From positions 558,001 through 622,000 of the forward strand of contig NZ_FLLS01000002.1 of NCBI RefSeq assembly GCF_900078545.1: 64,000 nucleotides of DNA, read 5' to 3'. Positions 1 to 64,000 of the stretch are shown in pieces. This DNA comes from Olegusella massiliensis. Lineage in GTDB: Bacteria; Actinomycetota; Coriobacteriia; Coriobacteriales; Atopobiaceae. The translations under genes and the position numbers were made by a program. Each line of letters starts with the position of its first letter. The stretch's first letter is position 1. The notes beneath the pieces were generated by a model. The model was not told where the DNA came from and did not search any database. It saw only the letters and a list, made by a program, of their open reading frames with translations.

Positions 1-2081
1 GTCCGCAGCAGCGGAGTCACATTATGAGTCGCAACCGCAAGTGTCGAGGCATTATGTAGAAAGGCAGCAGTAGTAATGGTAATAAACTGCGCCACACCAA
101 GTGCGATGAGCGCAGAGTTGAACATGACAATAAAGTGATACTTACGGTGGATGCGTTGCATAAGTCGCTGCGAGAGTACTCGCAACTCAACAAGAGACTC
201 AAGGGAAGAGCCGTGCACTGAGACATCCGCTACGGCACGCGCAATATCACTTGCATCAGCAAGAGCTACCGATACATTTGCCGCCGCCAGTGCAGGTGAG
301 TCATTAATACCATCACCAACCATTACCACGACATGGCCTTCATCGCGTAGCTGCTGTACAAAATCGCTTTTATCCTCGGGAAGTACCTGAGCATAATAGT
401 GGTCAATACCAAGTTCTGCGGCAACCGTAGCAGCACAGTACTTGGAATCCCCTGTAAGCATCACAACATCCTTGATACCTAAGAGCCGCAACTGGCGAAT
501 AACCTCAGTTGCTTCGAGGCGCAAGGGATCAGAAACACAGATGGCACCCAGCAAACGACCAGCCATTGACACATAAATGTGAGAGCTGTCTGGCTCCTCG
601 CAAATAATCCGTTTGAGCAAATCTTCGTTGCGTGGCACTCCTTCATCTTCGAATATAAAATGGGCTGACCCAATCAATGTGTCCTGACCATCTATCGTTG
701 TTGAGATGCCATGCGCTATCACATAACGCACCTCAGCGTGCAGTTCTCGTTCATGATGTAGCCCGCGTAGCTTTGCTTCACGCACAATAGCGCGTGCTAC
801 GCTGTGGGGGTAATGTTCCTCAACGCAAGCGGCATAGCGCAGCAGAGTATCTTCATCTACATCTGCGCATGTCAACACCCGCTTGACACGTGGTTCTGCC
901 ACGGTAAGCGTGCCTGTCTTATCAAAAACAATTACATCAGCAGCCGCAAGTGCTTCAAGGTATTTGCCACCCTTAACAATCACATTACGGTCAGCTGCCT
1001 CTTTCATCGCACTCATCACTGCGATAGGCGTGGAAATTTTTATTGCACAGGAATAGTCCACCATGAGCACAGCCATAGCCCGCAGGATATTGCGCGTGTA
1101 TACAAAAACACCAAAAAAGGCAGCAAAGCTCCAGGGTACAAGTGCATCAGCAAGTCGTTCTGCACGGCTTTGACTTGCAGCTTTCAACTCTGATGAACTT
1201 TCTACCATCGAAACGAGCTGGTCGATACGCGCGCGTCCTGGGGGTGCTGTTACTTGTACCTGCAGGTCACCATCCTCAAGCGCTGTGCCAGCATAAACAG
1301 TAATACCCTTATCCTTATGTACAGGACGAGACTCGCCAGTCATGCTTGCCTCGTTAAGCTCACCTTCTCCTGCCACAATAAAGCCGTCAACAGGCAAGAC
1401 CTGACCGCTACGAATATGCAAAATATGACCCTCGCGCACATCCGCAAGCGAGACTTCAACGTCAATACCATCTATAATTCGCCACACGGTCTCAGCACGG
1501 GTGAAAAGTCCATCTGCCAAAGCAATGCGAGCGCGTCTCTGTATATGTTCCTGCAGGATATCAGAGATGCCTAGTAGAAAAATAACAGTAGAAGCATCAG
1601 CAAATGCACCGCGCAAAAGCGACACAGTAATTGCTGTTGCATCAAGAACCTCAACAGTCAACTCACCTTTTACCAGTCGCCTCAGACCCTCCCAAATGCG
1701 AGGTATAGCGCGAAGAATAATCATCGCGTATCCGATGGGTCGTGGGAGAAATAGCCTACATAGTAAGCGTTGCGCAACAAGATTGCCCGTTTGCAGGGCA
1801 AAATCGTTGTCCGCCACTGCCATGGACAGCTCACCCTCGTCTGCCTTTTGAGGCAAATTGAGCGTATTGAGATTATCAACTGTCGCCAATACAGCATCAC
1901 GAGCAGCAGGACTACCCGTAACCAATATCGAACCGTTGGCCGTATGAACCTCTGCCGAGTAGACCCCATCGAGCGCCATCAATGCATGCGCAACGCCACG
2001 CGCTTCTTCATCAGAGAAGAGGTACTGCCCACATCTGAGGCGTAGTCTGCCGGGAATGTCAGAGACAATGCGATAGTGCAT
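1..2081 (-). CDS. P1B-type heavy-metal ATPase, FezB-like (3' end cut by window edge)
   Basis: This is a membrane cation-transporting ATPase. About 693 codons read without interruption from an ATG two bases after the preceding gene's stop to the window edge, so only the extreme C terminus is missing. Visible motifs are TGES at residues 248-251, the phosphorylated DKTGT at 387-391, GDGIND at 589-594, and HYPHSV in place of the usual P1B 'HP' signature. The membrane metal-site motif is DYSCA (342-346), not CPC/CPx. The N terminus carries PGRLRLR, an arginine-rich HMA_2-like start, not a CxxC metal-binding domain. From what I know of the family, DYSCA plus an R-rich N terminus marks the P1B-6 group that includes FezB, the ferrosome iron-loading ATPase. 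The metal (iron) is inferred. The gene is translationally coupled to the small gene before it. Confidence 0.85.
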   Translation of the reverse strand, partial: MHYRIVSDIPGRLRLRCGQYLFSDEEARGVAHALMALDGVYSAEVHTANGSILVTGSPAARDAVLATVDNLNTLNLPQKADEGELSMAVADNDFALQTGNLVAQRLLCRLFLPRPIGYAMIILRAIPRIWEGLRRLVKGELTVEVLDATAITVSLLRGAFADASTVIFLLGISDILQEHIQRRARIALADGLFTRAETVWRIIDGIDVEVSLADVREGHILHIRSGQVLPVDGFIVAGEGELNEASMTGESRPVHKDKGITVYAGTALEDGDLQVQVTAPPGRARIDQLVSMVESSSELKAASQSRAERLADALVPWSFAAFFGVFVYTRNILRAMAVLMVDYSCAIKISTPIAVMSAMKEAADRNVIVKGGKYLEALAAADVIVFDKTGTLTVAEPRVKRVLTCADVDEDTLLRYAACVEEHYPHSVARAIVREAKLRGLHHERELHAEVRYVIAHGISTTIDGQDTLIGSAHFIFEDEGVPRNEDLLKRIICEEPDSSHIYVSMAGRLLGAICVSDPLRLEATEVIRQLRLLGIKDVVMLTGDSKYCAATVAAELGIDHYYAQVLPEDKSDFVQQLRDEGHVVVMVGDGINDSPALAAANVSVALADASDIARAVADVSVHGSSLESLVELRVLSQRLMQRIHRKYHFIVMFNSALIALGVAQFITITTAAFLHNASTLAVATHNVTPLLR

Positions 2082-2083
2082 AT

Positions 2084-2398
2084 TTATGCTTTAGCTTCGT
2101 TCTTGATGGCCTTTGCATCAAGTTGCTGCTCGACCTCAGAACGGATGTCTTTTTCTACCTGTTCAAGGCGCTCTTTGACAGCCGCATTGATCTTTGCCTC
2201 ACGACGCGCCTCAGCGTTGAGATCGGCAGCGCCATCAATCACACTCTGCGTGACGTCAGAAACTGCATCGGACACACGCATGCAAGCAGCCGCTGCACGC
2301 ACAGCCCCGTTATGGACCGACTTGCTCTGTGCTGCCACGCCAGCAACGCCTGCGGCAGCAACGCCACCCGCAAAAATCCAAAAGTGCTTCCAGCTCAT
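2084..2398 (-). CDS. Small membrane-anchored protein, DUF6110/FezA-like
   Basis: A 104-aa protein. It has an N-terminal hydrophobic glycine/alanine helix (FWIFAGGVAAAGVAGVAA) followed by a charged, probably helical tail rich in Glu, Lys and Ala. I chose the internal ATG at 2398 because AGAAAGGAA lies just upstream; an ATG at 2425 lacks a good site. It resembles DUF6110 proteins found beside HMA_2-type P1B ATPases. In described ferrosome loci a short membrane protein gene (fezA) precedes fezB, and this one ends two bases before the ATPase start. No enzymatic motif is visible. It probably sits in the same membrane as the ATPase and helps form or shape the compartment (inferred). Confidence 0.75.
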   Translation of the reverse strand: MSWKHFWIFAGGVAAAGVAGVAAQSKSVHNGAVRAAAACMRVSDAVSDVTQSVIDGAADLNAEARREAKINAAVKERLEQVEKDIRSEVEQQLDAKAIKNEAKA

Positions 2399-2428
2399 GG
2401 GTGTTCCTTTCTCACCATTGCTCACAAG

Positions 2429-2451
2429 AAATGTAATTACACTTTACATTT
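2429..2451. promoter_or_regulatory. Inverted-repeat operator upstream of the fez-like operon
   Basis: AAATGTAA, 7 bases, TTACATTT form a perfect 8-7-8 inverted repeat 31-53 bases upstream of the DUF6110 start. It overlaps a ten-base palindrome (TGTAATTACA). The position suits a repressor site for the metal operon; the binding protein is unknown. Confidence 0.4.
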
Positions 2452-2790
2452 TATTATTTGTGGCGGTCTTACTATTTCTTATCTAGATATGATGTTCACA
2501 TTGGCCCGGCAGCCGATCAAAAAGTCCGATGTCGAATACCTTGAAAAAAATATCGTCACCGCAAGACAAGCGAAAAATTAAAAGTAAGAAAACCCATTCC
2601 AAGTCTTATCGATGGCTCCAATGGCTATCGAACTGGTTAGCAAAAAATAGAACAACATAAGCTAGCATCCAAGCAATAATACGCTGGCCACAAAAACGCT
2701 TTTCCTTTGGGTGAATGATTGCCACTGCTTCTACGGAGCATGAGGAGAATAACAGGCCACTCTTCCTGCTCGTGCTGTTGGATGCCAAGC
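2452..2790. other. Intergenic region with a doubtful 60-codon ORF
   Basis: This AT-rich stretch lies between the fez-like operon and vanZ. A 60-codon minus-strand ORF at 2606-2788 has one hydrophobic segment (IIAWMLAYVVLFF) but a weak ribosome site and no recognisable family. I do not call it a gene. Confidence 0.3.
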
Positions 2791-3318
2791 TTACTGATTT
2801 ACATAGAGCAAAAACGCTACCCCAGCTACTGCCAAAATCATGAGAACCGCTGATACAAGGACTATTATTTTGTCCAACACACTTATCTTGTCCCGTACAG
2901 CGCTACTTTTTGTTATGCGCGCCAAGAGGGCATACAACGCAATTCCAAACGCAGCGCCCATCGTATTAGCAATAATATCTGTCACATCCGAGGCTCCAAT
3001 GCTCAGTACAAACTGCAGAGTCTCAAACACAAGGCTGGTAAGAGCAATGATCAAGATAGTTGTTCCAACAGGGAGCTTGCGAAATGCCATGCGCATATAT
3101 ATGCCAAAGGGGATAAAAATCAAAACATTGTCAATAATCTCACGTACATGACCTGAGGTTTCCTCATCGTAATAAAAAGGAATCAGATTGATCTGACGCG
3201 TGGTACTGAGGTCTGCAAGCGAGAACTGCATTTTAAACAGCACTACCCAAGAAAGAAGTACCAGATAAAAAATGAATACAGCAATAATCCCTTTGCTCTG
3301 CTTGCTATTGGACATCAT
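2791..3318 (-). CDS. VanZ family membrane protein
   Basis: A 175-aa polytopic membrane protein. VanZ family marks are NLIPF after the first helix, DNVLIFIPFG before the third, FETLQ in the next helix and SDVTDIIANTMGAAFG before the fourth. VanZ relatives include the teicoplanin-resistance accessory protein, but most homologues have no assigned function. A last hydrophobic helix follows. The start codon overlaps the stop of the XRE gene, so it is the third gene of a DUF2975-XRE-VanZ operon and is probably controlled by that regulator. Confidence 0.88.
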   Translation of the reverse strand: MMSNSKQSKGIIAVFIFYLVLLSWVVLFKMQFSLADLSTTRQINLIPFYYDEETSGHVREIIDNVLIFIPFGIYMRMAFRKLPVGTTILIIALTSLVFETLQFVLSIGASDVTDIIANTMGAAFGIALYALLARITKSSAVRDKISVLDKIIVLVSAVLMILAVAGVAFLLYVNQ

Positions 3319-3542
3319 TCATTGCCTTCCTCATCATCAGACTCATATTCCAATATGTCGCCTGGCTGACACTGCAACTCTTCGCACAGCGCCCCCAAGG
3401 TGCTAAATCGCACCGCGCTAATATGTCCATTTTTTAACTTTGATAGGTTTACATTGGTAATTCCGACTCTTTCGGATAAATCTTTAAGCGATATCTTCCG
3501 ATCTGCCATAACGCGATCAAGCCTAAGCACAATCTTTCCCAT
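3315..3542 (-). CDS. Small XRE/Cro-type HTH regulator
   Basis: A 75-aa protein that is almost entirely one helix-turn-helix domain of the short YozG-like type (SLKDLSERVGITNVNLSKLKNG), with an acidic tail. Such proteins are commonly encoded directly after a DUF2975 membrane protein, as here, and the pair is thought to act as a membrane-linked regulatory unit. The gene overlaps the vanZ start and follows the DUF2975 gene by nine bases. Confidence 0.88.
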   Translation of the reverse strand: MGKIVLRLDRVMADRKISLKDLSERVGITNVNLSKLKNGHISAVRFSTLGALCEELQCQPGDILEYESDDEEGNE

Positions 3543-3551
3543 CGGTACCTC

Positions 3552-4058
3552 CTACAGCGTTTCATCCGACTGAAGCTGCAGTTCACAGGCATAGTCAAAC
3601 ATGAGGAAGAAGGCCACGAAGGTAATTGTCTCAAAAATAGCTGAGAGCAAATTTCCGGCAAGCAAAGCAAGCACTACGGCAACGATTGCCAACGCCAGCA
3701 GTTTTTTGCGAACATCCTCAGTAAATGGCGAGTAACTTTGGGCTACCTGCGCAAAGGTGCTCTGGAGCAAAGTAAAAAATGCAATAACCAGGCCTAGTGC
3801 CACCATGCCAAAAATGGTGAGTGCAAAAATACCAATACCAGACATCAGAACGTCTTGTGTTTTAACGCTAAATCCCAGCACATTCATCCTGCCTAAAAAC
3901 GGAGTAGTAAAAATCTCCGCATGAAGTACTGCATACGCAAACATTCCCAGCAAGAAGAGGGCAAGCACAGCGATTGTGAAAAGCTGCAGGATTCTTGCAA
4001 TGATGGCGAGGGTGTTACACATCCTCTTGAGCTGTGAGATGTTTTCAGACTCTTGCAT
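3552..4058 (-). CDS. DUF2975 membrane protein
   Basis: A 168-aa protein with four predicted transmembrane helices (around residues 17-45, 70-95, 120-135 and 140-158). The size and the position in front of a tiny XRE regulator match DUF2975 proteins. The function is unknown; the usual pairing suggests that it modulates the regulator. The start at 4058 has only a weak purine-rich site upstream. It is the first gene of the operon, with inverted repeats in its promoter region. Confidence 0.8.
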   Translation of the reverse strand: MQESENISQLKRMCNTLAIIARILQLFTIAVLALFLLGMFAYAVLHAEIFTTPFLGRMNVLGFSVKTQDVLMSGIGIFALTIFGMVALGLVIAFFTLLQSTFAQVAQSYSPFTEDVRKKLLALAIVAVVLALLAGNLLSAIFETITFVAFFLMFDYACELQLQSDETL

Positions 4059-4098
4059 GATGACTCGCTTTCACTTCTCTTTAGATACAAATTAGATG

Positions 4099-4155
4099 TT
4101 AAACACTCATTTGTTAATGTTTAACGATAATTATCCTAGAGAGTAAGTTATCGTT
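4099..4155. promoter_or_regulatory. Two inverted repeats upstream of the DUF2975 operon
   Basis: TTAAACA (4099-4105) pairs with TGTTTAA (4118-4124), and AACGATAA (4123-4130) pairs with TTATCGTT (4148-4155). Both are perfect and lie in the promoter region, so they are likely operator sites for the operon's own XRE protein (inferred). Confidence 0.4.
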
Positions 4156-4318
4156 TGTCAATAACTTTTTTGTTCACCAAGTCAACATGGCAAGCATGAC
4201 TGTGTCTTAAAGTCAGCAAAATAGCTAGTCAGCAAAATAGCTGTCTATGTTATTCGCATCGATACTGTTTTTAAGTTTTCGGAATTTATTTGATGTCTCA
4301 ATCAATACGGGAGAAGTA

Positions 4319-5368
4319 CTACTCCCCTATTGCTGTGCAATACGCCAAAGAGCCTGCATCGGCCCAATCACGTTTTCCCGAGCTGATTACCTTTTCGGTC
4401 GAGTATTCATATGCAAGCATGTCGACAATTTGGGGTTCAGCATCGCTGGCTGCGAGTTCTTCTTTATAGACAACATACAAAGCGCATTTCTCATTAGCGG
4501 ATTCGCGGTCATACAGCACATAGGTAATTTGCTTTGCATCCTTGTTGAGTACCAGCTTTGGGACGCCTTTCGCGGTATAAGTAATATCTTTTTCTTCAGC
4601 TTTGCCACTCCCAAAGTGATGGGCTATGGCCACCAAACCCTTAGTAATTTGATTGTTCTGCTGCGCCAGATTATCGTCTGTGCCTTGTATGTTTTCGTCT
4701 GTACCTTGTATGTCAACACTCGAACCAACGGATGAAAACTCATAATTTTCAAGCTGCTTGCCACTATCAAAATCGATGCTTACCACACGCTGATGGGCAT
4801 GGTCATAGGTACAACCAACAAATGTCACCACATCATTCTGCCAGTACACGCTATAACTTCCGCTAGAGCTAACGTCTATGGGAATACTGGCAAACTGACG
4901 CCCTATAAATAATAAATTATTACGCTCATAAAAGTTCATCGAGCCACCGAGCAAAAAAGTTGATTCTTCAGCGACCAAGGTATGCTTGCCGTTAGGTGAT
5001 GAAAACTCATAATAAGAAGAACCTGCCCGCTCAAACAGCTCTGCAAACATCCCAACGAGGCTGCCTAGGATCACCATGACCCACGCAAGCACAATGGCAA
5101 ACTTCGATACTTTGCGTATCGCACGTCTCCAAGCACAAATGAGCCCCCAAATTATCCAAGCAACACAAATCGCTCCCATGAGAAAGTACAGATCCGTTTG
5201 TCTGAAATATACGCCAAGCTTGATGAGCAATATCATTCCTGTCTGCCGCTCAACTACCAGCAGCAGAGCGCATATGGCTAGCCAGCAAGCACTAGCGACA
5301 AGCAGGGCACGCCTTATGCGGACAGTTTTGATATTTCGTATCTTTTCAGAATCAGTCAGCATACTCAT
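4319..5368 (-). CDS. Unknown membrane protein with extracytoplasmic domain
   Basis: A 349-aa protein with three N-terminal hydrophobic helices (about 23-40, 60-80 and 92-110), followed by a soluble domain of some 235 residues that is probably outside the membrane. I do not recognise the family. The soluble part contains SSPNGKHTLVAEES and a beta-rich section reminiscent of small lipoprotein-like domains. A short tandem repeat (IQGTDE/IQGTDD, two 18-base copies near 4677-4712) sits in a linker. The gene stands alone: a 260-bp gap separates it from the DUF2975 operon and a strong hairpin from the adhesin. Confidence 0.8.
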   Translation of the reverse strand: MSMLTDSEKIRNIKTVRIRRALLVASACWLAICALLLVVERQTGMILLIKLGVYFRQTDLYFLMGAICVAWIIWGLICAWRRAIRKVSKFAIVLAWVMVILGSLVGMFAELFERAGSSYYEFSSPNGKHTLVAEESTFLLGGSMNFYERNNLLFIGRQFASIPIDVSSSGSYSVYWQNDVVTFVGCTYDHAHQRVVSIDFDSGKQLENYEFSSVGSSVDIQGTDENIQGTDDNLAQQNNQITKGLVAIAHHFGSGKAEEKDITYTAKGVPKLVLNKDAKQITYVLYDRESANEKCALYVVYKEELAASDAEPQIVDMLAYEYSTEKVISSGKRDWADAGSLAYCTAIGE

Positions 5369-5499
5369 ATCTCTTTTTTGCTGTTACCCTAACAGTTCGA
5401 AAGTCCAGACCTTACTTATCATGGTTAACAACCGTGCTTTCATTATTGTAATTTTGTTGCAAGCTTGGTCGAGTGCACACTAACGTGCACTATACAACG

Positions 5500-5530
5500 G
5501 ACAGGGCCACCCGTAATGGGTGGCCCTGTC
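5500..5530. terminator. Hairpin terminator after the large adhesin
   Basis: GACAGGGCCACCC and GGGTGGCCCTGTC form a perfect 13-bp stem with a 5-base loop, about 80 bases beyond the adhesin stop. The U-tract is poor on both strands. Confidence 0.65.
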
Positions 5531-5606
5531 GCCTCTTATCCGTTACACACTCACACAACGTGAGTGCCAAGGCGTGCCATTGCGAATGCAAGGCACACGT
5601 ATCACA

Positions 5607-8600
5607 CTATTCCTGATTGCTCACACGGCGCCGGCGGAAGAGAAGGCCCGCCGCGAGCGCAAGTGCGCCTGAGGCAACGAGGCTCGTCAGGCTCAAAGCA
5701 GCATCTCCCGTCTGAGGGGTCGCCGCCTTGGCCGTCGGCTTGGCGCTGTCCTTAACGGTCAGCTCCACTACCTTGCCGTCCTCACGAATCTTGACTTCCA
5801 CTGGATCGGAGTTAAGTTCATAGCCCTTCGGCGCCGCCGTCTCCACAACCTCGTAGTCGCCATAGGCAAGCCCCTCAAACATGACGGTGCCGTCTTGCCC
5901 CGTCACGCCTTCAGCAATAACCTTGCCGTTTTGCTTGACCTGGAATGTCGCGCCAGCAAGGAGCTTGGAGGCGTTGGCCGCGTCCACCTTTGAAACCACG
6001 ATAGACCCCTTGACCATACGGTCTTTCACGGTAAGCGCAATCGTTGCGCCATGCTCACGAATCTGAACGGGCATGGGCGTGGCATCAAGCACATAGCCCT
6101 CGGGAGCCTTGGTCTCGACGAGTGTGTAGTCGCCATAGGGGATGTCGCCGAGCGTGAACGTACCGTCCTCCCCCGTGGTGCCGCTCGCCACAGCCTTTTC
6201 TTCCTTCATGAGGGAGAACTCAGCTCCTGCCAGAAGCTTGCTCTCATCGGAGGCGTCAGCCTTCGTTACAGACAGCGAGCCCTTGATACCCTCGTTGCCC
6301 ACCGTTAGCGCAACAACTTGGCCCTCAGTGGTGATGCTTGCCGCATGGGGCGTCTGGTCGAGCACGTATCCCTCAGGCGCCGCCGTCTCTACAACTTGAT
6401 AGTTGCCATAGGGAACATCAGCAAACTCGACTTTTCCGTTTGCGTCCGTCACAGCCTCACGTACCACAACGTCGTCCTGCCTGAGCTGGAAGGTCACGCC
6501 CGGCAGCAGTTTGTCGCCATCGGCGGCGTCCACCTTGGTCACTTGGATGGTGCCATGAATGCGCGTATTAGTGATGGTTGCCACGAGGTGGCCATCCTTG
6601 GTCTCATACGCGTACGACGCCACGTACCCCGTGGGAACCGGTCCCTCTTCCACGGTATAGCGCGCAACCTTGCTCGTCGCAGGATTGTTCACAAGAAGAT
6701 TGTCAAAGCAGCCCTTCCACGGCGTCGCTGAGTCGGGCGCAAGGCTGAGCGCCACGATGTCCTTGCCGTCGATGTCTTTGGCGGCGGCACCGTCAGCAAG
6801 GAGCTTCACGTTGATTGCATCGTGGCTCATGCCCTGCCCATCGGAGCCGTCAGCATTTTTACCCTCGACCCAGAGCTTTCTCACGTCCACCTTGGTGACG
6901 CGCGTGAGACCTACGTTAAGTGCACGCGCATTGGACGAATTGATACTCACGCCAGCAACCAAGGCAGATGTCTGGTCGCTTGCAGCCGTCATGGCCATGC
7001 TCTCGCCCACGGGCGAGAAGCGCACGAAGCGTTCTGCGGAGGTTGAGGCGGGGTCGGTCGGGTTGTATGCCTTAACGGTATAGGTATCAAGTGCGCCGCC
7101 AACGCTTGCCGCCCAGTCCCTGAGTCCCTTGAACTCGTAGTGGCCCTGGGCATCCGTGGTCGCCGTGTCAACGACCTTGCCTCGCGCATCAAGAAGCTCC
7201 ATGCGCACGTCGGCAATCACGTTGGAGGCCTCCGCGGCATCCATCTTGCCGTCGTAGTCGGCATCCACCCAGGCAGTGCCTGCCAGCAAGCCTGGAAGCG
7301 GCGTCATGGCAACGGGCTGACCATAGCGATATCCCTTGCCCGAACCCAAATCACGCAGGTAGATGGGTGTATAGACATCGAGAAGGTTCTTCTCGAAGTC
7401 TTCCTTGGGAACATCGCGCAAGGTGAGGTTGAACTTGAACTGCTCGCGCTGCTTGGCCGCAAAGACGCTGTCTGCCGGAGACTCGATGCGCACAAAGTTC
7501 ACGGCGTCCCAATCCTTCTGCGTCCAAGAGTCGGTATTTGCCTCCTCGGTCCAGGCAAAGCCGCCCCAGTCAAGTGCCTGGCTCGTGGGCGTAGCGTCCT
7601 TGGCATAAAAGACCTTGTAGCCCGCTGGCAGCTCGCTCTTGATGCCGCCATTCAAAAAGAGGTCAAACTGGAATGCTCCCTTGGGCTGGATGGCCTTACC
7701 CCAGTTCTGCCCCTTCTTGGGCACGGGCCAGTACACCTTGAAGCCGTTGGCATCGTTGGTGGTGGGATTGTTTGCAATCAGGCGATAGTCCACCGTGCTG
7801 TTGGCGCCAATGCCCGTCTTGGCAACGCCGTCGTAGGTGATATATTGCGTGTCGGGCTGGGTGGCCATCTTGGCAGCCGACGTCACCACCAGATCCGTGG
7901 GTGCTTTAATTATCCACTTGCCCATGGGCGCACCCAGAAGGTCGTCCGTGCTGCCGTTGCCATTGAGGTCCCACTTGTCCTTGGCAAACCCGTCTTTGCT
8001 ATACACCAAGTCCTCAGTGGTGTCCGTGTCGTACTCATACCACATGAGCTGAGAATATTCGCCCGGTACATCTTTTTCGGGGTCAGACGCAAAGCTCACC
8101 TTCACTTCGACGGGGGCAGTATATGCCCAATACGTCCAGATAATAGCGTAGGGCGTGAGCTTGGACTCCTCGCGCCATGCCACCAAGGGGCCCGTTGCAC
8201 GTGTGTCATAGATGTCTTGTTTGGACGTAAAGCCAGAAAAGTCAAGCTTGTACACCTTGGCGTTAGGATAGGTGGCCTTGAGGGCATCCGAGGCGGGTAC
8301 CTCGTACACGTTTGGCTGCTTGGGGCTGACACGACCACGCTCATCTACGGCGCCGTCTTTGTTCCAGTCTTCCTTTGAGCCATAGACTGAGCGATACGTC
8401 ATCTGAAAGCTCAAATCGTCGCCAAGGGGGCTCACGTAGTAGATGGCCTTGTAGGTTTGCTGACCTTGGGCACTGCCGTCCCACCTAGGATCAAAATAGT
8501 CGAAGGTCGAGTTGTTGATAGTGTCACCAACAGTGAAGACCATGGGATTGCCACCATGATAGGAAAACACCGGACCATGTCCCTGGATGAAGCTCTTGCC

Positions 8601-10763
8601 CGTGAAGGCCGTGAAGGTGTCACCGATGGTTACGTGGTCATAGGAACGACCAGGGTACTTTAGGAGCACCTCACCCTTGCCATCGTTGAAGTCCCACTTA
8701 TTTTGGTTGCGATGGTGCCACGTGGGCTCCTCCTCGCCTGTGTTCTCAATGCGGATACGCGTCTTGAAGAGGGTGGGGTCATCTCCCCACTTGCCTTTCT
8801 CGCGCACCTCGTTGGTGAGCACGCGACCACGGAAGTAAAAACTAGCCTGTTCGGTCGTGCCCTCAAATCCAGTCTGGTTATTCTCGTAGCAGGTGAACTT
8901 GGTCTTAGCGGGTATGGTGTTGATCTTGTACTCGATATGCTTGATGTAGATATCCTCGGTATGTTTGCCCAACACGTCATCCACGATAAAGCGCTGCTTG
9001 GGATTATCCACCGTGCGGGTAAAGGTCTTGCCCGTCTTGCTGTTCCAGAATGTCACCGTAAAGTCGCTCACTTGGGTGGGCTGGGTACCGTCTGGCTTTG
9101 CCTTTGAGATGAAGGGCAGGGCCTGATCCGTGACGCCCGCAATCTTGGTGTCGTTGACGTCGTAGTCAATGATGATGGTCTTGGGCTTGCTGTTGCCAGT
9201 ACCGCGATTGCCCAAGGTAAAGTAGCCAAGCGTGCGATTCTGCGTGTGCTCGTATCCGGGAGCACCCAGATAGACCTCGTCGTCGGCTATGTAGCCCTCC
9301 CACAGGGGCCAGTCCTTGTCATTGGCGTTCTGCTTGTACATGGTGGTGTTGACGTACACATCCTCTTTGGGCTTAGCAATCTCATAGCGCCTAGTCTTGA
9401 GCTTGGAGGCGTCATAGGGCAGGTAGGCGCTTGTGCCAGAGGGGCTGTAGAACTTGGCGCCCACGTCAATCTGGCTGATCTCGACCACGCTTCCCACTGG
9501 AAAGTCAGCCACAGGAAAGCGCCACATGGGGTTGAAGGCCGTCTCATAGCCAGAGATGGGAATGGTAGCTGCGTTCGTGCGCCGCCACACGTAGAGCTTC
9601 TTGCCAGCTGGCACGGTGTAGGTAGTGCCCGTGCTGAGCGTAAACTGCTCCCCGGGACCATACACCTTGAGGTTCTTCTCCTTTACGCCGTTGTTGCCAT
9701 CAGGAGAGTAGCGACCCAGGTACTCGGCCTTCTCGGGCGCGAGCATGGCCAGGTAGTAGTCCTCGAGCATCTGTGCTTCATAGGAAGTGGTGTACTGCGG
9801 TCCAAGGCCTGCAATCCAAGCGATGTCATGGCCTGTGCCCTGGGGATCGTCAGCTCCTATCTCCACATTGCCGTTGGCGTTAAGGAGATTGCTGTAATTT
9901 TTGGCAAAGCGAATATCTCCCAGCCCAGGCAGATGTGTTACGGACAGGTCGGTACCCACCTTCTGTGTGGTGGGAGCCTCACCCGCCTTGGTGTAGGCCT
10001 GCGTGAGCGTAATGGCATCCGTGATATTTGCAAGACCTGGATTGAAGCTAAAGGCAAGGCCCATAGGAAGGTCAAAGGTGACCTCCTGCGTGGTGTCCTG
10101 AAAGCGCAAAGTGAGCGTGCCCGCAGAGCTCCTGCCATACACAACGGACGGCTTCTTGGCGGCATCGGTCTGCTGCTGCGGCTTGACAACACCGTTTGCC
10201 TGAAGCTCGCCCACCCAGCCGAGCGTCTTGTCAAAGTCAAAGTAGGTATCCCACTGCATGCCATAGGGCAGAGCAATCTCGATGGACTTGTCTGTTGCCG
10301 AGGGAAAGACGGCATGAACGCGCAGGTTGAATTTCCTGCCTTTGGGAAGGCCCAGGCTTGCCTTGGGATCAGAGAGAGCACCGTAGGTGGTCTTGCCATC
10401 CTTTGAGACGAGGGTACCCTCGATAACGGGTTGAGTCACAGGAGCGCGAAGCGGCGTATCTTTGGGTGCAGACGTCGTCGCTGGTGAGTCGGCAGCAGGC
10501 GCAGCTGCGTTGGTTGCGTCATCCTCGGATGCTGCGTTGGAGCGCCCTTTAGAGTTGTCCTGTGTGGCCTTCTCCGTGTCAGCGGACGTGTTGGCATTGC
10601 TTTCCTTACCAACGTTGCTGCCCCCCTGAGAGGAAACTTGCTCTTCAACAGGCGATGACGTCGTAGGCTGCTCACGCGCCCAAGAAGAGTCAACGAAAAG
10701 GGTAAGTTGCGCAACGAGCAAAATCGCAAGGAACGCGGCTAAAAGCCGTTTGGTGGTGGTCAT
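5607..10763 (-). CDS. Large LPXTG-type surface adhesin with SdrD-B, Cna-B and SpaA repeats (TPQTG anchor)
   Basis: The protein has 1718 residues from the ATG at 10763, chosen because AAAGGGAGAAG precedes it and a signal peptide follows (MTTTKRLLAAFLAILLVAQLTLFV). A Ser/Thr/Asn-rich linker leads to a large N-terminal adhesive part of about 1150 residues. After that come an SdrD-B-like domain (LLAGTAWVDADYDGKMDAAE), a Cna-B domain with LWVEGKN, and three SpaA-type repeats, each starting with a VTKVDA-like strand and ending near APEGY or APKGY. The sorting signal is TPQTGD, a hydrophobic helix and RRRR. Sortase should attach it to the peptidoglycan, and the SpaA repeats usually form isopeptide bonds. 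It is monocistronic. The ligand is unknown. Confidence 0.9.
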   Translation of the reverse strand: MTTTKRLLAAFLAILLVAQLTLFVDSSWAREQPTTSSPVEEQVSSQGGSNVGKESNANTSADTEKATQDNSKGRSNAASEDDATNAAAPAADSPATTSAPKDTPLRAPVTQPVIEGTLVSKDGKTTYGALSDPKASLGLPKGRKFNLRVHAVFPSATDKSIEIALPYGMQWDTYFDFDKTLGWVGELQANGVVKPQQQTDAAKKPSVVYGRSSAGTLTLRFQDTTQEVTFDLPMGLAFSFNPGLANITDAITLTQAYTKAGEAPTTQKVGTDLSVTHLPGLGDIRFAKNYSNLLNANGNVEIGADDPQGTGHDIAWIAGLGPQYTTSYEAQMLEDYYLAMLAPEKAEYLGRYSPDGNNGVKEKNLKVYGPGEQFTLSTGTTYTVPAGKKLYVWRRTNAATIPISGYETAFNPMWRFPVADFPVGSVVEISQIDVGAKFYSPSGTSAYLPYDASKLKTRRYEIAKPKEDVYVNTTMYKQNANDKDWPLWEGYIADDEVYLGAPGYEHTQNRTLGYFTLGNRGTGNSKPKTIIIDYDVNDTKIAGVTDQALPFISKAKPDGTQPTQVSDFTVTFWNSKTGKTFTRTVDNPKQRFIVDDVLGKHTEDIYIKHIEYKINTIPAKTKFTCYENNQTGFEGTTEQASFYFRGRVLTNEVREKGKWGDDPTLFKTRIRIENTGEEEPTWHHRNQNKWDFNDGKGEVLLKYPGRSYDHVTIGDTFTAFTGKSFIQGHGPVFSYHGGNPMVFTVGDTINNSTFDYFDPRWDGSAQGQQTYKAIYYVSPLGDDLSFQMTYRSVYGSKEDWNKDGAVDERGRVSPKQPNVYEVPASDALKATYPNAKVYKLDFSGFTSKQDIYDTRATGPLVAWREESKLTPYAIIWTYWAYTAPVEVKVSFASDPEKDVPGEYSQLMWYEYDTDTTEDLVYSKDGFAKDKWDLNGNGSTDDLLGAPMGKWIIKAPTDLVVTSAAKMATQPDTQYITYDGVAKTGIGANSTVDYRLIANNPTTNDANGFKVYWPVPKKGQNWGKAIQPKGAFQFDLFLNGGIKSELPAGYKVFYAKDATPTSQALDWGGFAWTEEANTDSWTQKDWDAVNFVRIESPADSVFAAKQREQFKFNLTLRDVPKEDFEKNLLDVYTPIYLRDLGSGKGYRYGQPVAMTPLPGLLAGTAWVDADYDGKMDAAEASNVIADVRMELLDARGKVVDTATTDAQGHYEFKGLRDWAASVGGALDTYTVKAYNPTDPASTSAERFVRFSPVGESMAMTAASDQTSALVAGVSINSSNARALNVGLTRVTKVDVRKLWVEGKNADGSDGQGMSHDAINVKLLADGAAAKDIDGKDIVALSLAPDSATPWKGCFDNLLVNNPATSKVARYTVEEGPVPTGYVASYAYETKDGHLVATITNTRIHGTIQVTKVDAADGDKLLPGVTFQLRQDDVVVREAVTDANGKVEFADVPYGNYQVVETAAPEGYVLDQTPHAASITTEGQVVALTVGNEGIKGSLSVTKADASDESKLLAGAEFSLMKEEKAVASGTTGEDGTFTLGDIPYGDYTLVETKAPEGYVLDATPMPVQIREHGATIALTVKDRMVKGSIVVSKVDAANASKLLAGATFQVKQNGKVIAEGVTGQDGTVMFEGLAYGDYEVVETAAPKGYELNSDPVEVKIREDGKVVELTVKDSAKPTAKAATPQTGDAALSLTSLVASGALALAAGLLFRRRRVSNQE

Positions 10764-11011
10764 CTTCTCCCTTTCACCCCATACCGTATGCGAAGCCTCG
10801 TGGTGCGGGTGACGACTCCGCATGCACATACCAAAGCCTACGACGGCAGCGCCAAGAACCGCAACGCCAAAGACAATGTTAAGGTACCTACAAATACATA
10901 GAAGTATGGTCTTTTTCCTGCTAAAAATCAAATCAAATTGCTAGGAATTTTCTTTTCGTTTGACTTCCCGTCGCCCCGATGCTCAACTGCGTCATAATAA
11001 AATCAACCAAA

Positions 11012-11087
11012 AAAGGAGGTCCGTATGAGTACGGCACTTCTTATAGCAAAAAGGAGGGTCTCATGAGTACGGCACTTCTTATAGCAA
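11012..11087 (+). repeat. 38-bp tandem duplication of ribosome site and start codon
   Basis: Two adjacent 38-bp units each contain AAAGGAGG, a spacer, an ATG and the first codons of the lipid kinase. They differ only in the spacer between the ribosome site and the ATG. The second unit starts the real gene. Confidence 0.9.
11025..11066 (+). CDS. 13-aa leader ORF made by the start duplication
   Basis: The first duplicated ATG has a strong AAGGAGG site and opens a frame of 13 codons (MSTALLIAKRRVS). Its TGA overlaps the real kinase start as ATGA. The kinase ribosome site therefore lies inside the leader, which would couple or tune kinase translation. The sequence shows this plainly; translation is inferred. 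Confidence 0.5.
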   Translation: MSTALLIAKRRVS

Positions 11088-11965
11088 ATCCCAGTTCGGG
11101 AAAGGCTGATGCCAAGGAAGAGGTTTCGGCCGTAAGCAAGTATCTTGAAGAGCACTTCGATAAAGTGACAACCCAGCTGAGCACCAGTGCCGAACATGCC
11201 ATGAAACTGGCACGCGACGCTCGAACCAGCGGCGTTGACGCCATCTTTTCCCTTGGGGGCGACGGCACCGTGAGCTTGGTGGTCCGCGGTTTGCTTGACG
11301 GTGCCGCAGACAGCGATAAGCTTCCTGTCCTCGGCATCCTTCCTGGCGGCACGGGCAATGGATTTGCCCGCACCTTGGGCATTCCCTCCGATGTGACAGC
11401 GGCCCTCGAGGCTATGGACTTCACGTCCACGCGACCCATCGACATCGGTACCGTCAACGGAACACCTTTTACCTACACGGTAACCGGCGGATCGCTGCCC
11501 GAGGGTATTCGCGACGTTTCCTCTGAGGACAAGAGTCACTTTGGGTTTTTGGCCTATGTGACAAGCGAGCTTCAGCGCATCGGTGGCGACGATAGCTACC
11601 GTCTGCGCATCACCGTCGACGGAAAGCGCTCGGTGGAAGACGTCAACTCTTTTGTCGCCTTTTCGGTTAACACCATGATTAACATGGTCACCACCGAAGA
11701 AAGCTCCACGGAAAGCGACGGCCTCATCCACCTTGCCGTGCTCAAGGAGGCGACACTCCCCTCGCTTATGTCCCTCCTTCCGAATATCCTGACAAGAACT
11801 GCCGAGGAGAGCGACCAGGTGCTCCTGCTGAGCGGAAAGCACATCCGCATCGAGTGCCTTGACGGCAGCTTGTGCTGCGGGCGTGACGGAGATGACGGAC
11901 CAGAACTGCCCATTGACCTGAGCATCCTGCCTCAGCGCGTCAAAATCTTCGCCTTAAAGGGATAG
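11063..11965 (+). CDS. Diacylglycerol kinase-family lipid kinase
   Basis: A 300-aa soluble enzyme of the DAGK/YegS/BmrU-like family, which phosphorylates diacylglycerol or a related lipid with ATP at the inner face of the membrane. Nucleotide-binding marks are NPSSGK near the N terminus, SLGGDGTVS (around 70-78) and GILPGGTGNGFART (around 95-108), all in family order; the length is typical. The start is the second of two duplicated ATGs, with GGAGGGTCTC before it. A longer in-frame ORF from 10979 only reads through the duplicated leader. The gene is divergent from the adhesin and probably monocistronic. The lipid substrate cannot be told from sequence. Confidence 0.9.
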   Translation: MSTALLIANPSSGKADAKEEVSAVSKYLEEHFDKVTTQLSTSAEHAMKLARDARTSGVDAIFSLGGDGTVSLVVRGLLDGAADSDKLPVLGILPGGTGNGFARTLGIPSDVTAALEAMDFTSTRPIDIGTVNGTPFTYTVTGGSLPEGIRDVSSEDKSHFGFLAYVTSELQRIGGDDSYRLRITVDGKRSVEDVNSFVAFSVNTMINMVTTEESSTESDGLIHLAVLKEATLPSLMSLLPNILTRTAEESDQVLLLSGKHIRIECLDGSLCCGRDGDDGPELPIDLSILPQRVKIFALKG

Positions 11966-12102
11966 TGCGGGAAGTATTTAGACCGCATGGGGCTTTTCTA
12001 GCGAGCACGCGCTGTCCTTTTGGCGATTCTCACGTCGGCGCCATCCGCCCAATCTGACAGAACCATTACGTCAGGCACACGTTGCCCTGATAAAGAACCG
12101 CT

Positions 12103-12693
12103 ATGCTGAGATATCAACATTGCGTCCCCACGCGTCTCGACGCGCCTCTGTCTGCGATGCTGCGAAACGCGCGGAAAACTGATGCGATTAGTTTTGGAGG
12201 GCCCTTGGACGTCATCGTGCATGACCTCGACAAGCAATACAGCGCCCTGCTCGCAAACCACTGCGACCACGTCATTGAGGCAGACGGCCGATATGCCGGA
12301 TGCCAGGGCTGTTTTAACTGCTGGACCAAGCATCCTGCCGAATGCTTCATCAAAGACAAGCTCCGTACGGTCTGCCGCATCATCGGTCAGGCGGATAGAG
12401 TCACCGTCATCACGGAAAATTTCTATGGCAGCTACAGTTCCCAGGTCAAGGCGGTGCTCGACCGGAGCATCGGCAGCTCCACGCCCCTGAGCTGCTATCG
12501 CGAAGGCCAGATGCACCACTGTCTGCGCTACGGGCCTCACAACCTGTGGAAGGTCATCGTCTATGGGAACACCACTGCATGGGAGCGCGAGACCTTCCAG
12601 CTGCTTGCCCAGCGCAACGCTATCAACGACGGTTTCGAGCGCTGCGAAGTCACTTTTCTTGACGATCTCTCACAGCTGCGAGGTGCGCTATGA
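12103..12693 (+). CDS. Flavodoxin-like NAD(P)H-dependent FMN reductase family protein
   Basis: A 196-aa protein with the flavodoxin-fold reductase pattern. A hydrophobic strand is followed by YAGCQGCFNCW, a cysteine cluster common in iron-sulfur flavoproteins and NADPH-dependent FMN reductases of anaerobes, then by a strand (RVTVITENFYGSYSSQVKAVLDR) that normally shapes the FMN pocket. The N terminus is unusual: the typical 'NGSPR' phosphate loop is not clear, so the start may be wrong or the N-terminal part diverged. Its last codons overlap the next gene (ATGA), so the two flavodoxin-like proteins are co-translated and may act together as an oxidoreductase pair. Confidence 0.75.
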   Translation: MLRYQHCVPTRLDAPLSAMLRNARKTDAISFGGPLDVIVHDLDKQYSALLANHCDHVIEADGRYAGCQGCFNCWTKHPAECFIKDKLRTVCRIIGQADRVTVITENFYGSYSSQVKAVLDRSIGSSTPLSCYREGQMHHCLRYGPHNLWKVIVYGNTTAWERETFQLLAQRNAINDGFERCEVTFLDDLSQLRGAL

Positions 12694-13448
12694 GGACCCT
12701 TATCGTCAGCTGTAGTCCAAAAAAGCGGCTGAGTGCCTCTGCGCTGCTCGCGCACGTCCAGCGCTTGAGCGTACGTGGCACGGTGAGGCACCTCGCGCTC
12801 AGAAGGCGCAGCGACTTTCCAGCCGTTCTGGAGCACCTCTGCCAGGCAGACGCTGTCGTCCTCAGCATGCCGCTCTACGTAGACGGCGTGCCCTCTCACG
12901 TTCTCGAGTTTCTCAAGGAGGCGGAGATCTTCTGCAAGGCTCACAACCTTCATCCCCGGCTCTACTGCATCGCAAACAACGGATTTATTGAGGGCAAGCA
13001 GAGCGAGCCCCTCATGCGGACGCTCGAAAACTTCTGCGCACGATCCGGCCTTATCTGGTGCGGAGGTGTAGGCATCGGAGGTGGCGTCATGCTCAACGTG
13101 AATGCCGTGCTCATGTGCCTTCAGCTTGTCCTGCTACCAGTGAGTTTGCTACTAAACCAGCTATTGCCAAATGGCTCCACGACGCTTGATGTCCTGGCGG
13201 ACACGGCGATTAATCTGCTGGTCCTGCTTGCCCTCAGCTCGACCGTCCTATTTTTCCTCATACGTCAGGGCTGTGCTGTCAACGCGGGCGCAGATGCCGG
13301 AATCCACTACACCCGCATCCTCGTCCCGTCGTTCATTTTCATCCCCATAGCCAACGTGTTTTTTGCCATCGTGTCCCTGTTTCAGGGAGGCCTCTTTAGA
13401 GGCTGGCTGGCGCCCAAAGAGATAAGCCGGTCCAATCCTGAGGTATGA
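12690..13448 (+). CDS. Flavodoxin-like N-terminal domain fused to a membrane tail
   Basis: 252 residues. The first ~115 form a flavodoxin-like domain starting with LIVSCSPKKRLSAS, the phosphate-binding loop of FMN reductases. From about residue 130 there are three or four hydrophobic helices, so the flavin domain is anchored at the membrane. Translation overlaps the preceding reductase. The role is unknown; redox chemistry beside the lipid kinase and the membrane ferredoxin operon is plausible. A convergent terminator follows. Confidence 0.75.
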   Translation: MRTLIVSCSPKKRLSASALLAHVQRLSVRGTVRHLALRRRSDFPAVLEHLCQADAVVLSMPLYVDGVPSHVLEFLKEAEIFCKAHNLHPRLYCIANNGFIEGKQSEPLMRTLENFCARSGLIWCGGVGIGGGVMLNVNAVLMCLQLVLLPVSLLLNQLLPNGSTTLDVLADTAINLLVLLALSSTVLFFLIRQGCAVNAGADAGIHYTRILVPSFIFIPIANVFFAIVSLFQGGLFRGWLAPKEISRSNPEV

Positions 13449-13495
13449 GTCCCTAGGCGCAAATGAACCGCGAATTGCATCTTTACAGACAACAG

Positions 13496-13528
13496 TGCGG
13501 CTGCGCGGTGGTGTACCGTGCAGCCGCA
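13496..13528. terminator. Bidirectional hairpin between convergent operons
   Basis: TGCGGCTGC pairs with GCAGCCGCA across a 15-base loop in the gap between the plus-strand flavodoxin genes and the minus-strand redoxin gene. Confidence 0.55.
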
Positions 13529-13563
13529 GATGCTAAGCTCCTTGCGTTGTGTGGTGTCGAACC

Positions 13564-14535
13564 CTACTTCGCGCTGTTCGCAATCGCCTGATCAATCAGC
13601 TTGTCCAGCGCCTCTCGCTGCGAGGCAGACGTGATTGCACCTACGATGGGCTCTCCCACGATGTTGCCTTTGCTATCAACAACGTAGGTGGTCGGGAAGG
13701 AAAAGAGCCCCGAGACAAGCTTGCCCGCTTCGCTATCCGTCTTGAACCAGACGTTTTTGTAGGTAATGCCCTTCTTTGACAGGACATCCTTAGCATCCGA
13801 GATCTCGCCCTTGTTGCCATCGAGCGTAAAGGAGTTAACGCCTACGACCTGACCGCCCTTTTCGGCAAGCTTCTTGTGAAGCGCCTCTAGCTCTCCAAGC
13901 TCTTCCACACACGGCTTGCAGCTGGTAAACCAGAAGTTCATCACAGTCACCTTGCTTTTTGAGAAAAGCTCATCACTGCTCACGTCGTTACCATCAAGAT
14001 CTTTGCCCTTAAAGCTGGGGAATTTGGTGGACTTGCTTGTATCGCCTGTCATTCCTGCGCTCGATGCGTCAACACTATCGCCTGATTCAGGTGTTTTTAC
14101 GCAGTCGGGGAACGCCTTCTTGAGCGCCGTAAGCTTATCTTCGATCTTTTTAATCTGCTCGGCCCCTGCCTTGAGCACGTTGAGCTCATCAGTCGAGAAC
14201 TTATCCTTGGCACTTTCCACCGTAGAAAGCAGGAACTCACCGTAATTTGAGCCGTTCCCTATCATCGAGGAATCCTTGTTTGCCTCAGCAAATACCTTTT
14301 CCCACAGCTCCTTATCACTTGAGAAAATGTCGTTTTCCTTTTGCATGAGCCTGTTGTACAGATCGCTTGCTTCCTCGGCGCTCTTTGGCTCCTCTGCTAT
14401 AAAGGCCTCGATGTCCGCATCGCTTCCTGCTGGCTTTCCCTTATCAGCTCCGGGCGTCGAGCAGGCCGCAAGACATAACACCAGCGCAGACATCACCAGT
14501 GCGACTGCAATCTTTGGTAGCTTCATAACACTCAT
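13564..14535 (-). CDS. TlpA/ResA-like thioredoxin-fold lipoprotein
   Basis: A 323-aa secreted lipoprotein: signal peptide with lipobox LAAC (Cys25), then a helical insert of about 130 residues, then a redoxin domain beginning near 'KFPSFKGKDLDGND'. The redox pair is CKPC (206-209) in the context FWFTSCKPC, and the cis-Pro loop FSFPTTYVVD is present. Such proteins reduce or exchange disulfides outside the membrane. The start at 14535 has GGAGGAAAG before it. It follows the NapH-like ferredoxin gene by 24 bases; I infer that the membrane ferredoxin passes electrons to this thioredoxin-like partner. Confidence 0.88.
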   Translation of the reverse strand: MSVMKLPKIAVALVMSALVLCLAACSTPGADKGKPAGSDADIEAFIAEEPKSAEEASDLYNRLMQKENDIFSSDKELWEKVFAEANKDSSMIGNGSNYGEFLLSTVESAKDKFSTDELNVLKAGAEQIKKIEDKLTALKKAFPDCVKTPESGDSVDASSAGMTGDTSKSTKFPSFKGKDLDGNDVSSDELFSKSKVTVMNFWFTSCKPCVEELGELEALHKKLAEKGGQVVGVNSFTLDGNKGEISDAKDVLSKKGITYKNVWFKTDSEAGKLVSGLFSFPTTYVVDSKGNIVGEPIVGAITSASQREALDKLIDQAIANSAK

Positions 14536-14559
14536 AACTTTCCTCCGTTTTCTTACAAC

Positions 14560-15492
14560 CTAAATCTTTGCTTTTACGTGCTGCTTATCCTCGCGTGGTT
14601 GAGAAGACTGTTTGTCCGGCAGGCTTAAGCCGTAGCGAAACTTAACAGCACCAACGGGACAGGCGCTTACGCACTTGCCGCAGCGAATACACTCGGCATG
14701 GTCGGGCGAGCGCGTAACATCAACGTCCATCTTGCACACCCTTGCGCACCTACCACACGAGACGCACCTGTGCTGGTCAACGCGCATTCCCAGCAGGGAA
14801 ACCTTATTCATGAGCGCGTACCAGGCGCCAAGTGGGCAGATCCATTTGCAAAAAGGACGATAAAAGAGCACGCTGAGCACAACCACCGTCGCCAAGATGA
14901 TGAGCTTCCAAGTAAACAGGCGACCTAACGCAGAGCGTATGCCGACGTTAACGATAGACAGCGGAATTGCGCCCTCAAGCACTCCCTGCGGGCAAACGTA
15001 CTTGCAAAAGAAGGGGTCACCCATTCCCGTATCGTTTACGACCAGCACAGGAAGCAAAACTACAGCAAGCAGCAGCACAGCGTACTTCACATACCGAAGC
15101 GGCTTGAGCTTTTTTGTTGAGAGCTTCTTGCCAGGAATCTTATGCAGCAGTTCCTGCAACCAGCCAAACGGACACAAAAACCCACATACGAAGCGTCCCA
15201 GCAGCACGCCGATTAAAATCAGCGTTCCCGTCACGTAATAGGAAAAGTTGAACTTTGAGGAACCCACCACCGCCTGAAACGAGCCTATGGGACACGCGCC
15301 CGAGGCCGCCGGACACGAATAGCAGTTGAGGCCAGGTACGCAGACCGTTTTGCCCGCACCCTGATAGATGCCGCCCTTCACGAAATTGGGCAGGTGGATA
15401 TTGGTGAGCAACGTCGCCGCCGCCTGCACCCACGTGCGAAAACGGCTCAAAAGATGTGAGGCGGAGTTATTTTTCTTATCCAATTCCGACAC
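14560..15492 (-). CDS. NapH/CcoG-like polytopic membrane 4Fe-4S protein
   Basis: About 310 residues. There are several transmembrane helices with cysteine motifs FVCGFLCPFGWLQE and FCKWICPLGAWYAL, typical of NapH-like membrane electron carriers, and an N-terminal CYSCPAASGACP cluster. The C terminus has two classic 4Fe-4S motifs (CVSCGRCARVC and CIRCGKCVSACP). It probably moves electrons from cytoplasmic donors across the membrane. I place the start at the GTG at 15492 (VSELDKK) because the small CLEC protein occupies the same region in another frame; a TTG at 15483 is also possible, while the ATG at 15555 would need a long overlap. It is the second gene of a three-gene redox operon. Confidence 0.85.
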   Translation of the reverse strand: MSELDKKNNSASHLLSRFRTWVQAAATLLTNIHLPNFVKGGIYQGAGKTVCVPGLNCYSCPAASGACPIGSFQAVVGSSKFNFSYYVTGTLILIGVLLGRFVCGFLCPFGWLQELLHKIPGKKLSTKKLKPLRYVKYAVLLLAVVLLPVLVVNDTGMGDPFFCKYVCPQGVLEGAIPLSIVNVGIRSALGRLFTWKLIILATVVVLSVLFYRPFCKWICPLGAWYALMNKVSLLGMRVDQHRCVSCGRCARVCKMDVDVTRSPDHAECIRCGKCVSACPVGAVKFRYGLSLPDKQSSQPREDKQHVKAKI

Positions 15493-15640
15493 ACTCCAAG
15501 CATAATCTGATAGCCTTAGCCAGCACAGCGTCTGCCTCGCCGCGCATAACACCAAAGCACACCATGCTTATCCCGATGACCAGCAAGGCAAGCTGAGCTA
15601 TGGGTTTTATTGCTTTGAACAATTTGGTTGCCCCTTTCAT
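15476..15640 (-). CDS. 54-aa CD1871A-family CXXC membrane protein
   Basis: A small ORF overlapping the ferredoxin start region in another frame. It has one hydrophobic helix (QLALLVIGISMVCFGVM), then a GEADAVLAKAIRLCLECVGIG ending. The C-terminal CLECxGIG motif is the hallmark of the CD1871A family of small proteins found directly before NapH-like ferredoxin genes in anaerobes. The length (54 aa), single helix and position all fit. The CxxC probably carries electrons or binds metal near the membrane. The ribosome site is weak (GCGAG). Confidence 0.78.
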   Translation of the reverse strand: MKGATKLFKAIKPIAQLALLVIGISMVCFGVMRGEADAVLAKAIRLCLECVGIG

Positions 15641-15713
15641 CTCGCGTAGCATTGGACCATACCGGCCATAAAATCTTTGTTAAGCGTGAAAAGATCTGCA
15701 TAAGGAGAGTGTC

Positions 15714-16385
15714 ATGCGTATTTTGGTTGTCGAAGACGAGCGGGTGCTCTGCGATGCGATTGCGCGCAGCCTGCGAAATCTTGCCTATAGCGTTGATTGC
15801 AGCTACGACGGGAGTCAAGCCTTAGAAATGCTTGCTGTCGAAAGCTTTGACCTTGTCGTGCTCGACCTCAATCTTCCCCATGCCGACGGCATGACCGTGC
15901 TCAAGGCCCTTAGGAAGGACGACCGCGAAACCAAGGTGCTCATCTTGTCTGCCCGCTGCGAGGTTGCAAACAAGGTGGCAGGCCTAGACGCGGGGGCCAA
16001 CGACTATCTAACCAAGCCATTTCATTTAGATGAGCTTGCAGCGCGGATTCGTAGCCTGACACTCAGGCGCTTTACGCAAGACGATGTTGTGCTGACCTGT
16101 GGAAATCTTTGCTTCAACACCAAATTGCGTACAGCAACCATCGGCGATGAGATCTTGGTTTTAACCCGCAAGGAAACAGGAATCCTGGAATACCTCATGC
16201 TCAACCAGGGGCGCCCCATAAGTCAGGAGGAGCTCATCGAGCATGTGTGGGACAGCAGTGTGAACAGCTTTAGCAATTCGGTGAGGGTACACATCTCGTC
16301 GCTTCGGAAAAAGCTGCGCCGCGCCCTGGGGCACGACCCCATCTGCAACCGCATTGGAGAGGGCTATGTAATGGAGGAGGCCTAA
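15714..16385 (+). CDS. OmpR/PhoB-family response regulator
   Basis: 223 residues: a receiver domain with the acidic pocket (EDE at 7-9), phosphoacceptor Asp51 in VVLDLNLP and the conserved Lys in LTKPF, then a winged-helix DNA-binding domain (VWDSSVNSFSNSVRVHISSLRKKL). AAGGAGAG precedes the ATG. It is directly followed by its sensor kinase with no gap. It is divergent from the NapH-like redox operon, so regulation of that operon is possible, but no target site is visible. Confidence 0.93.
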   Translation: MRILVVEDERVLCDAIARSLRNLAYSVDCSYDGSQALEMLAVESFDLVVLDLNLPHADGMTVLKALRKDDRETKVLILSARCEVANKVAGLDAGANDYLTKPFHLDELAARIRSLTLRRFTQDDVVLTCGNLCFNTKLRTATIGDEILVLTRKETGILEYLMLNQGRPISQEELIEHVWDSSVNSFSNSVRVHISSLRKKLRRALGHDPICNRIGEGYVMEEA

Positions 16386-17516
16386 GTGAAACGACTCTCG
16401 TTGCAGTGGCGCATCACGCTGATGACGGCGCTGCTTTTGTGTCTGACCTGCGTGCTCCTCAATTGCCTGATTGGCTACTTAGGCATGCGCTCCATGGAAT
16501 CGATTGGCATTGGCCTGGCGGCCCGCGATGACATCAATGGGGACCACCCCACCTCGTTTGACCCAACGAGCGAGGAGATAGACCACGATCTCACAATCGT
16601 CGTGAGCGATGCGCAGGAGTCCTTTGGCACAGCCAGCTGGTATATAACAGCAGGCATAACGCTACTCGGAGGTGTGCTGGCGTATTTCGTGAGCGGGTGT
16701 GCGCTCAAGCCGCTAAGGTCCTTTGCGGCTCAGGTCGAAAACGTACGGCCCGACAACCTGGCTGACATGAAGATTAGCGAAGACGTGCCGCTGGAGCTTG
16801 CGCGTTGCAGCGCATCGTTCAATGACATGATCGACCGCCTTGACGAAGGTTTTGCCGCGCAACGACAGTTCACGGGTAACGCTGCGCATGAGTTGCGGAC
16901 GCCGCTGGCGCTGATGCAGGCCCAAATCGAGCTGTTTTGCTCCGAGCATCCCGGCGCACAGTCCGATACGGCCAGCCTGCTTGGCTTGTTGCAGGAGCAG
17001 ACCGAGCGCATGTCTCAGATGACAAGGACGCTGCTGGAGATGAGCGAACTTCACAGCATCCCCTGCAACGACCTCATCGAACTTGCGCCGATGGTTGAGG
17101 AGGTTCTTGCCGACCTTGCTCCCCTTGCCGAGCAAAGAGGCATTACCCTTGCCTATGAGGGAGAGGCCCAGGTACTTGGCAGTGATACTTTGCTCTATCG
17201 GGTGCTGTTCAACCTGACCGAAAACGCCATACGATACAGCCGTCCCGATTCCGCCGTCAATATTTCTGTCTGCACAGAAAACAACCGCGCACTCGTACGT
17301 GTGAAAGACAGTGGCCCCGGGATACCCAGCCAGTACCAAAAGAGCGTCTTTCAGCCCTTCTTCCGTATCGACACATCGCGTAGCAGGGCATATGGTGGAG
17401 TTGGCCTCGGCCTTTCTCTGGTCTGGGAAATCATTGCTCTTCACGGTGGCACGATAGAGGTTGAAAAGAGCTCCGAGAGCGGGACCACCATGCTGGTGAT
17501 GCTCCCGCGCACATAA
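16386..17516 (+). CDS. Sensor histidine kinase, EnvZ/CusS type
   Basis: 376 residues starting at a GTG immediately after the regulator stop, with GGAGGAGG upstream. Two transmembrane helices (about 12-32 and 82-105) flank a short external loop of some 50 residues that is too small for a large ligand domain. A HAMP-like segment follows, then a HisKA domain with His168 in AAHELRTP, and an ATPase domain with NLTENAIRYS, DSGPGIP and GVGLGLSLV. It forms a complete pair with the preceding response regulator. The signal is unknown; an envelope or redox cue is likely given the neighbours. Confidence 0.93.
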   Translation: MKRLSLQWRITLMTALLLCLTCVLLNCLIGYLGMRSMESIGIGLAARDDINGDHPTSFDPTSEEIDHDLTIVVSDAQESFGTASWYITAGITLLGGVLAYFVSGCALKPLRSFAAQVENVRPDNLADMKISEDVPLELARCSASFNDMIDRLDEGFAAQRQFTGNAAHELRTPLALMQAQIELFCSEHPGAQSDTASLLGLLQEQTERMSQMTRTLLEMSELHSIPCNDLIELAPMVEEVLADLAPLAEQRGITLAYEGEAQVLGSDTLLYRVLFNLTENAIRYSRPDSAVNISVCTENNRALVRVKDSGPGIPSQYQKSVFQPFFRIDTSRSRAYGGVGLGLSLVWEIIALHGGTIEVEKSSESGTTMLVMLPRT

Positions 17517-17825
17517 CTGCCGATTGCCACACAACAACTCAACACGTTGATAACTGTGCTGGCTGCGTTTTAATTCCGTTTTGTCAAAATAACGGAAGCA
17601 TTCTGCTCTTTACTTCCGAAATAAAGCAGAGATTGGCAGCACATCTGCTGAAGGGACCATGTGGCCAAGCATCACGTTTCGGAGAATCGCCGCTCGCTAG
17701 CGGGACACGGGCGCCCAAGGGACATAAGCAACGCGGTGGCCGGTTTCCCGACCACCGCGTCTTTGTCTTACCTCGGTGGGTCTTAACGTTGAGCAGACCC
17801 TGCTCTGTACTAGCTGAGCTGAGTA
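17517..17825. other. Gap between kinase and second adhesin, with a terminator hairpin
   Basis: No gene is seen. ACGCGGTGG (17730-17738) pairs with CCACCGCGT (17751-17759) and is followed by CTTTGTCTT, a probable terminator serving the convergent genes. The repeated 'AACGGAAG' / 'TTCCGAAAT' area near 17590-17620 has no clear role. Confidence 0.5.
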
Positions 17826-20800
17826 CTAGTCACACTGGTGCTCTCTGCGAGCAAGAAGAACTGCTCCTGCGATAAGACCGAGTGCTGAGACAACAAGAGA
17901 GCCTGCAGCAAAGTTGCTCGCATCTCCTGTCTTGGGAAGTGCGCGCTTGGTACGCTTTACCTTGGGCTTAGCAGGTGCTGGCTTGGTATAGCTATTGGTG
18001 ATGGTAAAGCCTTCTTGGATGTTGCCCTCAATATCCTCTGTTGTATAGCCTGCAATAGGATCTTCGGTCACGCTGTAGGTAATGGGAACACCATTGGTGT
18101 ATTCAGGAAGTTCTTTAAACTCATGGTGCCAGCCAGAGGCCTTATCTAGCGTGACGCTATCAATCTCTTGCCCATCAGCAAATAGATGAATCGTGACGCT
18201 TTTTGCAGCAGGGCCTACCCACTTCTTTTGAACAGGAATGGTGATGGTACCGACAAGGGTATTGGTAATTGAGGCAGTGTCGTTTTCAACCGCTACAGGC
18301 TGGGTTGCTTGATAGTGTTCGACCGCATCTTCAGTAACGGTGTAGCTAATAGCCTTGCCACTTGCGTTTACTGGCACAGAGCCAAAGCTTCCCTTCCAGT
18401 TGCCATCCTTATCAGCTGTAAGTGCTAGTGACTTGACCTTGCTGCCATTGGCAAGCAGGTTTACGGTAATAGATGAGGGACGAAGGCCCCGTCCGTTATT
18501 GTTGTCTATCCAGCTCTTGGTAACGTTGATGGTGCGCTCAGCGGGTCTATGGGTATTGGTAACCGTAAAGCCTTTGTCCTGAGAGCCGGTGATAGAACAG
18601 GTGTAGCCTTCAGGTACTGTGGGCTCTACCACGCTGTAGGAGATAGCTTTACCGTCGCCGTCGTAGGTATCAAGACCTTCAAATGAGAAGGCCCAGGAGT
18701 TTTCCTTGGTAAGGGTTGCGCTCTTGCCGGTATCTTTGCCATTAGCACGCAGGTTTACTACCACACTCTCAGGCCTGATGCCGTCTTGGTCGTCCTTATC
18801 ATCCCAAACCTTAGAGCCTGTGATTTGAATCTTAGGGTTACTAAGGGTGTTAGTAACTGAGTGTCCATCTTTACCATAGGTCACCTTAAAGTCCTGAGAT
18901 GCCAGGCTCAGCTTACCGTCTTTTTCTCCTTGCTCATGTACGGTATAGACATGGGCCTTACCTGCGTTGTCGTAAAGCACAAGCCCCTTAAAGGTAGCCT
19001 GCCAACCTCCTGCAGCGCTAAGTGTTTGGGTCTTACCCGTCGCCACTCCATCACGCAAAAGCTCAAGAGTGACTGAAAGGTTGGATGTACCTGCAGGAGA
19101 GATGCCTGCCCAGGTCTTGGTGACGGTCAGATCTTGCAACGGTTCGGTTTTGTGATGGGTGGTCTTGGAGACAAGCTCGACGTCCTTCCCCCTCACGGAG
19201 GTCACCTGTGCCGTGTTGTCAAAGCGCTGAGGTTTGTCGGCCTTTTGGGCGAGGCTTGTGGGCACTGTGAAGCTGATTGACTGACCTGGCTCCAGCGACG
19301 GGATGGTCCAAGCAAGAGTACGACCCTTGCGCGTGAGACTTCCCGCAATCTTGTCCATTCCCTGGGTAAGTGCGTTGCCATCTTTGTCGGTGCCGCTCAC
19401 CGTAATGTTGCCCTCATCAATGTCCAGTCCCTCAGGTATAGGGTCGCTGAGCTTCACATTGGAAAGAGAGAGCACTTTATCTTTGTTGGTCACCGTAATG
19501 GTGTATACAATGGGTTCTCCCTGCTTATTCTTAATTTTTGCGGGCGCATCTTGAGTACCCGAGGCGGGGTCCGACGACTTGGTGAGCCCAAGGTTCACCG
19601 CATGCAGCTTGACCGAGCTCGCTGCATAGAGGTCGCTTTTCAGGGGGTCGTCCCCACCCAACACGTTGACGCATCTCACCCGGTGCTGGTTGACGGCAAG
19701 CTTGCCGTCCAGCTTGTCGTTTGCAGCTTCATCCTTTGTGGGAGAGTCCATATTGATATAGGCCACGAGCGCCGAGCTAGGAGCCAGGACAAAGTCATCC
19801 CCACCCTTGGTCTTGGAAACGTCAATCGCTATCGCACGTATGGCGTTCTTGGTCGTCTCGGGTAGCGAAGCACCCATCTGCGTGAGGTCGTCTGTCCCCT
19901 CGTATTTTGTCCACACCTGCCTGTTGGAGAGGTCTGTGTCTGCCTCGCTGGGGACGGTGGTAGCGTAGTAGAGCACGGGCTGAGCATGGTCCTTTGCCCC
20001 CTTCTTTCCAAAAGAGGTACGTCCAGCGATAGCCGAGAGGTCAACGCTTCTAAAGTGGCCCCGCCATACAGAGCTCTGTGCTGGCGAGCCGCCGTGTGCC
20101 TCCGCGCCGTTCTCGAGGGTGTCATAAAAGACGATCTGCGTGCCCTTGCTGGCCTTCTCCTGGTAGTAGGCCAGACGATACTGATAGCTAGAGTCTGTAT
20201 AAACGTCGCCCGTATCCGTGTGGACATCATCGAAAGTCTGTTTTAGCTCAACGTTGCGAACCTGCTGTTCGGTACCCGCCTCGGTCACGCTAATCGGCTT
20301 GAAACTCACGGGTCTATTTGTCAGGCCAAAGCCGACAGTATCACCTGTCTTCGCATCGCGAAGCGCGTCTGCCAGCGAGGCAAAGTAATGGTACGTCTCG
20401 GGATTGTCCGCCTTGGAAAAGTCAATCTGCGCAGGGTCCCACTCGCCCTTCGAGGTATTCACAAAGGCAACTGTGTTGAGAACATCGGCTCCCCTGTCAC
20501 GGATGTTCGCGTAGGAGTTGACCAAATCAAATCTGAGGTAAAGCCTAAACGTTGGCGCATCGTAGCCGGTGTACTTCATCTTGCCGTCGTCGTTGCGCAC
20601 GCTATAGGCGCTCTCCTCAGGCGGAAGACCTTTGAGCGTTACCTTGAGCATGGTAAGGCCGCTGCCCTGGTAGTTGGGAATCGTCTCAACGTCATAGTAC
20701 GAGGCATCAAAGGGAACGTACAGATGACGTGTGTTGGGATAATGCCAGCGTCCAACCTCAATGGTCGACTTGTCCAGCGTGGTGCCTGCAGGCAAAAGAT

Positions 20801-23384
20801 CCCAAAAGACGCCAGATGAGATCGCGTATTTGCTCATCAGCTCCTCGTCCTCGCTATAGCATGCCCTGAGGTTCATGCCGTCGCCCAAGGTACCCATGTT
20901 GTTGAAGGCCATAACGGTGTAGGTGACGCGCTGCTTCGCCTTGTCAGGGATGTCCGTGACGGTACTCGCGCTCTTGGAGACGCCGCTGTTCCTGGAAATC
21001 TGATTGAGACGATAGGTTATGTACACATTGTGGTCGTCATCTGTGCTGGCAGTCACCCCGGAAAGCCTCCGCGCAGTTAGGTCGCCAGCCTGCTCGGCGG
21101 TCTTGTTCTCCATAAGCTTGTAGTCTGCTGGAGCCGTGTAGTAGGTCTCCTTACCATCCTTGATGTTTTGGTGCACATAGTCCCTAACCCTCTTCGAGGG
21201 AAGCAGGACCTCCGTGGTCACCAGAGACAGACTGCTTTCATAGTAGGTGCTCTCATGACTGACGCGCACGTCCACAACGTCATCTGGCAGCGCAACCTGT
21301 GCCTTACCCCTAACGTTAACGTCCTGGAAAAACTCAAATTTATTTTGCCCTGCATGCCTGATATAGAGGCTCACGGGCTTTTGGTTGGCATAGTCCTTGG
21401 AGGGAGATGACATGCGCTCCCACACGCCAGCCTTGGAATATACCGCGTCATACTCCTGCAGACCTATCGTTACCTTGGTGTAGCGATAGTCGTCGTCAGA
21501 AAGGTTGATGGGGTCAATCAGCTTGTCTGCGGTCCCAGGTATGCGGCCCCTGCCGTCACCGGTGGAGAGAATCTTTCCCCGCTCCGAGATAACCATGGTT
21601 CTTGGCTCACAGGAGTATGTATGGGCATCCTTGTCCCAAGTGGGCTTCACGGGGCCGCTGTCGGCAACGTGAGTGAAGGAGTCAATGCCCCAGAAGCCCC
21701 CTTGCACTTCTGCCTTCTTACCAGCGTCAAGAGCACTTTGGCCACCATAGTTAACTCGTGCGTCCGTATCGTTCAAATTATTGCCATTAGACTTTAGGTA
21801 GGTATACTTCCTGTATCCGTAGTTACCCTTGTCAAGAATCAAAATGTTGGCCGCTGTCGTCGCGCTGACCTCAAAGCGATGCGGCTCTGCAGGGTTGTTA
21901 GGATTGTCCTTGGAGCTCTGGGTAACCTTGACCGTATTGTGCACGTCGATGCCCTGCTTTTCCATGTCCACGCCATGGGCCTTGGCATCCGTGATGAGCG
22001 TGTTGGGATAGCGCATCAAGAGGACGAAGCCCTTCCAGCCGCCGGCGTTGCCGCTGGAAATTGCGTTGTTGTACGTGCCACCAAGATCGAGATACGCTTG
22101 GCTGTTCCACCGGGAGTTTGCGAGCGAGGACTGGATACCCTCGTAAACGATGGGGCTCGTCTTTGCGGCCCCGTCAGACCACAGGCGCCCCTCCCAGTCC
22201 TTGGCCAGGCCGCTGAGCGTGGTCAGGTTAAGTCCCTGATACATGTGGGCAAGATCGCTAAACGCGACCTTTTGGTCGGCGGTCCAGGCACCAACCAGCT
22301 GCCCGCCTTCACCCGCGGCGGACCCCACGTTTTCGAAGGTGTAGGTGAAGGGCTGGCTGCTGGATTCGGTTGTCGTTCCAAAGCGCCTAATCTGGGCAGA
22401 ATAGACAACGTAAAAGTAATCGTCCGCATCGGCCGGCCTAGGACCCCAGCTTGGCTGCCAAGTCAGATAGGTGTCCTCGGTGGGGCTGGTGGTGGCCTGG
22501 CTCAGGCGCTTGATGGTGAGCGCAGGAGGCTTTGCCTCGGTGTGGACTTTGATCGTAAGCGTGACGGTCTGCGTGAAGTCGACATTGCCATCCAGGTCCT
22601 TGTCCACGCTCAGGGTGACGTCAAAGGTCTTCTTGTAGTTTCCCTGCGCATCCACGCTCAGGACAGTTGGGATGAAGTGATAGTTGAACAGGAAGTTATC
22701 TGCCTTGGATCCTGAGATGACCTTGGCATTTGTGGCGATGACCTTTGAACCGTCGTCACTTTTTGCATAGTTAAAACTGGTCGTGTTGGCAACAGCAGGG
22801 GCGGCGGGCACCTGCGTCTGGAACTGGCTTAGGGGACTGAGAGGGTTCTCGTGGATGTCAACGTAGGTGTTTGTATCGCCGTCCCAGGTGGAAAACAGCG
22901 AGGAGGGGGCGCTCACCGTGACCGATCCCGCCGGCAGGCTTGTGATGTTTCCCGTGTCCGTGAGATTGAAGGAGATATCTACAGAGGCAACATACGGCCT
23001 GTTGTACAGCGGGTGGGAGGCAGTGCCAAACGATAGGGTGGCGGGGTTCTCGTATTCGTAGCCCGTGGTGGTCGAATTGAAGGCATTGCCCCATTTGGCC
23101 ACAAACTTGTAGTCGGGACCCGCGGGGGCTTGGGCCTTCGCAGAAGCAGAGGGCTTCGTGGCCGCAGGAGCGGAGGCAGCGTCAGCAGAGGCCCCCGTTG
23201 ACGCAGAGGCTTCCTCAGTGGAGGCGGGAGCTGCAGATGTCTCAGCGGGCTTTTCCTGAGCGGCAGGCTCGGTAGCACCTAGTGCATCGGCCAAAGCCGG
23301 TACAACCAGCACTGAAAGTACCGCAAGAGGGATTAAAGCCAGAAGCAGCAGATGAATAAAGTGGCGAGTGGAAGAGTGTCTCAT
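17826..23384 (-). CDS. Giant Cna-B repeat surface protein (LPKTG anchor)
   Basis: 1852 residues from the ATG at 23384. I chose it because a signal peptide begins there (HFIHLLLLALIPLAVLSVL); the ORF is open upstream to 23513 without a better start. An Ala/Pro/Ser-rich stretch of ~70 residues is followed by some 1150 residues of adhesive and beta-rich sequence, a DUF11-like domain (EPIVYTITVTNKDKVLSLSN), and four Cna-B domains (beginning near TVTKTWAG, GSKVWDDKDDQD, VTKSWIDNNN and VQKKWVG), each closing with an xITNT/S strand. The anchor is LPKTGD plus helix and RRE. It should be sortase-anchored and probably mediates host or bacterial adhesion. It shares Cna-B style with the other three adhesins but not their N-terminal parts. 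Confidence 0.9.
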   Translation of the reverse strand: MRHSSTRHFIHLLLLALIPLAVLSVLVVPALADALGATEPAAQEKPAETSAAPASTEEASASTGASADAASAPAATKPSASAKAQAPAGPDYKFVAKWGNAFNSTTTGYEYENPATLSFGTASHPLYNRPYVASVDISFNLTDTGNITSLPAGSVTVSAPSSLFSTWDGDTNTYVDIHENPLSPLSQFQTQVPAAPAVANTTSFNYAKSDDGSKVIATNAKVISGSKADNFLFNYHFIPTVLSVDAQGNYKKTFDVTLSVDKDLDGNVDFTQTVTLTIKVHTEAKPPALTIKRLSQATTSPTEDTYLTWQPSWGPRPADADDYFYVVYSAQIRRFGTTTESSSQPFTYTFENVGSAAGEGGQLVGAWTADQKVAFSDLAHMYQGLNLTTLSGLAKDWEGRLWSDGAAKTSPIVYEGIQSSLANSRWNSQAYLDLGGTYNNAISSGNAGGWKGFVLLMRYPNTLITDAKAHGVDMEKQGIDVHNTVKVTQSSKDNPNNPAEPHRFEVSATTAANILILDKGNYGYRKYTYLKSNGNNLNDTDARVNYGGQSALDAGKKAEVQGGFWGIDSFTHVADSGPVKPTWDKDAHTYSCEPRTMVISERGKILSTGDGRGRIPGTADKLIDPINLSDDDYRYTKVTIGLQEYDAVYSKAGVWERMSSPSKDYANQKPVSLYIRHAGQNKFEFFQDVNVRGKAQVALPDDVVDVRVSHESTYYESSLSLVTTEVLLPSKRVRDYVHQNIKDGKETYYTAPADYKLMENKTAEQAGDLTARRLSGVTASTDDDHNVYITYRLNQISRNSGVSKSASTVTDIPDKAKQRVTYTVMAFNNMGTLGDGMNLRACYSEDEELMSKYAISSGVFWDLLPAGTTLDKSTIEVGRWHYPNTRHLYVPFDASYYDVETIPNYQGSGLTMLKVTLKGLPPEESAYSVRNDDGKMKYTGYDAPTFRLYLRFDLVNSYANIRDRGADVLNTVAFVNTSKGEWDPAQIDFSKADNPETYHYFASLADALRDAKTGDTVGFGLTNRPVSFKPISVTEAGTEQQVRNVELKQTFDDVHTDTGDVYTDSSYQYRLAYYQEKASKGTQIVFYDTLENGAEAHGGSPAQSSVWRGHFRSVDLSAIAGRTSFGKKGAKDHAQPVLYYATTVPSEADTDLSNRQVWTKYEGTDDLTQMGASLPETTKNAIRAIAIDVSKTKGGDDFVLAPSSALVAYINMDSPTKDEAANDKLDGKLAVNQHRVRCVNVLGGDDPLKSDLYAASSVKLHAVNLGLTKSSDPASGTQDAPAKIKNKQGEPIVYTITVTNKDKVLSLSNVKLSDPIPEGLDIDEGNITVSGTDKDGNALTQGMDKIAGSLTRKGRTLAWTIPSLEPGQSISFTVPTSLAQKADKPQRFDNTAQVTSVRGKDVELVSKTTHHKTEPLQDLTVTKTWAGISPAGTSNLSVTLELLRDGVATGKTQTLSAAGGWQATFKGLVLYDNAGKAHVYTVHEQGEKDGKLSLASQDFKVTYGKDGHSVTNTLSNPKIQITGSKVWDDKDDQDGIRPESVVVNLRANGKDTGKSATLTKENSWAFSFEGLDTYDGDGKAISYSVVEPTVPEGYTCSITGSQDKGFTVTNTHRPAERTINVTKSWIDNNNGRGLRPSSITVNLLANGSKVKSLALTADKDGNWKGSFGSVPVNASGKAISYTVTEDAVEHYQATQPVAVENDTASITNTLVGTITIPVQKKWVGPAAKSVTIHLFADGQEIDSVTLDKASGWHHEFKELPEYTNGVPITYSVTEDPIAGYTTEDIEGNIQEGFTITNSYTKPAPAKPKVKRTKRALPKTGDASNFAAGSLVVSALGLIAGAVLLARREHQCD

Positions 23385-23580
23385 ATCTAAACCCCAGTGT
23401 TTTGACAATAAGCCATGTAGCATTATGGCACATATCAAGCACACAAACCTAGCAAATAGGTCATTTATCTGCTTTTTTTCTCTAAGTGATAGACAGATAT
23501 TTGCTCCTGTCACCGCCGCTCATGTGAGGCGAGAGCTTCAGCTGTTCCTACACTTCGCGTGTCGTGTCCTCTTGCCGCGT

Positions 23581-23608
23581 TATAATGCAAACGCATTTGT
23601 ATTGCATT
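23581..23608 (+). promoter_or_regulatory. Promoter -10 and palindromic operator before the RHH gene
   Basis: TATAAT (23581-23586) overlaps AATGCAA (23584-23590), which is repeated inverted as TTGCATT (23602-23608). The site lies 20 bases before the RHH gene, consistent with autorepression. No good -35 is seen. Confidence 0.45.
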
Positions 23609-23627
23609 TCGAGCAACGGGAGCGCAG

Positions 23628-23840
23628 ATGCCTCACAGCTACAAGGAGCTCATTAAGAGCAACCTCAACGAAACTGAGATCAGAAGCTTTTTGGTAGATG
23701 GCAAGCAGGTCTCCGTCACCCTGCGTATCCCCGATGCCCTGCGTGATGCAGCCAAGGAGGAAGCAGCCCTTCGCGGCATGAGTTTTTCGGCCTTCGTGCG
23801 CACCTGCATGATTGAAGAGCTCGCGAAGAAGGGAGCTTAG
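23628..23840 (+). CDS. Ribbon-helix-helix (CopG/mobC-like) DNA-binding protein
   Basis: A 70-aa protein. A short beta strand (VSVTLRIPDALRDAAKEEAALRGMSFSAFVRTCMIEELAKKG) carries the RHH layout: strand, helix, turn at RGMS, helix. Such proteins are antitoxins or relaxosome accessory proteins. No toxin gene follows, so it may be an orphan antitoxin. A palindrome overlapping its -10 box suggests that it represses itself. Confidence 0.8.
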   Translation: MPHSYKELIKSNLNETEIRSFLVDGKQVSVTLRIPDALRDAAKEEAALRGMSFSAFVRTCMIEELAKKGA

Positions 23841-23995
23841 AGGCGTGATTTGAGTCAAGACCCTCACGATCCAGCTCATCGATGCGCAGGGCGAGTTGCC
23901 AACAATTACATATCTGCTTAGGAGACGGGCCTCTGGCTCACTTCTCATCATTTACACCATTTTATGGACGTAACTCATATCACTCCAAGCCGGGT

Positions 23996-24181
23996 GCCAA
24001 ACGCCACGTTCTACTTCGCTTTTTTAGCCAAAAGCCACGTTCTATTTCATGCGAAAAAAATTGACCTGCGCAAACGTCAGGCCCTTTGAAACGGAATGTG
24101 ACTTTTGACATTTTTTCTGAAACAGAACGTAGCATTTGGCAAACAAAACCGTGCCGATTGAAACAGAACGTGGCGTTTGGC
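23996..24181. repeat. Five copies of a 22-bp motif in two opposed groups
   Basis: The motif GAAACAGAACGTGGCGTTTG-GC occurs on the plus strand at 24088-24109 (diverged), 24119-24140 and 24160-24181, and inverted at 23996-24017 and 24027-24048. Start-to-start spacing is 31 bp on each side and 41 bp for the last pair, close to whole helical turns. The two groups face each other across about 39 bp containing CCTG/CAGG. No coding sequence explains it. Confidence 0.8.
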
Positions 24182-24194
24182 AAGCAGGGACAGA

Positions 24195-24350
24195 TTGATA
24201 GAGATAGACATCCTTCCCTTGGTTCACGACGACCCAGTCGTAGCGTCTTTAAACGGGAAGATTGGCAAGCTGTACGATTCCTACTACGAGTTCAACTCGC
24301 ACGGTATGGCGTGTTGGTTCAACGAAGAACAGGAAAAGCTTATGAGTTGA
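24195..24350 (+). pseudogene. Coding remnant or 51-aa ORF of unknown family
   Basis: A TTG-initiated frame of 51 codons reads like real protein (IDILPLVHDDPVVASLNGKI and GKLYDSYYEFNSHGMACWFN) and ends at TGA. There is no good start, and it begins just after the last 22-bp repeat. I take it as the tail of a lost gene, perhaps cut by recombination. The family is unknown. Confidence 0.4.
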
Positions 24351-24544
24351 ACCGTTTTCGCAATTCGAGGCGCAATCGCGACATCTCCGTCGCCTGGGCC
24401 TAGGTTTGTTTTGACCACCGCACAATATGGCTCCCGAGGCAACGCGGTGAGATAATGCAATACGGCGTAGGCAATAACGTCTAAAAATATAGAAGCCGGA
24501 GGCACAAGTCGAACCGGCAACGGCAAATGCAAGGGAGGCTATAT
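24351..24544. other. Short non-coding stretch before the unknown gene
   Basis: No gene is seen. It ends with AGGGAGGCTATAT, the ribosome site of the next gene. Confidence 0.4.
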
Positions 24545-25246
24545 ATGGACAGGGAGGAATTGGACGAGCTGATGTCCATCGATCTTGAGACGCGCAGGGA
24601 TGCGGAGATGATCCTCTTCGCGCTTGAGCAGGCACCCGACGGTTTCAATACCACAACCTACCGCCAGCTGGAAGCACAGCTCGGCTGCGAAAGCGATATG
24701 GATATCGACTATCTGTTCGACTTGCACACCGCCATCATGTTGCTCTCCGAGACCCATGGTCTCAAGCTCGACATGAGCCGTCACGACTACAAATTCGAAG
24801 GGCTACCCTTCAACCTCGGCTACGACATCTGGCACCGCAAGGACGCCGCCGCAAACGGGATGTTCGACGACGAGGCCTCTTTGAAGAACCGCGACTGGAG
24901 CGACGAACACGACGACATGATCGCCGATGCCATCGCGGACATCCTCTTCAAGGCGCTGCCCGCCCATGTCATCCCGCCGAAGCTCGGGTTCAGCTACGAG
25001 AACGTGCTCGTGTTGGATGCCGAGATTCTCAACGTGTGCTGCCTGTTCGAGGTCGCGAGGCTCTCGTTCTTCCTAAGCTTCGAGCTCAACACCGGCAGAG
25101 GCGGCGAGTGCATTTTCCTCGAGCCGGATCCTGAGCCCTCCACGGAGGGCGTAAGCCTCACCTGTGAGGGGATAGACGACGATTTCACGGCCGTGTGGGA
25201 TTCCAATGCCATCGAGTGGGACAAGCCCCTGCCACTTGACCGATAG
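24545..25246 (+). CDS. Unknown acidic cytosolic protein
   Basis: 233 residues from the ATG at 24545, picked over the ORF start at 24527 because AGGGAGG lies 7-8 bases before it. It is acidic and soluble, with no signal peptide, membrane helix or known catalytic motif. The N-terminal half is helical (RRDAEMILFALEQAPDG); the C-terminal half has many Asp/Glu and a possible strand-rich end. Higher GC and codon use like the later accessory region, together with flanking gene remnants, suggest transfer. No function can be assigned. Confidence 0.75.
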   Translation: MDREELDELMSIDLETRRDAEMILFALEQAPDGFNTTTYRQLEAQLGCESDMDIDYLFDLHTAIMLLSETHGLKLDMSRHDYKFEGLPFNLGYDIWHRKDAAANGMFDDEASLKNRDWSDEHDDMIADAIADILFKALPAHVIPPKLGFSYENVLVLDAEILNVCCLFEVARLSFFLSFELNTGRGGECIFLEPDPEPSTEGVSLTCEGIDDDFTAVWDSNAIEWDKPLPLDR

Positions 25247-25261
25247 GTGAATTCCAAAGAG

Positions 25262-25478
25262 CTATGTCTGCTCGCTCCGCAACAACTCCCTCAATTTCAC
25301 ATCGGAGCGCGTGCACTCGCTTAAGAGCTTCGCATCTTCAAGCGCCTGAAAATAGCGCCTAGGCACTTCGCGCTTGGTCTTCACGCCCCGCTTGCATTCG
25401 AGAACGGATTAGATGTTCTCAAGCGACGTGATGGCGCCAAAGTTGCTGACGATGTAGTCGCGTGCTAAGTCGCAACAC
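25262..25478 (-). pseudogene. C-terminal fragment of a DUF4143-type AAA ATPase
   Basis: The minus strand reads ARDYIVSNFGAITSLENI, a stop (TAA near 25410), SVLECKRGVKTKREVPRRYF and QALEDAKLLSECTRSDVKLR, then TAG. This is the winged-helix C-terminal part of the AAA ATPases that end in a DUF4143 domain. The nonsense codon and lack of an N-terminal part mark a pseudogene. Another ATPase of this kind, lacking exactly this part, lies at 35.5-36.2 kb. Confidence 0.6.
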
Positions 25479-25484
25479 CGTAAG

Positions 25485-25718
25485 TCATGCCCATTCGGCT
25501 TGATTACGGCAGCCGATATTTTTGGTTCCTATTCCTTTGTGCGCCGATTCTCTCCAGACTCTTACATAGCAGTATCTAACGAGGATCTTTGCTAGATTCT
25601 GCCAGGGAGCAAATTCGCCTCGCAGTTTCAACTCAGTTTCCTCACGGAGCGAATTTGGCATAAGAATCATCGTAGCCACTCCAAGGTAGGAAATAGCGTC
25701 ATAGTTCGCTCGCAGCAA
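25485..25718 (-). CDS. Possible 77-aa remnant, unknown
   Basis: A minus-strand frame with protein-like composition (SLREETELKLRGEFAPWQNL and AKILVRYCYVRVWRE) but no recognised family and no clear ribosome site. It lies beside an ATPase fragment and is probably a gene remnant. Little more can be said. Confidence 0.3.
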   Translation of the reverse strand: MLRANYDAISYLGVATMILMPNSLREETELKLRGEFAPWQNLAKILVRYCYVRVWRESAHKGIGTKNIGCRNQAEWA

Positions 25719-25856
25719 CGGTGACGCCCAAAGCGTCTCATAGCTCCCATCATCTTTGCCCCCGCCGAATAAGTGCAGGCGCTCATCCCCAGCTCAGCGC
25801 CGAGAGATGCGATTTTTGTTACAATGCGCGTATCATCTGCCTGCAAAGGAGCTGCT

Positions 25857-28800
25857 ATGAAGCTTAAACGTCGCATCTCAGTACTCACCATGGTGATGAT
25901 GGCACTGCTCGTGAGCGCAGTGGCCATCGTACTACCAAACTACGCACGCGCTGCCGGTTCTCAAGATAGAACGGCACTTATCAGTCCCACGCTAAAGGGT
26001 GTGGTCTCGCAAAACGGTAAGCAGGTCACTGACACCGTGGACCCCGAAAAGCCCTTTGATGTGAAAGTCACCTTCCGCTTCCCCATTATCAAAGATTCTA
26101 TGATTGGGTCGCCTGCGGCAGGAGGCATCAACAAAGCATCCGATCAGGTCAACGATGGTGATTATGCAGAGTTCAGCTTGGGCGAGAACTTTAAAGCGAC
26201 CGAAGCGTCCGGCAACTCCGTTCCTGTCTACCTGCAGGCGCCAGGCAGCCCTGATGACGGCAAGCAGGTTGGCACCATCACACTCAGCCAAGATGGAGAC
26301 GGCCCTGTCACGGCTCGCATGACCTTCCATGACCCCAACGGGCAGTTTGAGTTCGAAAGCGATGGCAGAAGGGACCTCACGGTCCACTTTACCGGCCATT
26401 ACCAAGCTTCCGAACAGTCCTCACAAACGCCCGGCAGCAACAAGCGGTTCGTCAAAGTGCTCGATAAGACCTACTCCTTCCCCACCGTAGAAGAGAAGGT
26501 CCAGTACAGCCTCACTAAAGCGGGCGCCCTGGACGATGCGTCCACCAAAGAGTCCATCACCTGGATAAGCACTGTGAAAAAGACGTCCAGCGCCGGAGCC
26601 ACCAACCTTGGCGGAGAGACGTTTACCGACAACCTCTCGAAGGTTGGCGAGTACGTCGCGGGAAGCTTTACCGTGAATAACCAGGCTATTGATGATGCCC
26701 TCGTCTATGACGCAGCGACCAAGACCGTGACGTACGTCTTCCCCAATGACTTCCAAGGTTCAACCGCCAAGATTAGCTTCCAAACCAAGGTGCCCAACCC
26801 TGCAACCACCGTCTCGGTGACCAACGAGGCCACGCTCAAGATTCCAAATGCCGAAGAAAAGCGGGACAAGACCACAGTTGTCGTGCATCGCCCGGTCGAA
26901 CTCAAGAAAAACCTGCTGAAGATTGACGTCAACAAGGACACCGGCGAGCGCGAGCTCATCTGGACCATCATTGCCGGTAACCCATATGAGAGCTACGGAC
27001 CTGCCTGGGTCGGCGACATCCTCAGTGGGTCGCTTGACGGCCAGAAGGCGCCCAAGCGCGTCGACGTCACCTATGAGCACAGTATGACCGGGAAAGACGG
27101 TAGCTGGACACAGGTCACCGATGTACAGGCGCCCGCTGACCCGACGTCATTTCCCAAGTTCCCAGCGGGGGAAGACAAGACGTGTCCGGACCTATCTGCC
27201 TACAACGCAGAACTCTATAAGCTCGGCGCCGGGTGGCATGAGCCCACCAAGCCACTACAAGCAAACGATGAGTACAAGCCCGTCGAGAACCGTTGGTTCT
27301 TCATCAAGAATCTCAGTGGCCTGTACCGCATCACCGTCAAGCAGATATATGACGCAAACACTAAAGTCGGACCACTCAAGAATGATGCCGAGATACACAC
27401 CTGCGCCGAGGTGGTCTATCCCAAGAACCCGCCCGTCTACAGCGGTCTGGCAACCATCGAAAAGCACGCCATGAAAAGCTATAAATCTACGGTGCTAAAC
27501 CAGGGGTTGCTGCCGTGGTCGGTGACGGTGGACTTCACCAACGTCTTTCCGTCTGACGAGCGCTTTGCCTATGAATGCTTCTATTACGGAAGCGAAGACG
27601 CCTTCGATGCGGAGAAGAACACCCTCCAGGTGCAGGGCTCATTTGACCAGGACCTGCTGAAAAAACTGATTGCAGGCGAGCAGAACGAAACCTTCTTCAA
27701 CTTCAATCAGGCGTATGTGCCAGGCTCGCTGAGCTACAAGGACGAGAATGCCACAGAAGGCCAGCCGGGCGCACAGCTTGCCGAGACGGTGCTTCCTATT
27801 GTGAATGCCAGCGGCACCAAGGTGGGTGAAATCGTCAAAATCAGCGGGTTCTCGCAAATCAAGAAGTACACCTTTACCCTCAACACGCGGGCACAAAACA
27901 TCGTCGAGCATTTGCAAAAGACGCTAAATGGGTCCTTTGAACTCAGGTATAAGAACACCGCCGTGCTCGCCGTGGGCAGCGGCGCGACCCTCAAGACCCT
28001 CTCCGCTGTCGATAGATACGAACTGCCGGGCAATCTCCTCGACAAGTTCGCCATGGAATATGACGCCAAGCTTGACAAGATGGACGATGTCAGCAAGAAC
28101 GGCTGGAAGAGCTCGTGGCGGGATTTCATCACCGGGATACCTGAGGTGGACACCACCAAGACCTTCAACCACAAGAACCGCACCGTCCTCTTTCGCATCG
28201 ACGTGAACCCACAGGGGCTCAAGCTGGGCGATTACCTCGCCCAACTTGGGGGCACCAAGCCTGCGGGCGACTTCACCAAGCTCACGATTCAAGACTCCCT
28301 GCAAGACGGCCTCACGCTGGTGCCTGTTGAGGATGGCGGGCCCGACTACTACCTCTATCAGGCCGAGCCGGGAACGCCTGGCTTCATCGACTACGGCGGT
28401 GTCGTTATTCCGGGCAGCGCGCCATTTGCCTCGTTCATGCCACCAGGAAAGGCTGTTAAGAAGCTGACGCCTGACCAGGCCAAGCTTACGTTCGACAAGG
28501 CAAACATGACCTGGACGTTCAAGCAGTACGACGGAACGCCCTACTTCATCGTCATGCGCGCCAAGGTGTCGGAAGACGTCTTTGAGAAGCTCATGAAGAC
28601 CACACCTCAGGGCAAGGAGGTTACCTTCAAAAACAGCGTAACCCTCACCGCAGGTGACCAAAAGCTCGCCTCGGCAGCAGGCTCTGCCTCGGTCACCTCC
28701 ACCATGCTTTCCAAGCAAACGCCAAAGGTGGTGGGAGACCGCCTTGCGTGGAGCTTCGATTACAAGCCGTTCGACATTACGCTTCACAATGTGGTGCTTA

Positions 28801-30002
28801 AGGACACGCTGGACAAGAACATCGGCATTCCTATTGACGAAAAGGGCAATGCCGTCTTGGAGAATTTCACCATAAAGCGTTCCAACCAGCTGGCCGCAAG
28901 TGGCGAGTATGAAAACTATACCCCGGTTACCGTGGTGACCGGCACCCCGCAAGACGGCGAGGTTGGGCTTCGCTATGACGTGCGCGAGCACGCCATCACC
29001 TTCACGCTGCCCGAGACGCCCGAGGGTGCGCTGCCCTATGCCTACCGATTCGAGTATGAGACCATCCTCAAGCCGGTCGATTTGACCGCCAATGCAATTA
29101 ACAACCACGTCGAGCTCAGCGCCGATCTGGAGAAGCCCGGAGCCAGCGGTCATGCGGAACTGAAGACACAGGAGTACGCCGCCTTTGCCACCATTCAGAA
29201 TTATCCCTATGCCGTCATCAAGAAGGTCGATGAGCAGGGCAAACCACTCGCAGGGGCCGTCTTCCAGTACACCGATAACGCCAACCAAACCGTCACCTCG
29301 TTGAGCAATGCCGACGGTGTGCTTTACGTAATCAAACTTGCTGAGGGCACCACCACCGTAACTGAAACGACGGCTCCCGATGGGTACCTCAAACTCAAGG
29401 ACCCGCTGCAGCTTGAGGTGAGCGGCAACGACGTCAAAGTGACGAAGGCGCCCGATAACGCCGAAGGCACAGGGAGCTTCGACAGTCCGCTGCTGGTGAA
29501 GAACAAGAAGGTCAAGACGACCACCATCTCCGTCACCAAGCAGTGGCAGAACGACACCCCCGCAGAGCGCCCCTCCTCTATCACCATCACCCTAATCCGC
29601 AATGGTCAGCCCACGGATAAGACGTTGGTTTTGGATGCCGAGCACGGATGGACGGGAAGCTTCGAGCAGCTCCCCGTGCTCGATGAGGGCGGAAACCCCG
29701 TGGTCTATACGGTGGACGAAATCGCCGTCGAAGGGTACAAATCCACCATCGCCGGCAACCAGAAGACGGGCTTTACCATCACCAATACCAAGCCGGACAA
29801 ACCTCATGAGCCTGGCAAACCTCCCAAGCCAGGCAAACCTCATGAGCACGGCACGCCTAAGCAGCCCAAGAAGTCTAAGAAGTCGCTCATCCCCCAGACG
29901 GGCGATACCACCAGCGGCTATTGCTTGGCAGGATTGACGCTCACCGCCGCGCTAGCTGCGCTCTTCCTGGGGCGTCGCCTCAGCTCAAGCCGCATCGGAT
30001 AG
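25857..30002 (+). CDS. LPXTG-type surface adhesin with Cna-B and SpaA domains (IPQTG anchor)
   Basis: 1381 residues from the ATG at 25857, preceded by AAAGGAG; the upstream in-frame ATG at 25773 would put 28 non-signal residues in front. A signal peptide (MKLKRRISVLTMVMMALLVSAV...) is followed by several collagen-binding-like beta domains (for example TWISTVKKTSSAGATNLGGE). Near the C terminus there is a SpaA-type domain (YAVIKKVDEQGKPLAGAVFQ), a Cna-B domain (ISVTKQWQNDTPAERPSSIT) and a Pro/Lys/His wall-spanning stretch with repeated PGKP. The anchor is LIPQTGD, a helix, then RR. It should be attached by sortase. A strong terminator follows at once. Confidence 0.9.
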   Translation: MKLKRRISVLTMVMMALLVSAVAIVLPNYARAAGSQDRTALISPTLKGVVSQNGKQVTDTVDPEKPFDVKVTFRFPIIKDSMIGSPAAGGINKASDQVNDGDYAEFSLGENFKATEASGNSVPVYLQAPGSPDDGKQVGTITLSQDGDGPVTARMTFHDPNGQFEFESDGRRDLTVHFTGHYQASEQSSQTPGSNKRFVKVLDKTYSFPTVEEKVQYSLTKAGALDDASTKESITWISTVKKTSSAGATNLGGETFTDNLSKVGEYVAGSFTVNNQAIDDALVYDAATKTVTYVFPNDFQGSTAKISFQTKVPNPATTVSVTNEATLKIPNAEEKRDKTTVVVHRPVELKKNLLKIDVNKDTGERELIWTIIAGNPYESYGPAWVGDILSGSLDGQKAPKRVDVTYEHSMTGKDGSWTQVTDVQAPADPTSFPKFPAGEDKTCPDLSAYNAELYKLGAGWHEPTKPLQANDEYKPVENRWFFIKNLSGLYRITVKQIYDANTKVGPLKNDAEIHTCAEVVYPKNPPVYSGLATIEKHAMKSYKSTVLNQGLLPWSVTVDFTNVFPSDERFAYECFYYGSEDAFDAEKNTLQVQGSFDQDLLKKLIAGEQNETFFNFNQAYVPGSLSYKDENATEGQPGAQLAETVLPIVNASGTKVGEIVKISGFSQIKKYTFTLNTRAQNIVEHLQKTLNGSFELRYKNTAVLAVGSGATLKTLSAVDRYELPGNLLDKFAMEYDAKLDKMDDVSKNGWKSSWRDFITGIPEVDTTKTFNHKNRTVLFRIDVNPQGLKLGDYLAQLGGTKPAGDFTKLTIQDSLQDGLTLVPVEDGGPDYYLYQAEPGTPGFIDYGGVVIPGSAPFASFMPPGKAVKKLTPDQAKLTFDKANMTWTFKQYDGTPYFIVMRAKVSEDVFEKLMKTTPQGKEVTFKNSVTLTAGDQKLASAAGSASVTSTMLSKQTPKVVGDRLAWSFDYKPFDITLHNVVLKDTLDKNIGIPIDEKGNAVLENFTIKRSNQLAASGEYENYTPVTVVTGTPQDGEVGLRYDVREHAITFTLPETPEGALPYAYRFEYETILKPVDLTANAINNHVELSADLEKPGASGHAELKTQEYAAFATIQNYPYAVIKKVDEQGKPLAGAVFQYTDNANQTVTSLSNADGVLYVIKLAEGTTTVTETTAPDGYLKLKDPLQLEVSGNDVKVTKAPDNAEGTGSFDSPLLVKNKKVKTTTISVTKQWQNDTPAERPSSITITLIRNGQPTDKTLVLDAEHGWTGSFEQLPVLDEGGNPVVYTVDEIAVEGYKSTIAGNQKTGFTITNTKPDKPHEPGKPPKPGKPHEHGTPKQPKKSKKSLIPQTGDTTSGYCLAGLTLTAALAALFLGRRLSSSRIG

Positions 30003-30038
30003 GCTCAAGGCACCCAGGCGCCACAGAAAAGCAAGACC

Positions 30039-30066
30039 GGGAGGGCCCCAAGGGTCCTCCTTTTTT
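30039..30066 (+). terminator. Rho-independent terminator of the IPQTG adhesin
   Basis: A GGAGG-GCCC / GGGT-CCTCC stem with a 3-4 base loop is followed by TTTTTT, 37 bases after the stop. Confidence 0.85.
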
Positions 30067-30069
30067 AAT

Positions 30070-30414
30070 ATGAGCAGGACATTGTCAAGAGACAAAATCG
30101 GTCCTGGCTCCTACCCGCCCGACTTCAACCCCGCCAGGACTTTCATTTTCTACAACGACCGGCAGGATCGGGAACACATCCGCTTCACCGTCGCTCATGA
30201 GCTCGCGCACTGTCACGGTAAGTGCTTGGGCGACGACACACTGCGCGCGCAGTGCATCCGCGAGGACATCTTCATCGTGTCGTCCAACCTCGGCGGCCTC
30301 GACAAGGACAACTACTTCTGGGGTGGCAGCTCCATCCTGGGTCCGTTCGCCAAGACCTGGGGGCCGCATTACTACGCCGGTATGCCCTTTACCGCAGAAG
30401 GCGCCGACGAGTAG
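30070..30414 (+). pseudogene. Truncated ImmA/IrrE-type metallopeptidase remnant
   Basis: The first 50 residues match the zinc-peptidase core of ImmA/IrrE proteins (FYNDRQDREHIRFTVAHELAH, with HExxH). The part that should follow is replaced by unrelated sequence (NYFWGGSSILGPFAKTWGPH), and the N-terminal HTH domain is missing. It is a 114-codon chimera left by deletion and is probably not functional. IrrE-type proteases normally cut repressors in mobile elements, so this is a scar of such an element. Confidence 0.55.
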
Positions 30415-30417
30415 GCC

Positions 30418-30867
30418 ATGTACACCGCAACGATCGACATTTCGCAGGCCACGTGCTTCCTCTACAAACATAACCCCGCGGTCGACGGCATCGATTGGCG
30501 CCCCGAGAAGTACGTCGGCATGTTCCAGGGCGGCTTTGGCAGAAAGGATCCTCCACAACTTGGGGATGAGGTCCTGTTCAACGCAATCTATTACAACCGG
30601 GAAGACCTGCTCGAGCGCTACCGCAGCCGCTATGCAGATGTCAGATTCCTCTTCACCCCAGACTATTCCCAGTTCGGTGACGTAAGCGACCTCGAAGAGT
30701 ACTACCGCCTGCTCAAGGCCCGCATCGTTGACATCTGATTCGCGATGGAACTCGGCGCGGTCGTCATTCCGTTCATCACGGTACCAACTCCCGAGAGCGT
30801 CGGATTCGCCCTCGACGGGCTGAAGGACTGCTCGGTCGTGGCGTTCAGCACGGTTCACGTCGACTAG
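30418..30867 (+). pseudogene. DUF4417 protein with in-frame TGA
   Basis: The first 106 codons (YTATIDISQATCFLYKHNPA ... LLKARIVDI) end at TGA (30736-30738). The same frame then continues with family sequence FAMELGAVVIPFITVPTPES and VGFALDGLKDCSVVAFSTVH to TAG at 30867. DUF4417 proteins are short phage/plasmid-linked proteins of unknown function. The single nonsense codon in an otherwise intact frame suggests recent inactivation. Confidence 0.6.
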
Positions 30868-30996
30868 GATAATGGCTCCACTCTTGACCTGCTGAAAAGT
30901 ATTGACCAATGGCGACTCAACTAGGTGAAAGAAGTTGAATAATACCCGAGAGATGTTAAAATTTTCCTCAAAGTATCCGCCAACTTGGAGGAAATC

Positions 30997-32847
30997 ATGA
31001 GGAAAAGTACAAAAAGGGTGATCAGCCTGTTGATCGCCCCGTTGGTGTTTTTAGGGATGATGGTCGCTAATATAGTGCCTCCCCAAAGCGCTAGCGCACA
31101 AGGACAGGTAAGAATCGAGATTTTACCGGAGATTTTCATAAACGAGCAGACGGAAGCCTTCTTCGACTCGCCTCAGCAAGCTATCGGGGCAAAACGTACG
31201 CTTAACGTTTATGGCGGAGTGCAGCAGCCTAAGGTTCTAGAGACCTGGAAGAATATCGCCTTCCAGGTTTATGACGGCGACGGGAACCTTATTGAGACGA
31301 CCAAGGGAACCGTCGGGGATCCTGCTCGATGGGGCGGAGCAAAGTATCTAGGCCCGTACCCGCAGGGCAAGACCTACACCGTAAAGGTTGACAACTCGAC
31401 TGTTCCAGAGGGCTACCATTCCTGGTTCACCGCTAAAAAATCGGGTTACCCAGGTGGCGCGACCGACGTGATGACGGTAGGCTCCGACAACTATTCGGCC
31501 ACCAACCCGAAGGAAAACGTAAACCCCATAGCTGAAACGCGTTTTCACCTTGACATAGCCAGTGTCGCCTACGCGAAGAACGCGGACGTGGCCAAGAATC
31601 TTTTCGTGGTTGAAAACGACAAGGTTACCGGGATAAATACCAAGTACACCGAAGGCAAGGACTACGTCATAAAAACAGTCGCTAAAGACGGAACAGTGCC
31701 TCAGCCAACTCAGGCGGAAGTAGCGAATCTTACCGATGAGGGCTACATGCCGGAGGGCTTCTACTTCATGTACAAAGATCAGAAGTCTTCGCTTCAGAAC
31801 ATCCGTGCACGCAAAGGCAACTTTTCGTACCTCAGGTGGTGGGAAGGAAATGATGGGGTCAACACTTTTGAAAAGTTCAAGTCTTCCAGCGTTTTCGTCA
31901 CCACTTTGAATCAGCGTGTTCCAGAGGTTAAGTTCTACAAGGCCGCTAGCGAGGGCGCTGAGCCAGAGGTACTGGCGTCGATGCAGGTTTATTACGGGCA
32001 CTCGGCAGCGCAAAACTGCCTAAGCGATGGCACGACCTGCCTGCCAAAGGAGCTTCCTGCCGCACCGACCAAACAGGGGTACGTGTTTAAGCAATGGAAC
32101 ACCAAGGCTGACGGCTCTGGCGATGTCTTCGACGCCAACACGGTGGTTAAGGGAGATTTGGCGGTATACCCGATTTATGTCGTCAATACCCCACCCGTGC
32201 TTGAGGTGAAGGACGCAACGATTACCGCCGGCGAACAGCTGGATCTGCGCTCACTGATAACCAAGGCAGCTGATGAGCAGGACGGAGCAAACCTGGCCGA
32301 TAAAGTCGTCATAGAGCAAGGAGATTTCGACAGCTCTAAAGCGGGGGTCTACGAGGTTAAGTTCACGCTTGCCGACTCTAACGGGGAAACCGTAACCGCG
32401 ATCGCAAAGATTACGGTTTATGTCGTCAATACCCCACCCGTGCTTGAGGTGAAGGACGCAACGATTACCGCCGGCGAACAGCTGGATCTGCGCTCACTGA
32501 TAACCAAGGCAGCTGATGAGCAGGACGGAGCAAACCTGGCCGATAAAGTCGTCATAGAGCAAGGAGATTTCGACAGCTCTAAAGCGGGGGTCTACGAGGT
32601 TAAGTTCACGCTTGCCGACTCTAACGGGGAAACCGTAACCGCGATCGCAAAGATTACGGTTAAGGAGGCGGCGCAGACAAAGCCAACGGATACGACAAAA
32701 CCGACTGAGCAGAAAAAGACCACCGTCAAGAAGAGCAAACGCAACTTGCCGGCAACCGGTTCTGCTGGATCCGGGTTATTGGAGGTCGCGCTTGCCTGTG
32801 GACTAGCCAGTATCGCTATCTCAAGGCGGGTGAAAAGAAACAGCTAG
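30997..32847 (+). CDS. LPXTG surface protein with two identical Ig-like repeats (LPATG anchor)
   Basis: 616 residues. The ATG at 30997 has GGAGG six bases upstream; the longer frame starts at TTG 30985. A signal peptide (RVISLLIAPLVFLGMMVANI) is followed by a ~330-residue N-terminal region, an InlB/Flg_new-type repeat (KQGYVFKQWNTKADGSG), and then two perfect copies of an 81-residue beta domain (VVNTPPVLEVKDATITAGEQ...), probably DUF5011/cadherin-like. A Thr/Lys-rich linker leads to LPATGS, a helix and RR. It should be sortase-anchored. It is lower in GC than the IPQTG adhesin and is bordered by remnants, so it may have been acquired separately. Confidence 0.88.
   Translation: MRKSTKRVISLLIAPLVFLGMMVANIVPPQSASAQGQVRIEILPEIFINEQTEAFFDSPQQAIGAKRTLNVYGGVQQPKVLETWKNIAFQVYDGDGNLIETTKGTVGDPARWGGAKYLGPYPQGKTYTVKVDNSTVPEGYHSWFTAKKSGYPGGATDVMTVGSDNYSATNPKENVNPIAETRFHLDIASVAYAKNADVAKNLFVVENDKVTGINTKYTEGKDYVIKTVAKDGTVPQPTQAEVANLTDEGYMPEGFYFMYKDQKSSLQNIRARKGNFSYLRWWEGNDGVNTFEKFKSSSVFVTTLNQRVPEVKFYKAASEGAEPEVLASMQVYYGHSAAQNCLSDGTTCLPKELPAAPTKQGYVFKQWNTKADGSGDVFDANTVVKGDLAVYPIYVVNTPPVLEVKDATITAGEQLDLRSLITKAADEQDGANLADKVVIEQGDFDSSKAGVYEVKFTLADSNGETVTAIAKITVYVVNTPPVLEVKDATITAGEQLDLRSLITKAADEQDGANLADKVVIEQGDFDSSKAGVYEVKFTLADSNGETVTAIAKITVKEAAQTKPTDTTKPTEQKKTTVKKSKRNLPATGSAGSGLLEVALACGLASIAISRRVKRNS
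32174..32659 (+). repeat. Perfect 243-bp tandem repeat inside the LPATG adhesin gene
   Basis: Two adjacent copies (32174-32416, 32417-32659) are identical as far as I can read, giving two 81-aa domains. Identity at synonymous sites points to a very recent duplication. Confidence 0.93.
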
Positions 32848-32874
32848 CCAAGATATATCCGCTTGATATCAACT

Positions 32875-32921
32875 AAATATGGGGTTGGGCGCTTCGTTCT
32901 GCGACGTCCGACCCCATATTT
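32875..32921. terminator. Hairpin terminator after the LPATG adhesin
   Basis: AAATATGGGGT pairs with ACCCCATATTT, with further partial pairing inside (TGGGCG/CGTCCG). TGTCTTAG follows. Confidence 0.8.
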
Positions 32922-33094
32922 GTCTTAGAAATCTTCGGGTTCTTTTCACAATCGGGGTTTAAAAAATTTAGTCATTAGCCCAATAATTCTTTGAAAATAG
33001 TCGCTAACTCGGGCAAATGCGACTGGATAAGCGCGCGAATCTATGGCTGTATGTACCTAACAAAACACCTCATCTGCCAAGGAGCACTGCAGCC
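32922..33094. other. Non-coding junction before the prophage remnant
   Basis: No gene is seen. This AT-rich stretch marks the left border of the mobile zone. Confidence 0.3.
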
Positions 33095-33202
33095 ATGAAC
33101 AACACAAAGGTCACCAGCGAAACCCTGCAGATGCGCGTCGATTCCTACGGGACGGTTCTTGCCTACGCCGACTACACGCTAGCTGTGTTGCGACAATGGT
33201 GA
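33095..33202 (+). CDS. 35-aa ORF, probable gene start remnant
   Basis: The ATG has AAGGAGC upstream (spacing is long). It encodes MNNTKVTSETLQMRVDSYGT and VLAYADYTLAVLRQW, then stops where the terminase remnant begins in another frame. It is probably the start of a gene joined to phage DNA by recombination. The family is unknown. Confidence 0.3.
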   Translation: MNNTKVTSETLQMRVDSYGTVLAYADYTLAVLRQW

Positions 33203-33614
33203 GGAACGCGCTGAAGTTTATGGGTGTGCTGCCGATCGGCAACAAGCATCCATCGTGTTCGAAGTGGCAGCCGACATGGTGAGAATGTGTCCTCCACTAG
33301 CCAAGCGGGTAAAGATCCTTAGAAGTCAAAAACGTATCATCTACTCCCCCACCAATTCCTTCTACCAGGTACTATCTGCCGAGGCCTATTCCAAACACGG
33401 ATTCAATATTTCCGGAGTGGTATTCGATGAGCTACACACCCAACCCAACCGGGCGCTCTTCGACGTGATGACCAAAGGCAGTGGGGATGCTCGCACCCAG
33501 CCGCTGTGCTTCTTGATCACAACAGCTGGAACCAACACTCATTCGATTTGCTACGAGCAACACCAAAAAGCCCAAGATATCCTAGAAGGCAAGAAGGTTA
33601 ATCCGACGTTCTAA
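33192..33614 (+). pseudogene. Phage large terminase (TerL), N-terminal part, broken
   Basis: The frame begins at about DNGEERAEVYGCAADRQQAS, so the Walker A end of the ATPase is already missing. It continues through the Walker B/ATPase region (ISGVVFDELHTQPNRALFDV) and the coupling motif (LITTAGTN), and reaches TAA at 33612-33614 in place of a sense codon. HK97-type terminases continue with VIYGADxDDDW, which is exactly what follows. This is a decayed prophage packaging ATPase. Confidence 0.75.
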
Positions 33615-33617
33615 CGG

Positions 33618-34922
33618 GTGATTTACGGCGCAGACCAAGATGATGATTGGACGGATGAAGCCGTGTGGCGTAAAGCCAACCCATCCTTGGACGTGACGGT
33701 ACCAATCCAGAAAGTTAGGGACGCTTGTAATAGTGCTCGCCAGAATCCGACTGAAGAAAACACCTTCAGACAGTTGCGTTTGAACCAGTGGGTCAAACAG
33801 TCTGTGCGGTGGATGCCTATGAATACCTGGAACAAAAACGATGGCCCAGTCCACTTGGATGAGTTAGAAGGCCGTGTTTGTTACGGCGGGCTCGACCTGG
33901 CATCCACCACCGATATCACTGCTTTCGTTCTCGTATTCCCACCCTACGGGGACGATGACAAATACGTGGTTGCACCCTGGTTTTGGATACCAGAAGACAA
34001 CCTGAAACTGAGGGTCGCCCGAGATCACGTCCCCTACAACCTGTGGAACAGTCAAGGATTCCTTGCCAGTGCCGGGTACGAGACGCACTACGGTTATATC
34101 GAGAAGTTCATTGAGGATCTTGGCACCCGGTTTAATATCCGAGAGATTGCTTTCGAGCGGTGGGGCGCGGTCCAAATGAGCCAAAACCTTGAGGATGCTG
34201 GTTTCACGGTGGCACCGTTTGGGCAAAGCTTCAAAGACATGTTCCCACCATCCAAGGAACTGATGAAGTTGGCGTTGGAAGGCAAGCTCGCCTATGGCGA
34301 GCACCCGGTGCTGGCATGGATGGTCGACAGCATTCACGTGCGCACCGACCCAGCTGGCAACATCAAGCTCGACAAGCAAAAATCCACCGAGAAGATCGAC
34401 GGCGGCGTCGCCACCATCATGGCGTTGGATCGGACAATGCTCATGAAAGACTGGCTTGTTATTGGCCTAAAGCACCCTGGCACCTATCTTTCCGCCTTCA
34501 TCTTGCAAACCAACAGCGCATGGAACCCTTACTCCTGGATTGATTCTGCCCCAGAGGACGGGGATGAGACGTCGCTGTTCGAAAGTTGGGGCAAAGATCC
34601 TGCTACGTTGGATTCAAAAGCCCCCAAGTTATTCAATGCAATAGACAGCATATCGACCCAACTTGTTTTACAGAAAAATCCAATTGTGTCGCTGCTTGTT
34701 TCGATTCCGTTTTATGTACTGCTTTTGATTTTGGTTACCACAATATGTTTTGCTCAAAAGCGACAAAGTGGAATTTTCGCATGCATATGTCTGCTGCTTC
34801 TCGTATTAAGCGCCTTGCTTGCACCCGGCGTAATCACGAGATATTATTTAGCACTCATCATGGCAATGCCCATACTAGCAGCACTAGTATATAGCGAAGA
34901 CAAAACCTGCAGCATTCAATAG
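33618..34922 (+). CDS. In-frame chimera: terminase nuclease half fused to a membrane-protein tail
   Basis: 434 residues from a GTG right after the terminase nonsense codon. Residues 1-~273 are the TerL C-terminal half: GGLDLASTTDITA supplies the first nuclease aspartates, and GGVATIMALDR is near the normal end. From about residue 275 the sequence switches without a frame break to WLVIGLKHPGTYLSAFILQT, two or more hydrophobic helices and GVITRYYLALIMAMPILAAL, the tail of a DUF6020-like polytopic membrane protein. No ribosome site is obvious. It is almost certainly a recombination scar, not a working protein. Confidence 0.6.
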   Translation: MIYGADQDDDWTDEAVWRKANPSLDVTVPIQKVRDACNSARQNPTEENTFRQLRLNQWVKQSVRWMPMNTWNKNDGPVHLDELEGRVCYGGLDLASTTDITAFVLVFPPYGDDDKYVVAPWFWIPEDNLKLRVARDHVPYNLWNSQGFLASAGYETHYGYIEKFIEDLGTRFNIREIAFERWGAVQMSQNLEDAGFTVAPFGQSFKDMFPPSKELMKLALEGKLAYGEHPVLAWMVDSIHVRTDPAGNIKLDKQKSTEKIDGGVATIMALDRTMLMKDWLVIGLKHPGTYLSAFILQTNSAWNPYSWIDSAPEDGDETSLFESWGKDPATLDSKAPKLFNAIDSISTQLVLQKNPIVSLLVSIPFYVLLLILVTTICFAQKRQSGIFACICLLLLVLSALLAPGVITRYYLALIMAMPILAALVYSEDKTCSIQ

Positions 34923-35019
34923 TGTCTCTATGTTTGCATAATCATTCAGTAACGTCAGAAACGGACATCGCTGAAAGCATGGTTTTTTTCTCACTTACGC
35001 CCCTCCCACTTTCCGACGA
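34923..35019. other. Short spacer between converging membrane-protein remnants
   Basis: Nothing coding is visible. Confidence 0.3.
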
Positions 35020-35230
35020 CTACTGATTCTTATTGTCATTTCTCATTACTATTGCCACCACGCCACAAACCAGCGGAAGCATAAGCACAAGAGGATACGC
35101 ATACCGTGTCTCCGCATAAACGGGTGAGATAAGGCGCGTTATCCACAACATAGCAATCAGAACAATAATTGGAACTAGCTTCACCTTCGGTAGTGCGTCG
35201 AACGTTGGTGTAAGCGGAATCTCATCAGTC
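35020..35230 (-). pseudogene. C-terminal fragment of a polytopic membrane protein
   Basis: The minus strand reads LPKVKLVPIIVLIAMLWITR, LISPVYAETRYAYPLVLMLP and LVCGVVAIVMRNDNKNQ before its stop at 35020. RYxxPL near the end resembles DUF6020-like or glycosyltransferase-associated membrane proteins, as in the terminase chimera that converges on it. It is cut at about 35230, next to the IS256 fragment. Confidence 0.6.
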
Positions 35231-35257
35231 GCCTAGAATGCCTGCATCATGCCACCG

Positions 35258-35530
35258 CTATGCCGCCTTTCCGGCCATGCCCGCCGATTCCATCGCCACG
35301 AGCACCAGCCTCTCGGCCATCGCCGCCTTGTCCGCCCGGCTGTACCTCTTCGGCATCCCCTCGGGGAAATAGGTTCCGCAGCGCAGCTTCGGAATGCGCA
35401 GCGTTATCTTGCCGGCCGGCGTCACCAGCCCACGCTCGCGGTAGCCGTTGCGGCTGTTGGCGCCGCCTTTGCAGGCCATGTCGGCCTGTTCGTCCATGAT
35501 TGCGTTAAGGGCCGATTCGAGCAGCGCCCT
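35258..35530 (-). mobile_element. IS256-family transposase fragment
   Basis: About 90 codons: ALLESALNAIMDEQADMACK, then NSRNGYRERGLVTPAGKITL and RIPKLRCGTYFPEG, the typical N-terminal region of IS256/mutator transposases. The DDE catalytic part is gone and the frame ends abnormally (MAGKAA). It lies directly against the cut end of an AAA ATPase gene. No terminal inverted repeats are visible. Confidence 0.75.
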
Positions 35531-35534
35531 GGTG

Positions 35535-36185
35535 AGTGCCTGCAGATGTCCTTCTCGAGGATCTCCTTGATGACGGAGCTCACGTACGCGCGCTTGTCCG
35601 CCATCTTGGGGTAGTCGAGCGCCTTGGGGAAGCCCCCTTCGAGGATGTATCGGTCAAGCTCGGCCACGGGGTTAGGGTCAAGCTCCTGTCCGAGGAAGCG
35701 CTTCATCTCGCGATACTCCTTGAAGCTGAGCGTCTGCACCTCGAACTCGACGTAGCGCCCCGTCAGCTTGGTGGCGAGCTCGCCGGATAGCAGGTAGGAT
35801 TTCGAGCCGGTGATGAAGATGGAGAATCCGCCCTCGGCGCGGAACTCGTTCACCACCTCCTCGAACCCCTCAACGTTCTGGATCTCATCGATGAAGAGGT
35901 ACTTCATGCCGTCAATCGTGAGCGCGGGCTCGATCAGCGCCTCGAGTTGGTCCGGCGTCTTCACCGAGCGGAAGCCGTACCGGTCGAGGTCGAGGTAGAC
36001 GATATGGTCCTCCCGCACCCCCGCGACCCTGAGCTCCTCGGCGATGGTCTACATGAGGCACGACTTACCGCACCGGCGGACCCCGGTGAGGACCTTTATC
36101 ACGCCGTCGTCGTGGTAGAAGCCACGGATCTTCTCGAGGTAGTCCTCGCGTTCGAACAAACGTATGCTGGCCCCAATCTTTCGAC
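35535..36185 (-). pseudogene. AAA ATPase (DUF4143 type), nonsense-mutated and truncated
   Basis: From about 36185 the frame reads IRLFEREDYLEKIRGFYHDD, then Walker A GVRRCGKS, then a TAG near 36050 (CLM-stop-TIAEELR), then YLDLDRYGF and Walker B YLFIDEIQNVEGFEE, and on to VSSVIKEILEKDI. There the IS256 fragment starts. These ATPases are often part of toxin-like or abortive-infection systems. The C-terminal DUF4143 part is missing here; a fragment of that kind lies at 25.3 kb. Confidence 0.7.
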
Positions 36186-36189
36186 TGGA

Positions 36190-36752
36190 GTCAGCATAGC
36201 AAATATCTCGTTTATCGGGGTATTTTTAGCAAAACTGACGATTTATACCCCCATAACTGCCGAATTTACTATTCCCACTCTTTCACGCTCGGTTGCTGTG
36301 ACGGCAATCCAGTTACACCTAGTTGGCTCGTCGATTTTGACCGTCATACCGCCGAATCCTACCGCGTGACTTCGCGTAGGTATTTGGGACAAATTCTGGG
36401 ACAAAACCGCGAACTATTTCGAAACCGCGAGCCTGCAGTTTCGTTTTTGTCCCCGGGACAAAAGCGGGCAGATTTTGAGGTTCAAAACTATTCGAAACGA
36501 ATGGTCAAACGCCCGATGGTCTTCTTTGGCGCCTGTTTGGCGAAGTGAATCGTAGCCAGCGGCTTTGCCACCTAGCATTCCCGCAGGTCATGAGGGATAC
36601 GCAGGAGCGATGACTGGAAGAATCGTCGCGGGCGGCTTCGTTTTCGACCTTATGTACAGCCTCAAAGCGCTTTAGAGACACAGCGAAAGAACCGAGCTAG
36701 AGGATCTTGTTCGCCACTTTATCTCAAGCTGCCCGCAAATCAGTTAGCAACT
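36190..36752. other. Intergenic region with GGGACAAA half-sites and a small remnant
   Basis: No intact gene. GGGACAAA occurs at 36386-36393 and 36398-36405, and a 19-bp palindrome TTTTGTCCC-C-GGGACAAAA lies at 36445-36463. The spacing hints at an operator array, but no gene start follows. A stretch at 36609-36747 reads like protein (TELEDLVRHFISSCPQIS) with an internal stop, so it is a remnant. Confidence 0.35.
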
Positions 36753-36782
36753 GAAAAAAGAGTGGGGCGCTTTCGCAGCCCC
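36753..36782 (-). terminator. Terminator of the DUF4230 operon
   Basis: On the minus strand GGGGC, 9 bases and GCCCC are followed by ACTCTTTTTTC, about 30 bases after the last DUF4230 gene. Confidence 0.75.
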
Positions 36783-36812
36783 TTTCAAGATCGACTCAGC
36801 TATAAAACCAAT

Positions 36813-37397
36813 CTATTCGGCATCCCTGAACTGGACCTCGTACTTCACTCCTTGCAGATCCCCGATCTTCGTGACGTATTGGCTCAGAAGGGTTTTCGCC
36901 CTTTCACGGGCCCCGTTCATCAGCGTCGAATTGGCCTCGGCGCTTTCCTTCATCGCTTTTTGCGCTTCTTCCAGCGCGATGGACTGGTCGACTGTTGTGA
37001 TGGGAGTCAGCAGCCCGGTATCGCTGTGGATATCGGAGAAGGTACTCTCATCGGCTTGGGGCTGGCCGAGGACCTGCGCGCTGGGAATCGTGATGGTGAC
37101 GACGTTGTTCGCATCCGGCCCGTCGATTTGAACCTTGGAGACATCGACGCCCAGCTGGACCGTTCCGTCGTATTCGAACCAAGCTTTCTTGTATCCCACG
37201 TTTATCCCGAACAGCATGTTGGTTCCGTCGTTATAGACTTCAGCGACGTTGTGAAACGTGCACTCGACAGTGGCGAGTTCCGCGATTTCGGTATAGCCCG
37301 AGAAATCGGGCGTTTCGCTGCTTTTGACGCAACCGGAAAGCACGGAGAGCGACAGCACTGCGGCGAGGGCGAGGCCGGCAAGCCATGGTTTACGCAT
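36813..37397 (-). CDS. DUF4230 lipoprotein
   Basis: 194 residues from the ATG at 37397 (GGGGAGG upstream), which overlaps the preceding gene's stop. The signal peptide ends in lipobox VLSGC. The mature part has the DUF4230 pattern: an ELATVECTFHNVAE opening, a YDGTVQLGVDVSKVQI strand pair, a VTITIPSAQVLG strand, and a charged helix (EEAQKAMKESAEANSTLMNG) at the end. The function is unknown; these proteins are membrane-anchored beta domains. It is a paralogue of the next gene upstream, and together they form a two-gene operon. Confidence 0.82.
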   Translation of the reverse strand: MRKPWLAGLALAAVLSLSVLSGCVKSSETPDFSGYTEIAELATVECTFHNVAEVYNDGTNMLFGINVGYKKAWFEYDGTVQLGVDVSKVQIDGPDANNVVTITIPSAQVLGQPQADESTFSDIHSDTGLLTPITTVDQSIALEEAQKAMKESAEANSTLMNGARERAKTLLSQYVTKIGDLQGVKYEVQFRDAE

Positions 37398-38118
37398 TGG
37401 AATCGACCTCCCCGTTGTACTCGGCGATCGGCTTGAATTCAAGCTGGTATTCATCGCCGAGAAGCGGCAGTGTCAACGCTTTGACGATGTCCTTCAGGCT
37501 CGCTTCCGCCTGCTCTTTGATCTCTTCTTTGTCGACGTCGTTCGCGGCGTCTTCGCGGCAAAGCGCGATGACGTCCTTCATGTCCGCAGTTGCGCTCTCA
37601 GGGAGGTAGCCGAACTTGCTGTTGTCGAGCTGGGGATCACCGATCTGCGCCTCGGGGAGATACGCGGTGACGACTTTATCCTCCTCGTTGATCTCAAACT
37701 GGATGTCGCTCAGTGTGTAGGATGCACGGATGTGAGCCTCGTATTTAACGCGATGGTCCACGCAATCCTGCCAGAGGAACTGGCTGTGCTTCTCGGCGAT
37801 GCCGTGGTAGGTGTAGTCAATCGTGGAAAGGCTGTCGATGTCGACGGCCGATTTGAGATCCGATGTCGCGAGATACTGCGTCTCGTGGTTGTCTGTTATC
37901 CAAGGGAGGGCGAAGCCGAAGAAGCCGATGGCAATCACCGCAACTACGGCAAGCACAACGAGCTTAGCTTTGAGCGAGAGCTTTCCGAAGAAGCCGAAGA
38001 CGCTCTTGCCTCGCCCTTTTTTCTTCTCGGCCGCCTCTTTTCGAGGTTGCCCTTGACGCTCATCGTGCTTGGAGGCAGATCTATGCCGAACGCCCTCTTC
38101 GTGTTTGTCCTGTTCCAA
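37390..38118 (-). CDS. DUF4230 membrane-anchored protein
   Basis: 242 residues from a TTG start with GAGG six bases upstream. A ~45-residue Lys/Arg/Glu-rich cytosolic head precedes one transmembrane helix (LVVLAVVAVIAIGFFGFAL), followed by an external DUF4230 domain (SLSTIDYTYHGIAE, a VKYEAHIRASYTL strand, VTAYLPEAQIGDP). It is the same fold as the lipoprotein after it, whose start it overlaps. One paralogue on a helix and one on a lipid suggests a hetero-complex at the outer face of the membrane (inferred). Confidence 0.82.
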   Translation of the reverse strand: MEQDKHEEGVRHRSASKHDERQGQPRKEAAEKKKGRGKSVFGFFGKLSLKAKLVVLAVVAVIAIGFFGFALPWITDNHETQYLATSDLKSAVDIDSLSTIDYTYHGIAEKHSQFLWQDCVDHRVKYEAHIRASYTLSDIQFEINEEDKVVTAYLPEAQIGDPQLDNSKFGYLPESATADMKDVIALCREDAANDVDKEEIKEQAEASLKDIVKALTLPLLGDEYQLEFKPIAEYNGEVDSNA

Positions 38119-38215
38119 AACAAGCCTCGTTCATGCTGTTGGGTAGTTTAACTGCCGATGGTATTATATCAGCAACTGTTTTAATCGTTTCTATCATGTT
38201 CGGCAGGAGACATAA

Positions 38216-38311
38216 ATGAAGCCGTTGCACGTAGTTTTGGCAGCCGTTGTGGTCTTGATAGCTCTTGTTCTGATCGCCAGCAGTATCGGCATCATCCATA
38301 TCAGGCTTTAG
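38216..38311 (+). CDS. 31-aa single-helix membrane peptide
   Basis: GCAGGAGACATAA precedes an ATG opening a 31-codon frame: four polar or weakly charged residues, one long hydrophobic helix (VVLAAVVVLIALVLIASSIG) and IIHIRL. It resembles type I toxin-like or small regulatory membrane peptides. It stands alone, divergent from the DUF4230 operon. The good ribosome site and the clean transmembrane pattern support it. Confidence 0.45.
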   Translation: MKPLHVVLAAVVVLIALVLIASSIGIIHIRL

Positions 38312-38425
38312 CCCGTAATCGAATCCAAGGCGTCTATTCCTTGGCAATACCGCCGTTATGCTGCGTTTTTCCTCTTTCTGCGCGATAATCTATCCAGTTA
38401 CACGAGCACAAAAGGAGATCGCGAC

Positions 38426-39049
38426 ATGGCGGAAAGCCCGATAGACAAGTACCTGCGCACGGGTTCCCTCGAGCAGTCCAGCTGGCGCAACGTCGTCCTC
38501 TTCGGCAAGAACACCGCCTCTTACAAGTTCGCCCTCGCGCAGTCCCTCATGCAGCTTGCGCAGCAGGGGCGCGACTCCGTTACGCTCGACGAGCTCGCCG
38601 TCCCGTTCGCTGCGCGCATCTGCGAGCACGCCAAGACGACGCCACGGCAGTCAACCAACCGCTCGAACAAGTTCCTCGACGCGTGCCCGGGCTTCAACGC
38701 GGGCACGGTTACGCTCGACGAGCTAACATCGGTCATGGTGCAGAGCGGCTTCCGCTTTTTCTCGTTGCTTATGGCGTTCCATGCCGCCAGGGCTTTCGGC
38801 GAGGAGCCGCTTCGGTCGCTTCAGGCTACACGCTTCGCGCCGACAAGTTCGGAATCGTGATCGAGGGCAAATGCGCGAAATGCGGCTGCGCCATCGCCCG
38901 GTGCGGCTACTAGGCCCCATCCGAGCTCAGAGGGCAAGCGGACTGGCTTCGCCGACGTGGCGAAGCTCGACGCCTACTTCGGGGACAAATTGTCCCAGAC
39001 GAGCAATTCCCGCGCCGTCGTCTATGCCGCATGCTCAGCTGACAACTGA
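38426..39049 (+). pseudogene. Decayed HNH-endonuclease-type protein
   Basis: AAGGAGATCGCGAC precedes an ATG. The first 75 residues (YLRTGSLEQSSWRNVVLFGK and NTASYKFALAQSLMQLAQQG) are the conserved N-terminal start of a family of putative HNH endonucleases in accessory regions. After residue ~115 the frame diverges. Another frame then gives FGIVIEGKCAKCGCAIARCG (two CxxC-like pairs), and a third at 38930-39049 gives FADVAKLDAYFGDKLSQTSN to a stop. Several deletions or frameshifts are needed, so it is a pseudogene. Confidence 0.5.
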
Positions 39050-39182
39050 ATCTAGTGTCCAAAGCGCTGTACACCGACGACGCTTTTCGCGCAGATAATG
39101 ACCGGTGGTTAAATCGCTGATAGAGACTAAATCCATCGGTGGGATAATGGCCTTGAATTGCAAATAGAGAAAGGCAGGGGCG

Positions 39183-40463
39183 ATGGGCTTCTTCGATAAA
39201 GGCTTCGACCCAATAAAAGAGGCACGGAAGGCTGAGGCCGCTGCGGGAAAAGAAATCGCAAGCGCTGCCGAACAGGCATCGAATGCCGCTCAAAGCGCCG
39301 CCAATCATACGGGACAGGCCATCGGAGACATTGCAGGCAAGGCAAAGGGCGCCGTTCAGAGCATTGGTGATGCGATCAAGGACGGCCCAGAGCCGAAGAG
39401 CTTCAAATACAACACTGGGTTTGTCGATGAGCGAAATGTTGGCGCATCGCCCCAATCTCAAAGGCTAACTCCGGAACATATGGCGAAAATGCTTGGCGAT
39501 GTGGCTGAAGGAGCCGCAAACGCTGCAAGCGCGGCAACGGCCGGTGCTCAAGGCGCTGTCGCCGCCATCGCAGGTAAAGCGGGAGAAATTGCCGATGGGG
39601 TCAAGCAAGGCTTCGAGAATGCAAGGGCGAAAGAACCGGATGAGTACGAGCTCGCCGTCATCGAATACAACCAAACCTACACCAATCTGGAGTCGGGAGG
39701 GATCGAGCTCTACCAGTCTAGGCTGAGGAGCATCGACCTGCTGAACCTCGTTACCGACCTGGTGAACTCGATCGCGAACACGCCGAAGTCGTTCATGGAG
39801 GATATCGAGGAGGTGTCCCACAAGAAGCGAAGCTTCAAGGAGTCGGAGTCCTTCGCCCGCGAAGAGCTGGACTCGGCACGGAAATCGGCGGCCAGCGCCG
39901 GTGCCGGCGTCGCGGCGGGCATGGCCGTTGCCGGCATAGCCCCATCCGCCGCCATGTGGGTTGCCACAACTTTCGGGACCGCCTCCACGGGCGCCGCGAT
40001 CTCCACGCTGTCGGGCGCTGCCGCGACAAACGCGGCGATGGCCTGGCTCGGCGGAGGCGCATTGGCCGCCGGAGGAGGCGGGATGGCCGCTGGCAGCGCT
40101 TTCCTGGTAATGGCCGGCCCCATCGGATGGGGCGTCGCAGGCGCCACGTTGCTGACCTCCATCGCGCTTTTCGTGAAAAAACAGCACAAGATCGCTGGGG
40201 AAAAGCACGAGGAGCTCTTGTCGGTAAAGAGAAACACCGAGGCTCTTAGGGAGACGTCTGCAGCGATCGGGGCGCTCAGGACAAAGACCGATGCCCTTCG
40301 TGAAGAGCTGTCCAGGTCCTTTATGTCCTCATGCCGCCTGCATGGCGCCGACTACCTTTCCATCTCCGACGACGAGAAACTGGCCTTGGGCTCCTTGGTA
40401 AACAACGCGAAGTCCCTGGGCAGCCTCATCGTCGAGAGGGTGGCCACCCGGGACGGTGAATAG
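39183..40463 (+). CDS. Unknown protein with Gly/Ala hydrophobic-hairpin domain (first gene of a pair)
   Basis: 426 residues; AGGGGCG precedes the ATG. The N-terminal ~150 residues are Ala-rich, amphipathic and probably coiled-coil. Residues ~165-235 form a helical segment, and ~238-335 are a strongly hydrophobic Gly/Ala-rich stretch (GAGVAAGMAVAGIA, GGGALAAGGGGMAAGSAFLV), typical of glycine-zipper hairpins in pore-forming or membrane-inserting effectors. A charged C-terminal coiled coil follows. There is no signal peptide. I do not recognise the family. The next gene begins two bases after its stop, so the pair is co-translated. It lies between the DUF4230/HNH region and an integrase module, a typical place for defence or toxin cargo. 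Confidence 0.75.
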   Translation: MGFFDKGFDPIKEARKAEAAAGKEIASAAEQASNAAQSAANHTGQAIGDIAGKAKGAVQSIGDAIKDGPEPKSFKYNTGFVDERNVGASPQSQRLTPEHMAKMLGDVAEGAANAASAATAGAQGAVAAIAGKAGEIADGVKQGFENARAKEPDEYELAVIEYNQTYTNLESGGIELYQSRLRSIDLLNLVTDLVNSIANTPKSFMEDIEEVSHKKRSFKESESFAREELDSARKSAASAGAGVAAGMAVAGIAPSAAMWVATTFGTASTGAAISTLSGAAATNAAMAWLGGGALAAGGGGMAAGSAFLVMAGPIGWGVAGATLLTSIALFVKKQHKIAGEKHEELLSVKRNTEALRETSAAIGALRTKTDALREELSRSFMSSCRLHGADYLSISDDEKLALGSLVNNAKSLGSLIVERVATRDGE

Positions 40464-40465
40464 CC

Positions 40466-41917
40466 ATGAAAGCAGAAAAGGTACTCAAGAGCTCCCAGGA
40501 GCAGGCCGTCGCCGCATGGATCGGCTTGATCAACCAGATGAGAATCGACGACCTCATCGAGAATCTCAACCGCCAAGACCAGAACCTCGATTCCGCAATG
40601 GAGTCCATGAACTGGGCGCTCGGGAAGATCGAGGACCTCGTCGTTGCGAACAGAGGCGGCAACAAGGGTGTCCATGGGTTCATCGCCGAGGTGGCCGAAT
40701 GCGGGTTGGAGAACGCGCAGAGCCTCGTCCATGGCGATAAACCGGCAATGGAATGGGTTAATGACAACGGACCCGCCGACCTTTTGCGCAACGGCGTCGA
40801 GATACAGGTCAAGTTCGTGAACGCCGGCGGCAAGTTCTCCCTGGACGCCGTGGCCGCCCATTTGCAGAAGTACCCCAATTTCCTCGACAAAGACGGCATC
40901 TACCAGATCCCGAAGGACCATCTCGACGCGGTGCGCTCCCTGTACGAGATGCCAAAGGAGGAAGCGGCCAAGCTGGCGTCCTCGACCGGCGGCCCGTCCT
41001 ACTCAACCTGGAAGAGCATCCATGAGTTCTTCGACTCAAGCGGGTTCAGCATCGATGACCTTGAGGCCTCCCAATTCGAGTACTCGGAGGTCCAGAAGAA
41101 CGCTATCACCGACAAGATGGCCGAGGAGAAGAGCAGGCTCGCAGACGAGAGCGAGCGAATAAAGAGAGACATTTACGAGGAACACAAGCCCACGCCCCAA
41201 GAGGGCGCGAAGGCCGCAGCGGCTGGCGCCGTTCTGGAAGCGGGAACGGCATTCGCCATTTCAATGAAGCGTCATCTCGAGAACGGAAAGCGCATCGGCG
41301 ACTTGACCCAGGACGACTGGGAGGAAATCGCAAAAGATTCCGGCATGGGACTCGTCAAAGGCGGGGTTCGCGGTGGAGCTGTTTATTGGCTGAACAACTA
41401 CACGGCCACGCCCTCATCTGTTGCAAGCGCGCTGGTCACGGCATCATTCGGCGTCGCAGAATGCGCTTACAGGTTCCGCAGCGGCGAGCTTACGGAGATC
41501 GAGTTTATAGAAAGCTCAGAAATCGCGTGTCTCGATGCGTCTGTGAGCGCGTTCTCGAGCTTCGTGGGCCAGGCCATCATTCCGCTCCCGGTTCTGGGCG
41601 CCCTCGTCGGCAACGCCGTAGGCACGACCGTGTACGAATTGGGAAAGGATTTCTATGACAAACGAGAGGCGGAGCTGCTCGCGCACTATGCCCGGGAATT
41701 GAAGGCCCTCGATACTGAACTCGATGGCGAATACGCCGCATGCATCAGCGGCCTTCGTGAGAATATGAGCGCATACATCAGCCTTCTCGAGAAGGCTTTC
41801 TCCCCGAATGTCGCAATGGCTTTTCCCGGCTCCGTTGAGTTGGCGGCAAGCCTTAACGTCCCGGACGGCGAAATCCTGCACACGCGCGAAGAAGTCAATG
41901 ATTTCTTCCTAAATTAG
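40466..41917 (+). CDS. Unknown two-part protein: possible PD-(D/E)XK-like domain plus hydrophobic region (second gene of a pair)
   Basis: 483 residues. The N-terminal domain has VHGFIAEVAECGLENAQSLV, a tryptophan turn (MEWVNDNGPADLL) and D105...EIQVK (E112, Q114, K116), then a helix and KYPNFLDKDGIYQIPKDHLD. The D-(x)n-ExQxK arrangement is what one sees in Mrr-like PD-(D/E)XK nucleases, but I cannot prove it. The middle is charged coiled coil. Residues ~250-400 contain several Gly/Ala hydrophobic segments (AAAAGAVLEAGTAFAIS, VGQAIIPLPVLGALVGNAVG), echoing the hairpin of its partner. Function unknown; a nuclease-like effector working with a membrane-inserting partner is the inference. Confidence 0.75.
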   Translation: MKAEKVLKSSQEQAVAAWIGLINQMRIDDLIENLNRQDQNLDSAMESMNWALGKIEDLVVANRGGNKGVHGFIAEVAECGLENAQSLVHGDKPAMEWVNDNGPADLLRNGVEIQVKFVNAGGKFSLDAVAAHLQKYPNFLDKDGIYQIPKDHLDAVRSLYEMPKEEAAKLASSTGGPSYSTWKSIHEFFDSSGFSIDDLEASQFEYSEVQKNAITDKMAEEKSRLADESERIKRDIYEEHKPTPQEGAKAAAAGAVLEAGTAFAISMKRHLENGKRIGDLTQDDWEEIAKDSGMGLVKGGVRGGAVYWLNNYTATPSSVASALVTASFGVAECAYRFRSGELTEIEFIESSEIACLDASVSAFSSFVGQAIIPLPVLGALVGNAVGTTVYELGKDFYDKREAELLAHYARELKALDTELDGEYAACISGLRENMSAYISLLEKAFSPNVAMAFPGSVELAASLNVPDGEILHTREEVNDFFLN

Positions 41918-41928
41918 AATCAGTCAGG

Positions 41929-42393
41929 TTAAAGAAACAACGGTCGAGCGAAACCCAATCGCTCGGCGTGGTTGAAGATGGCGTTGAGCTGGTTGTTGAT
42001 GATCCTCAGGTAAGTGGGCTTGAAACTGTCGCCGTCGGGCCTCGTGGAGCCCGTGAGGGAGTTCTGCCACCTGACGATGTCGACGGGCCGTATGTCGCAC
42101 ATGCGCATGTCGCCGAAGAACGGGATGAGCTTGCTCTGGATGATGTTCTCCTTGGTGAGCTAGGTGTGCTCGCGGACCCTCGGCCTCACCTCCGCCTCGT
42201 AGACCTTGCAGAAGTCGGCGAAGGTCATGTCCATGGCGTCGTCCTTGAGGGCCTTGAAGTTCTTCTCCCACAGAAGCGCCTCGAGCTCGGTCTGGAATCC
42301 CTTCTTGGTCTTGTGCCGCTTGGCCCCGCGCGCGTCGCGGTAGTAGAACTGCACGTAGAAGAGGCCCGTCTTCTTGTCCTTATAGGCCGGCAT
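41929..42393 (-). pseudogene. Tyrosine integrase, nonsense-mutated and missing the catalytic domain
   Basis: The Arm DNA-binding start is intact (MPAYKDKKTGLFYVQFYYRD), followed by the core-binding domain. TAG at 42160-42162 stands where homologues have Trp (REHT-stop-LTKENIIQS). The same frame continues through FFGDMRMCDIRPVDIVRWQN and LNAIFNHAERLGFARP to TAA at 41929. The catalytic R-H-R-Y domain is absent. Its start overlaps the excisionase gene. The element can no longer excise itself by this enzyme. Confidence 0.8.
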
Positions 42394-42595
42394 TGTTCAC
42401 CTCCGGGAAGTAGCGGGCCTCGAACAGGTCGCTGCGGATGCGTCCGCGGATCACCACGCGCCCGAGGGCCTCCTGCTCCTTGTTCATCTGCCGGATCACC
42501 TCGTAGACGCTGCCTTTCTTGATCTTCAGACGCTCCGCCACCTCGTCGGCGGTGAGCATGCTCGGCCTCGGCGTCCTTGCAACCGGCTGTTCCAT
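42380..42595 (-). CDS. Excisionase-type HTH protein
   Basis: 71 residues with a MerR/Xis-like winged helix (LTADEVAERLKIKKGSVYEV, then RIRSDLFEARYFPE). AGGAGGT lies six bases before the ATG. The gene overlaps the integrase start, the usual xis-int order. Excisionases bend att-site DNA and steer the integrase. It is transcribed from a near-consensus promoter at 42643-42671 that carries an operator in its spacer. Intact, although its integrase is broken. Confidence 0.8.
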   Translation of the reverse strand: MEQPVARTPRPSMLTADEVAERLKIKKGSVYEVIRQMNKEQEALGRVVIRGRIRSDLFEARYFPEVNNAGL

Positions 42596-42614
42596 CTTGG
42601 ACCTCCTGTCTATT

Positions 42615-42695
42615 CGTACGTATCTGTACGCTTATATTCCCGAGAATAATCGTACGCATATGTACTGTCAATAGAATTGCGTACAAACTCGTACG
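42615..42695. promoter_or_regulatory. Three CGTAC-N6-GTACG operators between xis and the repressor
   Basis: Sites lie at 42615-42630 (perfect), 42651-42666 (last base differs) and 42680-42695 (perfect), with start-to-start distances of 36 and 29 bp. The second lies inside the xis promoter spacer and the third inside the repressor promoter, so the XRE protein probably shuts both. Confidence 0.75.
42643..42671 (-). promoter_or_regulatory. Promoter for xis-int
   Basis: On the minus strand TTGACA (42671-42666), 17 bases and TATTCT (42648-42643): near-consensus sigma-70 form, with operator 2 filling the spacer. Confidence 0.7.
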
Positions 42696-42705
42696 CTGAT
42701 AGAAT
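42677..42705 (+). promoter_or_regulatory. Promoter for the XRE repressor
   Basis: TTGCGT (42677-42682), 17 bases and TAGAAT (42700-42705), with operator 3 inside, which implies autorepression. Confidence 0.65.
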
Positions 42706-42734
42706 GGTCGCCACGAAATAAAACAGGAGGGCAC

Positions 42735-43148
42735 ATGGCGACGGGCGACAACATTCGGCGATACCGCAAGGCGAAGGGCCTGACGCAGGCCCAGCTCGCC
42801 GATGCGGTTGGGCTTACCGAAGGCGCGATCAGGCACTACGAGAGCGGCATCCGCGCGGTGAAGCCCGAGTTGCTGGAGGAGATCGCGAAGGAGCTCGAGG
42901 TCTCCGTAGGCGCGCTCAAGGACTACGGAGTCGAGACGTCGCGCGACCTCGTGGCCCTGCTGCTGCAGCTGGAGGAAGGCTACGGTCTCGTGCCCAGCGA
43001 GGACGGCATGGGCCTGACGGTCGACCCCGGGGCGCCGCATGCCCCCAAGCTCGCGCAGTCGATCAAGACCTGGGCGAAAAAGCGCGCTGAGCTCGAGCGC
43101 GGAGAAGTCGGCGGGGCCGCTTACGCTGATTGGAAGGCCTCTTTCTGA
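42735..43148 (+). CDS. XRE-family repressor of the integrative element
   Basis: 137 residues. The N-terminal HTH (IRRYRKAKGLTQAQLADAVG, LTEGAIRHYESGIRAVKPEL) is a classic Cro/CI domain; the C-terminal ~60 residues are of unknown fold. AGGAGGG precedes the ATG. It is divergent from xis, with three palindromic operators between them, so it is the likely master repressor of excision and its own regulator. The last ~37 codons of this gene and its terminator are repeated 1260 bp downstream. Confidence 0.85.
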   Translation: MATGDNIRRYRKAKGLTQAQLADAVGLTEGAIRHYESGIRAVKPELLEEIAKELEVSVGALKDYGVETSRDLVALLLQLEEGYGLVPSEDGMGLTVDPGAPHAPKLAQSIKTWAKKRAELERGEVGGAAYADWKASF

Positions 43149-43255
43149 CATTTCCCCAGGTAAATTAATGCTTCCTTGCGAACAGCCTCCTGTTTTTTGG
43201 AGGCTGTTCCATTATTCCCGTATGAAATCGGCACCCCGGAAGAACCGTTAGGGAA
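43031..43255 (+). repeat. 225-bp direct repeat, left copy
   Basis: Covers the last part of the XRE repressor gene, its terminator and about 45 bp beyond. It matches 44291-44515 with only a few substitutions and a constant 1260-bp offset. Confidence 0.9.
43180..43209 (+). terminator. Terminator hairpin of the repressor gene
   Basis: GAACAGCCTCC and GGAGGCTGTTC form an 11-bp stem around TGTTTTTT. An identical copy lies at 44440-44469 in the downstream repeat. Confidence 0.65.
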
Positions 43256-43377
43256 ATGTACCCGCATATCGTACGGCAAGGCAAGTGCTGGCGCCTTCCT
43301 TCGCGAGCTCGGCAAGCAAGCCGTGCTCCACACTAGCGATAATGACAAAATGGGATGGGAAGAGAGCTCAAATGAGG

Positions 43378-43920
43378 TCATAGACCCCTCAGCGAGAGGA
43401 GCATTTTCTCCTGTCTCTCGTCGAGCTTCGTTATTGCACCGGTTCTCGAAATCTTGATGAAGTCTCTAAACTCGCTGATGTTTATAGGGGGTTCTATCAC
43501 GGAAATGTCGCCAATTGGCGCATAGTAGACACTCCTCCAATGAAGTCCATCGTTCCTAGCAACGTTATCCACGATGATTTCGCCGCAAACCTTACCCCGC
43601 GCGAAGACGCATCCTCCGATTGACTGGTAGAGCTTCTCAGCTTTGTCCAGAGCCTCGATGAGGGTCTTGTTGGCATTGGGGTTGATATGCGCTTCCATTT
43701 CCTTGTGCTGCTTCTTCAGCGAGCGAATGGTATCTATCGACGTCTTGGAATGCATGAAAAACACTTGCTCTCCGATATGAGCATCCTTGGGTGCCGTCCA
43801 TTCCACGTAGGACTCTTCGAGAACTTCCTCGACATCGAAGTGACCGCGTGCCTTGATGAAGTAAAGAACCTCATCTAGCGATTTGGGAAATGATATGTTT
43901 GTGATGAAAGCTGCTTCCAT
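43378..43920 (-). CDS. Unknown 180-aa protein, possibly EVE/PUA-like
   Basis: Soluble protein. Strand-rich segments such as GEQVFFMHSKTSIDTI, GGCVFARGKVCGEIIVDN and WRSVYYAPIGDISVIEPPIN resemble the short beta barrels of EVE/PUA-like nucleic-acid-binding domains, which are often found in restriction and defence loci. The match is only by eye. The gene lies alone between the two 225-bp repeats, as if carried in with the duplication, and just upstream of the protease/ATPase defence pair. Its own ribosome site is modest. Confidence 0.7.
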   Translation of the reverse strand: MEAAFITNISFPKSLDEVLYFIKARGHFDVEEVLEESYVEWTAPKDAHIGEQVFFMHSKTSIDTIRSLKKQHKEMEAHINPNANKTLIEALDKAEKLYQSIGGCVFARGKVCGEIIVDNVARNDGLHWRSVYYAPIGDISVIEPPINISEFRDFIKISRTGAITKLDERQEKMLLSLRGL

Positions 43921-44290
43921 TCTGCGGCGATCCTTTCAGGCGATATAGAGAGCAATGGAAAGTGCGGAGCTGCAGGTGCCTGGCGGTTTGATTCTATCAG
44001 ACGAGTGCATTGAAGTGCATAAACCCGCTCGATCATAAAGACGCTCCTGACAGCAGCGAGCGCGCCGCCCATTACAGTCTGCGATAAGCCACCGATGAGC
44101 TTCTGTGGCGAGCATTCGGCGCATTGCCTACGATACGGGCAAGCCCCGAGGGGCCGCCGATCGGGCGCCTCCGGATGACCGTCTGTCCCTGCCCCGCAGA
44201 GGGCCGGGGGGTGTTGCCACCTGAGGAGCTCGCCGCTCCGAACGACTGATAGGAGACTGCTGGGCGCGGGCACCACGGCCAGGTAATGTG
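43921..44290. other. Non-coding, probably decayed DNA
   Basis: No intact gene. A minus-strand frame contains GLARIVGNAPNARHRSSSV, but no family is recognised. The region lies inside the repeat-bounded segment. Confidence 0.3.
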
Positions 44291-44515
44291 GGCGCCGCAT
44301 GTCGCAAAGCTCGCGCAGTCGATCAAGACCTGGGCGGAAAAGCGCGCTGAGCTCGAGCGCGGAGAAGTCGACGGGGCCGCTTACGCTGATTGGAAGGCCT
44401 CTTTCTGACATTTCCCCAGGTAAATTAATGCTTCCTTGCGAACAGCCTCCTGTTTTTTGGAGGCTGTTCCATTATTCCCGTATAAAATCAGCGCCCCGGA
44501 AGAACCGTTAGGGGA
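44291..44515 (+). repeat. 225-bp direct repeat, right copy
   Basis: A near-identical copy of the repressor 3' end plus terminator (44440-44469). It is not part of an intact gene; the upstream part of the repressor is absent. Confidence 0.9.
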
Positions 44516-44796
44516 ATAATTGCATGCCCGAATACGGCAAGGTATGCGGCGTCATTCGGCGGCATTCGGGGTTACCGAAACTGCGGAAACGTATCAAGAC
44601 CGTCCGTAGCTGACTACACGCCCACGCATGCCACGACCTTGGAGCTTATTGGTTTGTCGGCCATTCTCCAATTCGGCGATGAGTACAAAACTTCCACCTC
44701 GACCTCATCTCCGCCGTGATTATGAGGTCGATATCACGGTAGGAATTATCTATTTTAGCACCACGACTAGCCTCAGCCTGACAAACCTGATCGCGC
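44516..44796 (+). other. Gap with a weak 50-codon ORF
   Basis: An ORF at 44679-44831 ends in a hydrophobic stretch (LTNLIALIALALHQWQQ) and overlaps the 3' end of the protease gene on the opposite strand. It has no ribosome site, so I do not call it a gene. Confidence 0.25.
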
Positions 44797-47301
44797 TTAT
44801 CGCTCTCGCGCTGCACCAGTGGCAGCAATAGAAACGGCCGTTGCCGAAGTATTTTCTATCCGCTGAGTGATTTCCGAGTAGAGATCTGCCTCCACGCAAG
44901 GTGTCTCGATGCTCACAATCAACGAGTATCGCGCCTCAGAATCAATCTTCCCAAGATACCTGCGAGACCTCCACCATCCAATCACCGGGTATACGGCAAT
45001 AAACTCGATGTCGCTCAGCTCGATTGCGGATGCATATTTGTAGTCGGAATGAATCGAGCCTACGTTTCGGTTGTTGACGCCGAGAAACCAGCCGCCAGAG
45101 CCGCTAGACGCTTTTCCCTCATCCTCATCTCGAACGCTTACGTTGATACGCTTCTCGAACTCTTCCAGGCTCTCGCCCGGCTTGTTCACATCGAAACGAA
45201 GTCCGTGAGAAGAGTACCGATACCTGTCCTTCCACCCAATCTGCCCCGGCCCCGGTTCGATGAAATAAGAAAGGGTCACATGGAGCGTTGCGTCGACATC
45301 GGCAAGCGAAGCGAGCACATCTTTTGGCCAAGGCAGCGTATGAAGGTGCATCTCCCTCATCGTCTCACGCCCTTCCTTCACCTCATACGGATGTAGGGCC
45401 TCTTGAATAATGAGGTTGACACTGTTCTCCTTGCATTCGACTGCACGGCTCAAGTCCGGTATGCCGTAGCCGCAAGCCCTAAGCAGCCTCCTCCGCCCCT
45501 TTGTGGACGTATCCTCGGGCGACCCCTCGGGCGAGTACCTGTCTATCATTGCTTGTGACCAGCGGGCGGAATGCACAAGCAGTCCCCTGATTGTCTCGGG
45601 CCATAGGTCTGGATAGGCATTCTCCAGCTCGGCCGCAATATAGGCGGCCTCGGCAACTGCCGCACTCGTCGCGTTGATGGTGTCCAGCGGGCGTGACGCT
45701 ATGTCAGCGCCAGTGGTAAGCAGCGATAAATCCTGACAGTCTGAATAGTCGGTACCCATCCCGACTATGTTTCCACCGGGGCAGACGACCTCGGGCTTCA
45801 CCGGCGCAATCGAATGTCCCCATTGCAGAGACGTCGTGCTGAATGGGCATAGCTCTCCCGGCACCGCGACGGGCTGATAGCCCGTGGCCAGTATGTCGTC
45901 TTCTTCGACCAGGGCGTTTTCACTGTACGCCCCGACCGTCAGAGCATTCCACGATTGTCCCGGGCTGCGGACGGAGCGAATCTCGTTCGCCTCGGGATAG
46001 ACCGTTCCGTTCAGCATGGACAACGGGATGTTCCCGCCGGAAACAAGCACTAGCTCATGCTCGCTCGAGGGGTCGTCTGCATGAGAGATGGCCTCGTCTA
46101 GCGCAGCAGACCAGGATGTGGGCAAGCCATCGGTGACTTCGCACTCATCAGCAGTGACTCCGGAGCAAAAGACCCTATTCCTCTTCGGCTTTGCCACGTA
46201 AGTCCTGTCCATCGCCTGCTTGACGATTTCACCATACAGGTCAGGACTGTTCTGCCTGCTCAGGTCAAGAATCTTCATGGACTCAAGGGAGTGAGTCACC
46301 TCTACTGGACCCGCAGACAGCAAGCATTCTTTCAAATTTCCATATAAAGCCAGCCCTGCGAGCTTGGTGCCATGGCCGTCTCGATCTCCTGTCCCGAGCG
46401 CATCGTCATAAGCCAGGACGGCATCTTCGTCAACGGCCGGGGACAAGAGCGGATGTCCGCCGTTGATGCCCGTGTCGAGTATGCAGACGCTTGCTTCGCC
46501 GGGCTCAAAAGACGTTCTGCTCAATAGGTCGTCAATCCACTCGCGCTGCTCGGGCCCCTCAAGATTGGCGAAGAACGATGATGCAAGGGGCGCCTCCTTT
46601 ATCTCGGCAAGACCATCGTAGCTGTCCAGGAGGCCCGCAAGATCGGACATATTTGCATACGCCAGCGTAACCATGCGCTCGGGGAACAAGATGAAGGCAC
46701 TCTTGTGCTCGATATGGAGCTTATCAAGCAAAGCGGAATACGCTTCGAACGAGCTGCCGTCCTCATCTTTGCCCGTTCGCAGCCAAACCTCGAGCCACTG
46801 CTTCAAATCCGCTGGGCGCTTATCATCACTACCCGTCCAAAGAGAATCGACGATAGCCAGACGGATGTCCTCGATGCTGGACACCAGCTTCTCGTGGCGA
46901 GGCTTGCCCTTCTTGGTGACCTGGTGCGGATCGCCATATGCCTCCACTCTATCAAGAAAAAAGCGCTCTTCCCCAGATGGGATAAACACTGTCGCCCGTG
47001 TGACGTCACCCACTTGGCGAACATTGAGAAGGCGCACGCCCCGCCGCACATCCTCCAAGCTCCCCGTAGTCAAGTCTCCGTTTTGAGGACCAATAAACTC
47101 AAGGTAGATTCCATGCCTGTCAACAACAGCGAACGCTCTTCTATCGTCGTTCGCAGCAAAGGCACCCTCCAACTCCTTGCAGAGCTTCGCTGCATGCGAT
47201 GAGGGGTCACGATCGATTGACGGCTTGCCCCTGCCGCCCTGAGGGGCAGAATAAGGCTCTTGGTGGCACGTGTTCGTGAGAACGAGGTTCGGTCTCTTCA
47301 T
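44797..47301 (-). CDS. S8 (subtilisin-type) serine protease of an IetAS-like defence pair
   Basis: 834 residues. The catalytic triad is visible: Asp276 in CILDTG, His310 in DGHGTK and Ser546 in NATSAA (the GTSxA-type site). About 270 N-terminal residues precede the catalytic domain, and a long C-terminal beta-rich part follows. There is no signal peptide, so it acts in the cytoplasm. It is encoded five bases after an AAA ATPase in the same direction. An AAA ATPase plus subtilase pair is the composition of the IetAS anti-phage system; the assignment rests on domain content and order. The ATPase probably senses or unfolds, and the protease cleaves cell or phage targets (inferred). Confidence 0.8.
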   Translation of the reverse strand: MKRPNLVLTNTCHQEPYSAPQGGRGKPSIDRDPSSHAAKLCKELEGAFAANDDRRAFAVVDRHGIYLEFIGPQNGDLTTGSLEDVRRGVRLLNVRQVGDVTRATVFIPSGEERFFLDRVEAYGDPHQVTKKGKPRHEKLVSSIEDIRLAIVDSLWTGSDDKRPADLKQWLEVWLRTGKDEDGSSFEAYSALLDKLHIEHKSAFILFPERMVTLAYANMSDLAGLLDSYDGLAEIKEAPLASSFFANLEGPEQREWIDDLLSRTSFEPGEASVCILDTGINGGHPLLSPAVDEDAVLAYDDALGTGDRDGHGTKLAGLALYGNLKECLLSAGPVEVTHSLESMKILDLSRQNSPDLYGEIVKQAMDRTYVAKPKRNRVFCSGVTADECEVTDGLPTSWSAALDEAISHADDPSSEHELVLVSGGNIPLSMLNGTVYPEANEIRSVRSPGQSWNALTVGAYSENALVEEDDILATGYQPVAVPGELCPFSTTSLQWGHSIAPVKPEVVCPGGNIVGMGTDYSDCQDLSLLTTGADIASRPLDTINATSAAVAEAAYIAAELENAYPDLWPETIRGLLVHSARWSQAMIDRYSPEGSPEDTSTKGRRRLLRACGYGIPDLSRAVECKENSVNLIIQEALHPYEVKEGRETMREMHLHTLPWPKDVLASLADVDATLHVTLSYFIEPGPGQIGWKDRYRYSSHGLRFDVNKPGESLEEFEKRINVSVRDEDEGKASSGSGGWFLGVNNRNVGSIHSDYKYASAIELSDIEFIAVYPVIGWWRSRRYLGKIDSEARYSLIVSIETPCVEADLYSEITQRIENTSATAVSIAATGAARER

Positions 47302-47306
47302 TCCGC

Positions 47307-48272
47307 TTAGCCGACCTTATCCTCGCAGTCGTATATGGACAACCTATCCTCGCAGAGCCGTTGGAAAAGCTCGTCGCACAGCGGGGAGTCAGTCAATAAG
47401 GATTCTTTTACCGCATCTTCACAAAGGCGCGTGATGTCTGCCTGGCAAAGCTGCGAGAGCTTGGCGGCCGTCTCGTCGGTAAGGGAAAGCGCCGGGTCAT
47501 AGGCACCCGTACGGTTCGCCACGATGCGCTTAACCTCTCTGGTTGTCGGAAGTTCGTAATGCATAACGTCGTCGAAGCGTCGAAAGAGCGCCTGGTCGAG
47601 CATTTTCCTGTTGTTCGTAGCGGCGATGATTATGCTCTCAGAGGTATCCACCTCGATGAACTGCAGAAACGAGTTCAATATGCGGCGCATCTCGCCAACC
47701 TCGTTGTCTCTGCTGCGATCGGCCCCGATGGCGTCGAACTCGTCGAACAGGTAGACGGCGCGATTGCTGGCAATGGCTTCGAAAATCTGGCGAAGCCGGG
47801 AGCTAGTCTCGCCAAGGTACTTCGTGATGAGCTTATCAGTCTGTACGATGAACAGGGGCATGCCGAGATCGGCGGCGATCACCGAAGCCGTCATAGTCTT
47901 GCCCGTGCCCGGGTCCCCCTCGAGCAGGAGCTTGCGACGGCAGCTTAGGCCGAACGAAGCGAGCCTCTTCCTTTGGCGATACTCGTCTAGCATGCGGTCG
48001 ATCTTCTCGGCGATTTCTGGCGAGACAACCAAATCGTCCAGTCGAACCTCCGGGAATGAGACAAGGAACAGATTGTCCTTATTCGCAAGACTAATGACAT
48101 TGCCTTTTGCACGAGTGGATGCATCGACCATGGCAGTGATTTCCCTACCCAAAGTGGTGTGGCCAACGCGTGTTTCTGATGCGGCTATGCGCAATGCCGC
48201 AGTCTTGAAACGTTCGTTATCTTGGTCGTAATGTGCTTTAATAAGGGCTTTTATCTGGTCGCCGGTTGCCAT
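47307..48272 (-). CDS. AAA+ ATPase of an IetAS-like defence pair
   Basis: 321 residues. After ~100 N-terminal residues comes a single AAA+ module: Walker A GDPGTGKT (119-126), Walker B VYLFDEFDAIG, sensor 1 IIAATNN, and arginine finger region FRRFDD. The short C-terminal helical lid is present. GGAGG lies upstream of the ATG at 48272. It is first in the two-gene operon with the S8 protease. In IetAS this component is IetA. Adjacent integrase remnants and repeats make this a defence island. Confidence 0.85.
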   Translation of the reverse strand: MATGDQIKALIKAHYDQDNERFKTAALRIAASETRVGHTTLGREITAMVDASTRAKGNVISLANKDNLFLVSFPEVRLDDLVVSPEIAEKIDRMLDEYRQRKRLASFGLSCRRKLLLEGDPGTGKTMTASVIAADLGMPLFIVQTDKLITKYLGETSSRLRQIFEAIASNRAVYLFDEFDAIGADRSRDNEVGEMRRILNSFLQFIEVDTSESIIIAATNNRKMLDQALFRRFDDVMHYELPTTREVKRIVANRTGAYDPALSLTDETAAKLSQLCQADITRLCEDAVKESLLTDSPLCDELFQRLCEDRLSIYDCEDKVG

Positions 48273-48648
48273 GGGACACCTCCTCTCGAATCTTAAAAAT
48301 TCTACCGACCATCATAGCAACGCGGAAGAGACTTCTCTGCCGAATTTGATAATTGACCGCAAACAACTTGTTTTTTTCATTCGGTTATGACGTAACAAGA
48401 CTTAGCGTGATCCAGCATCCCGTCAGGCTTTGCATGCACGCCTCCAACAAGCACATCCCTGCTTGTCCGTCCAAGAGACGCGACTCCTTGAGAATAGATG
48501 AAGCCCGAGGACGCCATGAGCCCCACCAATCGAGCCCGGCTCACAGCACCCATGGGAAAATGCGGGAGAATGCTCGATATTAAAATCGTGAAAGGCCGCA
48601 CATTTCGGGCTGCTTTCACGTTGTAGTGGGTAGAGGAGGTGATTTGGC
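48273..48648. other. Gap with promoter region and a hairpin before the sigma factor
   Basis: It holds the IetAS promoter area (AT-rich, 48330-48400) and a hairpin CGTGAAAG...CTTTCACG at 48587-48620 that sits just upstream of the sigma factor's ribosome site and could act as terminator or attenuator. An 80-codon minus-strand frame at 48377-48619 has no recognised family. Confidence 0.4.
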
Positions 48649-49145
48649 TTGCCTAGACGGGAAACCGGCGGCCTGGATACTAACCGGGCACGCGAGATTG
48701 CCGAGGAGTGCTACGACGACGTACTGGCGTACTGCAGGCGCCACGCGCCCGCCGGGCACGAGGCGCCCGACCTCGCGCAGGAGACGTTCCTGCGCGAGGT
48801 CGGGCCAAAGGGTACCGCGAGCGCGGCAAGCCCATCGCCTATCTCATGCGGATAGCGAGAAGCGTGTGCGTCGACGCCAGCCGCAAGAGGCGGCTGGAGA
48901 CGGTGAGCCTCGAATTCGAGGTCGCTGCCAGCGAGCGCGACGGGCGCGAGGCTGATCTCGACCTCGCGTTGGAGCGGTTGCCGGGTGAGCTGCGCGAGAT
49001 TGTGGAACTGCGGTTTTTCCTGGGCCTCGGGTTAAGCGAAGTCGCCCAGGCCCTCGGGATAAGCCGTTTCGCAGCGCGCAGGCGGATAAAAGCGGCGCTG
49101 AAGGTGCTCGAAGAGGACTTGAAGGAGGGTGGTCTTGATGGGTAA
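48649..49145 (+). pseudogene. ECF-like sigma-70 factor with a frameshift
   Basis: From a TTG with GAGGAGGTGA upstream, 54 codons encode sigma region 2 (ECYDDVLAYCRRHAPAGHEA, PDLAQETFLREVGPKG). A one-base loss near 48812 then shifts the frame, and the protein resumes as YRERGKPIAYLMRIARSVCV and region 4 (LRFFLGLGLSEVAQALGISR, FAARRRIKAALKVLEEDL). Adding one G in the GGG run restores a ~166-aa sigma factor, so this could also be a sequencing error or a phase-variable run. It is the first gene of an operon with a membrane protein and an ABC exporter, whose usual order is sigma, regulator, ATPase, permease. Confidence 0.7.
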
Positions 49146-49938
49146 GGCGGAGCGAGCAAGGCTCAAAATCGAGCTCTCCCAGCACTATTCCGCCCAACGG
49201 GAGAAGGCGGGATCGAACACTATCGATTCACTCGCGCGGGCCATGGCCGCCGAGGACGCGCGGATGCGCAAAGTCCGGGGTCACAGGATGGGGTTCGCCC
49301 CGTTCGTCGCGTCCCAGGTGCGCTACGTCCCTTCATGGACCTGGATCGCGCAGCTGGGAATCGTCGCGCTCATGCTCGCCGCGGCGAGCAGCGCCGCGGA
49401 CGCGAGCCTCGCGAAGCTCGTCGTCGGCGTCCTCTCCGCCGCAACCGTGCTCGTCGGCGTGCCCAGCGTGCATGCGAGCAAGCTGCACGGCGTGGCCGAG
49501 CTTGAGTACTCGTGCCCCAACAACGCGGCGAGCGTGATGGTGGCGCACCTGATCGTTCTGGGCTGCTCGTCGTCGCTGGTGGTCGCCCTCATGGTTGGCG
49601 CAGTCGCGTCCTCTCTGGACGTCGACGCGCTCTCGGTAGCGCTTTGCGCCTGCCCGCCGTTCTTTTGCTCCTGCGCCGGATCGCTAGCGCTGATTAGGAG
49701 GGCGGCGCCCTCTTCTGCCGCAGTGCTCTGCTGGGCATGGGCGGCCGCGTGCTGCGCCGTGCTCATGACCCTTGCGAGCATGTGGCCGGACATGTACGGG
49801 ACGGCCTCTCTCGCCTCGTGGATCGCCGCGGCCGCCATGGCGCTCGCATGGCTCGTGCGCGAGGTCGCGATGCTCGTACACGCGGCCTCTGTGGGGCTGG
49901 ACGCGTTCTCACCGCATATGGCGAAAACCTACCACTAG
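49138..49938 (+). CDS. Membrane protein co-transcribed with the sigma factor
   Basis: 266 residues from the ATG at 49138, which overlaps the sigma factor's stop. A ~65-residue charged cytosolic head (KAERARLKIELSQHYSAQRE) precedes six hydrophobic segments. The order sigma, membrane protein, ABC suggests an anti-sigma-like or sensor role, with the cytosolic head holding the sigma factor. I do not recognise the family. It is Cys- and Ala-rich in the membrane part. Confidence 0.7.
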   Translation: MGKAERARLKIELSQHYSAQREKAGSNTIDSLARAMAAEDARMRKVRGHRMGFAPFVASQVRYVPSWTWIAQLGIVALMLAAASSAADASLAKLVVGVLSAATVLVGVPSVHASKLHGVAELEYSCPNNAASVMVAHLIVLGCSSSLVVALMVGAVASSLDVDALSVALCACPPFFCSCAGSLALIRRAAPSSAAVLCWAWAAACCAVLMTLASMWPDMYGTASLASWIAAAAMALAWLVREVAMLVHAASVGLDAFSPHMAKTYH

Positions 49939-49952
49939 ATAAGGATTGCAGT

Positions 49953-50828
49953 ATGGAACTCACATTGGATCGGCTGACCAAGCAGTTCGGGGCGAGGATA
50001 GCCGTAGACCGCGTGTCGGCCACGCTTTCCCCGGGTGTGACGGGGCTTCTGGGCGCGAACGGCGCGGGCAAGACCACGCTCATGCGCATGGTCTGCGACG
50101 TGATGCGCCCCACCAGCGGGCAGGTTCTGCTCGATGGGCGCGATGCCCTGTCGATGGGCGACGAGTATCGGGCGCTGCTCGGCTACCTCCCGCAGGATTT
50201 CGGCTACTACCCCGACTTCTCGGCGCTCGAGTTCATGCGCTACATGGCCACGCTCAAGGGCTTCCCCAGCCGAGACGGCCGCGCCCGCAGCGTGCAGCTG
50301 CTCGATGAGGTCGGGCTTGCCGACGACGCGCGGCGCAAGGTGAAGACCTTCTCCGGCGGCATGAAGCAGCGCCTCGGAATCGCCCAGGCCATGCTCAACG
50401 ACCCCGCCATCCTGGTGCTCGACGAGCCCACGGCCGGCCTCGACCCCAAGGAGCGCGTGCGCTTCCGCAACCTCATCGCCAGCTTCGCCCAAAACAAGAT
50501 CGTGATACTTTCCACCCACATCGTCAGCGACGTGGAGTTCATTGCCAGCCGCATTCTCGTGATGCGCGAGGGCGGCTTCATCATGGACGGCACGCCCGAG
50601 CAGGTGATTTCGCAGGCCGCGGGCAAGGTGTGGGAATGCCATGTGGAGGCGCATCTTGCCGAGGAGATGTCGGCGCGCATGTCCGTGGCCAACGTGCACT
50701 ATGCCGCAGACGGGCACGCGGTGGTGCGCGTGGTGGCGGACGCCTCGCCCATAGAGGGGGCGCGGGCGGTCGAGCCCACGTTGGAAGACCTGTACCTGCT
50801 CGCGTTCCGCGACGCGGGCATCCGTTAG
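49953..50828 (+). CDS. ABC transporter ATP-binding protein
   Basis: 291 residues: Walker A GANGAGKT, Q-loop LPQDFG, signature FSGGMKQR, Walker B ILVLDEPTAGLD and the H-loop STHI. It is a single-domain exporter ATPase like those of bacitracin or lantibiotic exporters (the FGYYPDFSALEFM loop is common there). The longer ORF from 49737 is another frame extension; ATG 49953 is the natural start. It pairs with the permease nine bases downstream, in the sigma-led operon. Confidence 0.92.
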   Translation: MELTLDRLTKQFGARIAVDRVSATLSPGVTGLLGANGAGKTTLMRMVCDVMRPTSGQVLLDGRDALSMGDEYRALLGYLPQDFGYYPDFSALEFMRYMATLKGFPSRDGRARSVQLLDEVGLADDARRKVKTFSGGMKQRLGIAQAMLNDPAILVLDEPTAGLDPKERVRFRNLIASFAQNKIVILSTHIVSDVEFIASRILVMREGGFIMDGTPEQVISQAAGKVWECHVEAHLAEEMSARMSVANVHYAADGHAVVRVVADASPIEGARAVEPTLEDLYLLAFRDAGIR

Positions 50829-50837
50829 GAGAACACA

Positions 50838-52061
50838 ATGGGAGAGCTCATCAAGTTCGAACTTAGAAAGATACTCGGCAACCGTGCGGGTATGGTGGCG
50901 TGCCTGGTCGCGCTCGCCCTGCTGACAGGCATGGCCTTTATGAACCTGGCGACCACAACCACGCGCGACCATGCAACAGGCGCCGTCGTGGAGGGACTCG
51001 CCGGCCAGCAGGCATACCGCAACAACGAGGAGTCGCATGCCGGCGTGCTCGACGATGCCCGAATCGCGAAAGATGCAGCTGTCCTCGATCGCGCCAACGA
51101 GCTCGCAGAGGGGACCCCCGGCTATTACGACCTGTCGAACGACGCGATAATCGCCCAGTACGGTCTCGAGTTCTGGCAGCAGACGAGGGCCGTCGCCTCC
51201 GACAACTACTACAACGAGATTGTGGGTACGCTCGATAGCGCAAGCCCGCGCGCGACGAGCCTGCGAGAGGGCTCGCTTGCGAGGATAGACACCACGCTGT
51301 CCGACGGCTTCGAGCACTATTTCCCCTACAGCGATGCCGAGGCATCCTATTGGCACGGCATGTTCGACCAGATTCAGTGGCCGGTTGAATTCGGCTACGC
51401 CGGCGCATGGAAGAACGCCTTGGATTGGGCGAGCTCCCTTGCTTTCGCGATTGTGGCGCTGTGCATCGCCCTCTCGGGCGTGTACGCGGGAGAGTACCAG
51501 AACCGCACCGCCGCTGTGGCGCTGCCGACGAGACGCGGGAAGAGGGCTCTTCCCGCCGCCAAGGCCATCGCGGCGCTAGCGTTCGCCACGGCATACTGGT
51601 GTCTTTGCTTGGCGGTCGTCGTGGGGATCAACGTGGCAGTGTGCGGCGCTGGAGGGTGGGATCTGCCGACGCAGGTGGTCTTTGGATTCGACAACCCGTA
51701 CCCGCTCACAGTCGGGCAGGCCATGCTCGCCGTCTACGGCCTCGGCTATCTCATCGCGATCGGCATGGCGGCGCTCACGCTGCTCCTGTCTTCGAAGATG
51801 CGCTCCACGATGCCGGTGGCCATGATTCCGATGGCGGTGGCCTTCCTCGGGATGTTCGCCCTCTTCATCCCTCCGCTCGCGAAGCTTGGGGCCCTCACGC
51901 CCATGGCGGGGATGAGCTTCGCATTCAGCCGCATGGTCAGCTTCGCGGCGGGGACGGCGGTAATCGATCTTCCTACTGCGTTGGCGATACTCTACGCAGT
52001 CCTCCTAGTGGCTTGCACACCGCTTGCGATGCGCGCTTTCGCAAGGCATCAGGTAGCCTAG
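50838..52061 (+). CDS. ABC-2-type permease
   Basis: 407 residues with a first helix (GMVACLVALALLTGMAFM), a large external loop of ~170 residues and five more helices in the C-terminal half. The topology matches BcrB/ABC-2-type exporter permeases with one big extracytoplasmic loop. It is fed by the ATPase just before it. Likely role: export of a peptide, lipid or antibiotic; the substrate is unknown. Confidence 0.88.
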   Translation: MGELIKFELRKILGNRAGMVACLVALALLTGMAFMNLATTTTRDHATGAVVEGLAGQQAYRNNEESHAGVLDDARIAKDAAVLDRANELAEGTPGYYDLSNDAIIAQYGLEFWQQTRAVASDNYYNEIVGTLDSASPRATSLREGSLARIDTTLSDGFEHYFPYSDAEASYWHGMFDQIQWPVEFGYAGAWKNALDWASSLAFAIVALCIALSGVYAGEYQNRTAAVALPTRRGKRALPAAKAIAALAFATAYWCLCLAVVVGINVAVCGAGGWDLPTQVVFGFDNPYPLTVGQAMLAVYGLGYLIAIGMAALTLLLSSKMRSTMPVAMIPMAVAFLGMFALFIPPLAKLGALTPMAGMSFAFSRMVSFAAGTAVIDLPTALAILYAVLLVACTPLAMRAFARHQVA

Positions 52062-52291
52062 AGAAGGGGGAAGGGCGGGTGCCTACGTACCCGCCTGCTG
52101 CGCATACGCATCCGAGAACCGGCGAAGCGGCAGCTCTGATGATATGTAGATTGTTTTGCCAGGCGGCAAAGGGCCGTGCCGCAGTAAAGCCCATCCTCTC
52201 GTTAAGAATTCGCTATCGCAGAAGGAAGAGAGGCGCCATAGGCGAATCTGGAGCCGCGCGGGGCCTCACGGATGGAAACGAGTCGGTTCGG
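52062..52291. other. Spacer between the convergent ABC operons
   Basis: No gene. GC-rich with several inverted stretches but no clean terminator. Confidence 0.3.
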
Positions 52292-53002
52292 CTACAGCTT
52301 TCGCGCCTCGTAGAGCCTTGCCGCGATTGCGGCAGAAGCCGCGTAGAGGGCGATGGAGGCCGCAGCGCTGGCGACAGCGAGCATAGTCGGCCTGTTGGGG
52401 TCCGCAAAGATACCATCGAGGAATTGGGCGACGAACCGCGTTCCGTTCGAGCCAATCGCTGCAGACGCAAGTATCACGACCAATGCGATAAGCATGGGGA
52501 TAAAGCGCACTGCCTTCGTCATGCCGGGCTGCATTGTGAGCGGCAAGGTAACCGCGAGTGTCACGGTTATGAAGAGCAGGCCCATCGAGGCGGAGAGCGT
52601 GTAGGCTCCCGGATCGATTCCTTCGCCGAGCGTGCGCACGCCGTTAACGTCATAGCCCATCGCCATGAAGGCGCTTGCGAGCACCATGGCGGCGAGCGAC
52701 GCGACTAGCCCCACGACGAGGCCGACAACCACTGCTATGGCGAGACTCGCGTAGCGTCCGTACACCACGTTTGCTCGGGAGATCGGCATCGCGAGGCGGT
52801 AGCGTTCCCAGCCGTTGCGCTCATCGAGCGCAAGGACGGTGATTGCGCAGGTCCCGCCCACCGTTACGCTGATGAGCGGCGAAACGATATAGGGGTTTTC
52901 CATCACGAACGCGAGCAGGATGCCGAGCGCGAGGCCGACGACTGACTGCTGAGCCAGGTAATTGCGCATGATGATGAGGTCGGAAAGAGTCATCGTCTTC
53001 AT
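52292..53002 (-). CDS. ABC-2 family permease (ATPase partner decayed)
   Basis: 236 residues, six hydrophobic helices (for example QSVVGLALGILLAFVM, AIAVVVGLVVGLVASLAAMV). It has the ABC-2 transporter permease layout, and the motif MENPYIVSPLIS is familiar from short exporter permeases of Gram-positives. Its start overlaps the stop of the ATPase pseudogene before it. Without a partner ATPase it is likely non-functional unless it uses another ATPase. Confidence 0.8.
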   Translation of the reverse strand: MKTMTLSDLIIMRNYLAQQSVVGLALGILLAFVMENPYIVSPLISVTVGGTCAITVLALDERNGWERYRLAMPISRANVVYGRYASLAIAVVVGLVVGLVASLAAMVLASAFMAMGYDVNGVRTLGEGIDPGAYTLSASMGLLFITVTLAVTLPLTMQPGMTKAVRFIPMLIALVVILASAAIGSNGTRFVAQFLDGIFADPNRPTMLAVASAAASIALYAASAAIAARLYEARKL

Positions 53003-53618
53003 CGGATTTCTCCCTTCAACACGAGGTTCATGTAGCCGTCTATGTCGGCACGGTCAAGCGCGATTCTGGGGAACCGTTCCCCGAACGCGAACCGATCGGG
53101 AACGAGAATCACCGTACTGTACGGCTGCCTGATGAAACGCATCTCGCCAGAAGCGAAGAACGAGCTTTTCGCGACGGAATCGAACTCCGCCGCATGACAT
53201 TGTGCGACGCCCGCCACGTCGGTAATGACGTCCTTTATGACAGAAAACGCGGTACGGCCCGCTTCGATGCAGACTATGTAGTCAGCAATCTTCTCGAGGT
53301 CGCTTGTGATGTGGCCGACATGAGAATGCCGCGCGAGAGGTCAGAGACTTTCTTGTCCTCCGGCAGGTCGAACTCGCCCAGGCACCGCTTGAAGGCCGCC
53401 TGGTCCCATCGTCCGTAAGCTGACCGCATGAGCGAGTCGGCAGCAGCTACTGTTATCTCTTTGGGCAGCGCGCAAGTGTCGAACACCACGCCGATGCGCT
53501 GCTTGGTCGCCGCTTCGCGCGGGGCTGTGGTTCCGAAGAGCCTCACCTTCCCTCCGTGTGATCGGATGAGGCCAAGAACGGCTTTAAAGCCGAGGCCGGG
53601 GAAGCAGGCGCGACTCAC
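52999..53618 (-). pseudogene. ABC ATPase pseudogene lacking Walker A and Walker B
   Basis: The frame begins at GFKAVLGLIRSHGGKVRLFG, i.e. just after where Walker A should be, and runs through the Q-loop part (KQRIGVVFDTCALPKEITVA) to KKVSDLSRG. The signature/Walker B segment is deleted, and sequence resumes with ILMS, a one-base shift, then HITSDLEKIADYIVCIEAGR and the C-terminal domain to 52999. The deletion seems to have used the repeated SRG coding sequence. Confidence 0.75.
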
Positions 53619-53646
53619 CGCCCATGCGGCGATGCGGGGCGTTTCG

Positions 53647-53711
53647 TGTCATATATATTTGACATTAAGAGAAATGTCGTGGATACTTGTCATGTCGGAT
53701 ATATTTGACAT
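53647..53711. promoter_or_regulatory. Array of TGTCA/TGACA boxes upstream of the XRE gene
   Basis: TGTCA (53647-53651) pairs with TGACA (53660-53664), GACATT/AATGTC flank 53661-53678, and ATGTC (53692-53696) pairs with GACAT (53707-53711). ATATATTTGACATT occurs twice, 46 bp apart. These are likely autoregulatory sites. Confidence 0.5.
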
Positions 53712-53739
53712 TTACCATTGCTTTGCGGAGGAGAAGAGC

Positions 53740-53940
53740 GTGATTCAGAAACGAAACGAAAGGATGCGCGCCGCGCGCAAGGAGGCGGGACTGTCGCAGG
53801 CCGAGCTTGCCAAGGACGTCGGCGCAACCCGCCAGACCATCTGCAGCATCGAGGCCAGCAACTACAATCCCAGCCTCAATCTCTGCAAGCTCATCTGCAA
53901 GAAGCTCGGCAAGACGCTTGACGAGCTGTTCTGGGACTAG
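53740..53940 (+). CDS. Small XRE regulator (YozG-like)
   Basis: 66 residues from a GTG with GCGGAGGAG upstream; the longer frame upstream has no start signal. The entire protein is an HTH (LSQAELAKDVGATRQTICSI, NYNPSLNLCKLICKKLGKTL). It is followed by a small membrane protein, the common XRE/DUF6773-like pair. It lies next to an array of TGTCA boxes. Confidence 0.85.
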   Translation: MIQKRNERMRAARKEAGLSQAELAKDVGATRQTICSIEASNYNPSLNLCKLICKKLGKTLDELFWD

Positions 53941-53954
53941 CCGAAAGGGGCATC

Positions 53955-54476
53955 ATGAAAGACATCATCACATCTCAGAGCGAGGGGAAGGACGAGCGCA
54001 TGTCGTCGGTCCTCGCCCCAATCTACCGGGCCGGCTTCTACATCCTGGCCGGCGGGGTGCTGTTCGACGTCTCCTCTCGCTTCAACTACCTAGCCAGGAC
54101 GGGCGGAGGCTCCCTCGGGGAGTCGGTCGAGGTCGCAGCCCTGGTCGCCGCACTCGCCCTCGTCGCGCTGGCCAAGGAGAGAAGCGGTGCCGTCAGCGAC
54201 TCTCTCCGCGTTCTGGAGGCCAAGACCTTCGGCGGGACGGGCCTCGTCTGGAAGGGCGCGGGCGTTTCCCTGCTGATAGGGGTCGCGGCGGCACTCGGAA
54301 GGCTGTCCAGCGAGGTCGGTCTCGGCGGCTGGGCCTCCGTGATGTGGCTCAATGACGTCGCCATCTTCGTCATCGTGTCCGCGCTGTCGGCGGCAGCGGT
54401 GCTGGGATACCTCTACTGCTGCTGGCGCAGCTACCGGTCGAGGGAGGACCGGCTTGCCGGGGAGGACGACGCCTAG
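53955..54476 (+). CDS. Four-helix membrane protein paired with the XRE regulator
   Basis: 173 residues: helices around 25-45, 60-75, 100-115 and 130-155. The YRAGFYILAGGVLFDVSSRF start resembles the DUF6773-like partner proteins found with short XRE regulators. The function is unknown; it may be the membrane half of a sensor. It is 14 bases behind the regulator, so co-transcribed. Confidence 0.75.
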   Translation: MKDIITSQSEGKDERMSSVLAPIYRAGFYILAGGVLFDVSSRFNYLARTGGGSLGESVEVAALVAALALVALAKERSGAVSDSLRVLEAKTFGGTGLVWKGAGVSLLIGVAAALGRLSSEVGLGGWASVMWLNDVAIFVIVSALSAAAVLGYLYCCWRSYRSREDRLAGEDDA

Positions 54477-55064
54477 GCCGGCCGAGCCGGGCACGCGGCC
54501 GGCTCCCGGGCTCCCAGAAGGCCGCCCGGGCCCTGGAGGCGTGGAAGCGCATGCACGCCGGCTCTCCGCCGGGGAGATCTCCGAGGAGGACTACGGGGGC
54601 CTGGAAGGCCCGTTTCAGGGGCTGAGGGCGCACAGATAAAGCTGTCGGAGGCGCGCGGGCACCTCTTCTTCTTTCCGCCGAAATCGTCACTTTCCGGCAA
54701 CTACTGCGATTCCAAAGCGTCCCATAAACGTTCGGAGTAGGGTTCTGGGACGCGTGGAGAGAGTGACTCCAGGGTCTTCGGATGCCGTCAGAACCCGCCG
54801 GAAACGCGTTCGAACCCGGTTTTCGGGAGGTTTGTCACTCTTAGCTCCTACCTGCACATACGCGGAATCGGAGCGCCGAGAGGCGGGGTGACTACACGGT
54901 GACTACACGCAGGGTCCCAAGATGGCGCCGTGACCGAAAAACGCGATGGAATCATTCCGTTGGTATTGGCACGTTTTCGGGACAAGTCCCGTATCGCGCC
55001 AACTAATCTCATCCTGTGTGGGCATTGAACAGGTGTGAAGAGTATTTTCGCAGTTCAAATGGGG
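54477..55064. other. GC-rich gap with a SHOCT-like remnant
   Basis: ALEAWKRMHAG and, in another frame, GEISEEDYGGLEG (54500-54640) look like the tail of a SHOCT-type domain from a lost gene. From ~54820 the sequence GGTTTGTCACTCTT and GGTGACTACACGGTGACTA occurs again near 62282-62360. No intact gene. Confidence 0.4.
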
Positions 55065-55500
55065 TAAGAGAAAAGCCGAAATCGTCTGATTTCGGGGCCG
55101 GTCGACAAATTCCACTCATCGAAAGTTCCGGTGGCTTTGTCCTATTCCCACCACTAGATGCTAACCACCGCCACTAGACGGGAGGCTTGCAACTAGATGG
55201 AACAAAAGCCCAGGTCACTCCCATTCGATCGTCGATATCCAAACATCCTGAACTCAGCACGCACTCTGACCTGTGCATGAATTTACTCCCGGCAGCTCGA
55301 AATCGTTCCACAACAAAACTCAACTGGAACTCATCACTGAGTTCCACTACAGCACGCGAAAGCGCTGGGATGGTAGCAGTTTGCTGGGGAGCAAATCCCT
55401 GACCTGCGGGAATGTGGGAAGGTGTGCGCAACTGAGCTCACATCGGCATCGAGACTTCCTCATACATCTTGGCTTTGCCCGGGCGCAAACGGCCTGAACG
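55065..55500. repeat. Structured intergenic element, copy A
   Basis: It lies directly downstream (minus-strand sense) of the CPBP protease gene. Hairpin CCGAAATC-GTCT-GATTTCGG is at 55076-55095 and, read on the minus strand, is followed by CTTTTCTCTT like a terminator. Hairpin GGAACTCA-TCAC-TGAGTTCC is at 55326-55345. The core TGAACTCAGCACGCACTC begins at 55249. It repeats ACTAGATG motifs. Confidence 0.8.
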
Positions 55501-55533
55501 CGCAAAACAGCGTCTGGGTCAATGCGGCCCGGT

Positions 55534-56499
55534 TCACGTAAGTCGGTTCGCGGCAGGCCCGTCCTGACTTTCTGCCCCCGTCGTTTTCAGCCAGCAGGCC
55601 ACGCCCAGGATGAACAGCGGGATGCCTGCGACGTACCCGTAGGTGGATGGCCCTGCCAGGGCCTGCCCGCCCGCGCAGAACATGAGGCCGATGTTGGCCG
55701 TGGCGTTGAACGCCCCATGCGCCAGGGCGCATGGCCAGACGCTCCCCGCGCGCGTTCTCAGCAAGCTCAGGAAGGAGCCCATTGCAGTGCAGGTCGCGAC
55801 CATCACGAGGACCCCCGTCCACGGGAAGCCGGCGTAGCCCATCCCGAAGTGATGGCCCATGGCGATAATCGGGGCATGCCATATCCCCCATGCGAGGCCG
55901 GACGCGAGGACGGCGGCTCGCGGGGGCATGAGCTCGCAAAGCGAGGGGAAGAGCAGGCCGCGCCAGCCGGCCTCCTCCCCGAAGGCCGGCAGCATGTTGA
56001 CGAACGGAGCGACCGTGAGGGAGAAAATGACTGAAACGGCGATGATGGACGTCTCTGTGCCGACAGCCGTTCCACCAGTATCTTGCGCGGCAGCAGACAT
56101 GGACTGCAAGAACCTTTGCAGCATCGGGTCGAACAGATCGGGAAACGTCGCAAAGAATACGAGGAGGCCCAGCGAGGCAACCGCCGCCGGAACGAGCCAC
56201 GCGGCCAGGTACGCGCGCAGGTTCCCCTTCACGCGTGGACGAAGGCGCAGGTCGGTCCCGCCCCCGGAACCGCAGCACCGATTGGCTGCGAGTGCCCCGA
56301 CGAGGGGGAAGAACATGCTGACGGTGATGGGCAGGACCACCGCAGGCGCGCCGAGCTCGCCCACGGAGAAGGAGTCGAGCGCCAATCCCGCTGCGATGAC
56401 GAGACCCCAGGTGAGCGCGAAGGTGACGAGCAGGAACACGGCGACCCGCCTCTTCGCGACCGCCCTGCGGAAGGAGGCTTCTCGCTTGGCGCTACCCAT
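55534..56499 (-). CDS. CPBP-family (type II CAAX-like) membrane protease
   Basis: 321 residues from the ATG at 56499, which overlaps the stop of the XRE gene; GGAGG lies upstream. There are eight or so hydrophobic helices and the CPBP motifs EEAGWRG (EExxxR), an FxxxH-type WGIWHAPII and ALAHGAFNAT. CPBP proteases are intramembrane metalloproteases often linked to bacteriocin maturation or immunity. It forms an operon with the XRE regulator. A truncated copy lies at 62.99-63.36 kb. Confidence 0.88.
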   Translation of the reverse strand: MGSAKREASFRRAVAKRRVAVFLLVTFALTWGLVIAAGLALDSFSVGELGAPAVVLPITVSMFFPLVGALAANRCCGSGGGTDLRLRPRVKGNLRAYLAAWLVPAAVASLGLLVFFATFPDLFDPMLQRFLQSMSAAAQDTGGTAVGTETSIIAVSVIFSLTVAPFVNMLPAFGEEAGWRGLLFPSLCELMPPRAAVLASGLAWGIWHAPIIAMGHHFGMGYAGFPWTGVLVMVATCTAMGSFLSLLRTRAGSVWPCALAHGAFNATANIGLMFCAGGQALAGPSTYGYVAGIPLFILGVACWLKTTGAESQDGPAANRLT

Positions 56500-57604
56500 G
56501 TGCGACCTCCTCCAGGCTCGCCACGATACGCTTGAAGCGCGAGTCGCCGGATAGAGAAGCGAACGCCGGATTCGCGGCAACCCCCTCCAGCAGGCTCGCC
56601 CTCACCCTCTTCTCGTCGCGCGGCATGTCGGCCCCGACGGCGCTCGCGCGCTCGAACCAATCGCCCAGCTTGTCGAAGAAGGCGTCCCCGTGGAACGCCC
56701 CGTCGAACCTCATGGCTCGACACGAGCGCACGTAGTCCTCGAGGCAGCCGATGGCCCCGTCTGCGTCGCCTGCGACGCTGAAGGCGGCTGCGAAGGAGAG
56801 GTGCACCGACGCCACGTTTTCGAACACCTTTTCGAAGCCGAACGAGTCGATGATATGGAGCGCGCGCACGTGGGCGCTTTCGAGCCTGTCCGGTTCCGAG
56901 GCGTGAAGCATCGCTAGGTCGGCTAGCCGGCTCAGGCTCAAAACGAGCGCCTGGTAGAGCATCGACTGCAGTGCCGTGTCGGCCTCTTCCGTCATCCCGA
57001 GCGCGGAGTAGGCACTGGCAAGGATGATGTCTGCGCCCATGTCGGGTGAGACGGAGTCCTTAAGAAGCTCCGCCGCCTCCTTCGCCCCTCCCTTCATCAG
57101 CAGCAAGATCGCCTCGACCGACTCGGCCTGCCTTACGCAGCCCAAGCCCTTGGCGCCTCGGCGCACTCGGGCGCACAGGCCGACGGCCTCCTCGATGAGG
57201 GGGCCGCGCGCGTCAGGGCCGGCGAGGTCGACGTGGTTCGCGTAGAGCGTCGCTATCTGCAAGAGCAGTGGGTAGCAGGAGAAGTAGTCGCGCGCGAGGG
57301 CCCGGCACATGTCGTGCGCCCGGTCAAACGGACCTTCGGCGAAGGCCGCGCGCAGGCGGGCGCATTCCATGCGGATTGCCCGGTCGCTCATCTGCGGCCT
57401 GTATCCCACGAGCTCGTCTATGCTGATGCCGAAGTACGTTGCGATGCGCGGCAGCAGCGCTATGTCGGGATAGCTCTGCCCGGTCTCCCACTTGGAGACC
57501 GACGCCTTCGTGACCTTGAGGAACGCTGCCAGCTCCTCCTGCGTCAGCCCGCGCTCCCTGCGGTTGCGCGCGATGTTGCTCCCGATGGGGATTTCGTTAT
57601 CCAT
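56492..57604 (-). CDS. XRE regulator with TPR-like C-terminal domain
   Basis: 370 residues: N-terminal HTH (NRRERGLTQEELAAFLKVTK, SYPDIALLPRIATYFGISID) and a ~290-residue all-helical part resembling tetratricopeptide repeats of the RRNPP-type or PlcR-like peptide-responsive regulators. No enzymatic motif. The gene overlaps the CPBP protease start, so it probably controls it and may respond to a small peptide (inferred). Confidence 0.85.
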   Translation of the reverse strand: MDNEIPIGSNIARNRRERGLTQEELAAFLKVTKASVSKWETGQSYPDIALLPRIATYFGISIDELVGYRPQMSDRAIRMECARLRAAFAEGPFDRAHDMCRALARDYFSCYPLLLQIATLYANHVDLAGPDARGPLIEEAVGLCARVRRGAKGLGCVRQAESVEAILLLMKGGAKEAAELLKDSVSPDMGADIILASAYSALGMTEEADTALQSMLYQALVLSLSRLADLAMLHASEPDRLESAHVRALHIIDSFGFEKVFENVASVHLSFAAAFSVAGDADGAIGCLEDYVRSCRAMRFDGAFHGDAFFDKLGDWFERASAVGADMPRDEKRVRASLLEGVAANPAFASLSGDSRFKRIVASLEEVAHG

Positions 57605-58302
57605 GGGCGCCCTTTCTCAAGTCTATCAATCTCTTAAAAGGTTAAGGGGTCGGCTTCGGATGGGCAATCGAGCCTTCGCCTATTTTGATTGATTTAATCA
57701 ACCGGAGGTTGATTCGTCCTGGACTGAGTCGCACGATTCCTCGGGGATCCACGCGATGCCGCCGACTGGCGGCGCGCGCGTCCGATCGAAACCCGTTCCC
57801 CGCGGGTTCCTTCTGCCTTTCCAACTGCCACTGCGCCTGATTCTCCGGCAGCCATGCAGACGCGGGCGCTTCTTGGAGTGAAACGACTGTTTTAGAGAAG
57901 CGGACCTTACAGTGGCTTAGCGTGGCCTAGGGTCCCGCGCCGCGTTGCAGGGTCCGGGCAAAGGCCAACCGAGAGGTGAGACGCATGGCAGACGAGATTT
58001 TCAAACTGGAGCGGGCCCCTGTGCGGTCGTCTGCAAGGGGCCCTGGCCCCAATAGGAAACCAACCGAATCTAACGCTGCTGTGCGCCGGTATTGCGGCGC
58101 CACTTCGACATTGCTCGCAAGGGAGTTTTGCGGCGAGCAAGCGAAGGGGCGACTCGGCAACAACAACAGCTAAACAAACCAAGCCGCACGTTCCTCTAAA
58201 GGACTACGTTCCTCTTGATGCTATCGGCCCTGCTTCGGTACGCTTGCATCCGAGCCAGTTCCACTGCAGAGCGGGAATACGAGAATCTCGAGGCGTAAAA
58301 GG
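57605..58302. other. Non-coding region before a strong terminator
   Basis: No convincing gene. A 62-codon frame at 57985-58173 has a GAGGTGAG site but a random-looking composition. A promoter-like AT stretch precedes the XRE start. A GTGGCTTAG-type string at 57911-57960 recurs near 61613. Possibly a small untranslated RNA ends at the terminator that follows. Confidence 0.35.
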
Positions 58303-58336
58303 ACGCGCCCTGGAGCGATCCAGGGCGCGTTTTCGT
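58303..58336. terminator. Strong bidirectional terminator
   Basis: ACGCGCCCTGG, AGCGAT loop and CCAGGGCGCGT, followed by TTTTC. The reverse strand also gives CCTTTTA. It stands alone in a gene-free region, which implies an unannotated transcript upstream or downstream. Confidence 0.8.
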
Positions 58337-58652
58337 TCATCCAGTTCGTCAAGTCACGACAACGCGTCATGCGTCTCCCGTCGCGAGCTACGGGCAAAAA
58401 AATAGGGCAGGACCGCTTTCGCAACCCCGCCCCGCAAAACCCTAAGGTTTTTAGCTGGATACATTATGGACCGCTCAGATCCATCTGTCAAACACCCAGT
58501 TCAAGAAGGCCAGGGCGGAACGGAAATAGTCCAATCGGGCATACCAGCCCGAGTGTACCGGCAAGTAATTACGCCAATCGTTTATCGAGCTATCATTTAT
58601 GCAGATAAACCTTGACTCGTTCGATAACTCTATAGTTCAACTTACTGTCAAG
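58337..58652. other. Gap before the hydrolase
   Basis: No gene is seen. GC falls toward the hydrolase, marking the border of an AT-rich insertion. Confidence 0.35.
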
Positions 58653-59429
58653 TCAAACGCAGTTTTCCAAAAACGGATTAACCAAATCCATCCACTCTAA
58701 AGGCAGGTAAGCAGACAGATATCCGTGGTTGTACCCTTTAGCTTCATGGAGGATGCAATCAGGATGCATTTTTTGAAACAGCCTGGCCGATTCCTTGACG
58801 CAGCCCATTTCCCTTTCACCATAGATATATAAAACCTGCGCTTTGCTTTCTGTGATAGCGTCTTTGAGCCTGTACTCTCCCATATATGTTCGATACATCG
58901 TCACTAGTGTTTTGATAGGAAGCTTTGGCATATCTTCCATATAGTAGTTTTCTATTTCTGCGGGATAAGCCATGTTGGGATACATTTTCTTCATTAGGCT
59001 TAACTGAATCCTGCTAGCCGATCTGCTAAACATAAGCTTCCCGAATAGCTTTACAGTGATTGCACTGATTCGTGCCAGTTTGGGCTGAGGAATGCAGATG
59101 CTCCCATCGATTATTGCTTTTTGGGCTATACCGCTATCCAGCGATAATAACTCGATTGCAATTTGACCGCCCAGGGAAACGCCGCCTACAGCAAACAGTT
59201 TCCCGTCACAATTGCTTTTTACATAGCCCATGATCTGCTGTGCGGAATCCTCGGTTGAAATATAATCTTTTTGATATTCTTCTCCATGGCCATCAAGCGT
59301 TGGCAAGATTACATGGTATGCATCCGAGAGCATACGGGCTTGCCGGAGGTAGTTCCACCAGGAATTACCCCCACCGTGTATCAACAGTATATGGGGGAGA
59401 TTTTTATCGCCGAATTCATGAAATATCAT
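58653..59429 (-). CDS. Alpha/beta-hydrolase of low GC, probably acquired
   Basis: 258 residues. Typical alpha/beta-hydrolase order: oxyanion-region HGGGNSWW, nucleophile in VGGVSLGGQ (Ser of GxSxG), a cap region of ~80 residues, and a catalytic His near GYNHGYLSAY. The aspartate is probably in the YIYGERE strand or nearby. Base composition is much more AT-rich than its neighbours and the codon use looks like Firmicutes, so lateral transfer is likely. Substrate unknown. It has no obvious operon partner. Confidence 0.82.
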   Translation of the reverse strand: MIFHEFGDKNLPHILLIHGGGNSWWNYLRQARMLSDAYHVILPTLDGHGEEYQKDYISTEDSAQQIMGYVKSNCDGKLFAVGGVSLGGQIAIELLSLDSGIAQKAIIDGSICIPQPKLARISAITVKLFGKLMFSRSASRIQLSLMKKMYPNMAYPAEIENYYMEDMPKLPIKTLVTMYRTYMGEYRLKDAITESKAQVLYIYGEREMGCVKESARLFQKMHPDCILHEAKGYNHGYLSAYLPLEWMDLVNPFLENCV

Positions 59430-59509
59430 ATTTCAGCACCCTCGCAAATTTGAATTTATCGAACAAACAGAATGGTAATAGATAGCGGTAGATGGAACGC
59501 TCTGTAAAA

Positions 59510-59765
59510 GTCTAGTTCAGAAGCTCTTTCATTCCCGCTTAACCGCCAGTATTCGAGATTGAATGAACTCAACGTACATGCTGGACTGTGTGTATGTTTA
59601 TTCTCGGCAGCGTGAAACCATCTCAAAGCTAGAGCTCAGCTGGAACTCGGCACTGAATTCCAGTTTGGCATGCAACAGTGGAGAATGGACCCAGATCGTT
59701 GAAAAACAAGTGGTTTGAGCTGCAAAGGCGTGCATGCTTTTCATGTAGCTGAGTTCAGGCTGAGT
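59510..59765. repeat. Structured intergenic element, copy B (5'-truncated)
   Basis: It lies at the 3' end of the ABC-F gene. It carries the TGAACTCAACGTACATGC core (59564) and the hairpin GGAACTC...GAATTCC (59642-59661) with one mismatch. The left hairpin found in copies A, C and D is missing. About 60-70 percent similar to D by eye. Confidence 0.65.
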
Positions 59766-59799
59766 CAATATTACAAGAACAGCTGCAATGTAAGGGTGT

Positions 59800-61287
59800 C
59801 TATCCCACTACGAGCTCATAGCCACCCCCCAAAGGCCTTGTCCGCCAGACCACGTTTGTGGCCGCCTTCACCATGGCTGCGTCGTGGGAAACCAAGAGAA
59901 GCGCGCCGGGATAGACGGCCAGCACGCGCTCCAGAGCCTCAATGGATCCTATGTCGAGGTGGTTAGTGGACTCGTCCATGATGACGAGCTGAGGGCGTTC
60001 GACAATCCCGAGGGCCAGCATGAGCTTGCGCATCTCCCCCGGACTAACGGCATCTCCCTCGAGCATGCGGTTCGGATCGGAGTTAAGCTGCGCCACAACG
60101 GAGAGGACACGACCGCGCTGGCTAGCCGAAAGATCGTGCAATACGCTCAAGGCAGCCCGCTCCAGGGCCCGATTGGGCTCCTGGGGGATGTAGAGAAATC
60201 TCGTCGTTTCGGCAAGGCCCTCCACGATTCGCCTGACAAGGGTCGTCTTGCCGGAACCGTTGTCTCCAACGAGCCCGATATGATCGGTGTTTCCGATGTG
60301 CAGAGCGGGAACGACCAGGGAGGCGTCACCAAGGGGAATGCTGCAGGACCCCATCCTGAAAAGGAGCTTGCGTCTGCTGGGCTCGGCATCGAGCCACACG
60401 TCCGCCTCGTAGCGCTTCTCGACCCGCATCGCCACAAGCCTCGCCTCCGCGTCCTCCAGCCTTCCGACCATACGTGACGAGAGCCTGCCCGCCTGCCCGT
60501 CCTTACCGGTCACCACCGCAACACGCACCCTGCGACGCGCGTCCGCATCGTGCTTGTCTATGCCCCTGAGGCTCCTCTTGCCAGCGGCACGCGACGCCTC
60601 CTCACGACGACGCCTAACTTCCCGCTCGATGCGGGCCTTCTCCTTGCGGGCCTCGTCGCGCGCGTGGACGGCGCCCGAGCGCTCCAGGACCGCCTGCGAG
60701 GATGCCCGCGAGTATCCGCCTGGCCTCATGACGACGGCACCCCTCGAGACGAACAGACACTGCGCGCAGAGGGCGTCGAGCAGCTCCCGGTCGTGCGAGA
60801 CGAGGAGGCCAATCCCATCGAAGCGCGACAGCGCATCGGATATGGCGCGGCGGGTCGACGCATCGACGTGGTTGGTGGGCTCGTCCATGGCAAGGACGTC
60901 CGGAGCAGCCCACAGGGCGCAGGCCACCTGCAGTCGCTTCTGCTGCCCGCCCGAGAGCGTGGCATAGCGCCAGGGCCAGTCGTCCTCGATGGCGAGCTCG
61001 CGACGGAGCCTCACGGCTAGGCCGTCATGGGCAAGTGCGAAATCGACCACGTTGTCCGGCGGCTCCTTCGCATCTTGGGTGCAGTAGGCGGAGAAGAGGG
61101 ATGGCGAGACCGTGCCAGCGTCGGGCCGCAAAAGCCCACAAGCCATCAGCGCCAACGTGGTTTTGCCCCCGCCGTTGTCACCGACGATGCCGGTCCACCC
61201 ACGGGGAAACGTAGCGGTCACGGCGCGTAGGGCGGGCTCTGCCGTCGACGGATAGGTGTATTCGATGTTGGAGAGGTTGAGCTGCAT
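59800..61287 (-). CDS. ABC-F-type dual ATPase (possible ribosome protection)
   Basis: 495 residues from the ATG at 61287 (GGAGGC upstream). Two nucleotide-binding domains: Walker A GDNGGGKT and GDNGSGKT, signatures LSGGQQKRLQ and SPGEMRK, Walker B VLAMDEPTNHVD and VIMDESTNHLD. A basic linker (about 230-270, EEASRAAGKRSLRGIDKHDA) separates them. There are no transmembrane helices, so it is an ABC-F translation factor or antibiotic-resistance protein (Lsa/Vga style), not a transporter. Which drug, if any, cannot be told. Copy B of the structured repeat lies directly at its 3' end. Confidence 0.88.
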   Translation of the reverse strand: MQLNLSNIEYTYPSTAEPALRAVTATFPRGWTGIVGDNGGGKTTLALMACGLLRPDAGTVSPSLFSAYCTQDAKEPPDNVVDFALAHDGLAVRLRRELAIEDDWPWRYATLSGGQQKRLQVACALWAAPDVLAMDEPTNHVDASTRRAISDALSRFDGIGLLVSHDRELLDALCAQCLFVSRGAVVMRPGGYSRASSQAVLERSGAVHARDEARKEKARIEREVRRRREEASRAAGKRSLRGIDKHDADARRRVRVAVVTGKDGQAGRLSSRMVGRLEDAEARLVAMRVEKRYEADVWLDAEPSRRKLLFRMGSCSIPLGDASLVVPALHIGNTDHIGLVGDNGSGKTTLVRRIVEGLAETTRFLYIPQEPNRALERAALSVLHDLSASQRGRVLSVVAQLNSDPNRMLEGDAVSPGEMRKLMLALGIVERPQLVIMDESTNHLDIGSIEALERVLAVYPGALLLVSHDAAMVKAATNVVWRTRPLGGGYELVVG

Positions 61288-61628
61288 ATTGCCTCCGATC
61301 CTGCGGAAGGCCATGGGGGGCAGCTCTGCGCTTTGCCAGTTTGAGTATGTGGCTTTAGAACGATGCTCGAACATGCGATGCTGCACCCGCAGGCATGGCC
61401 ACCAGCGATGTCGCTTGGCTTTCGGGTGGATATGGCCATCGCTAGTTCTTCATGCACCAGGACCTTTCTCGTGCCGACGCTTGCCAAAGGCACCGGCGGA
61501 TTGCTTGGAATCATTATAGTCACTCGGGCGACAGCGAACAATCGGGCAGATTGGCCCAATCCGGTCAAGTTGACAACAGAGTTTCGCCATTTGGGCCTTA
61601 GGTTGGCTTACCGTGGCTTAGTGCCGCG
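61288..61628. other. Upstream region of the ABC-F gene
   Basis: No gene. Several plus-strand frames (61363-61560) are open but unrelated to any family. A leader with attenuation control would be typical for ABC-F resistance genes, but I see no clear terminator/antiterminator. Confidence 0.3.
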
Positions 61629-62270
61629 TACTGCGGTATCGCAGGCGAGGACAAGACCATCTACCACGCCTGGTACGAGGGGTCCGATACGGGCAACTGC
61701 CTCTTCGACCACATGTGGGGAATCCATGGCGGGCACAGCAAGACGTATGCGAGCTTCAAGGTCTACCGGGGCCTCGCCGAGGGCGGATACGGCACGCTCG
61801 ACAAGTCGTCCGGCGATGTCAAGGTGACCAAGGGCAACTCCCAGTACTCGCTGGCTGGCGCCATGTACGGCGTATACAAGGACGGCTCTCTCGTAACCAA
61901 GCTCGAGACGGTCGCAAGCGGGCACGGAACCACCGCAGACAAGCTCCCGAACGGTACGTACACCGTAAAGGAAATCTCCGCACCAGCGGGCTACGAGCTT
62001 TCTGACGAGGCGTTCACCATCACCGTCAAGGGCGCACTCATTTACGACACCTACACCATTGAAGAGCAGCGATGCGATTCCAACGCAGACAGGGACCTAA
62101 TCCCAACCTTCGACGTCACTGTCTACAAGGACTCTATAAAGATCGAACTCGGAACGCTCGTGAACTCCGAAGGGCCCAAGATCGGCACTACCGCAACCGG
62201 TGCGGATGACGATGATCACGAGGCTGTCGCCGACGAGGATGTAATCGCACGATTCTCGACCCTCAATTGA
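61629..62270 (+). pseudogene. Internal fragment of a giant VaFE-repeat adhesin
   Basis: The frame contains YHAWYEGSDTGNCLFDHMWG, then a SpaA-type domain (VTKGNSQYSLAGAMYGVYKD, EISAPAGYELSDEAF) and the start of a VaFE ester-bond domain (GTTATGADDDDHEAVADEDV), then a premature stop. There is no signal peptide, ribosome site or anchor. It is cut at both ends and followed by repeat copy C, so it is a remnant of a much larger surface protein. Confidence 0.65.
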
Positions 62271-62517
62271 GTTTTGGGAAGGTTTGTCACTCTTCGCTCT
62301 GAACGGGCGCAACGCGAATTTCCCCCTTCCCAAAAACCGGGTGACTACACGATGACTACATGGAAAGCGGTTGCGATACGAGGCGGCTAAAAAGCGCTAT
62401 GGAAGCACTCCAACGATGTTTGATACACATTCGCAACGAGCAGATTCTTTCTCCTCTAATAGCAACGCTTACCGCGACATGAGCGGAACGAAGAATATAA
62501 ATGCATGTCAACACCTA
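62271..62517. other. Non-coding lead-in to copy C
   Basis: GGTTTGTCACTCTT and GGGTGACTACACGATGACTA repeat the sequence at 54820-54920. No gene. Confidence 0.4.
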
Positions 62518-62945
62518 TAAGAGAAGCTCTGAAATCGTTTGATTTCAGAGCTTCTGAGTTATTTCCACTCATCGAAAGTTCCGGTTGCTTTGTCCTATTC
62601 CTACCACTGGATGCTAACCACCGCCACTAGACGGGAGGTTTGCAGCTAGATGGAACAAAAGCCCAGGTCACTCCCATTCGATCGTCGATATCCAAACATC
62701 CTGAACTCAGCACGCACTCTGACCTGTGCATGAATTTACTCACGGCAGCTCGAAAGCGTTCCAAAAACGGAACTCGACCGGAACTCCTCACTGAGTTCCA
62801 CTACAGCACGCGCAAGCGCTGGGATGGTCACAGATTGCCGGGAAGTAAATCCCTGTCCTGCGGGAATGTGAGAAGGTGCGCGCAACTGAGTCCACATCGG
62901 CATCGAGGCTTCCTTATACGTCTCTGCTTTGCCCGGGAGTAAACG
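62518..62945. repeat. Structured intergenic element, copy C
   Basis: Near copy of A (offset 7454 bp). Hairpin AAGCTCTGAAATC-GTTT-GATTTCAGAGCTT is at 62524-62553, longer than in A and with different but paired bases. A second hairpin GGAACTC...GAGTTCC is at 62780-62799. The core TGAACTCAGCACGCACTC starts at 62702. Confidence 0.8.
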
Positions 62946-62987
62946 ACCTGAACGGGCAAAACGGCGTCTTGCTCAATGCAGTCCGGT

Positions 62988-63360
62988 TCACGTAAGTCGA
63001 CCCGCGGCAGGCCCGTCCTGGCTTTCCACCCCCGTCGTTTTCAGCCAGCAGGCCACGCCCAGGATGAACAGCGGGATGCCTGCGACGTACCCGTAGGTGG
63101 ATGGCCCTGCCAGGGCCTGCCCGCCCGCGCAGAACATGAGGCCGATGTTGGCCGTGGCGTTGAACGCCCCATGCGCCAGGGCACATGGCCAGACGCTCCC
63201 CGCACGCGTTCTCAGCAAGCTCAGGAATGAGCCCATTGCAGTGCAGGTCGCGACCATCACGAGGACCCCCGTCCACGGGAAGCCGGCGTAGCCCATCCCG
63301 AAGTGATGGCCCATGGCGATGATCGGGGCATGCCATATCCCCCATGCGAGGCCGGACGCG
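62988..63360 (-). pseudogene. Truncated copy of the CPBP protease
   Basis: The last ~120 codons of the CPBP protease (GMGYAGFPWTGVLVMVATCT to the stop) at high identity to 55534-55906. The copy breaks off at 63360, exactly where structured element D begins. Catalytic EExxxR is missing. Confidence 0.85.
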
Positions 63361-63790
63361 ATTTAGCATCTCGGACAAACCAGTCGCATCCTGTGTAAGA
63401 AATGGAGATGACTAGGGAGTAAATGAGCAGGTCAATACGCAAAATGAAAGCCTCTGAAATCGATGATTTCAGAGGCTTCGCGGAAAATTTACTCACCAAA
63501 CTGACCGGCAGTTTGCACCTTACCTGCTACTAGATGAGACCAGATGCCACTAGATGGGACAGATGATAAACTCCCAGTTCAGAGGCCTATCTATTCCCAC
63601 TCGGTAGAAGAAAAACACAACACTATGAACTCAACGCGTACTCTAAACTGCGTTTATATTTACTCTCGGCAGCGTGAAATCGTCCCAAAATCGAGCTCAC
63701 TTGGAACTCAGTGCTGAGTTCCACTTCGGCACGCGATAGCGAGAGGATGGTTGCAGGTTGTTAGGGAGTAAATACTTTGTCCGTAGAAAC
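63361..63790. repeat. Structured intergenic element, copy D
   Basis: Starts at the break of the CPBP copy. Hairpin AAGCCTCTGAAATC-GAT-GATTTCAGAGGCTT lies at 63448-63478 (14 bp). Hairpin GGAACTCA-GTGC-TGAGTTCC lies at 63703-63722. The core TGAACTCAACGCGTACTC starts at 63626. ACTAGATG motifs lie at 63528-63560. The sequence has diverged from A/C, but the stems are kept. Confidence 0.75.
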
Positions 63791-64000
63791 ACTGTCTACC
63801 CGCATGCGATTGAGTTCGCAATCGTGGAGATGAAAGATCGCCATAATCAATTTGTACTGCCCATCGGGCGTAGGGCGCGGGTCGGAATCGTCTAGCGATG
63901 AGTTGCCGACACATCTCTGCATTCCGATGCCCTACAGAGTAGAGCTATCCGTTGGCATAGGCGGTCGTTTCCATCTCCCCACTCGACAACCAATATACGG
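63791..64000. other. Window end, nothing recognised
   Basis: No gene is seen. The sequence does not resume the interrupted CPBP gene. Confidence 0.3.

What the first reader, a model, noticed from the sequence alone, without database searches (positions are those of the whole stretch)
44797..48272. IetAS-type anti-phage pair
An AAA+ ATPase with intact Walker motifs is followed five bases later by a cytoplasmic S8 protease with a complete triad. This domain pair matches IetAS; few are known from Coriobacteriia as far as I recall.
Basis: partly seen in the sequence, partly recalled or inferred. Interest (0 to 1): 0.65.

Follow-up and report, generated by a model that had tools for sequence, protein, structure and literature searches.

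The report
IetAS-like protease toxin and ATPase guard
This bacterium carries a mobile two-gene module, a protein-cutting enzyme and an ATP-driven partner that probably restrains it, of a kind linked to self-poisoning and virus defence, and relatives of the restraining gene occur alone in several phage contigs, as if phages borrowed the antidote.

Summary
On the minus strand, a 321-aa AAA+ ATPase gene (47307-48272) is followed after 5 nt by an 834-aa subtilase gene (44797-47301). Walker motifs, arginine fingers, the D276/H310/S546 triad and N424 are intact and conserved in 36-39 relatives. Both genes are under purifying selection and present in 1 of 5 genomes of the genus. Three other genera of the family hold close copies (96%, 86%, 86%) in differing surroundings, so the unit is mobile.

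It belongs to the IetAS superfamily along its whole length, but to a divergent branch: NCBIfam's IteA/IteS cut-offs are not met, and PADLOC scores are 225/118 bits against about 478/920 for another IetAS type in the same class. The family is published as a toxin-antitoxin pair and listed as anti-phage. Function here is inferred.

Extra finding: intact IetS was never seen without IetA upstream (52 of 52 loci with enough sequence), whereas IetA occurs alone in 13 viral-collection records that hold no S8 peptidase; in 6 of 6 checked loci a nearby gene has many phage homologues. The solitary state arose at least five times. That is what a phage-borrowed antitoxin would look like; it is untested.

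The parts
47307..48272 (-). ietA-like gene: 321 aa, N-terminal helical segment (residues 4-53, three helices) plus classical AAA+ ATPase; proposed antitoxin / regulator
   Evidence: Pfam AAA 1e-28; PADLOC IetA 225 bits over residues 3-305 versus 121-142 bits for two FtsH controls of the same genome over the AAA part; model pLDDT 85
44797..47301 (-). ietS-like gene: 834 aa, N-terminal region (1-265), S8 catalytic domain (270-613), C-terminal domain (to about 800); proposed protease toxin / effector
   Evidence: Pfam S8 1.3e-50; PADLOC IetS 118 bits versus 33-48 and 20-27 bits for two other subtilases; model pLDDT 83, best structural match KP-43, Z 26.2, rmsd 3.0, 378 aligned
47302..47306 (-). 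5-nt gap between ietA stop and ietS start (translational coupling likely, inferred)
   Evidence: sequence; gaps of -101 to +51 nt in 52 relatives
48273..48294 (-). leader with a strong Shine-Dalgarno-like AGGAGG before ietA; ietS has none as good
   Evidence: sequence read out; no sigma-70-like promoter found by the consensus scan
44834..48314 (-). extent of the block shared (85% DNA identity) with relatives L023 and L019 (in L019 to 48294): essentially the two genes alone
   Evidence: blastn

Best explanation
It is an intact, horizontally acquired two-gene module of the IetAS superfamily that works as a protease toxin with an ATPase antitoxin, most likely used as an abortive-infection defence and/or to hold its mobile element in place. 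Proposed cycle: ietA, first in the operon with the better ribosome-binding site, is made in excess; a ring of IetA uses ATP to keep IetS inactive; when infection, or loss of the genes, removes or disables IetA, IetS cuts cell (or phage) proteins and growth stops. Shown here: gene order, intact catalytic residues, purifying selection, mobility, full-length homology to another IetAS type, absence of intact IetS without IetA, occurrence of IetA without IetS. Taken from papers on other members: the IetS-type protein is toxic and the IetA-type protein neutralises it. Inferred only: hexamer, trigger, targets, and phage protection by this copy.
For: Intact catalytic residues. dN/dS about 0.13 and 0.07. 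Profile-profile match to another IetAS type: IetS 99.9%, E 3.7e-35, 754 columns; IetA 100%, E 7.3e-62, 318 columns including the N-terminal segment. IetA directly upstream on the same strand in 52 of 52 loci with enough upstream sequence. Solitary IetA with no S8 peptidase on the record in 13 records. In G231 both genes are broken: two frameshifts in ietA, stops at codons 696 and 832 in ietS. Mobility: 95-96% identical copy in another genus; pair alone shared with two further genera. Defence or candidate-defence genes nearby in relatives: AbiD plus type IIG RM, type I RM, REase_I, PDC-S51; PDC-M09A/B in the window. Papers: toxin/antitoxin behaviour of SGI1 S025/S026 (PMC5006074, passages), Mycoplasma T133/A132 (PMC8562856, passages), JCVI _0133/_0132 (PMC6755753, passages).
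Against: NCBIfam IteA/IteS equivalog cut-offs not met, so behaviour of tested members may not carry over. No experiment on this copy or, as far as I saw, on this branch. IetA's arginine fingers and an aromatic pore-loop residue (Y/F in 39 of 39 in alignment A4; H in 2 of 13 solitary ones) would also suit an unfoldase that feeds the protease. SGI1 sgiAT gave no post-segregational killing from its own promoter. The flanking genes scanned were picked by eye; 4 of the 10 gave no hit.
Confidence: 0.62

Rival explanations
1. Two-part ATP-dependent protease: IetA unfolds bound phage (or damaged) proteins and hands them to IetS, as ClpX does for ClpP; IetA is an activator and not a restraint.
For: Classical-clade AAA+ fold close to PAN, FtsH and Vps4 (Z 25.1, 23.9, 23.0); aromatic residue at pore-loop position 152 in 39 of 39 and arginine fingers R231/R232 in 39 of 39 in alignment A4; obligate pairing from the IetS side.
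Against: Deletion of the ATPase alone is lethal and deletion of the pair is not (PMC6755753); co-expression neutralises the protease (PMC8562856); IetA without any S8 gene in 13 viral-collection records.
Confidence: 0.2
2. Purely an addiction / incompatibility module of mobile elements, without effect on phages.
For: 477 plasmid records carry IetS relatives, 330 of 477 typed conjugative; Yamamoto 2009 title on pTiC58 stability and incompatibility (seen only in the reference lists of other papers); integrase, excisionase and phage-type remnants near the pair.
Against: Here it is chromosomal and the neighbouring integrase is decayed, yet the pair is under purifying selection. Repeated carriage of solitary IetA by contigs with phage genes is not expected if IetS never harms phages.
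Confidence: 0.14
3. Housekeeping protein quality control.
For: FtsH/PAN-like ATPase domain.
Against: Absent from 4 of 5 genomes of the genus and from about 386 of 396 genomes sampled in the class; decayed in G231.
Confidence: 0.04

Closest known systems
IetAS (PADLOC IetA/IetS profiles; the other type present in this class in G074, locus L169)
   Same: AAA+ gene directly upstream of a cytoplasmic-type S8 gene; homology along both proteins, N-terminal segment and C-terminal domain included
   Different: About 17% (IetS) and 29% (IetA) profile identity; the branch of this window scores 118/225 bits where members of the other type that I scanned score 804-920 / 477-479 bits
NCBIfam anti-phage ATPase IteA (NF042959) and peptidase IteS (NF042956)
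   Same: Best NCBIfam hit for IetA; partial hit in the S8 domain for IetS
   Different: Far below both equivalog cut-offs: 191 of 510 and 29 of 900 bits
SgiAT of SGI1, Mycoplasma A132/T133, JCVI _0132/_0133 (published toxin-antitoxin pairs)
   Same: Same domain pair and gene order; ATPase neutralises or is needed against the protease
   Different: Their sequences were not fetched or compared here; T133 is 757 aa against 834 aa
FtsH / PAN / Vps4 ATPases
   Same: AAA+ fold
   Different: IetA is a 321-aa stand-alone ATPase without membrane part or zinc protease domain
Subtilases KP-43, SubHal, subtilisin BPN'
   Same: S8 domain; KP-43 and SubHal also align up to residue 798 (Z 26)
   Different: IetS has an N-terminal region of about 265 residues without any Pfam match and by eye no secretion signal

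Membership tests
IetAS superfamily | AAA+ ATPase gene immediately upstream of S8 peptidase gene, same strand | tested here: met
   5-nt gap; 52 of 52 relatives with enough upstream sequence
IetAS superfamily | IetA more like IetA profiles than ordinary AAA+ proteins are | tested here: met
   225 bits over residues 3-305; FtsH controls of the same genome 121 and 142 bits, AAA part only
IetAS superfamily | IetS more like IetS profiles than ordinary subtilases are | tested here: met
   118 bits over 269-818; two other subtilases 33-48 and 20-27 bits; profile-profile E 3.7e-35 over 754 columns to another IetAS type
IetAS superfamily | intact ATPase and protease catalytic residues | tested here: met
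IetAS superfamily | protects against phage | not testable with these tools
   needs plating assays
NCBIfam IteA/IteS equivalogs | score above curated cut-offs 510 and 900 bits | tested here: not met
   191 and 29.4 bits; not filed as this equivalog
AAA-ATPase / subtilase toxin-antitoxin pair | protease toxic alone, neutralised by ATPase | not testable with these tools
   reported for other members; the asymmetry of solitary genes is consistent
Type VII secretion mycosin | score above NCBIfam cut-off 278.75 | tested here: not met
   32.6 bits

The most novel reading that the evidence does not exclude
Phages have repeatedly taken ietA without ietS and use it as a borrowed antitoxin that disarms the host's IetAS-type protease: a counter-defence class not named in the papers that I searched. 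The window's pair belongs to the branch (divergent from the curated IteA/IteS models) among whose IetA proteins these solitary genes fall, so it could be used to test this, and to test whether IetAS is an abortive-infection toxin-antitoxin system.
Probability: 0.4. Interest if true: 0.75.

Novelty: new variant of a known kind. Interest (0 to 1): 0.5.

Why it matters
The passages I read say that the mechanism of IetAS is still not, or not fully, described (PMC9958689; PMC12755874). This branch is frequent on plasmids yet annotated mostly as 'S8 family peptidase' and 'ATP-binding protein', and lies below NCBIfam's curated cut-offs, so surveys may under-report it. The one-sided pattern (protease never alone, ATPase alone in several phage contigs) turns the mechanism into a simple neutralisation test in laboratory strains and predicts a class of phage counter-defence genes.

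Tried and rejected
Sigma-70-like promoter scan of 44300-48720: none found. Rfam on the whole window: no match at gathering thresholds. Pfam on the N-terminal regions of IetA (8 sequences) and IetS (2 sequences): nothing near a cut-off. I thought of a MIT-like domain for the three N-terminal helices of IetA and an I9-type propeptide for the strand-helix order of IetS residues 168-236; both are recalled resemblances without a supporting match and I do not claim them (the structural rows covered mainly residues 59-321 and 243-623). A 69-bp stretch at 48427-48495 that recurs near ietAS in L019 and L023 has a single copy in this genome and stays unexplained. IetS relatives in viral contigs by the single-sequence query: none; the alignment query found 42 loci. 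The 228-bp repeat 43030-43257 / 44290-44517 does not flank the pair; dropped as a mobility mark of it. 42 of 392 class genomes match PADLOC IetS PDLC02198 at 1e-6, but most of the rows have about 27-37 bits in the S8 part only and I do not count them. Named phages with IetA-like hits: the 4 that I opened all have an S8 gene, so they are pairs, not solitary IetA; the weaker AAA hits in Rhodobacter, Vibrio and other phages were not followed up. The 6 weak IetA hits without adjacent IetS and not at a contig edge were left out of the solitary set. Rows dropped: L022, L028, L029 from the pairing count (broken, split or cut); L123 and L124 as copies of L122; L127, L132, L159 from the second tree (short downstream sequence, or neighbours that look host-like or unclear by eye).

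Full report
WHAT IS THERE. On the minus strand a 321-aa AAA+ gene (47307-48272) is followed, 5 nt after its stop, by an 834-aa S8 peptidase gene (44797-47301). Pfam gives AAA 1e-28 and Peptidase_S8 1.3e-50. The residues that matter are in place: Walker A 119-126, D177/E178, N220, R231/R232 in the ATPase; D276, H310, S546 and N424 in the protease. The named IetS residues are identical in 36 of 36 relatives, and the Walker, sensor and R231/R232 residues in 39 of 39 IetA relatives. ietA has an AGGAGG ahead of its ATG; ietS starts right after ietA with only a weak match (sequence), as expected if the first product is made in excess (inference).

IS IT KEPT, AND HOW DOES IT MOVE. Against the copies in L023 (G182) and L019 (Atopobiaceae bacterium UBA1367) dN/dS is 0.076/0.607 and 0.076/0.586 for ietS, 0.053/0.695 and 0.051/0.789 for ietA. 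The genome has no second copy. Of 5 genomes of the genus 1 has it. Of 396 genomes sampled from the class 13 gave a match at 1e-3: 10 belong to this branch (two of them, G100 and G131, fragmentary or split), G074 has another IetS type, and G032 and G368 have ordinary subtilases. L019 lies in a contig of the same length as the G352 contig (737,769), so I take them as the same genome; G352 is in the window's family, which puts that family at Atopobiaceae, class Coriobacteriia. G231, of another genus, shares 44579-53586 at 91-95% DNA identity, ECF sigma and ABC genes included; L023 and L019 share only the pair, 44834 to 48314 and 48294, at 85%. In G231 ietA has two single-base frameshifts and ietS has stops at codons 696 and 832. 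The class holds two deep sets of this branch, the Atopobiaceae copies of this type and L024-L027. Base composition does not mark the pair as foreign.

WHAT FAMILY. PADLOC: IetA 5e-67, IetS 7e-35. Controls: the two FtsH proteins of the same genome score 121 and 142 bits on the IetA profile against 225 for this one; two ordinary subtilases score 33-48 and 20-27 bits on IetS profiles against 118. So the IetA profile alone is only moderately specific, and the pair plus IetS decides. Yet another IetAS type in the same class (G074, L169) scores 478 bits (IetA) and 920 bits (IetS). None of the 36 members of this branch in alignment A3 had a better PADLOC IetS hit than 1.1e-46, and the NCBIfam IteA/IteS cut-offs are missed. 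Profile-profile comparison joins the two types over their whole length: IetS E 3.7e-35 over 754 columns, IetA E 7.3e-62 over 318 columns. Hence: member of the IetAS superfamily, divergent branch, not the NCBIfam equivalog. Relatives are common elsewhere: 477 of 72,556 plasmid records, all under 60% identity, 330 of 477 conjugative; 2 of 50,697 phage records; 42 loci in viral contigs.

ARCHITECTURE. IetA model: pLDDT 85, three N-terminal helices, then AAA+; best PDB matches PAN (Z 25.1, rmsd 2.5, 249 aligned), FtsH (23.9) and Vps4 (23.0). IetS model: pLDDT 83; S8 domain with a C-terminal part that aligns with KP-43 and SubHal to residue 798 (Z 26.2 and 26.0). The N-terminal 265 residues have no Pfam match.

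CONTEXT. In the window: PDC-M09A/B, a candidate defence pair, at 39183-41917; a tyrosine-integrase remnant near 41959-42396 and an excisionase-like gene; a split terminase at 33255-34922. In relatives I picked 10 flanking genes by eye and scanned them: six matched PADLOC families (AbiD, type IIG RM, type I methylase, type I specificity, REase_I, PDC-S51) and four did not. On plasmids, an integrase or recombinase lies close in 3 of the 6 records opened for this branch (none listed nearby).

ONE-SIDED PAIRING. Starting from IetS, I examined 56 loci (42 viral contigs and 14 others; L022, L028 and L029 left out): 52 have IetA directly upstream, gap -101 to +51 nt; three are cut at 76, 3 and 298 nt upstream; one had no usable ORF. 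Starting from IetA, 80 of 167 viral-contig relatives were kept by the tool: 51 are paired, 8 run into a contig edge, 21 have no adjacent IetS; 15 of the 21 have strong IetA scores. After dropping two copies, 13 records remain: 0 of 13 have an A3-type IetS (that search had no positive control) and 0 of 13 any Peptidase_S8, while 6 of 6 records known to be paired rang in the same search. The records are fragments of 4 to 73 kb, so absence is per record. Walker B, sensor and arginine fingers are kept in 13 of 13 and Walker A GKT in 12 of 13 (L133 has GKS); 3 of 13 lack the N-terminal segment. One neighbouring gene from each of six loci was searched against phage records and all six have phage homologues: terminase (L137, L113), baseplate (L104), DNA polymerase (L110), RecT-like (L135, where the two best rows are unannotated), head-tail connector (L101). 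In a tree without the three least sure rows, 10 solitary IetA are scattered among 39 paired ones: at least 8 changes on the tree, at least 5 forced by well-supported branches. Some of these changes could be a loss and a later regain of ietS. Named phages with IetA-like hits that I opened (4 of 4) carry pairs.

MECHANISM. Published members: the SGI1 subtilase is the toxin and the AAA-ATPase the antitoxin (PMC5006074, passages); Mycoplasma T133 cuts E. coli counts by 3-5 logs and A132 neutralises it (PMC8562856, passages); loss of the ATPase gene alone is lethal while loss of both is not (PMC6755753, passages). SGI1's pair did not give post-segregational killing from its own promoter. That IetAS protects E. 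coli from phage is recalled (Gao et al. 2020; the paper is not held); NCBIfam names the family anti-phage. The one-sided pairing above is what a toxin-antitoxin design predicts: a protease without its ATPase is not tolerated, an ATPase alone is harmless and, for a phage, possibly useful. I therefore favour restraint of IetS by IetA (0.62) over a two-part feeding protease (0.2) and a pure addiction module (0.14).

NOVELTY. The pair is a new variant of a known kind. The idea of solitary phage IetA as counter-defence was not among the papers listed by my searches for IetAS, IetA/IetS and IetA with anti-defence terms (listings, with passages of PMC10286901, PMC9958689, PMC12755874, PMC8765062, PMC11878078 and PMC10924106 read). 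No paper in the library holds IetAS together with Coriobacteriia. Preprints and most subscription papers are not in that library.

Noticed in passing
39183-41917 (+): Two adjacent genes matching PADLOC candidate phage-defence pair PDC-M09A/B (2.7e-129, 2.7e-217), next to the integrase remnant.
   Followed up: no
33255-34922 (+): Terminase large subunit split over two ORFs: prophage remnant.
   Followed up: no
41959-42595 (-): Tyrosine-integrase N-terminal half with an in-frame stop and an excisionase-like ORF; similar to an intact integrase/HTH set left of ietAS in L019.
   Followed up: partly
43030-43257 and 44290-44517: 228-bp direct repeat, 96% identical, bracketing ORF 43378-43920 whose weak CARF/Csx1 hit is not convincing.
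   Followed up: no
48427-48495: 69-bp stretch found upstream of ietA here and downstream of ietS in L019 and L023; single copy in this genome.
   Followed up: partly
35422-36018 (-): AAA_14 fragment matching PADLOC PDC-S01, probably a truncated gene.
   Followed up: no
L169:2804-9431 (G074): The other IetAS type in the same order, followed by a gene that by eye looks like DUF3800 and a bSEFIR-type gene.
   Followed up: partly
L101, L104, L110, L113, L122, L133, L135, L137, L139, L155: Solitary IetA genes on viral-collection records without any S8 peptidase.
   Followed up: yes
L139, L159, L132: Solitary IetA-like genes that lack the N-terminal three-helix segment; L132 by eye sits among host-like genes (valyl-tRNA synthetase, ankyrin repeats).
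   Followed up: no

Follow-up and report, generated by a model that had tools for sequence, protein, structure and literature searches.

Why should four related, hairpin-bearing intergenic elements lie close together in a single bacterial genome? The question is raised by a 64,000-nucleotide stretch of Olegusella massiliensis DNA (this whole stretch is called the window here, and unless another frame is named, positions are counted from its first letter). A sequence-only reading had described four copies, named A to D, with a shared core and two covarying hairpins, and had proposed either a structured RNA or a small non-autonomous mobile element. The second proposal was right in spirit, in that mobile DNA is involved, but neither holds as worded. 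We read A–D, with a probability of about 0.93, as attachment-site (att) junctions with separable halves, in a tandem series of decayed integrative elements whose target is the 3′ end of guaA.

Four copies centred on the end of guaA

The copies lie at 55.1–55.4 kb (A), 59.5–59.8 kb (B), 62.5–62.9 kb (C), and 63.4–63.8 kb (D) of the window. A right-half model based on sequence alone recovered all four, at 55217, 59531, 62670, and 63593, and this genome yielded no further full copy. Scores of 99–107 bits (E 9e-30 to 5e-32) place their relatedness far beyond chance; copies A–D are among the 8 source sequences of this model, and an independent profile of the opposite half and the matches in other genomes agree with it. 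TGAACTCA is present on the plus strand in 4/4 copies. A and C cannot be counted as independent, because they are the two products of one segmental duplication, which takes in the 3′ part of a CPBP protease gene and is 88–96% identical over more than 500 bp, while B and D are only 65–78% alike. As had been noted, A and B sit immediately beyond the stop codons of minus-strand genes. The first encodes a CPBP (Rce1-like) protease (55534..56514, between A and B), whose 3′ part is duplicated beside C (62988–63370), and the second an ABC-F family ATPase (59800..61386, between B and C), of which a 78% nucleotide-identical gene is found beside a related island end in another genome (G037).

What do the centres of the copies consist of? 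Each contains TATTCCCACTCAATCGTCG or a worn form of it, and the reverse complement is the end of guaA (..ATIEWE-stop). This att block of 18–19 bp, which matches the last guaA codons (..TIEWE-stop) when reverse-complemented, occupies 55216..55234 in A, 59530..59548 in B, 62669..62687 in C, and 63592..63610 in D, always on the minus strand. The exact octamer GAGTGGGA is found in the D core and in guaA itself; A, which reads GAATGGGA, and C each differ from it by one change, and B is degenerate (CATTCCCGCTTAACCGCCA). The gene itself (contig positions 639212–640708, minus strand) lies 17.2 kb to the right of the window, with its 3′ end facing A–D, and its stop region constitutes the core, departing from the query motif by 1 mismatch. 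When the window coordinates are extended to guaA (81210), two more junctions appear between D and the gene, E at 69353 and F at 74106. Six junctions, A to F, therefore precede guaA itself, and guaA-like cores were found at A, C, D, E, F, and guaA.

Halves that change partner inside the core

The minus-strand left halves of A (54865..55215), C (62330..62668), and D (63362..63591) have relatives that directly border guaA elsewhere. Positions 53970–55232 are 84.7% identical over 1264 bp to a sequence abutting guaA in genome G046 (L036:300–1515), and positions 63362–63602 are 78% identical to one abutting guaA in G053 (L016:7258–7499). Both matches stop inside the core, and in G053 the block made of left half and core continues directly into guaA. 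A proximal-end profile, for which only ends flanking guaA-type cores in other genomes were used, gives the same picture: it matches A at 55234–54865 (E 2.7e-82, profile positions 1–369), C at 62687–62330 (E 1.9e-51), and D (E 3e-35), each time terminating at the edge of the core or a few bases from there. An element end directly abuts guaA in G046, G053, G001, G003, G018, G014, G020, G021, and the present genome. The plus-strand right halves of A (55235..55440), B (59549..59757), C (62688..62895), and D (63611..63820) match instead the far ends of islands in G053, G028, G018, and others, from at or near the core onward. From these alignments, the left halves are identified as guaA-proximal ends of islands, and the right halves as their far, or distal, ends.

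The ends fall into two types. The left half of A is a type-1 proximal end with GTAGTC/GTCACTC iterons and CTAGATG repeats, duplicated in C; that of D is a type-2 proximal end in which GGGAGTAAAT and ATTTACTC flank a hairpin, again with CTAGATG repeats. All four right halves are type-2 distal ends, that of C duplicating that of A. Copy A is thus a hybrid, in which a type-1 left half is joined to a type-2 right half. In B, neither a left half nor the first hairpin was detectable in a survey of ends or with the proximal-end profile, leaving only a worn core and a right half.

Since similarity switches partner inside the core, A–D are best explained as att junctions in a stack of decayed integrative elements that target guaA. 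Could simpler events have produced them? Segmental duplication did contribute, as the A/C pair and its neighbouring cargo demonstrate. As an account of the whole set, simple duplication of a single ancestral intergenic region, with no site-specific recombination, is most improbable: B and D are too dissimilar, the left halves of A/C and of D come from different island types, each of which neighbours guaA in other families within the order, and the switch of similarity inside the core is observed in other genomes as well. Equally improbable is a small MITE-like non-autonomous element inserted four times. Four dispersed copies with internal hairpins, and related copies in other genera, are in its favour, but this genome has those four only, all within one 8.7-kb stretch downstream of guaA, and one duplication accounts for both A and C. 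Moreover, the supposed unit is centred on guaA coding sequence, its halves occur apart, and whole units are present here only as junctions downstream of guaA.

The att-junction reading is further supported by linkage across the order Coriobacteriales, in which the right-half model has matches in 25 of 397 genomes. Among the 32 matches on guaA-carrying contigs, 22 have the expected orientation and lie downstream of guaA at a distance of no more than 100 kb, against 1.3 expected at random. The other ten are not downstream of guaA, and some of them are strong (G077, G324, G028); they are attributed to secondary-site insertion or rearrangement. An exact-pattern scan of genome contigs returned two records only, one from Paraeggerthella and one from an Atopobiaceae metagenome-assembled genome, and blastn against plasmid and phage collections gave no match to the copies. 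A search for an empty site in a near relative found none. The sole gene tested as an ancestral neighbour, an oleate hydratase-like gene beside guaA in G007, has no homologue in this genome, which precludes a clean before-and-after comparison here. A profile search for a type-1 distal arm to the left of A gave weak matches only, which do not fix where the array ends on the left.

Integrase genes are found where such elements would be expected to carry them. Beside guaA, G053 has an intact 375-aa integrase with Phage_integrase, SAM-like, and arm-DNA-binding domains, together with XRE and NikA-like genes, and related integrases lie 1–5 kb from guaA in G084, G295, G251, G209, G020, G144, G253, and G077. 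The tyrosine integrase at the guaA-proximal end is intact in G053, G084, G295, G251, and others. Between integrase and core, these islands have an XRE gene with a conserved C-terminus, and it is beside this gene and, where seen, the tyrosine integrase that the left-half sequences of A, C, and D border guaA in other Coriobacteriales. The present genome retains a frameshifted XRE remnant to the left of A (about 54500–54630), and the G053 integrase family as three fragments only, at contig positions 599956–600375 (left of A), 626863–627099, and 637904–638326 (both right of the window). No integrase match was found within the A–B, B–C, and C–D stretches, which have cores on both sides. With only fragments of integrase, the array looks fossil, and activity cannot be claimed for it. 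The island between F and guaA encodes a MobV-type (Mob_Pre) relaxase, an AAA_25 protein, and a Tet(M)/Tet(W)-family protein.

One hairpin that covaries and one that does not

If A–D are junctions in DNA, why do they carry covarying hairpins? The sequence-only reading had both hairpins covarying, and only the first does. Hairpin 1 lies on the minus strand at 55076..55095 in A, 62522..62555 in C (where the stem was found in the survey of ends), and 63448..63478 in D. Its sequence differs between these copies while the pairing is kept, as had been described; B, however, has no such hairpin. Over 15 homologous sites, double changes are seen in 8 of 10 pairs and 92.7% of cells are paired, a level equalled in 0/500 shuffles. 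In most of the 20 ends surveyed, hairpin 1 lies about 111–150 nt past the guaA-type stop, with very different sequences that nevertheless pair. The stem in A is terminator-like on the guaA-sense strand, with the tail CTTTTCTCTT; the minus-strand U-run reported after it is indeed there. A U-rich tail is also seen in D, and it stands out most where an end of this kind borders guaA. On the guaA strand, most ends have 4–7 T in the next 8 nt, and the strongest has 7/8; C, F, and G001 have weaker tails (3 T). Hairpin 1 is thus probably an intrinsic terminator for guaA, supplied by the island. Rho-independent terminators likewise combine a stable stem, a small loop, and a T-rich tail on the strand of the gene; what sets hairpin 1 apart is that it is borne by a mobile element and that, in most ends examined, its distance downstream from the stop of the target gene hardly varies, at about 115 nt.

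Hairpin 2 was correctly reported as kept in A, C, and D with one mismatch in B, and is thus discernible in 4/4 copies, but it shows no covariation beyond shuffles (0.076 versus 0.075, over 18 sequences). Its arms, TGGAACTCA and TGAGTTCCA in A (55325..55346, with no strand assigned), are GAACTC iterons in inverted orientation to each other, and belong to a set of about five in the distal end. Exact GAACTC iterons stand at 55250, 55327, and 55339 (inverted) in the right half of A, and at 63627, 63704, 63716 (inverted), and 63812 (inverted) in that of D. Across genomes, far ends of the GAACTC type have iterons at about +36, +103, +114, +126 (inverted), and +222 (inverted), with TTTACTC; those of the GTAGTC type have them at +36, +93, +104, +116 (inverted), +129, and +212 (inverted), with GTCACTC. 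By exact counts, no arm has both alphabets. The spacing is nearly equal in the two types, at 11, 12, and ~96 bp, with one spacer differing by ~10 bp, that is, one helical turn, and two arms are short of one 11-bp repeat step. Because the direct iterons switch together with the inverted ones, and because 11-bp steps can be lost, DNA-binding sites fit these motifs better than RNA pairing does, although related arms share descent and are not independent, which makes the concerted switching support rather than proof. The iterons are therefore proposed as putative arm-type sites of the integrase or sites of an accessory protein. The XRE protein was considered as the reader of iteron type; its recognition helix, TESAIRNYE, is identical in type-1 and type-2 islands, and this idea is not supported.

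These results bear directly on a new structured RNA family, a 3′ UTR or a stand-alone ncRNA, whose two hairpins would form one conserved RNA. The strong covariation of hairpin 1, its U-tails in several copies, and the position of copies past the stops of minus-strand genes all speak for such an RNA. It is nonetheless very unlikely: a terminator suffices to explain hairpin 1 alone, the absence of covariation in hairpin 2 means that not all stems covary, and the hairpin 2 iteron also occurs outside the hairpin (about +36, +103, +222), switching in concert across types. The hairpin-bearing halves are, besides, separable and meet at the guaA core. Rfam gave no match at gathering thresholds, and raising E up to 10 added two chance-level matches, both outside the copies. 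Reading the GGATGGT stretch as a T-box or riboswitch was considered and dropped, because no plus-strand gene follows A–C and Rfam is silent.

Stacked islands and their known counterparts

How might such an array of att junctions have been built? In the mechanism we propose, a tyrosine integrase (Int), encoded with the XRE regulator at the proximal end, would join the island's attP to the last guaA codons. The core would restore the coding end of guaA, and the proximal end of the island would provide the gene with a new 3′ UTR in which hairpin 1 is the intrinsic terminator. Later islands would enter at this core too, moving their predecessors farther from guaA, and each internal junction would then read as the proximal end of one island, a guaA-like core, and the distal end of the next. 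The distal-end iterons, 11, 12, and ~96 bp apart and with the inverted two seen as hairpin 2, would bind recombination proteins on DNA. A more speculative extension, which we put forward tentatively and hold to be rather less likely than its opposite, is that the two iteron alphabets and their fixed spacing form a specificity code matched by the recombination proteins of each island; islands sharing one core could then stack in tandem without cross-excision, and at hybrid junctions such as A the process would reach a dead end, leaving the array frozen. Iteron types that come in pairs, at fixed spacing, offer a testable model of how stacked islands avoid cross-talk.

A puzzling “RNA family” thereby becomes legible as a record of islands inserting repeatedly at guaA in Coriobacteriales, and exact boundaries are gained for guaA islands with resistance and other cargo. 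The case is also a warning that covarying hairpins beside att sites can be terminators borne by mobile elements. We found no paper describing guaA islands in Coriobacteriales or Coriobacteria in the open-access literature; the earlier remark that no described family resembles the copies does not stand, however, as A–D fit known integrative elements that target guaA, their core being the 3′ end of the gene with the site used by GIsul2. GIsul2 integrates at the guaA 3′ end, at GAGTGGGA within a 19-bp attB, with excision and integration shown experimentally, and three att sites have been described in one island (PMC9376610). The A–D array shares with it the location at the guaA 3′ end and cores containing the same site. 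GIsul2 is however proteobacterial, with another regulator and plasmid-like genes, and the likeness rests on the target site.

A second counterpart is ATE-1 of Trueperella pyogenes, an actinobacterial integrative and mobilizable element (IME) at the guaA 3′ end with a tyrosine integrase, a MobV relaxase, and tet(W) (PMC5704250). The island between F and guaA resembles it in its relaxase and Tet(M)/Tet(W)-family protein; the comparison is one of descriptions, and it differs in that several islands are stacked and decayed here, and the integrase is truncated. The stacking itself has a precedent in CIMEs and tandem IME accretion, where decayed elements retain their att sites and become stacked as others insert later into the same target (PMC5704250). 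The A–B, B–C, and C–D stretches, with att sites on both sides and no intact integrase, are of this kind, although they occur in Coriobacteriales, at guaA, and in a series of six junctions before the gene. On the strength of these three likenesses, A–D are assigned as att junctions of new members of the guaA-targeting kind of element.

Integrase fragment and intact XRE gene left of junction A

Left of junction A, the leftmost of the att junctions A-D, window positions 41956-43148 hold an N-terminal fragment of the guaA-island integrase family, which carries one internal stop and adjoins an intact XRE gene of the guaA-island type (42735-43148). No guaA-like core was recognised beside this pair, and a second copy of the 3' end of the XRE gene is found at 44290-44517.

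Other genes and repeats

On the minus strand, window positions 44797-48272 are occupied by adjacent genes for a subtilase (Peptidase_S8, 834 aa) and an AAA ATPase (321 aa), which possibly form a two-gene system. A fragment of an LPXTG pilin-like protein with a SpaA domain (61713-62270) lies immediately left of junction C, and a 243-bp perfect tandem duplication is present at 32171-32656. Right of the window, within L014:8430-15561, an Msr-like ABC-F gene sits between junctions E and F, the two further junctions on the way to guaA. The island between F and guaA carries genes for a MobV-type relaxase, an AAA_25 protein and ribosomal protection of the Tet(M)/Tet(W) family.

Sequences at guaA in other genomes

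In four of the genomes compared (G002, G004, G009 and G041; loci L039, L035, L038 and L055), the guaA 3' end lies within about 90 bp of a contig end, the pattern that would arise if assembly from short reads were interrupted by repeats at this site. Within the window, a terminator-like stretch (58396-58496) matches DNA directly downstream of guaA in genome G042 (locus L054; 74 bp at 88% identity). Also present in locus L026, it may represent the end of another island type.
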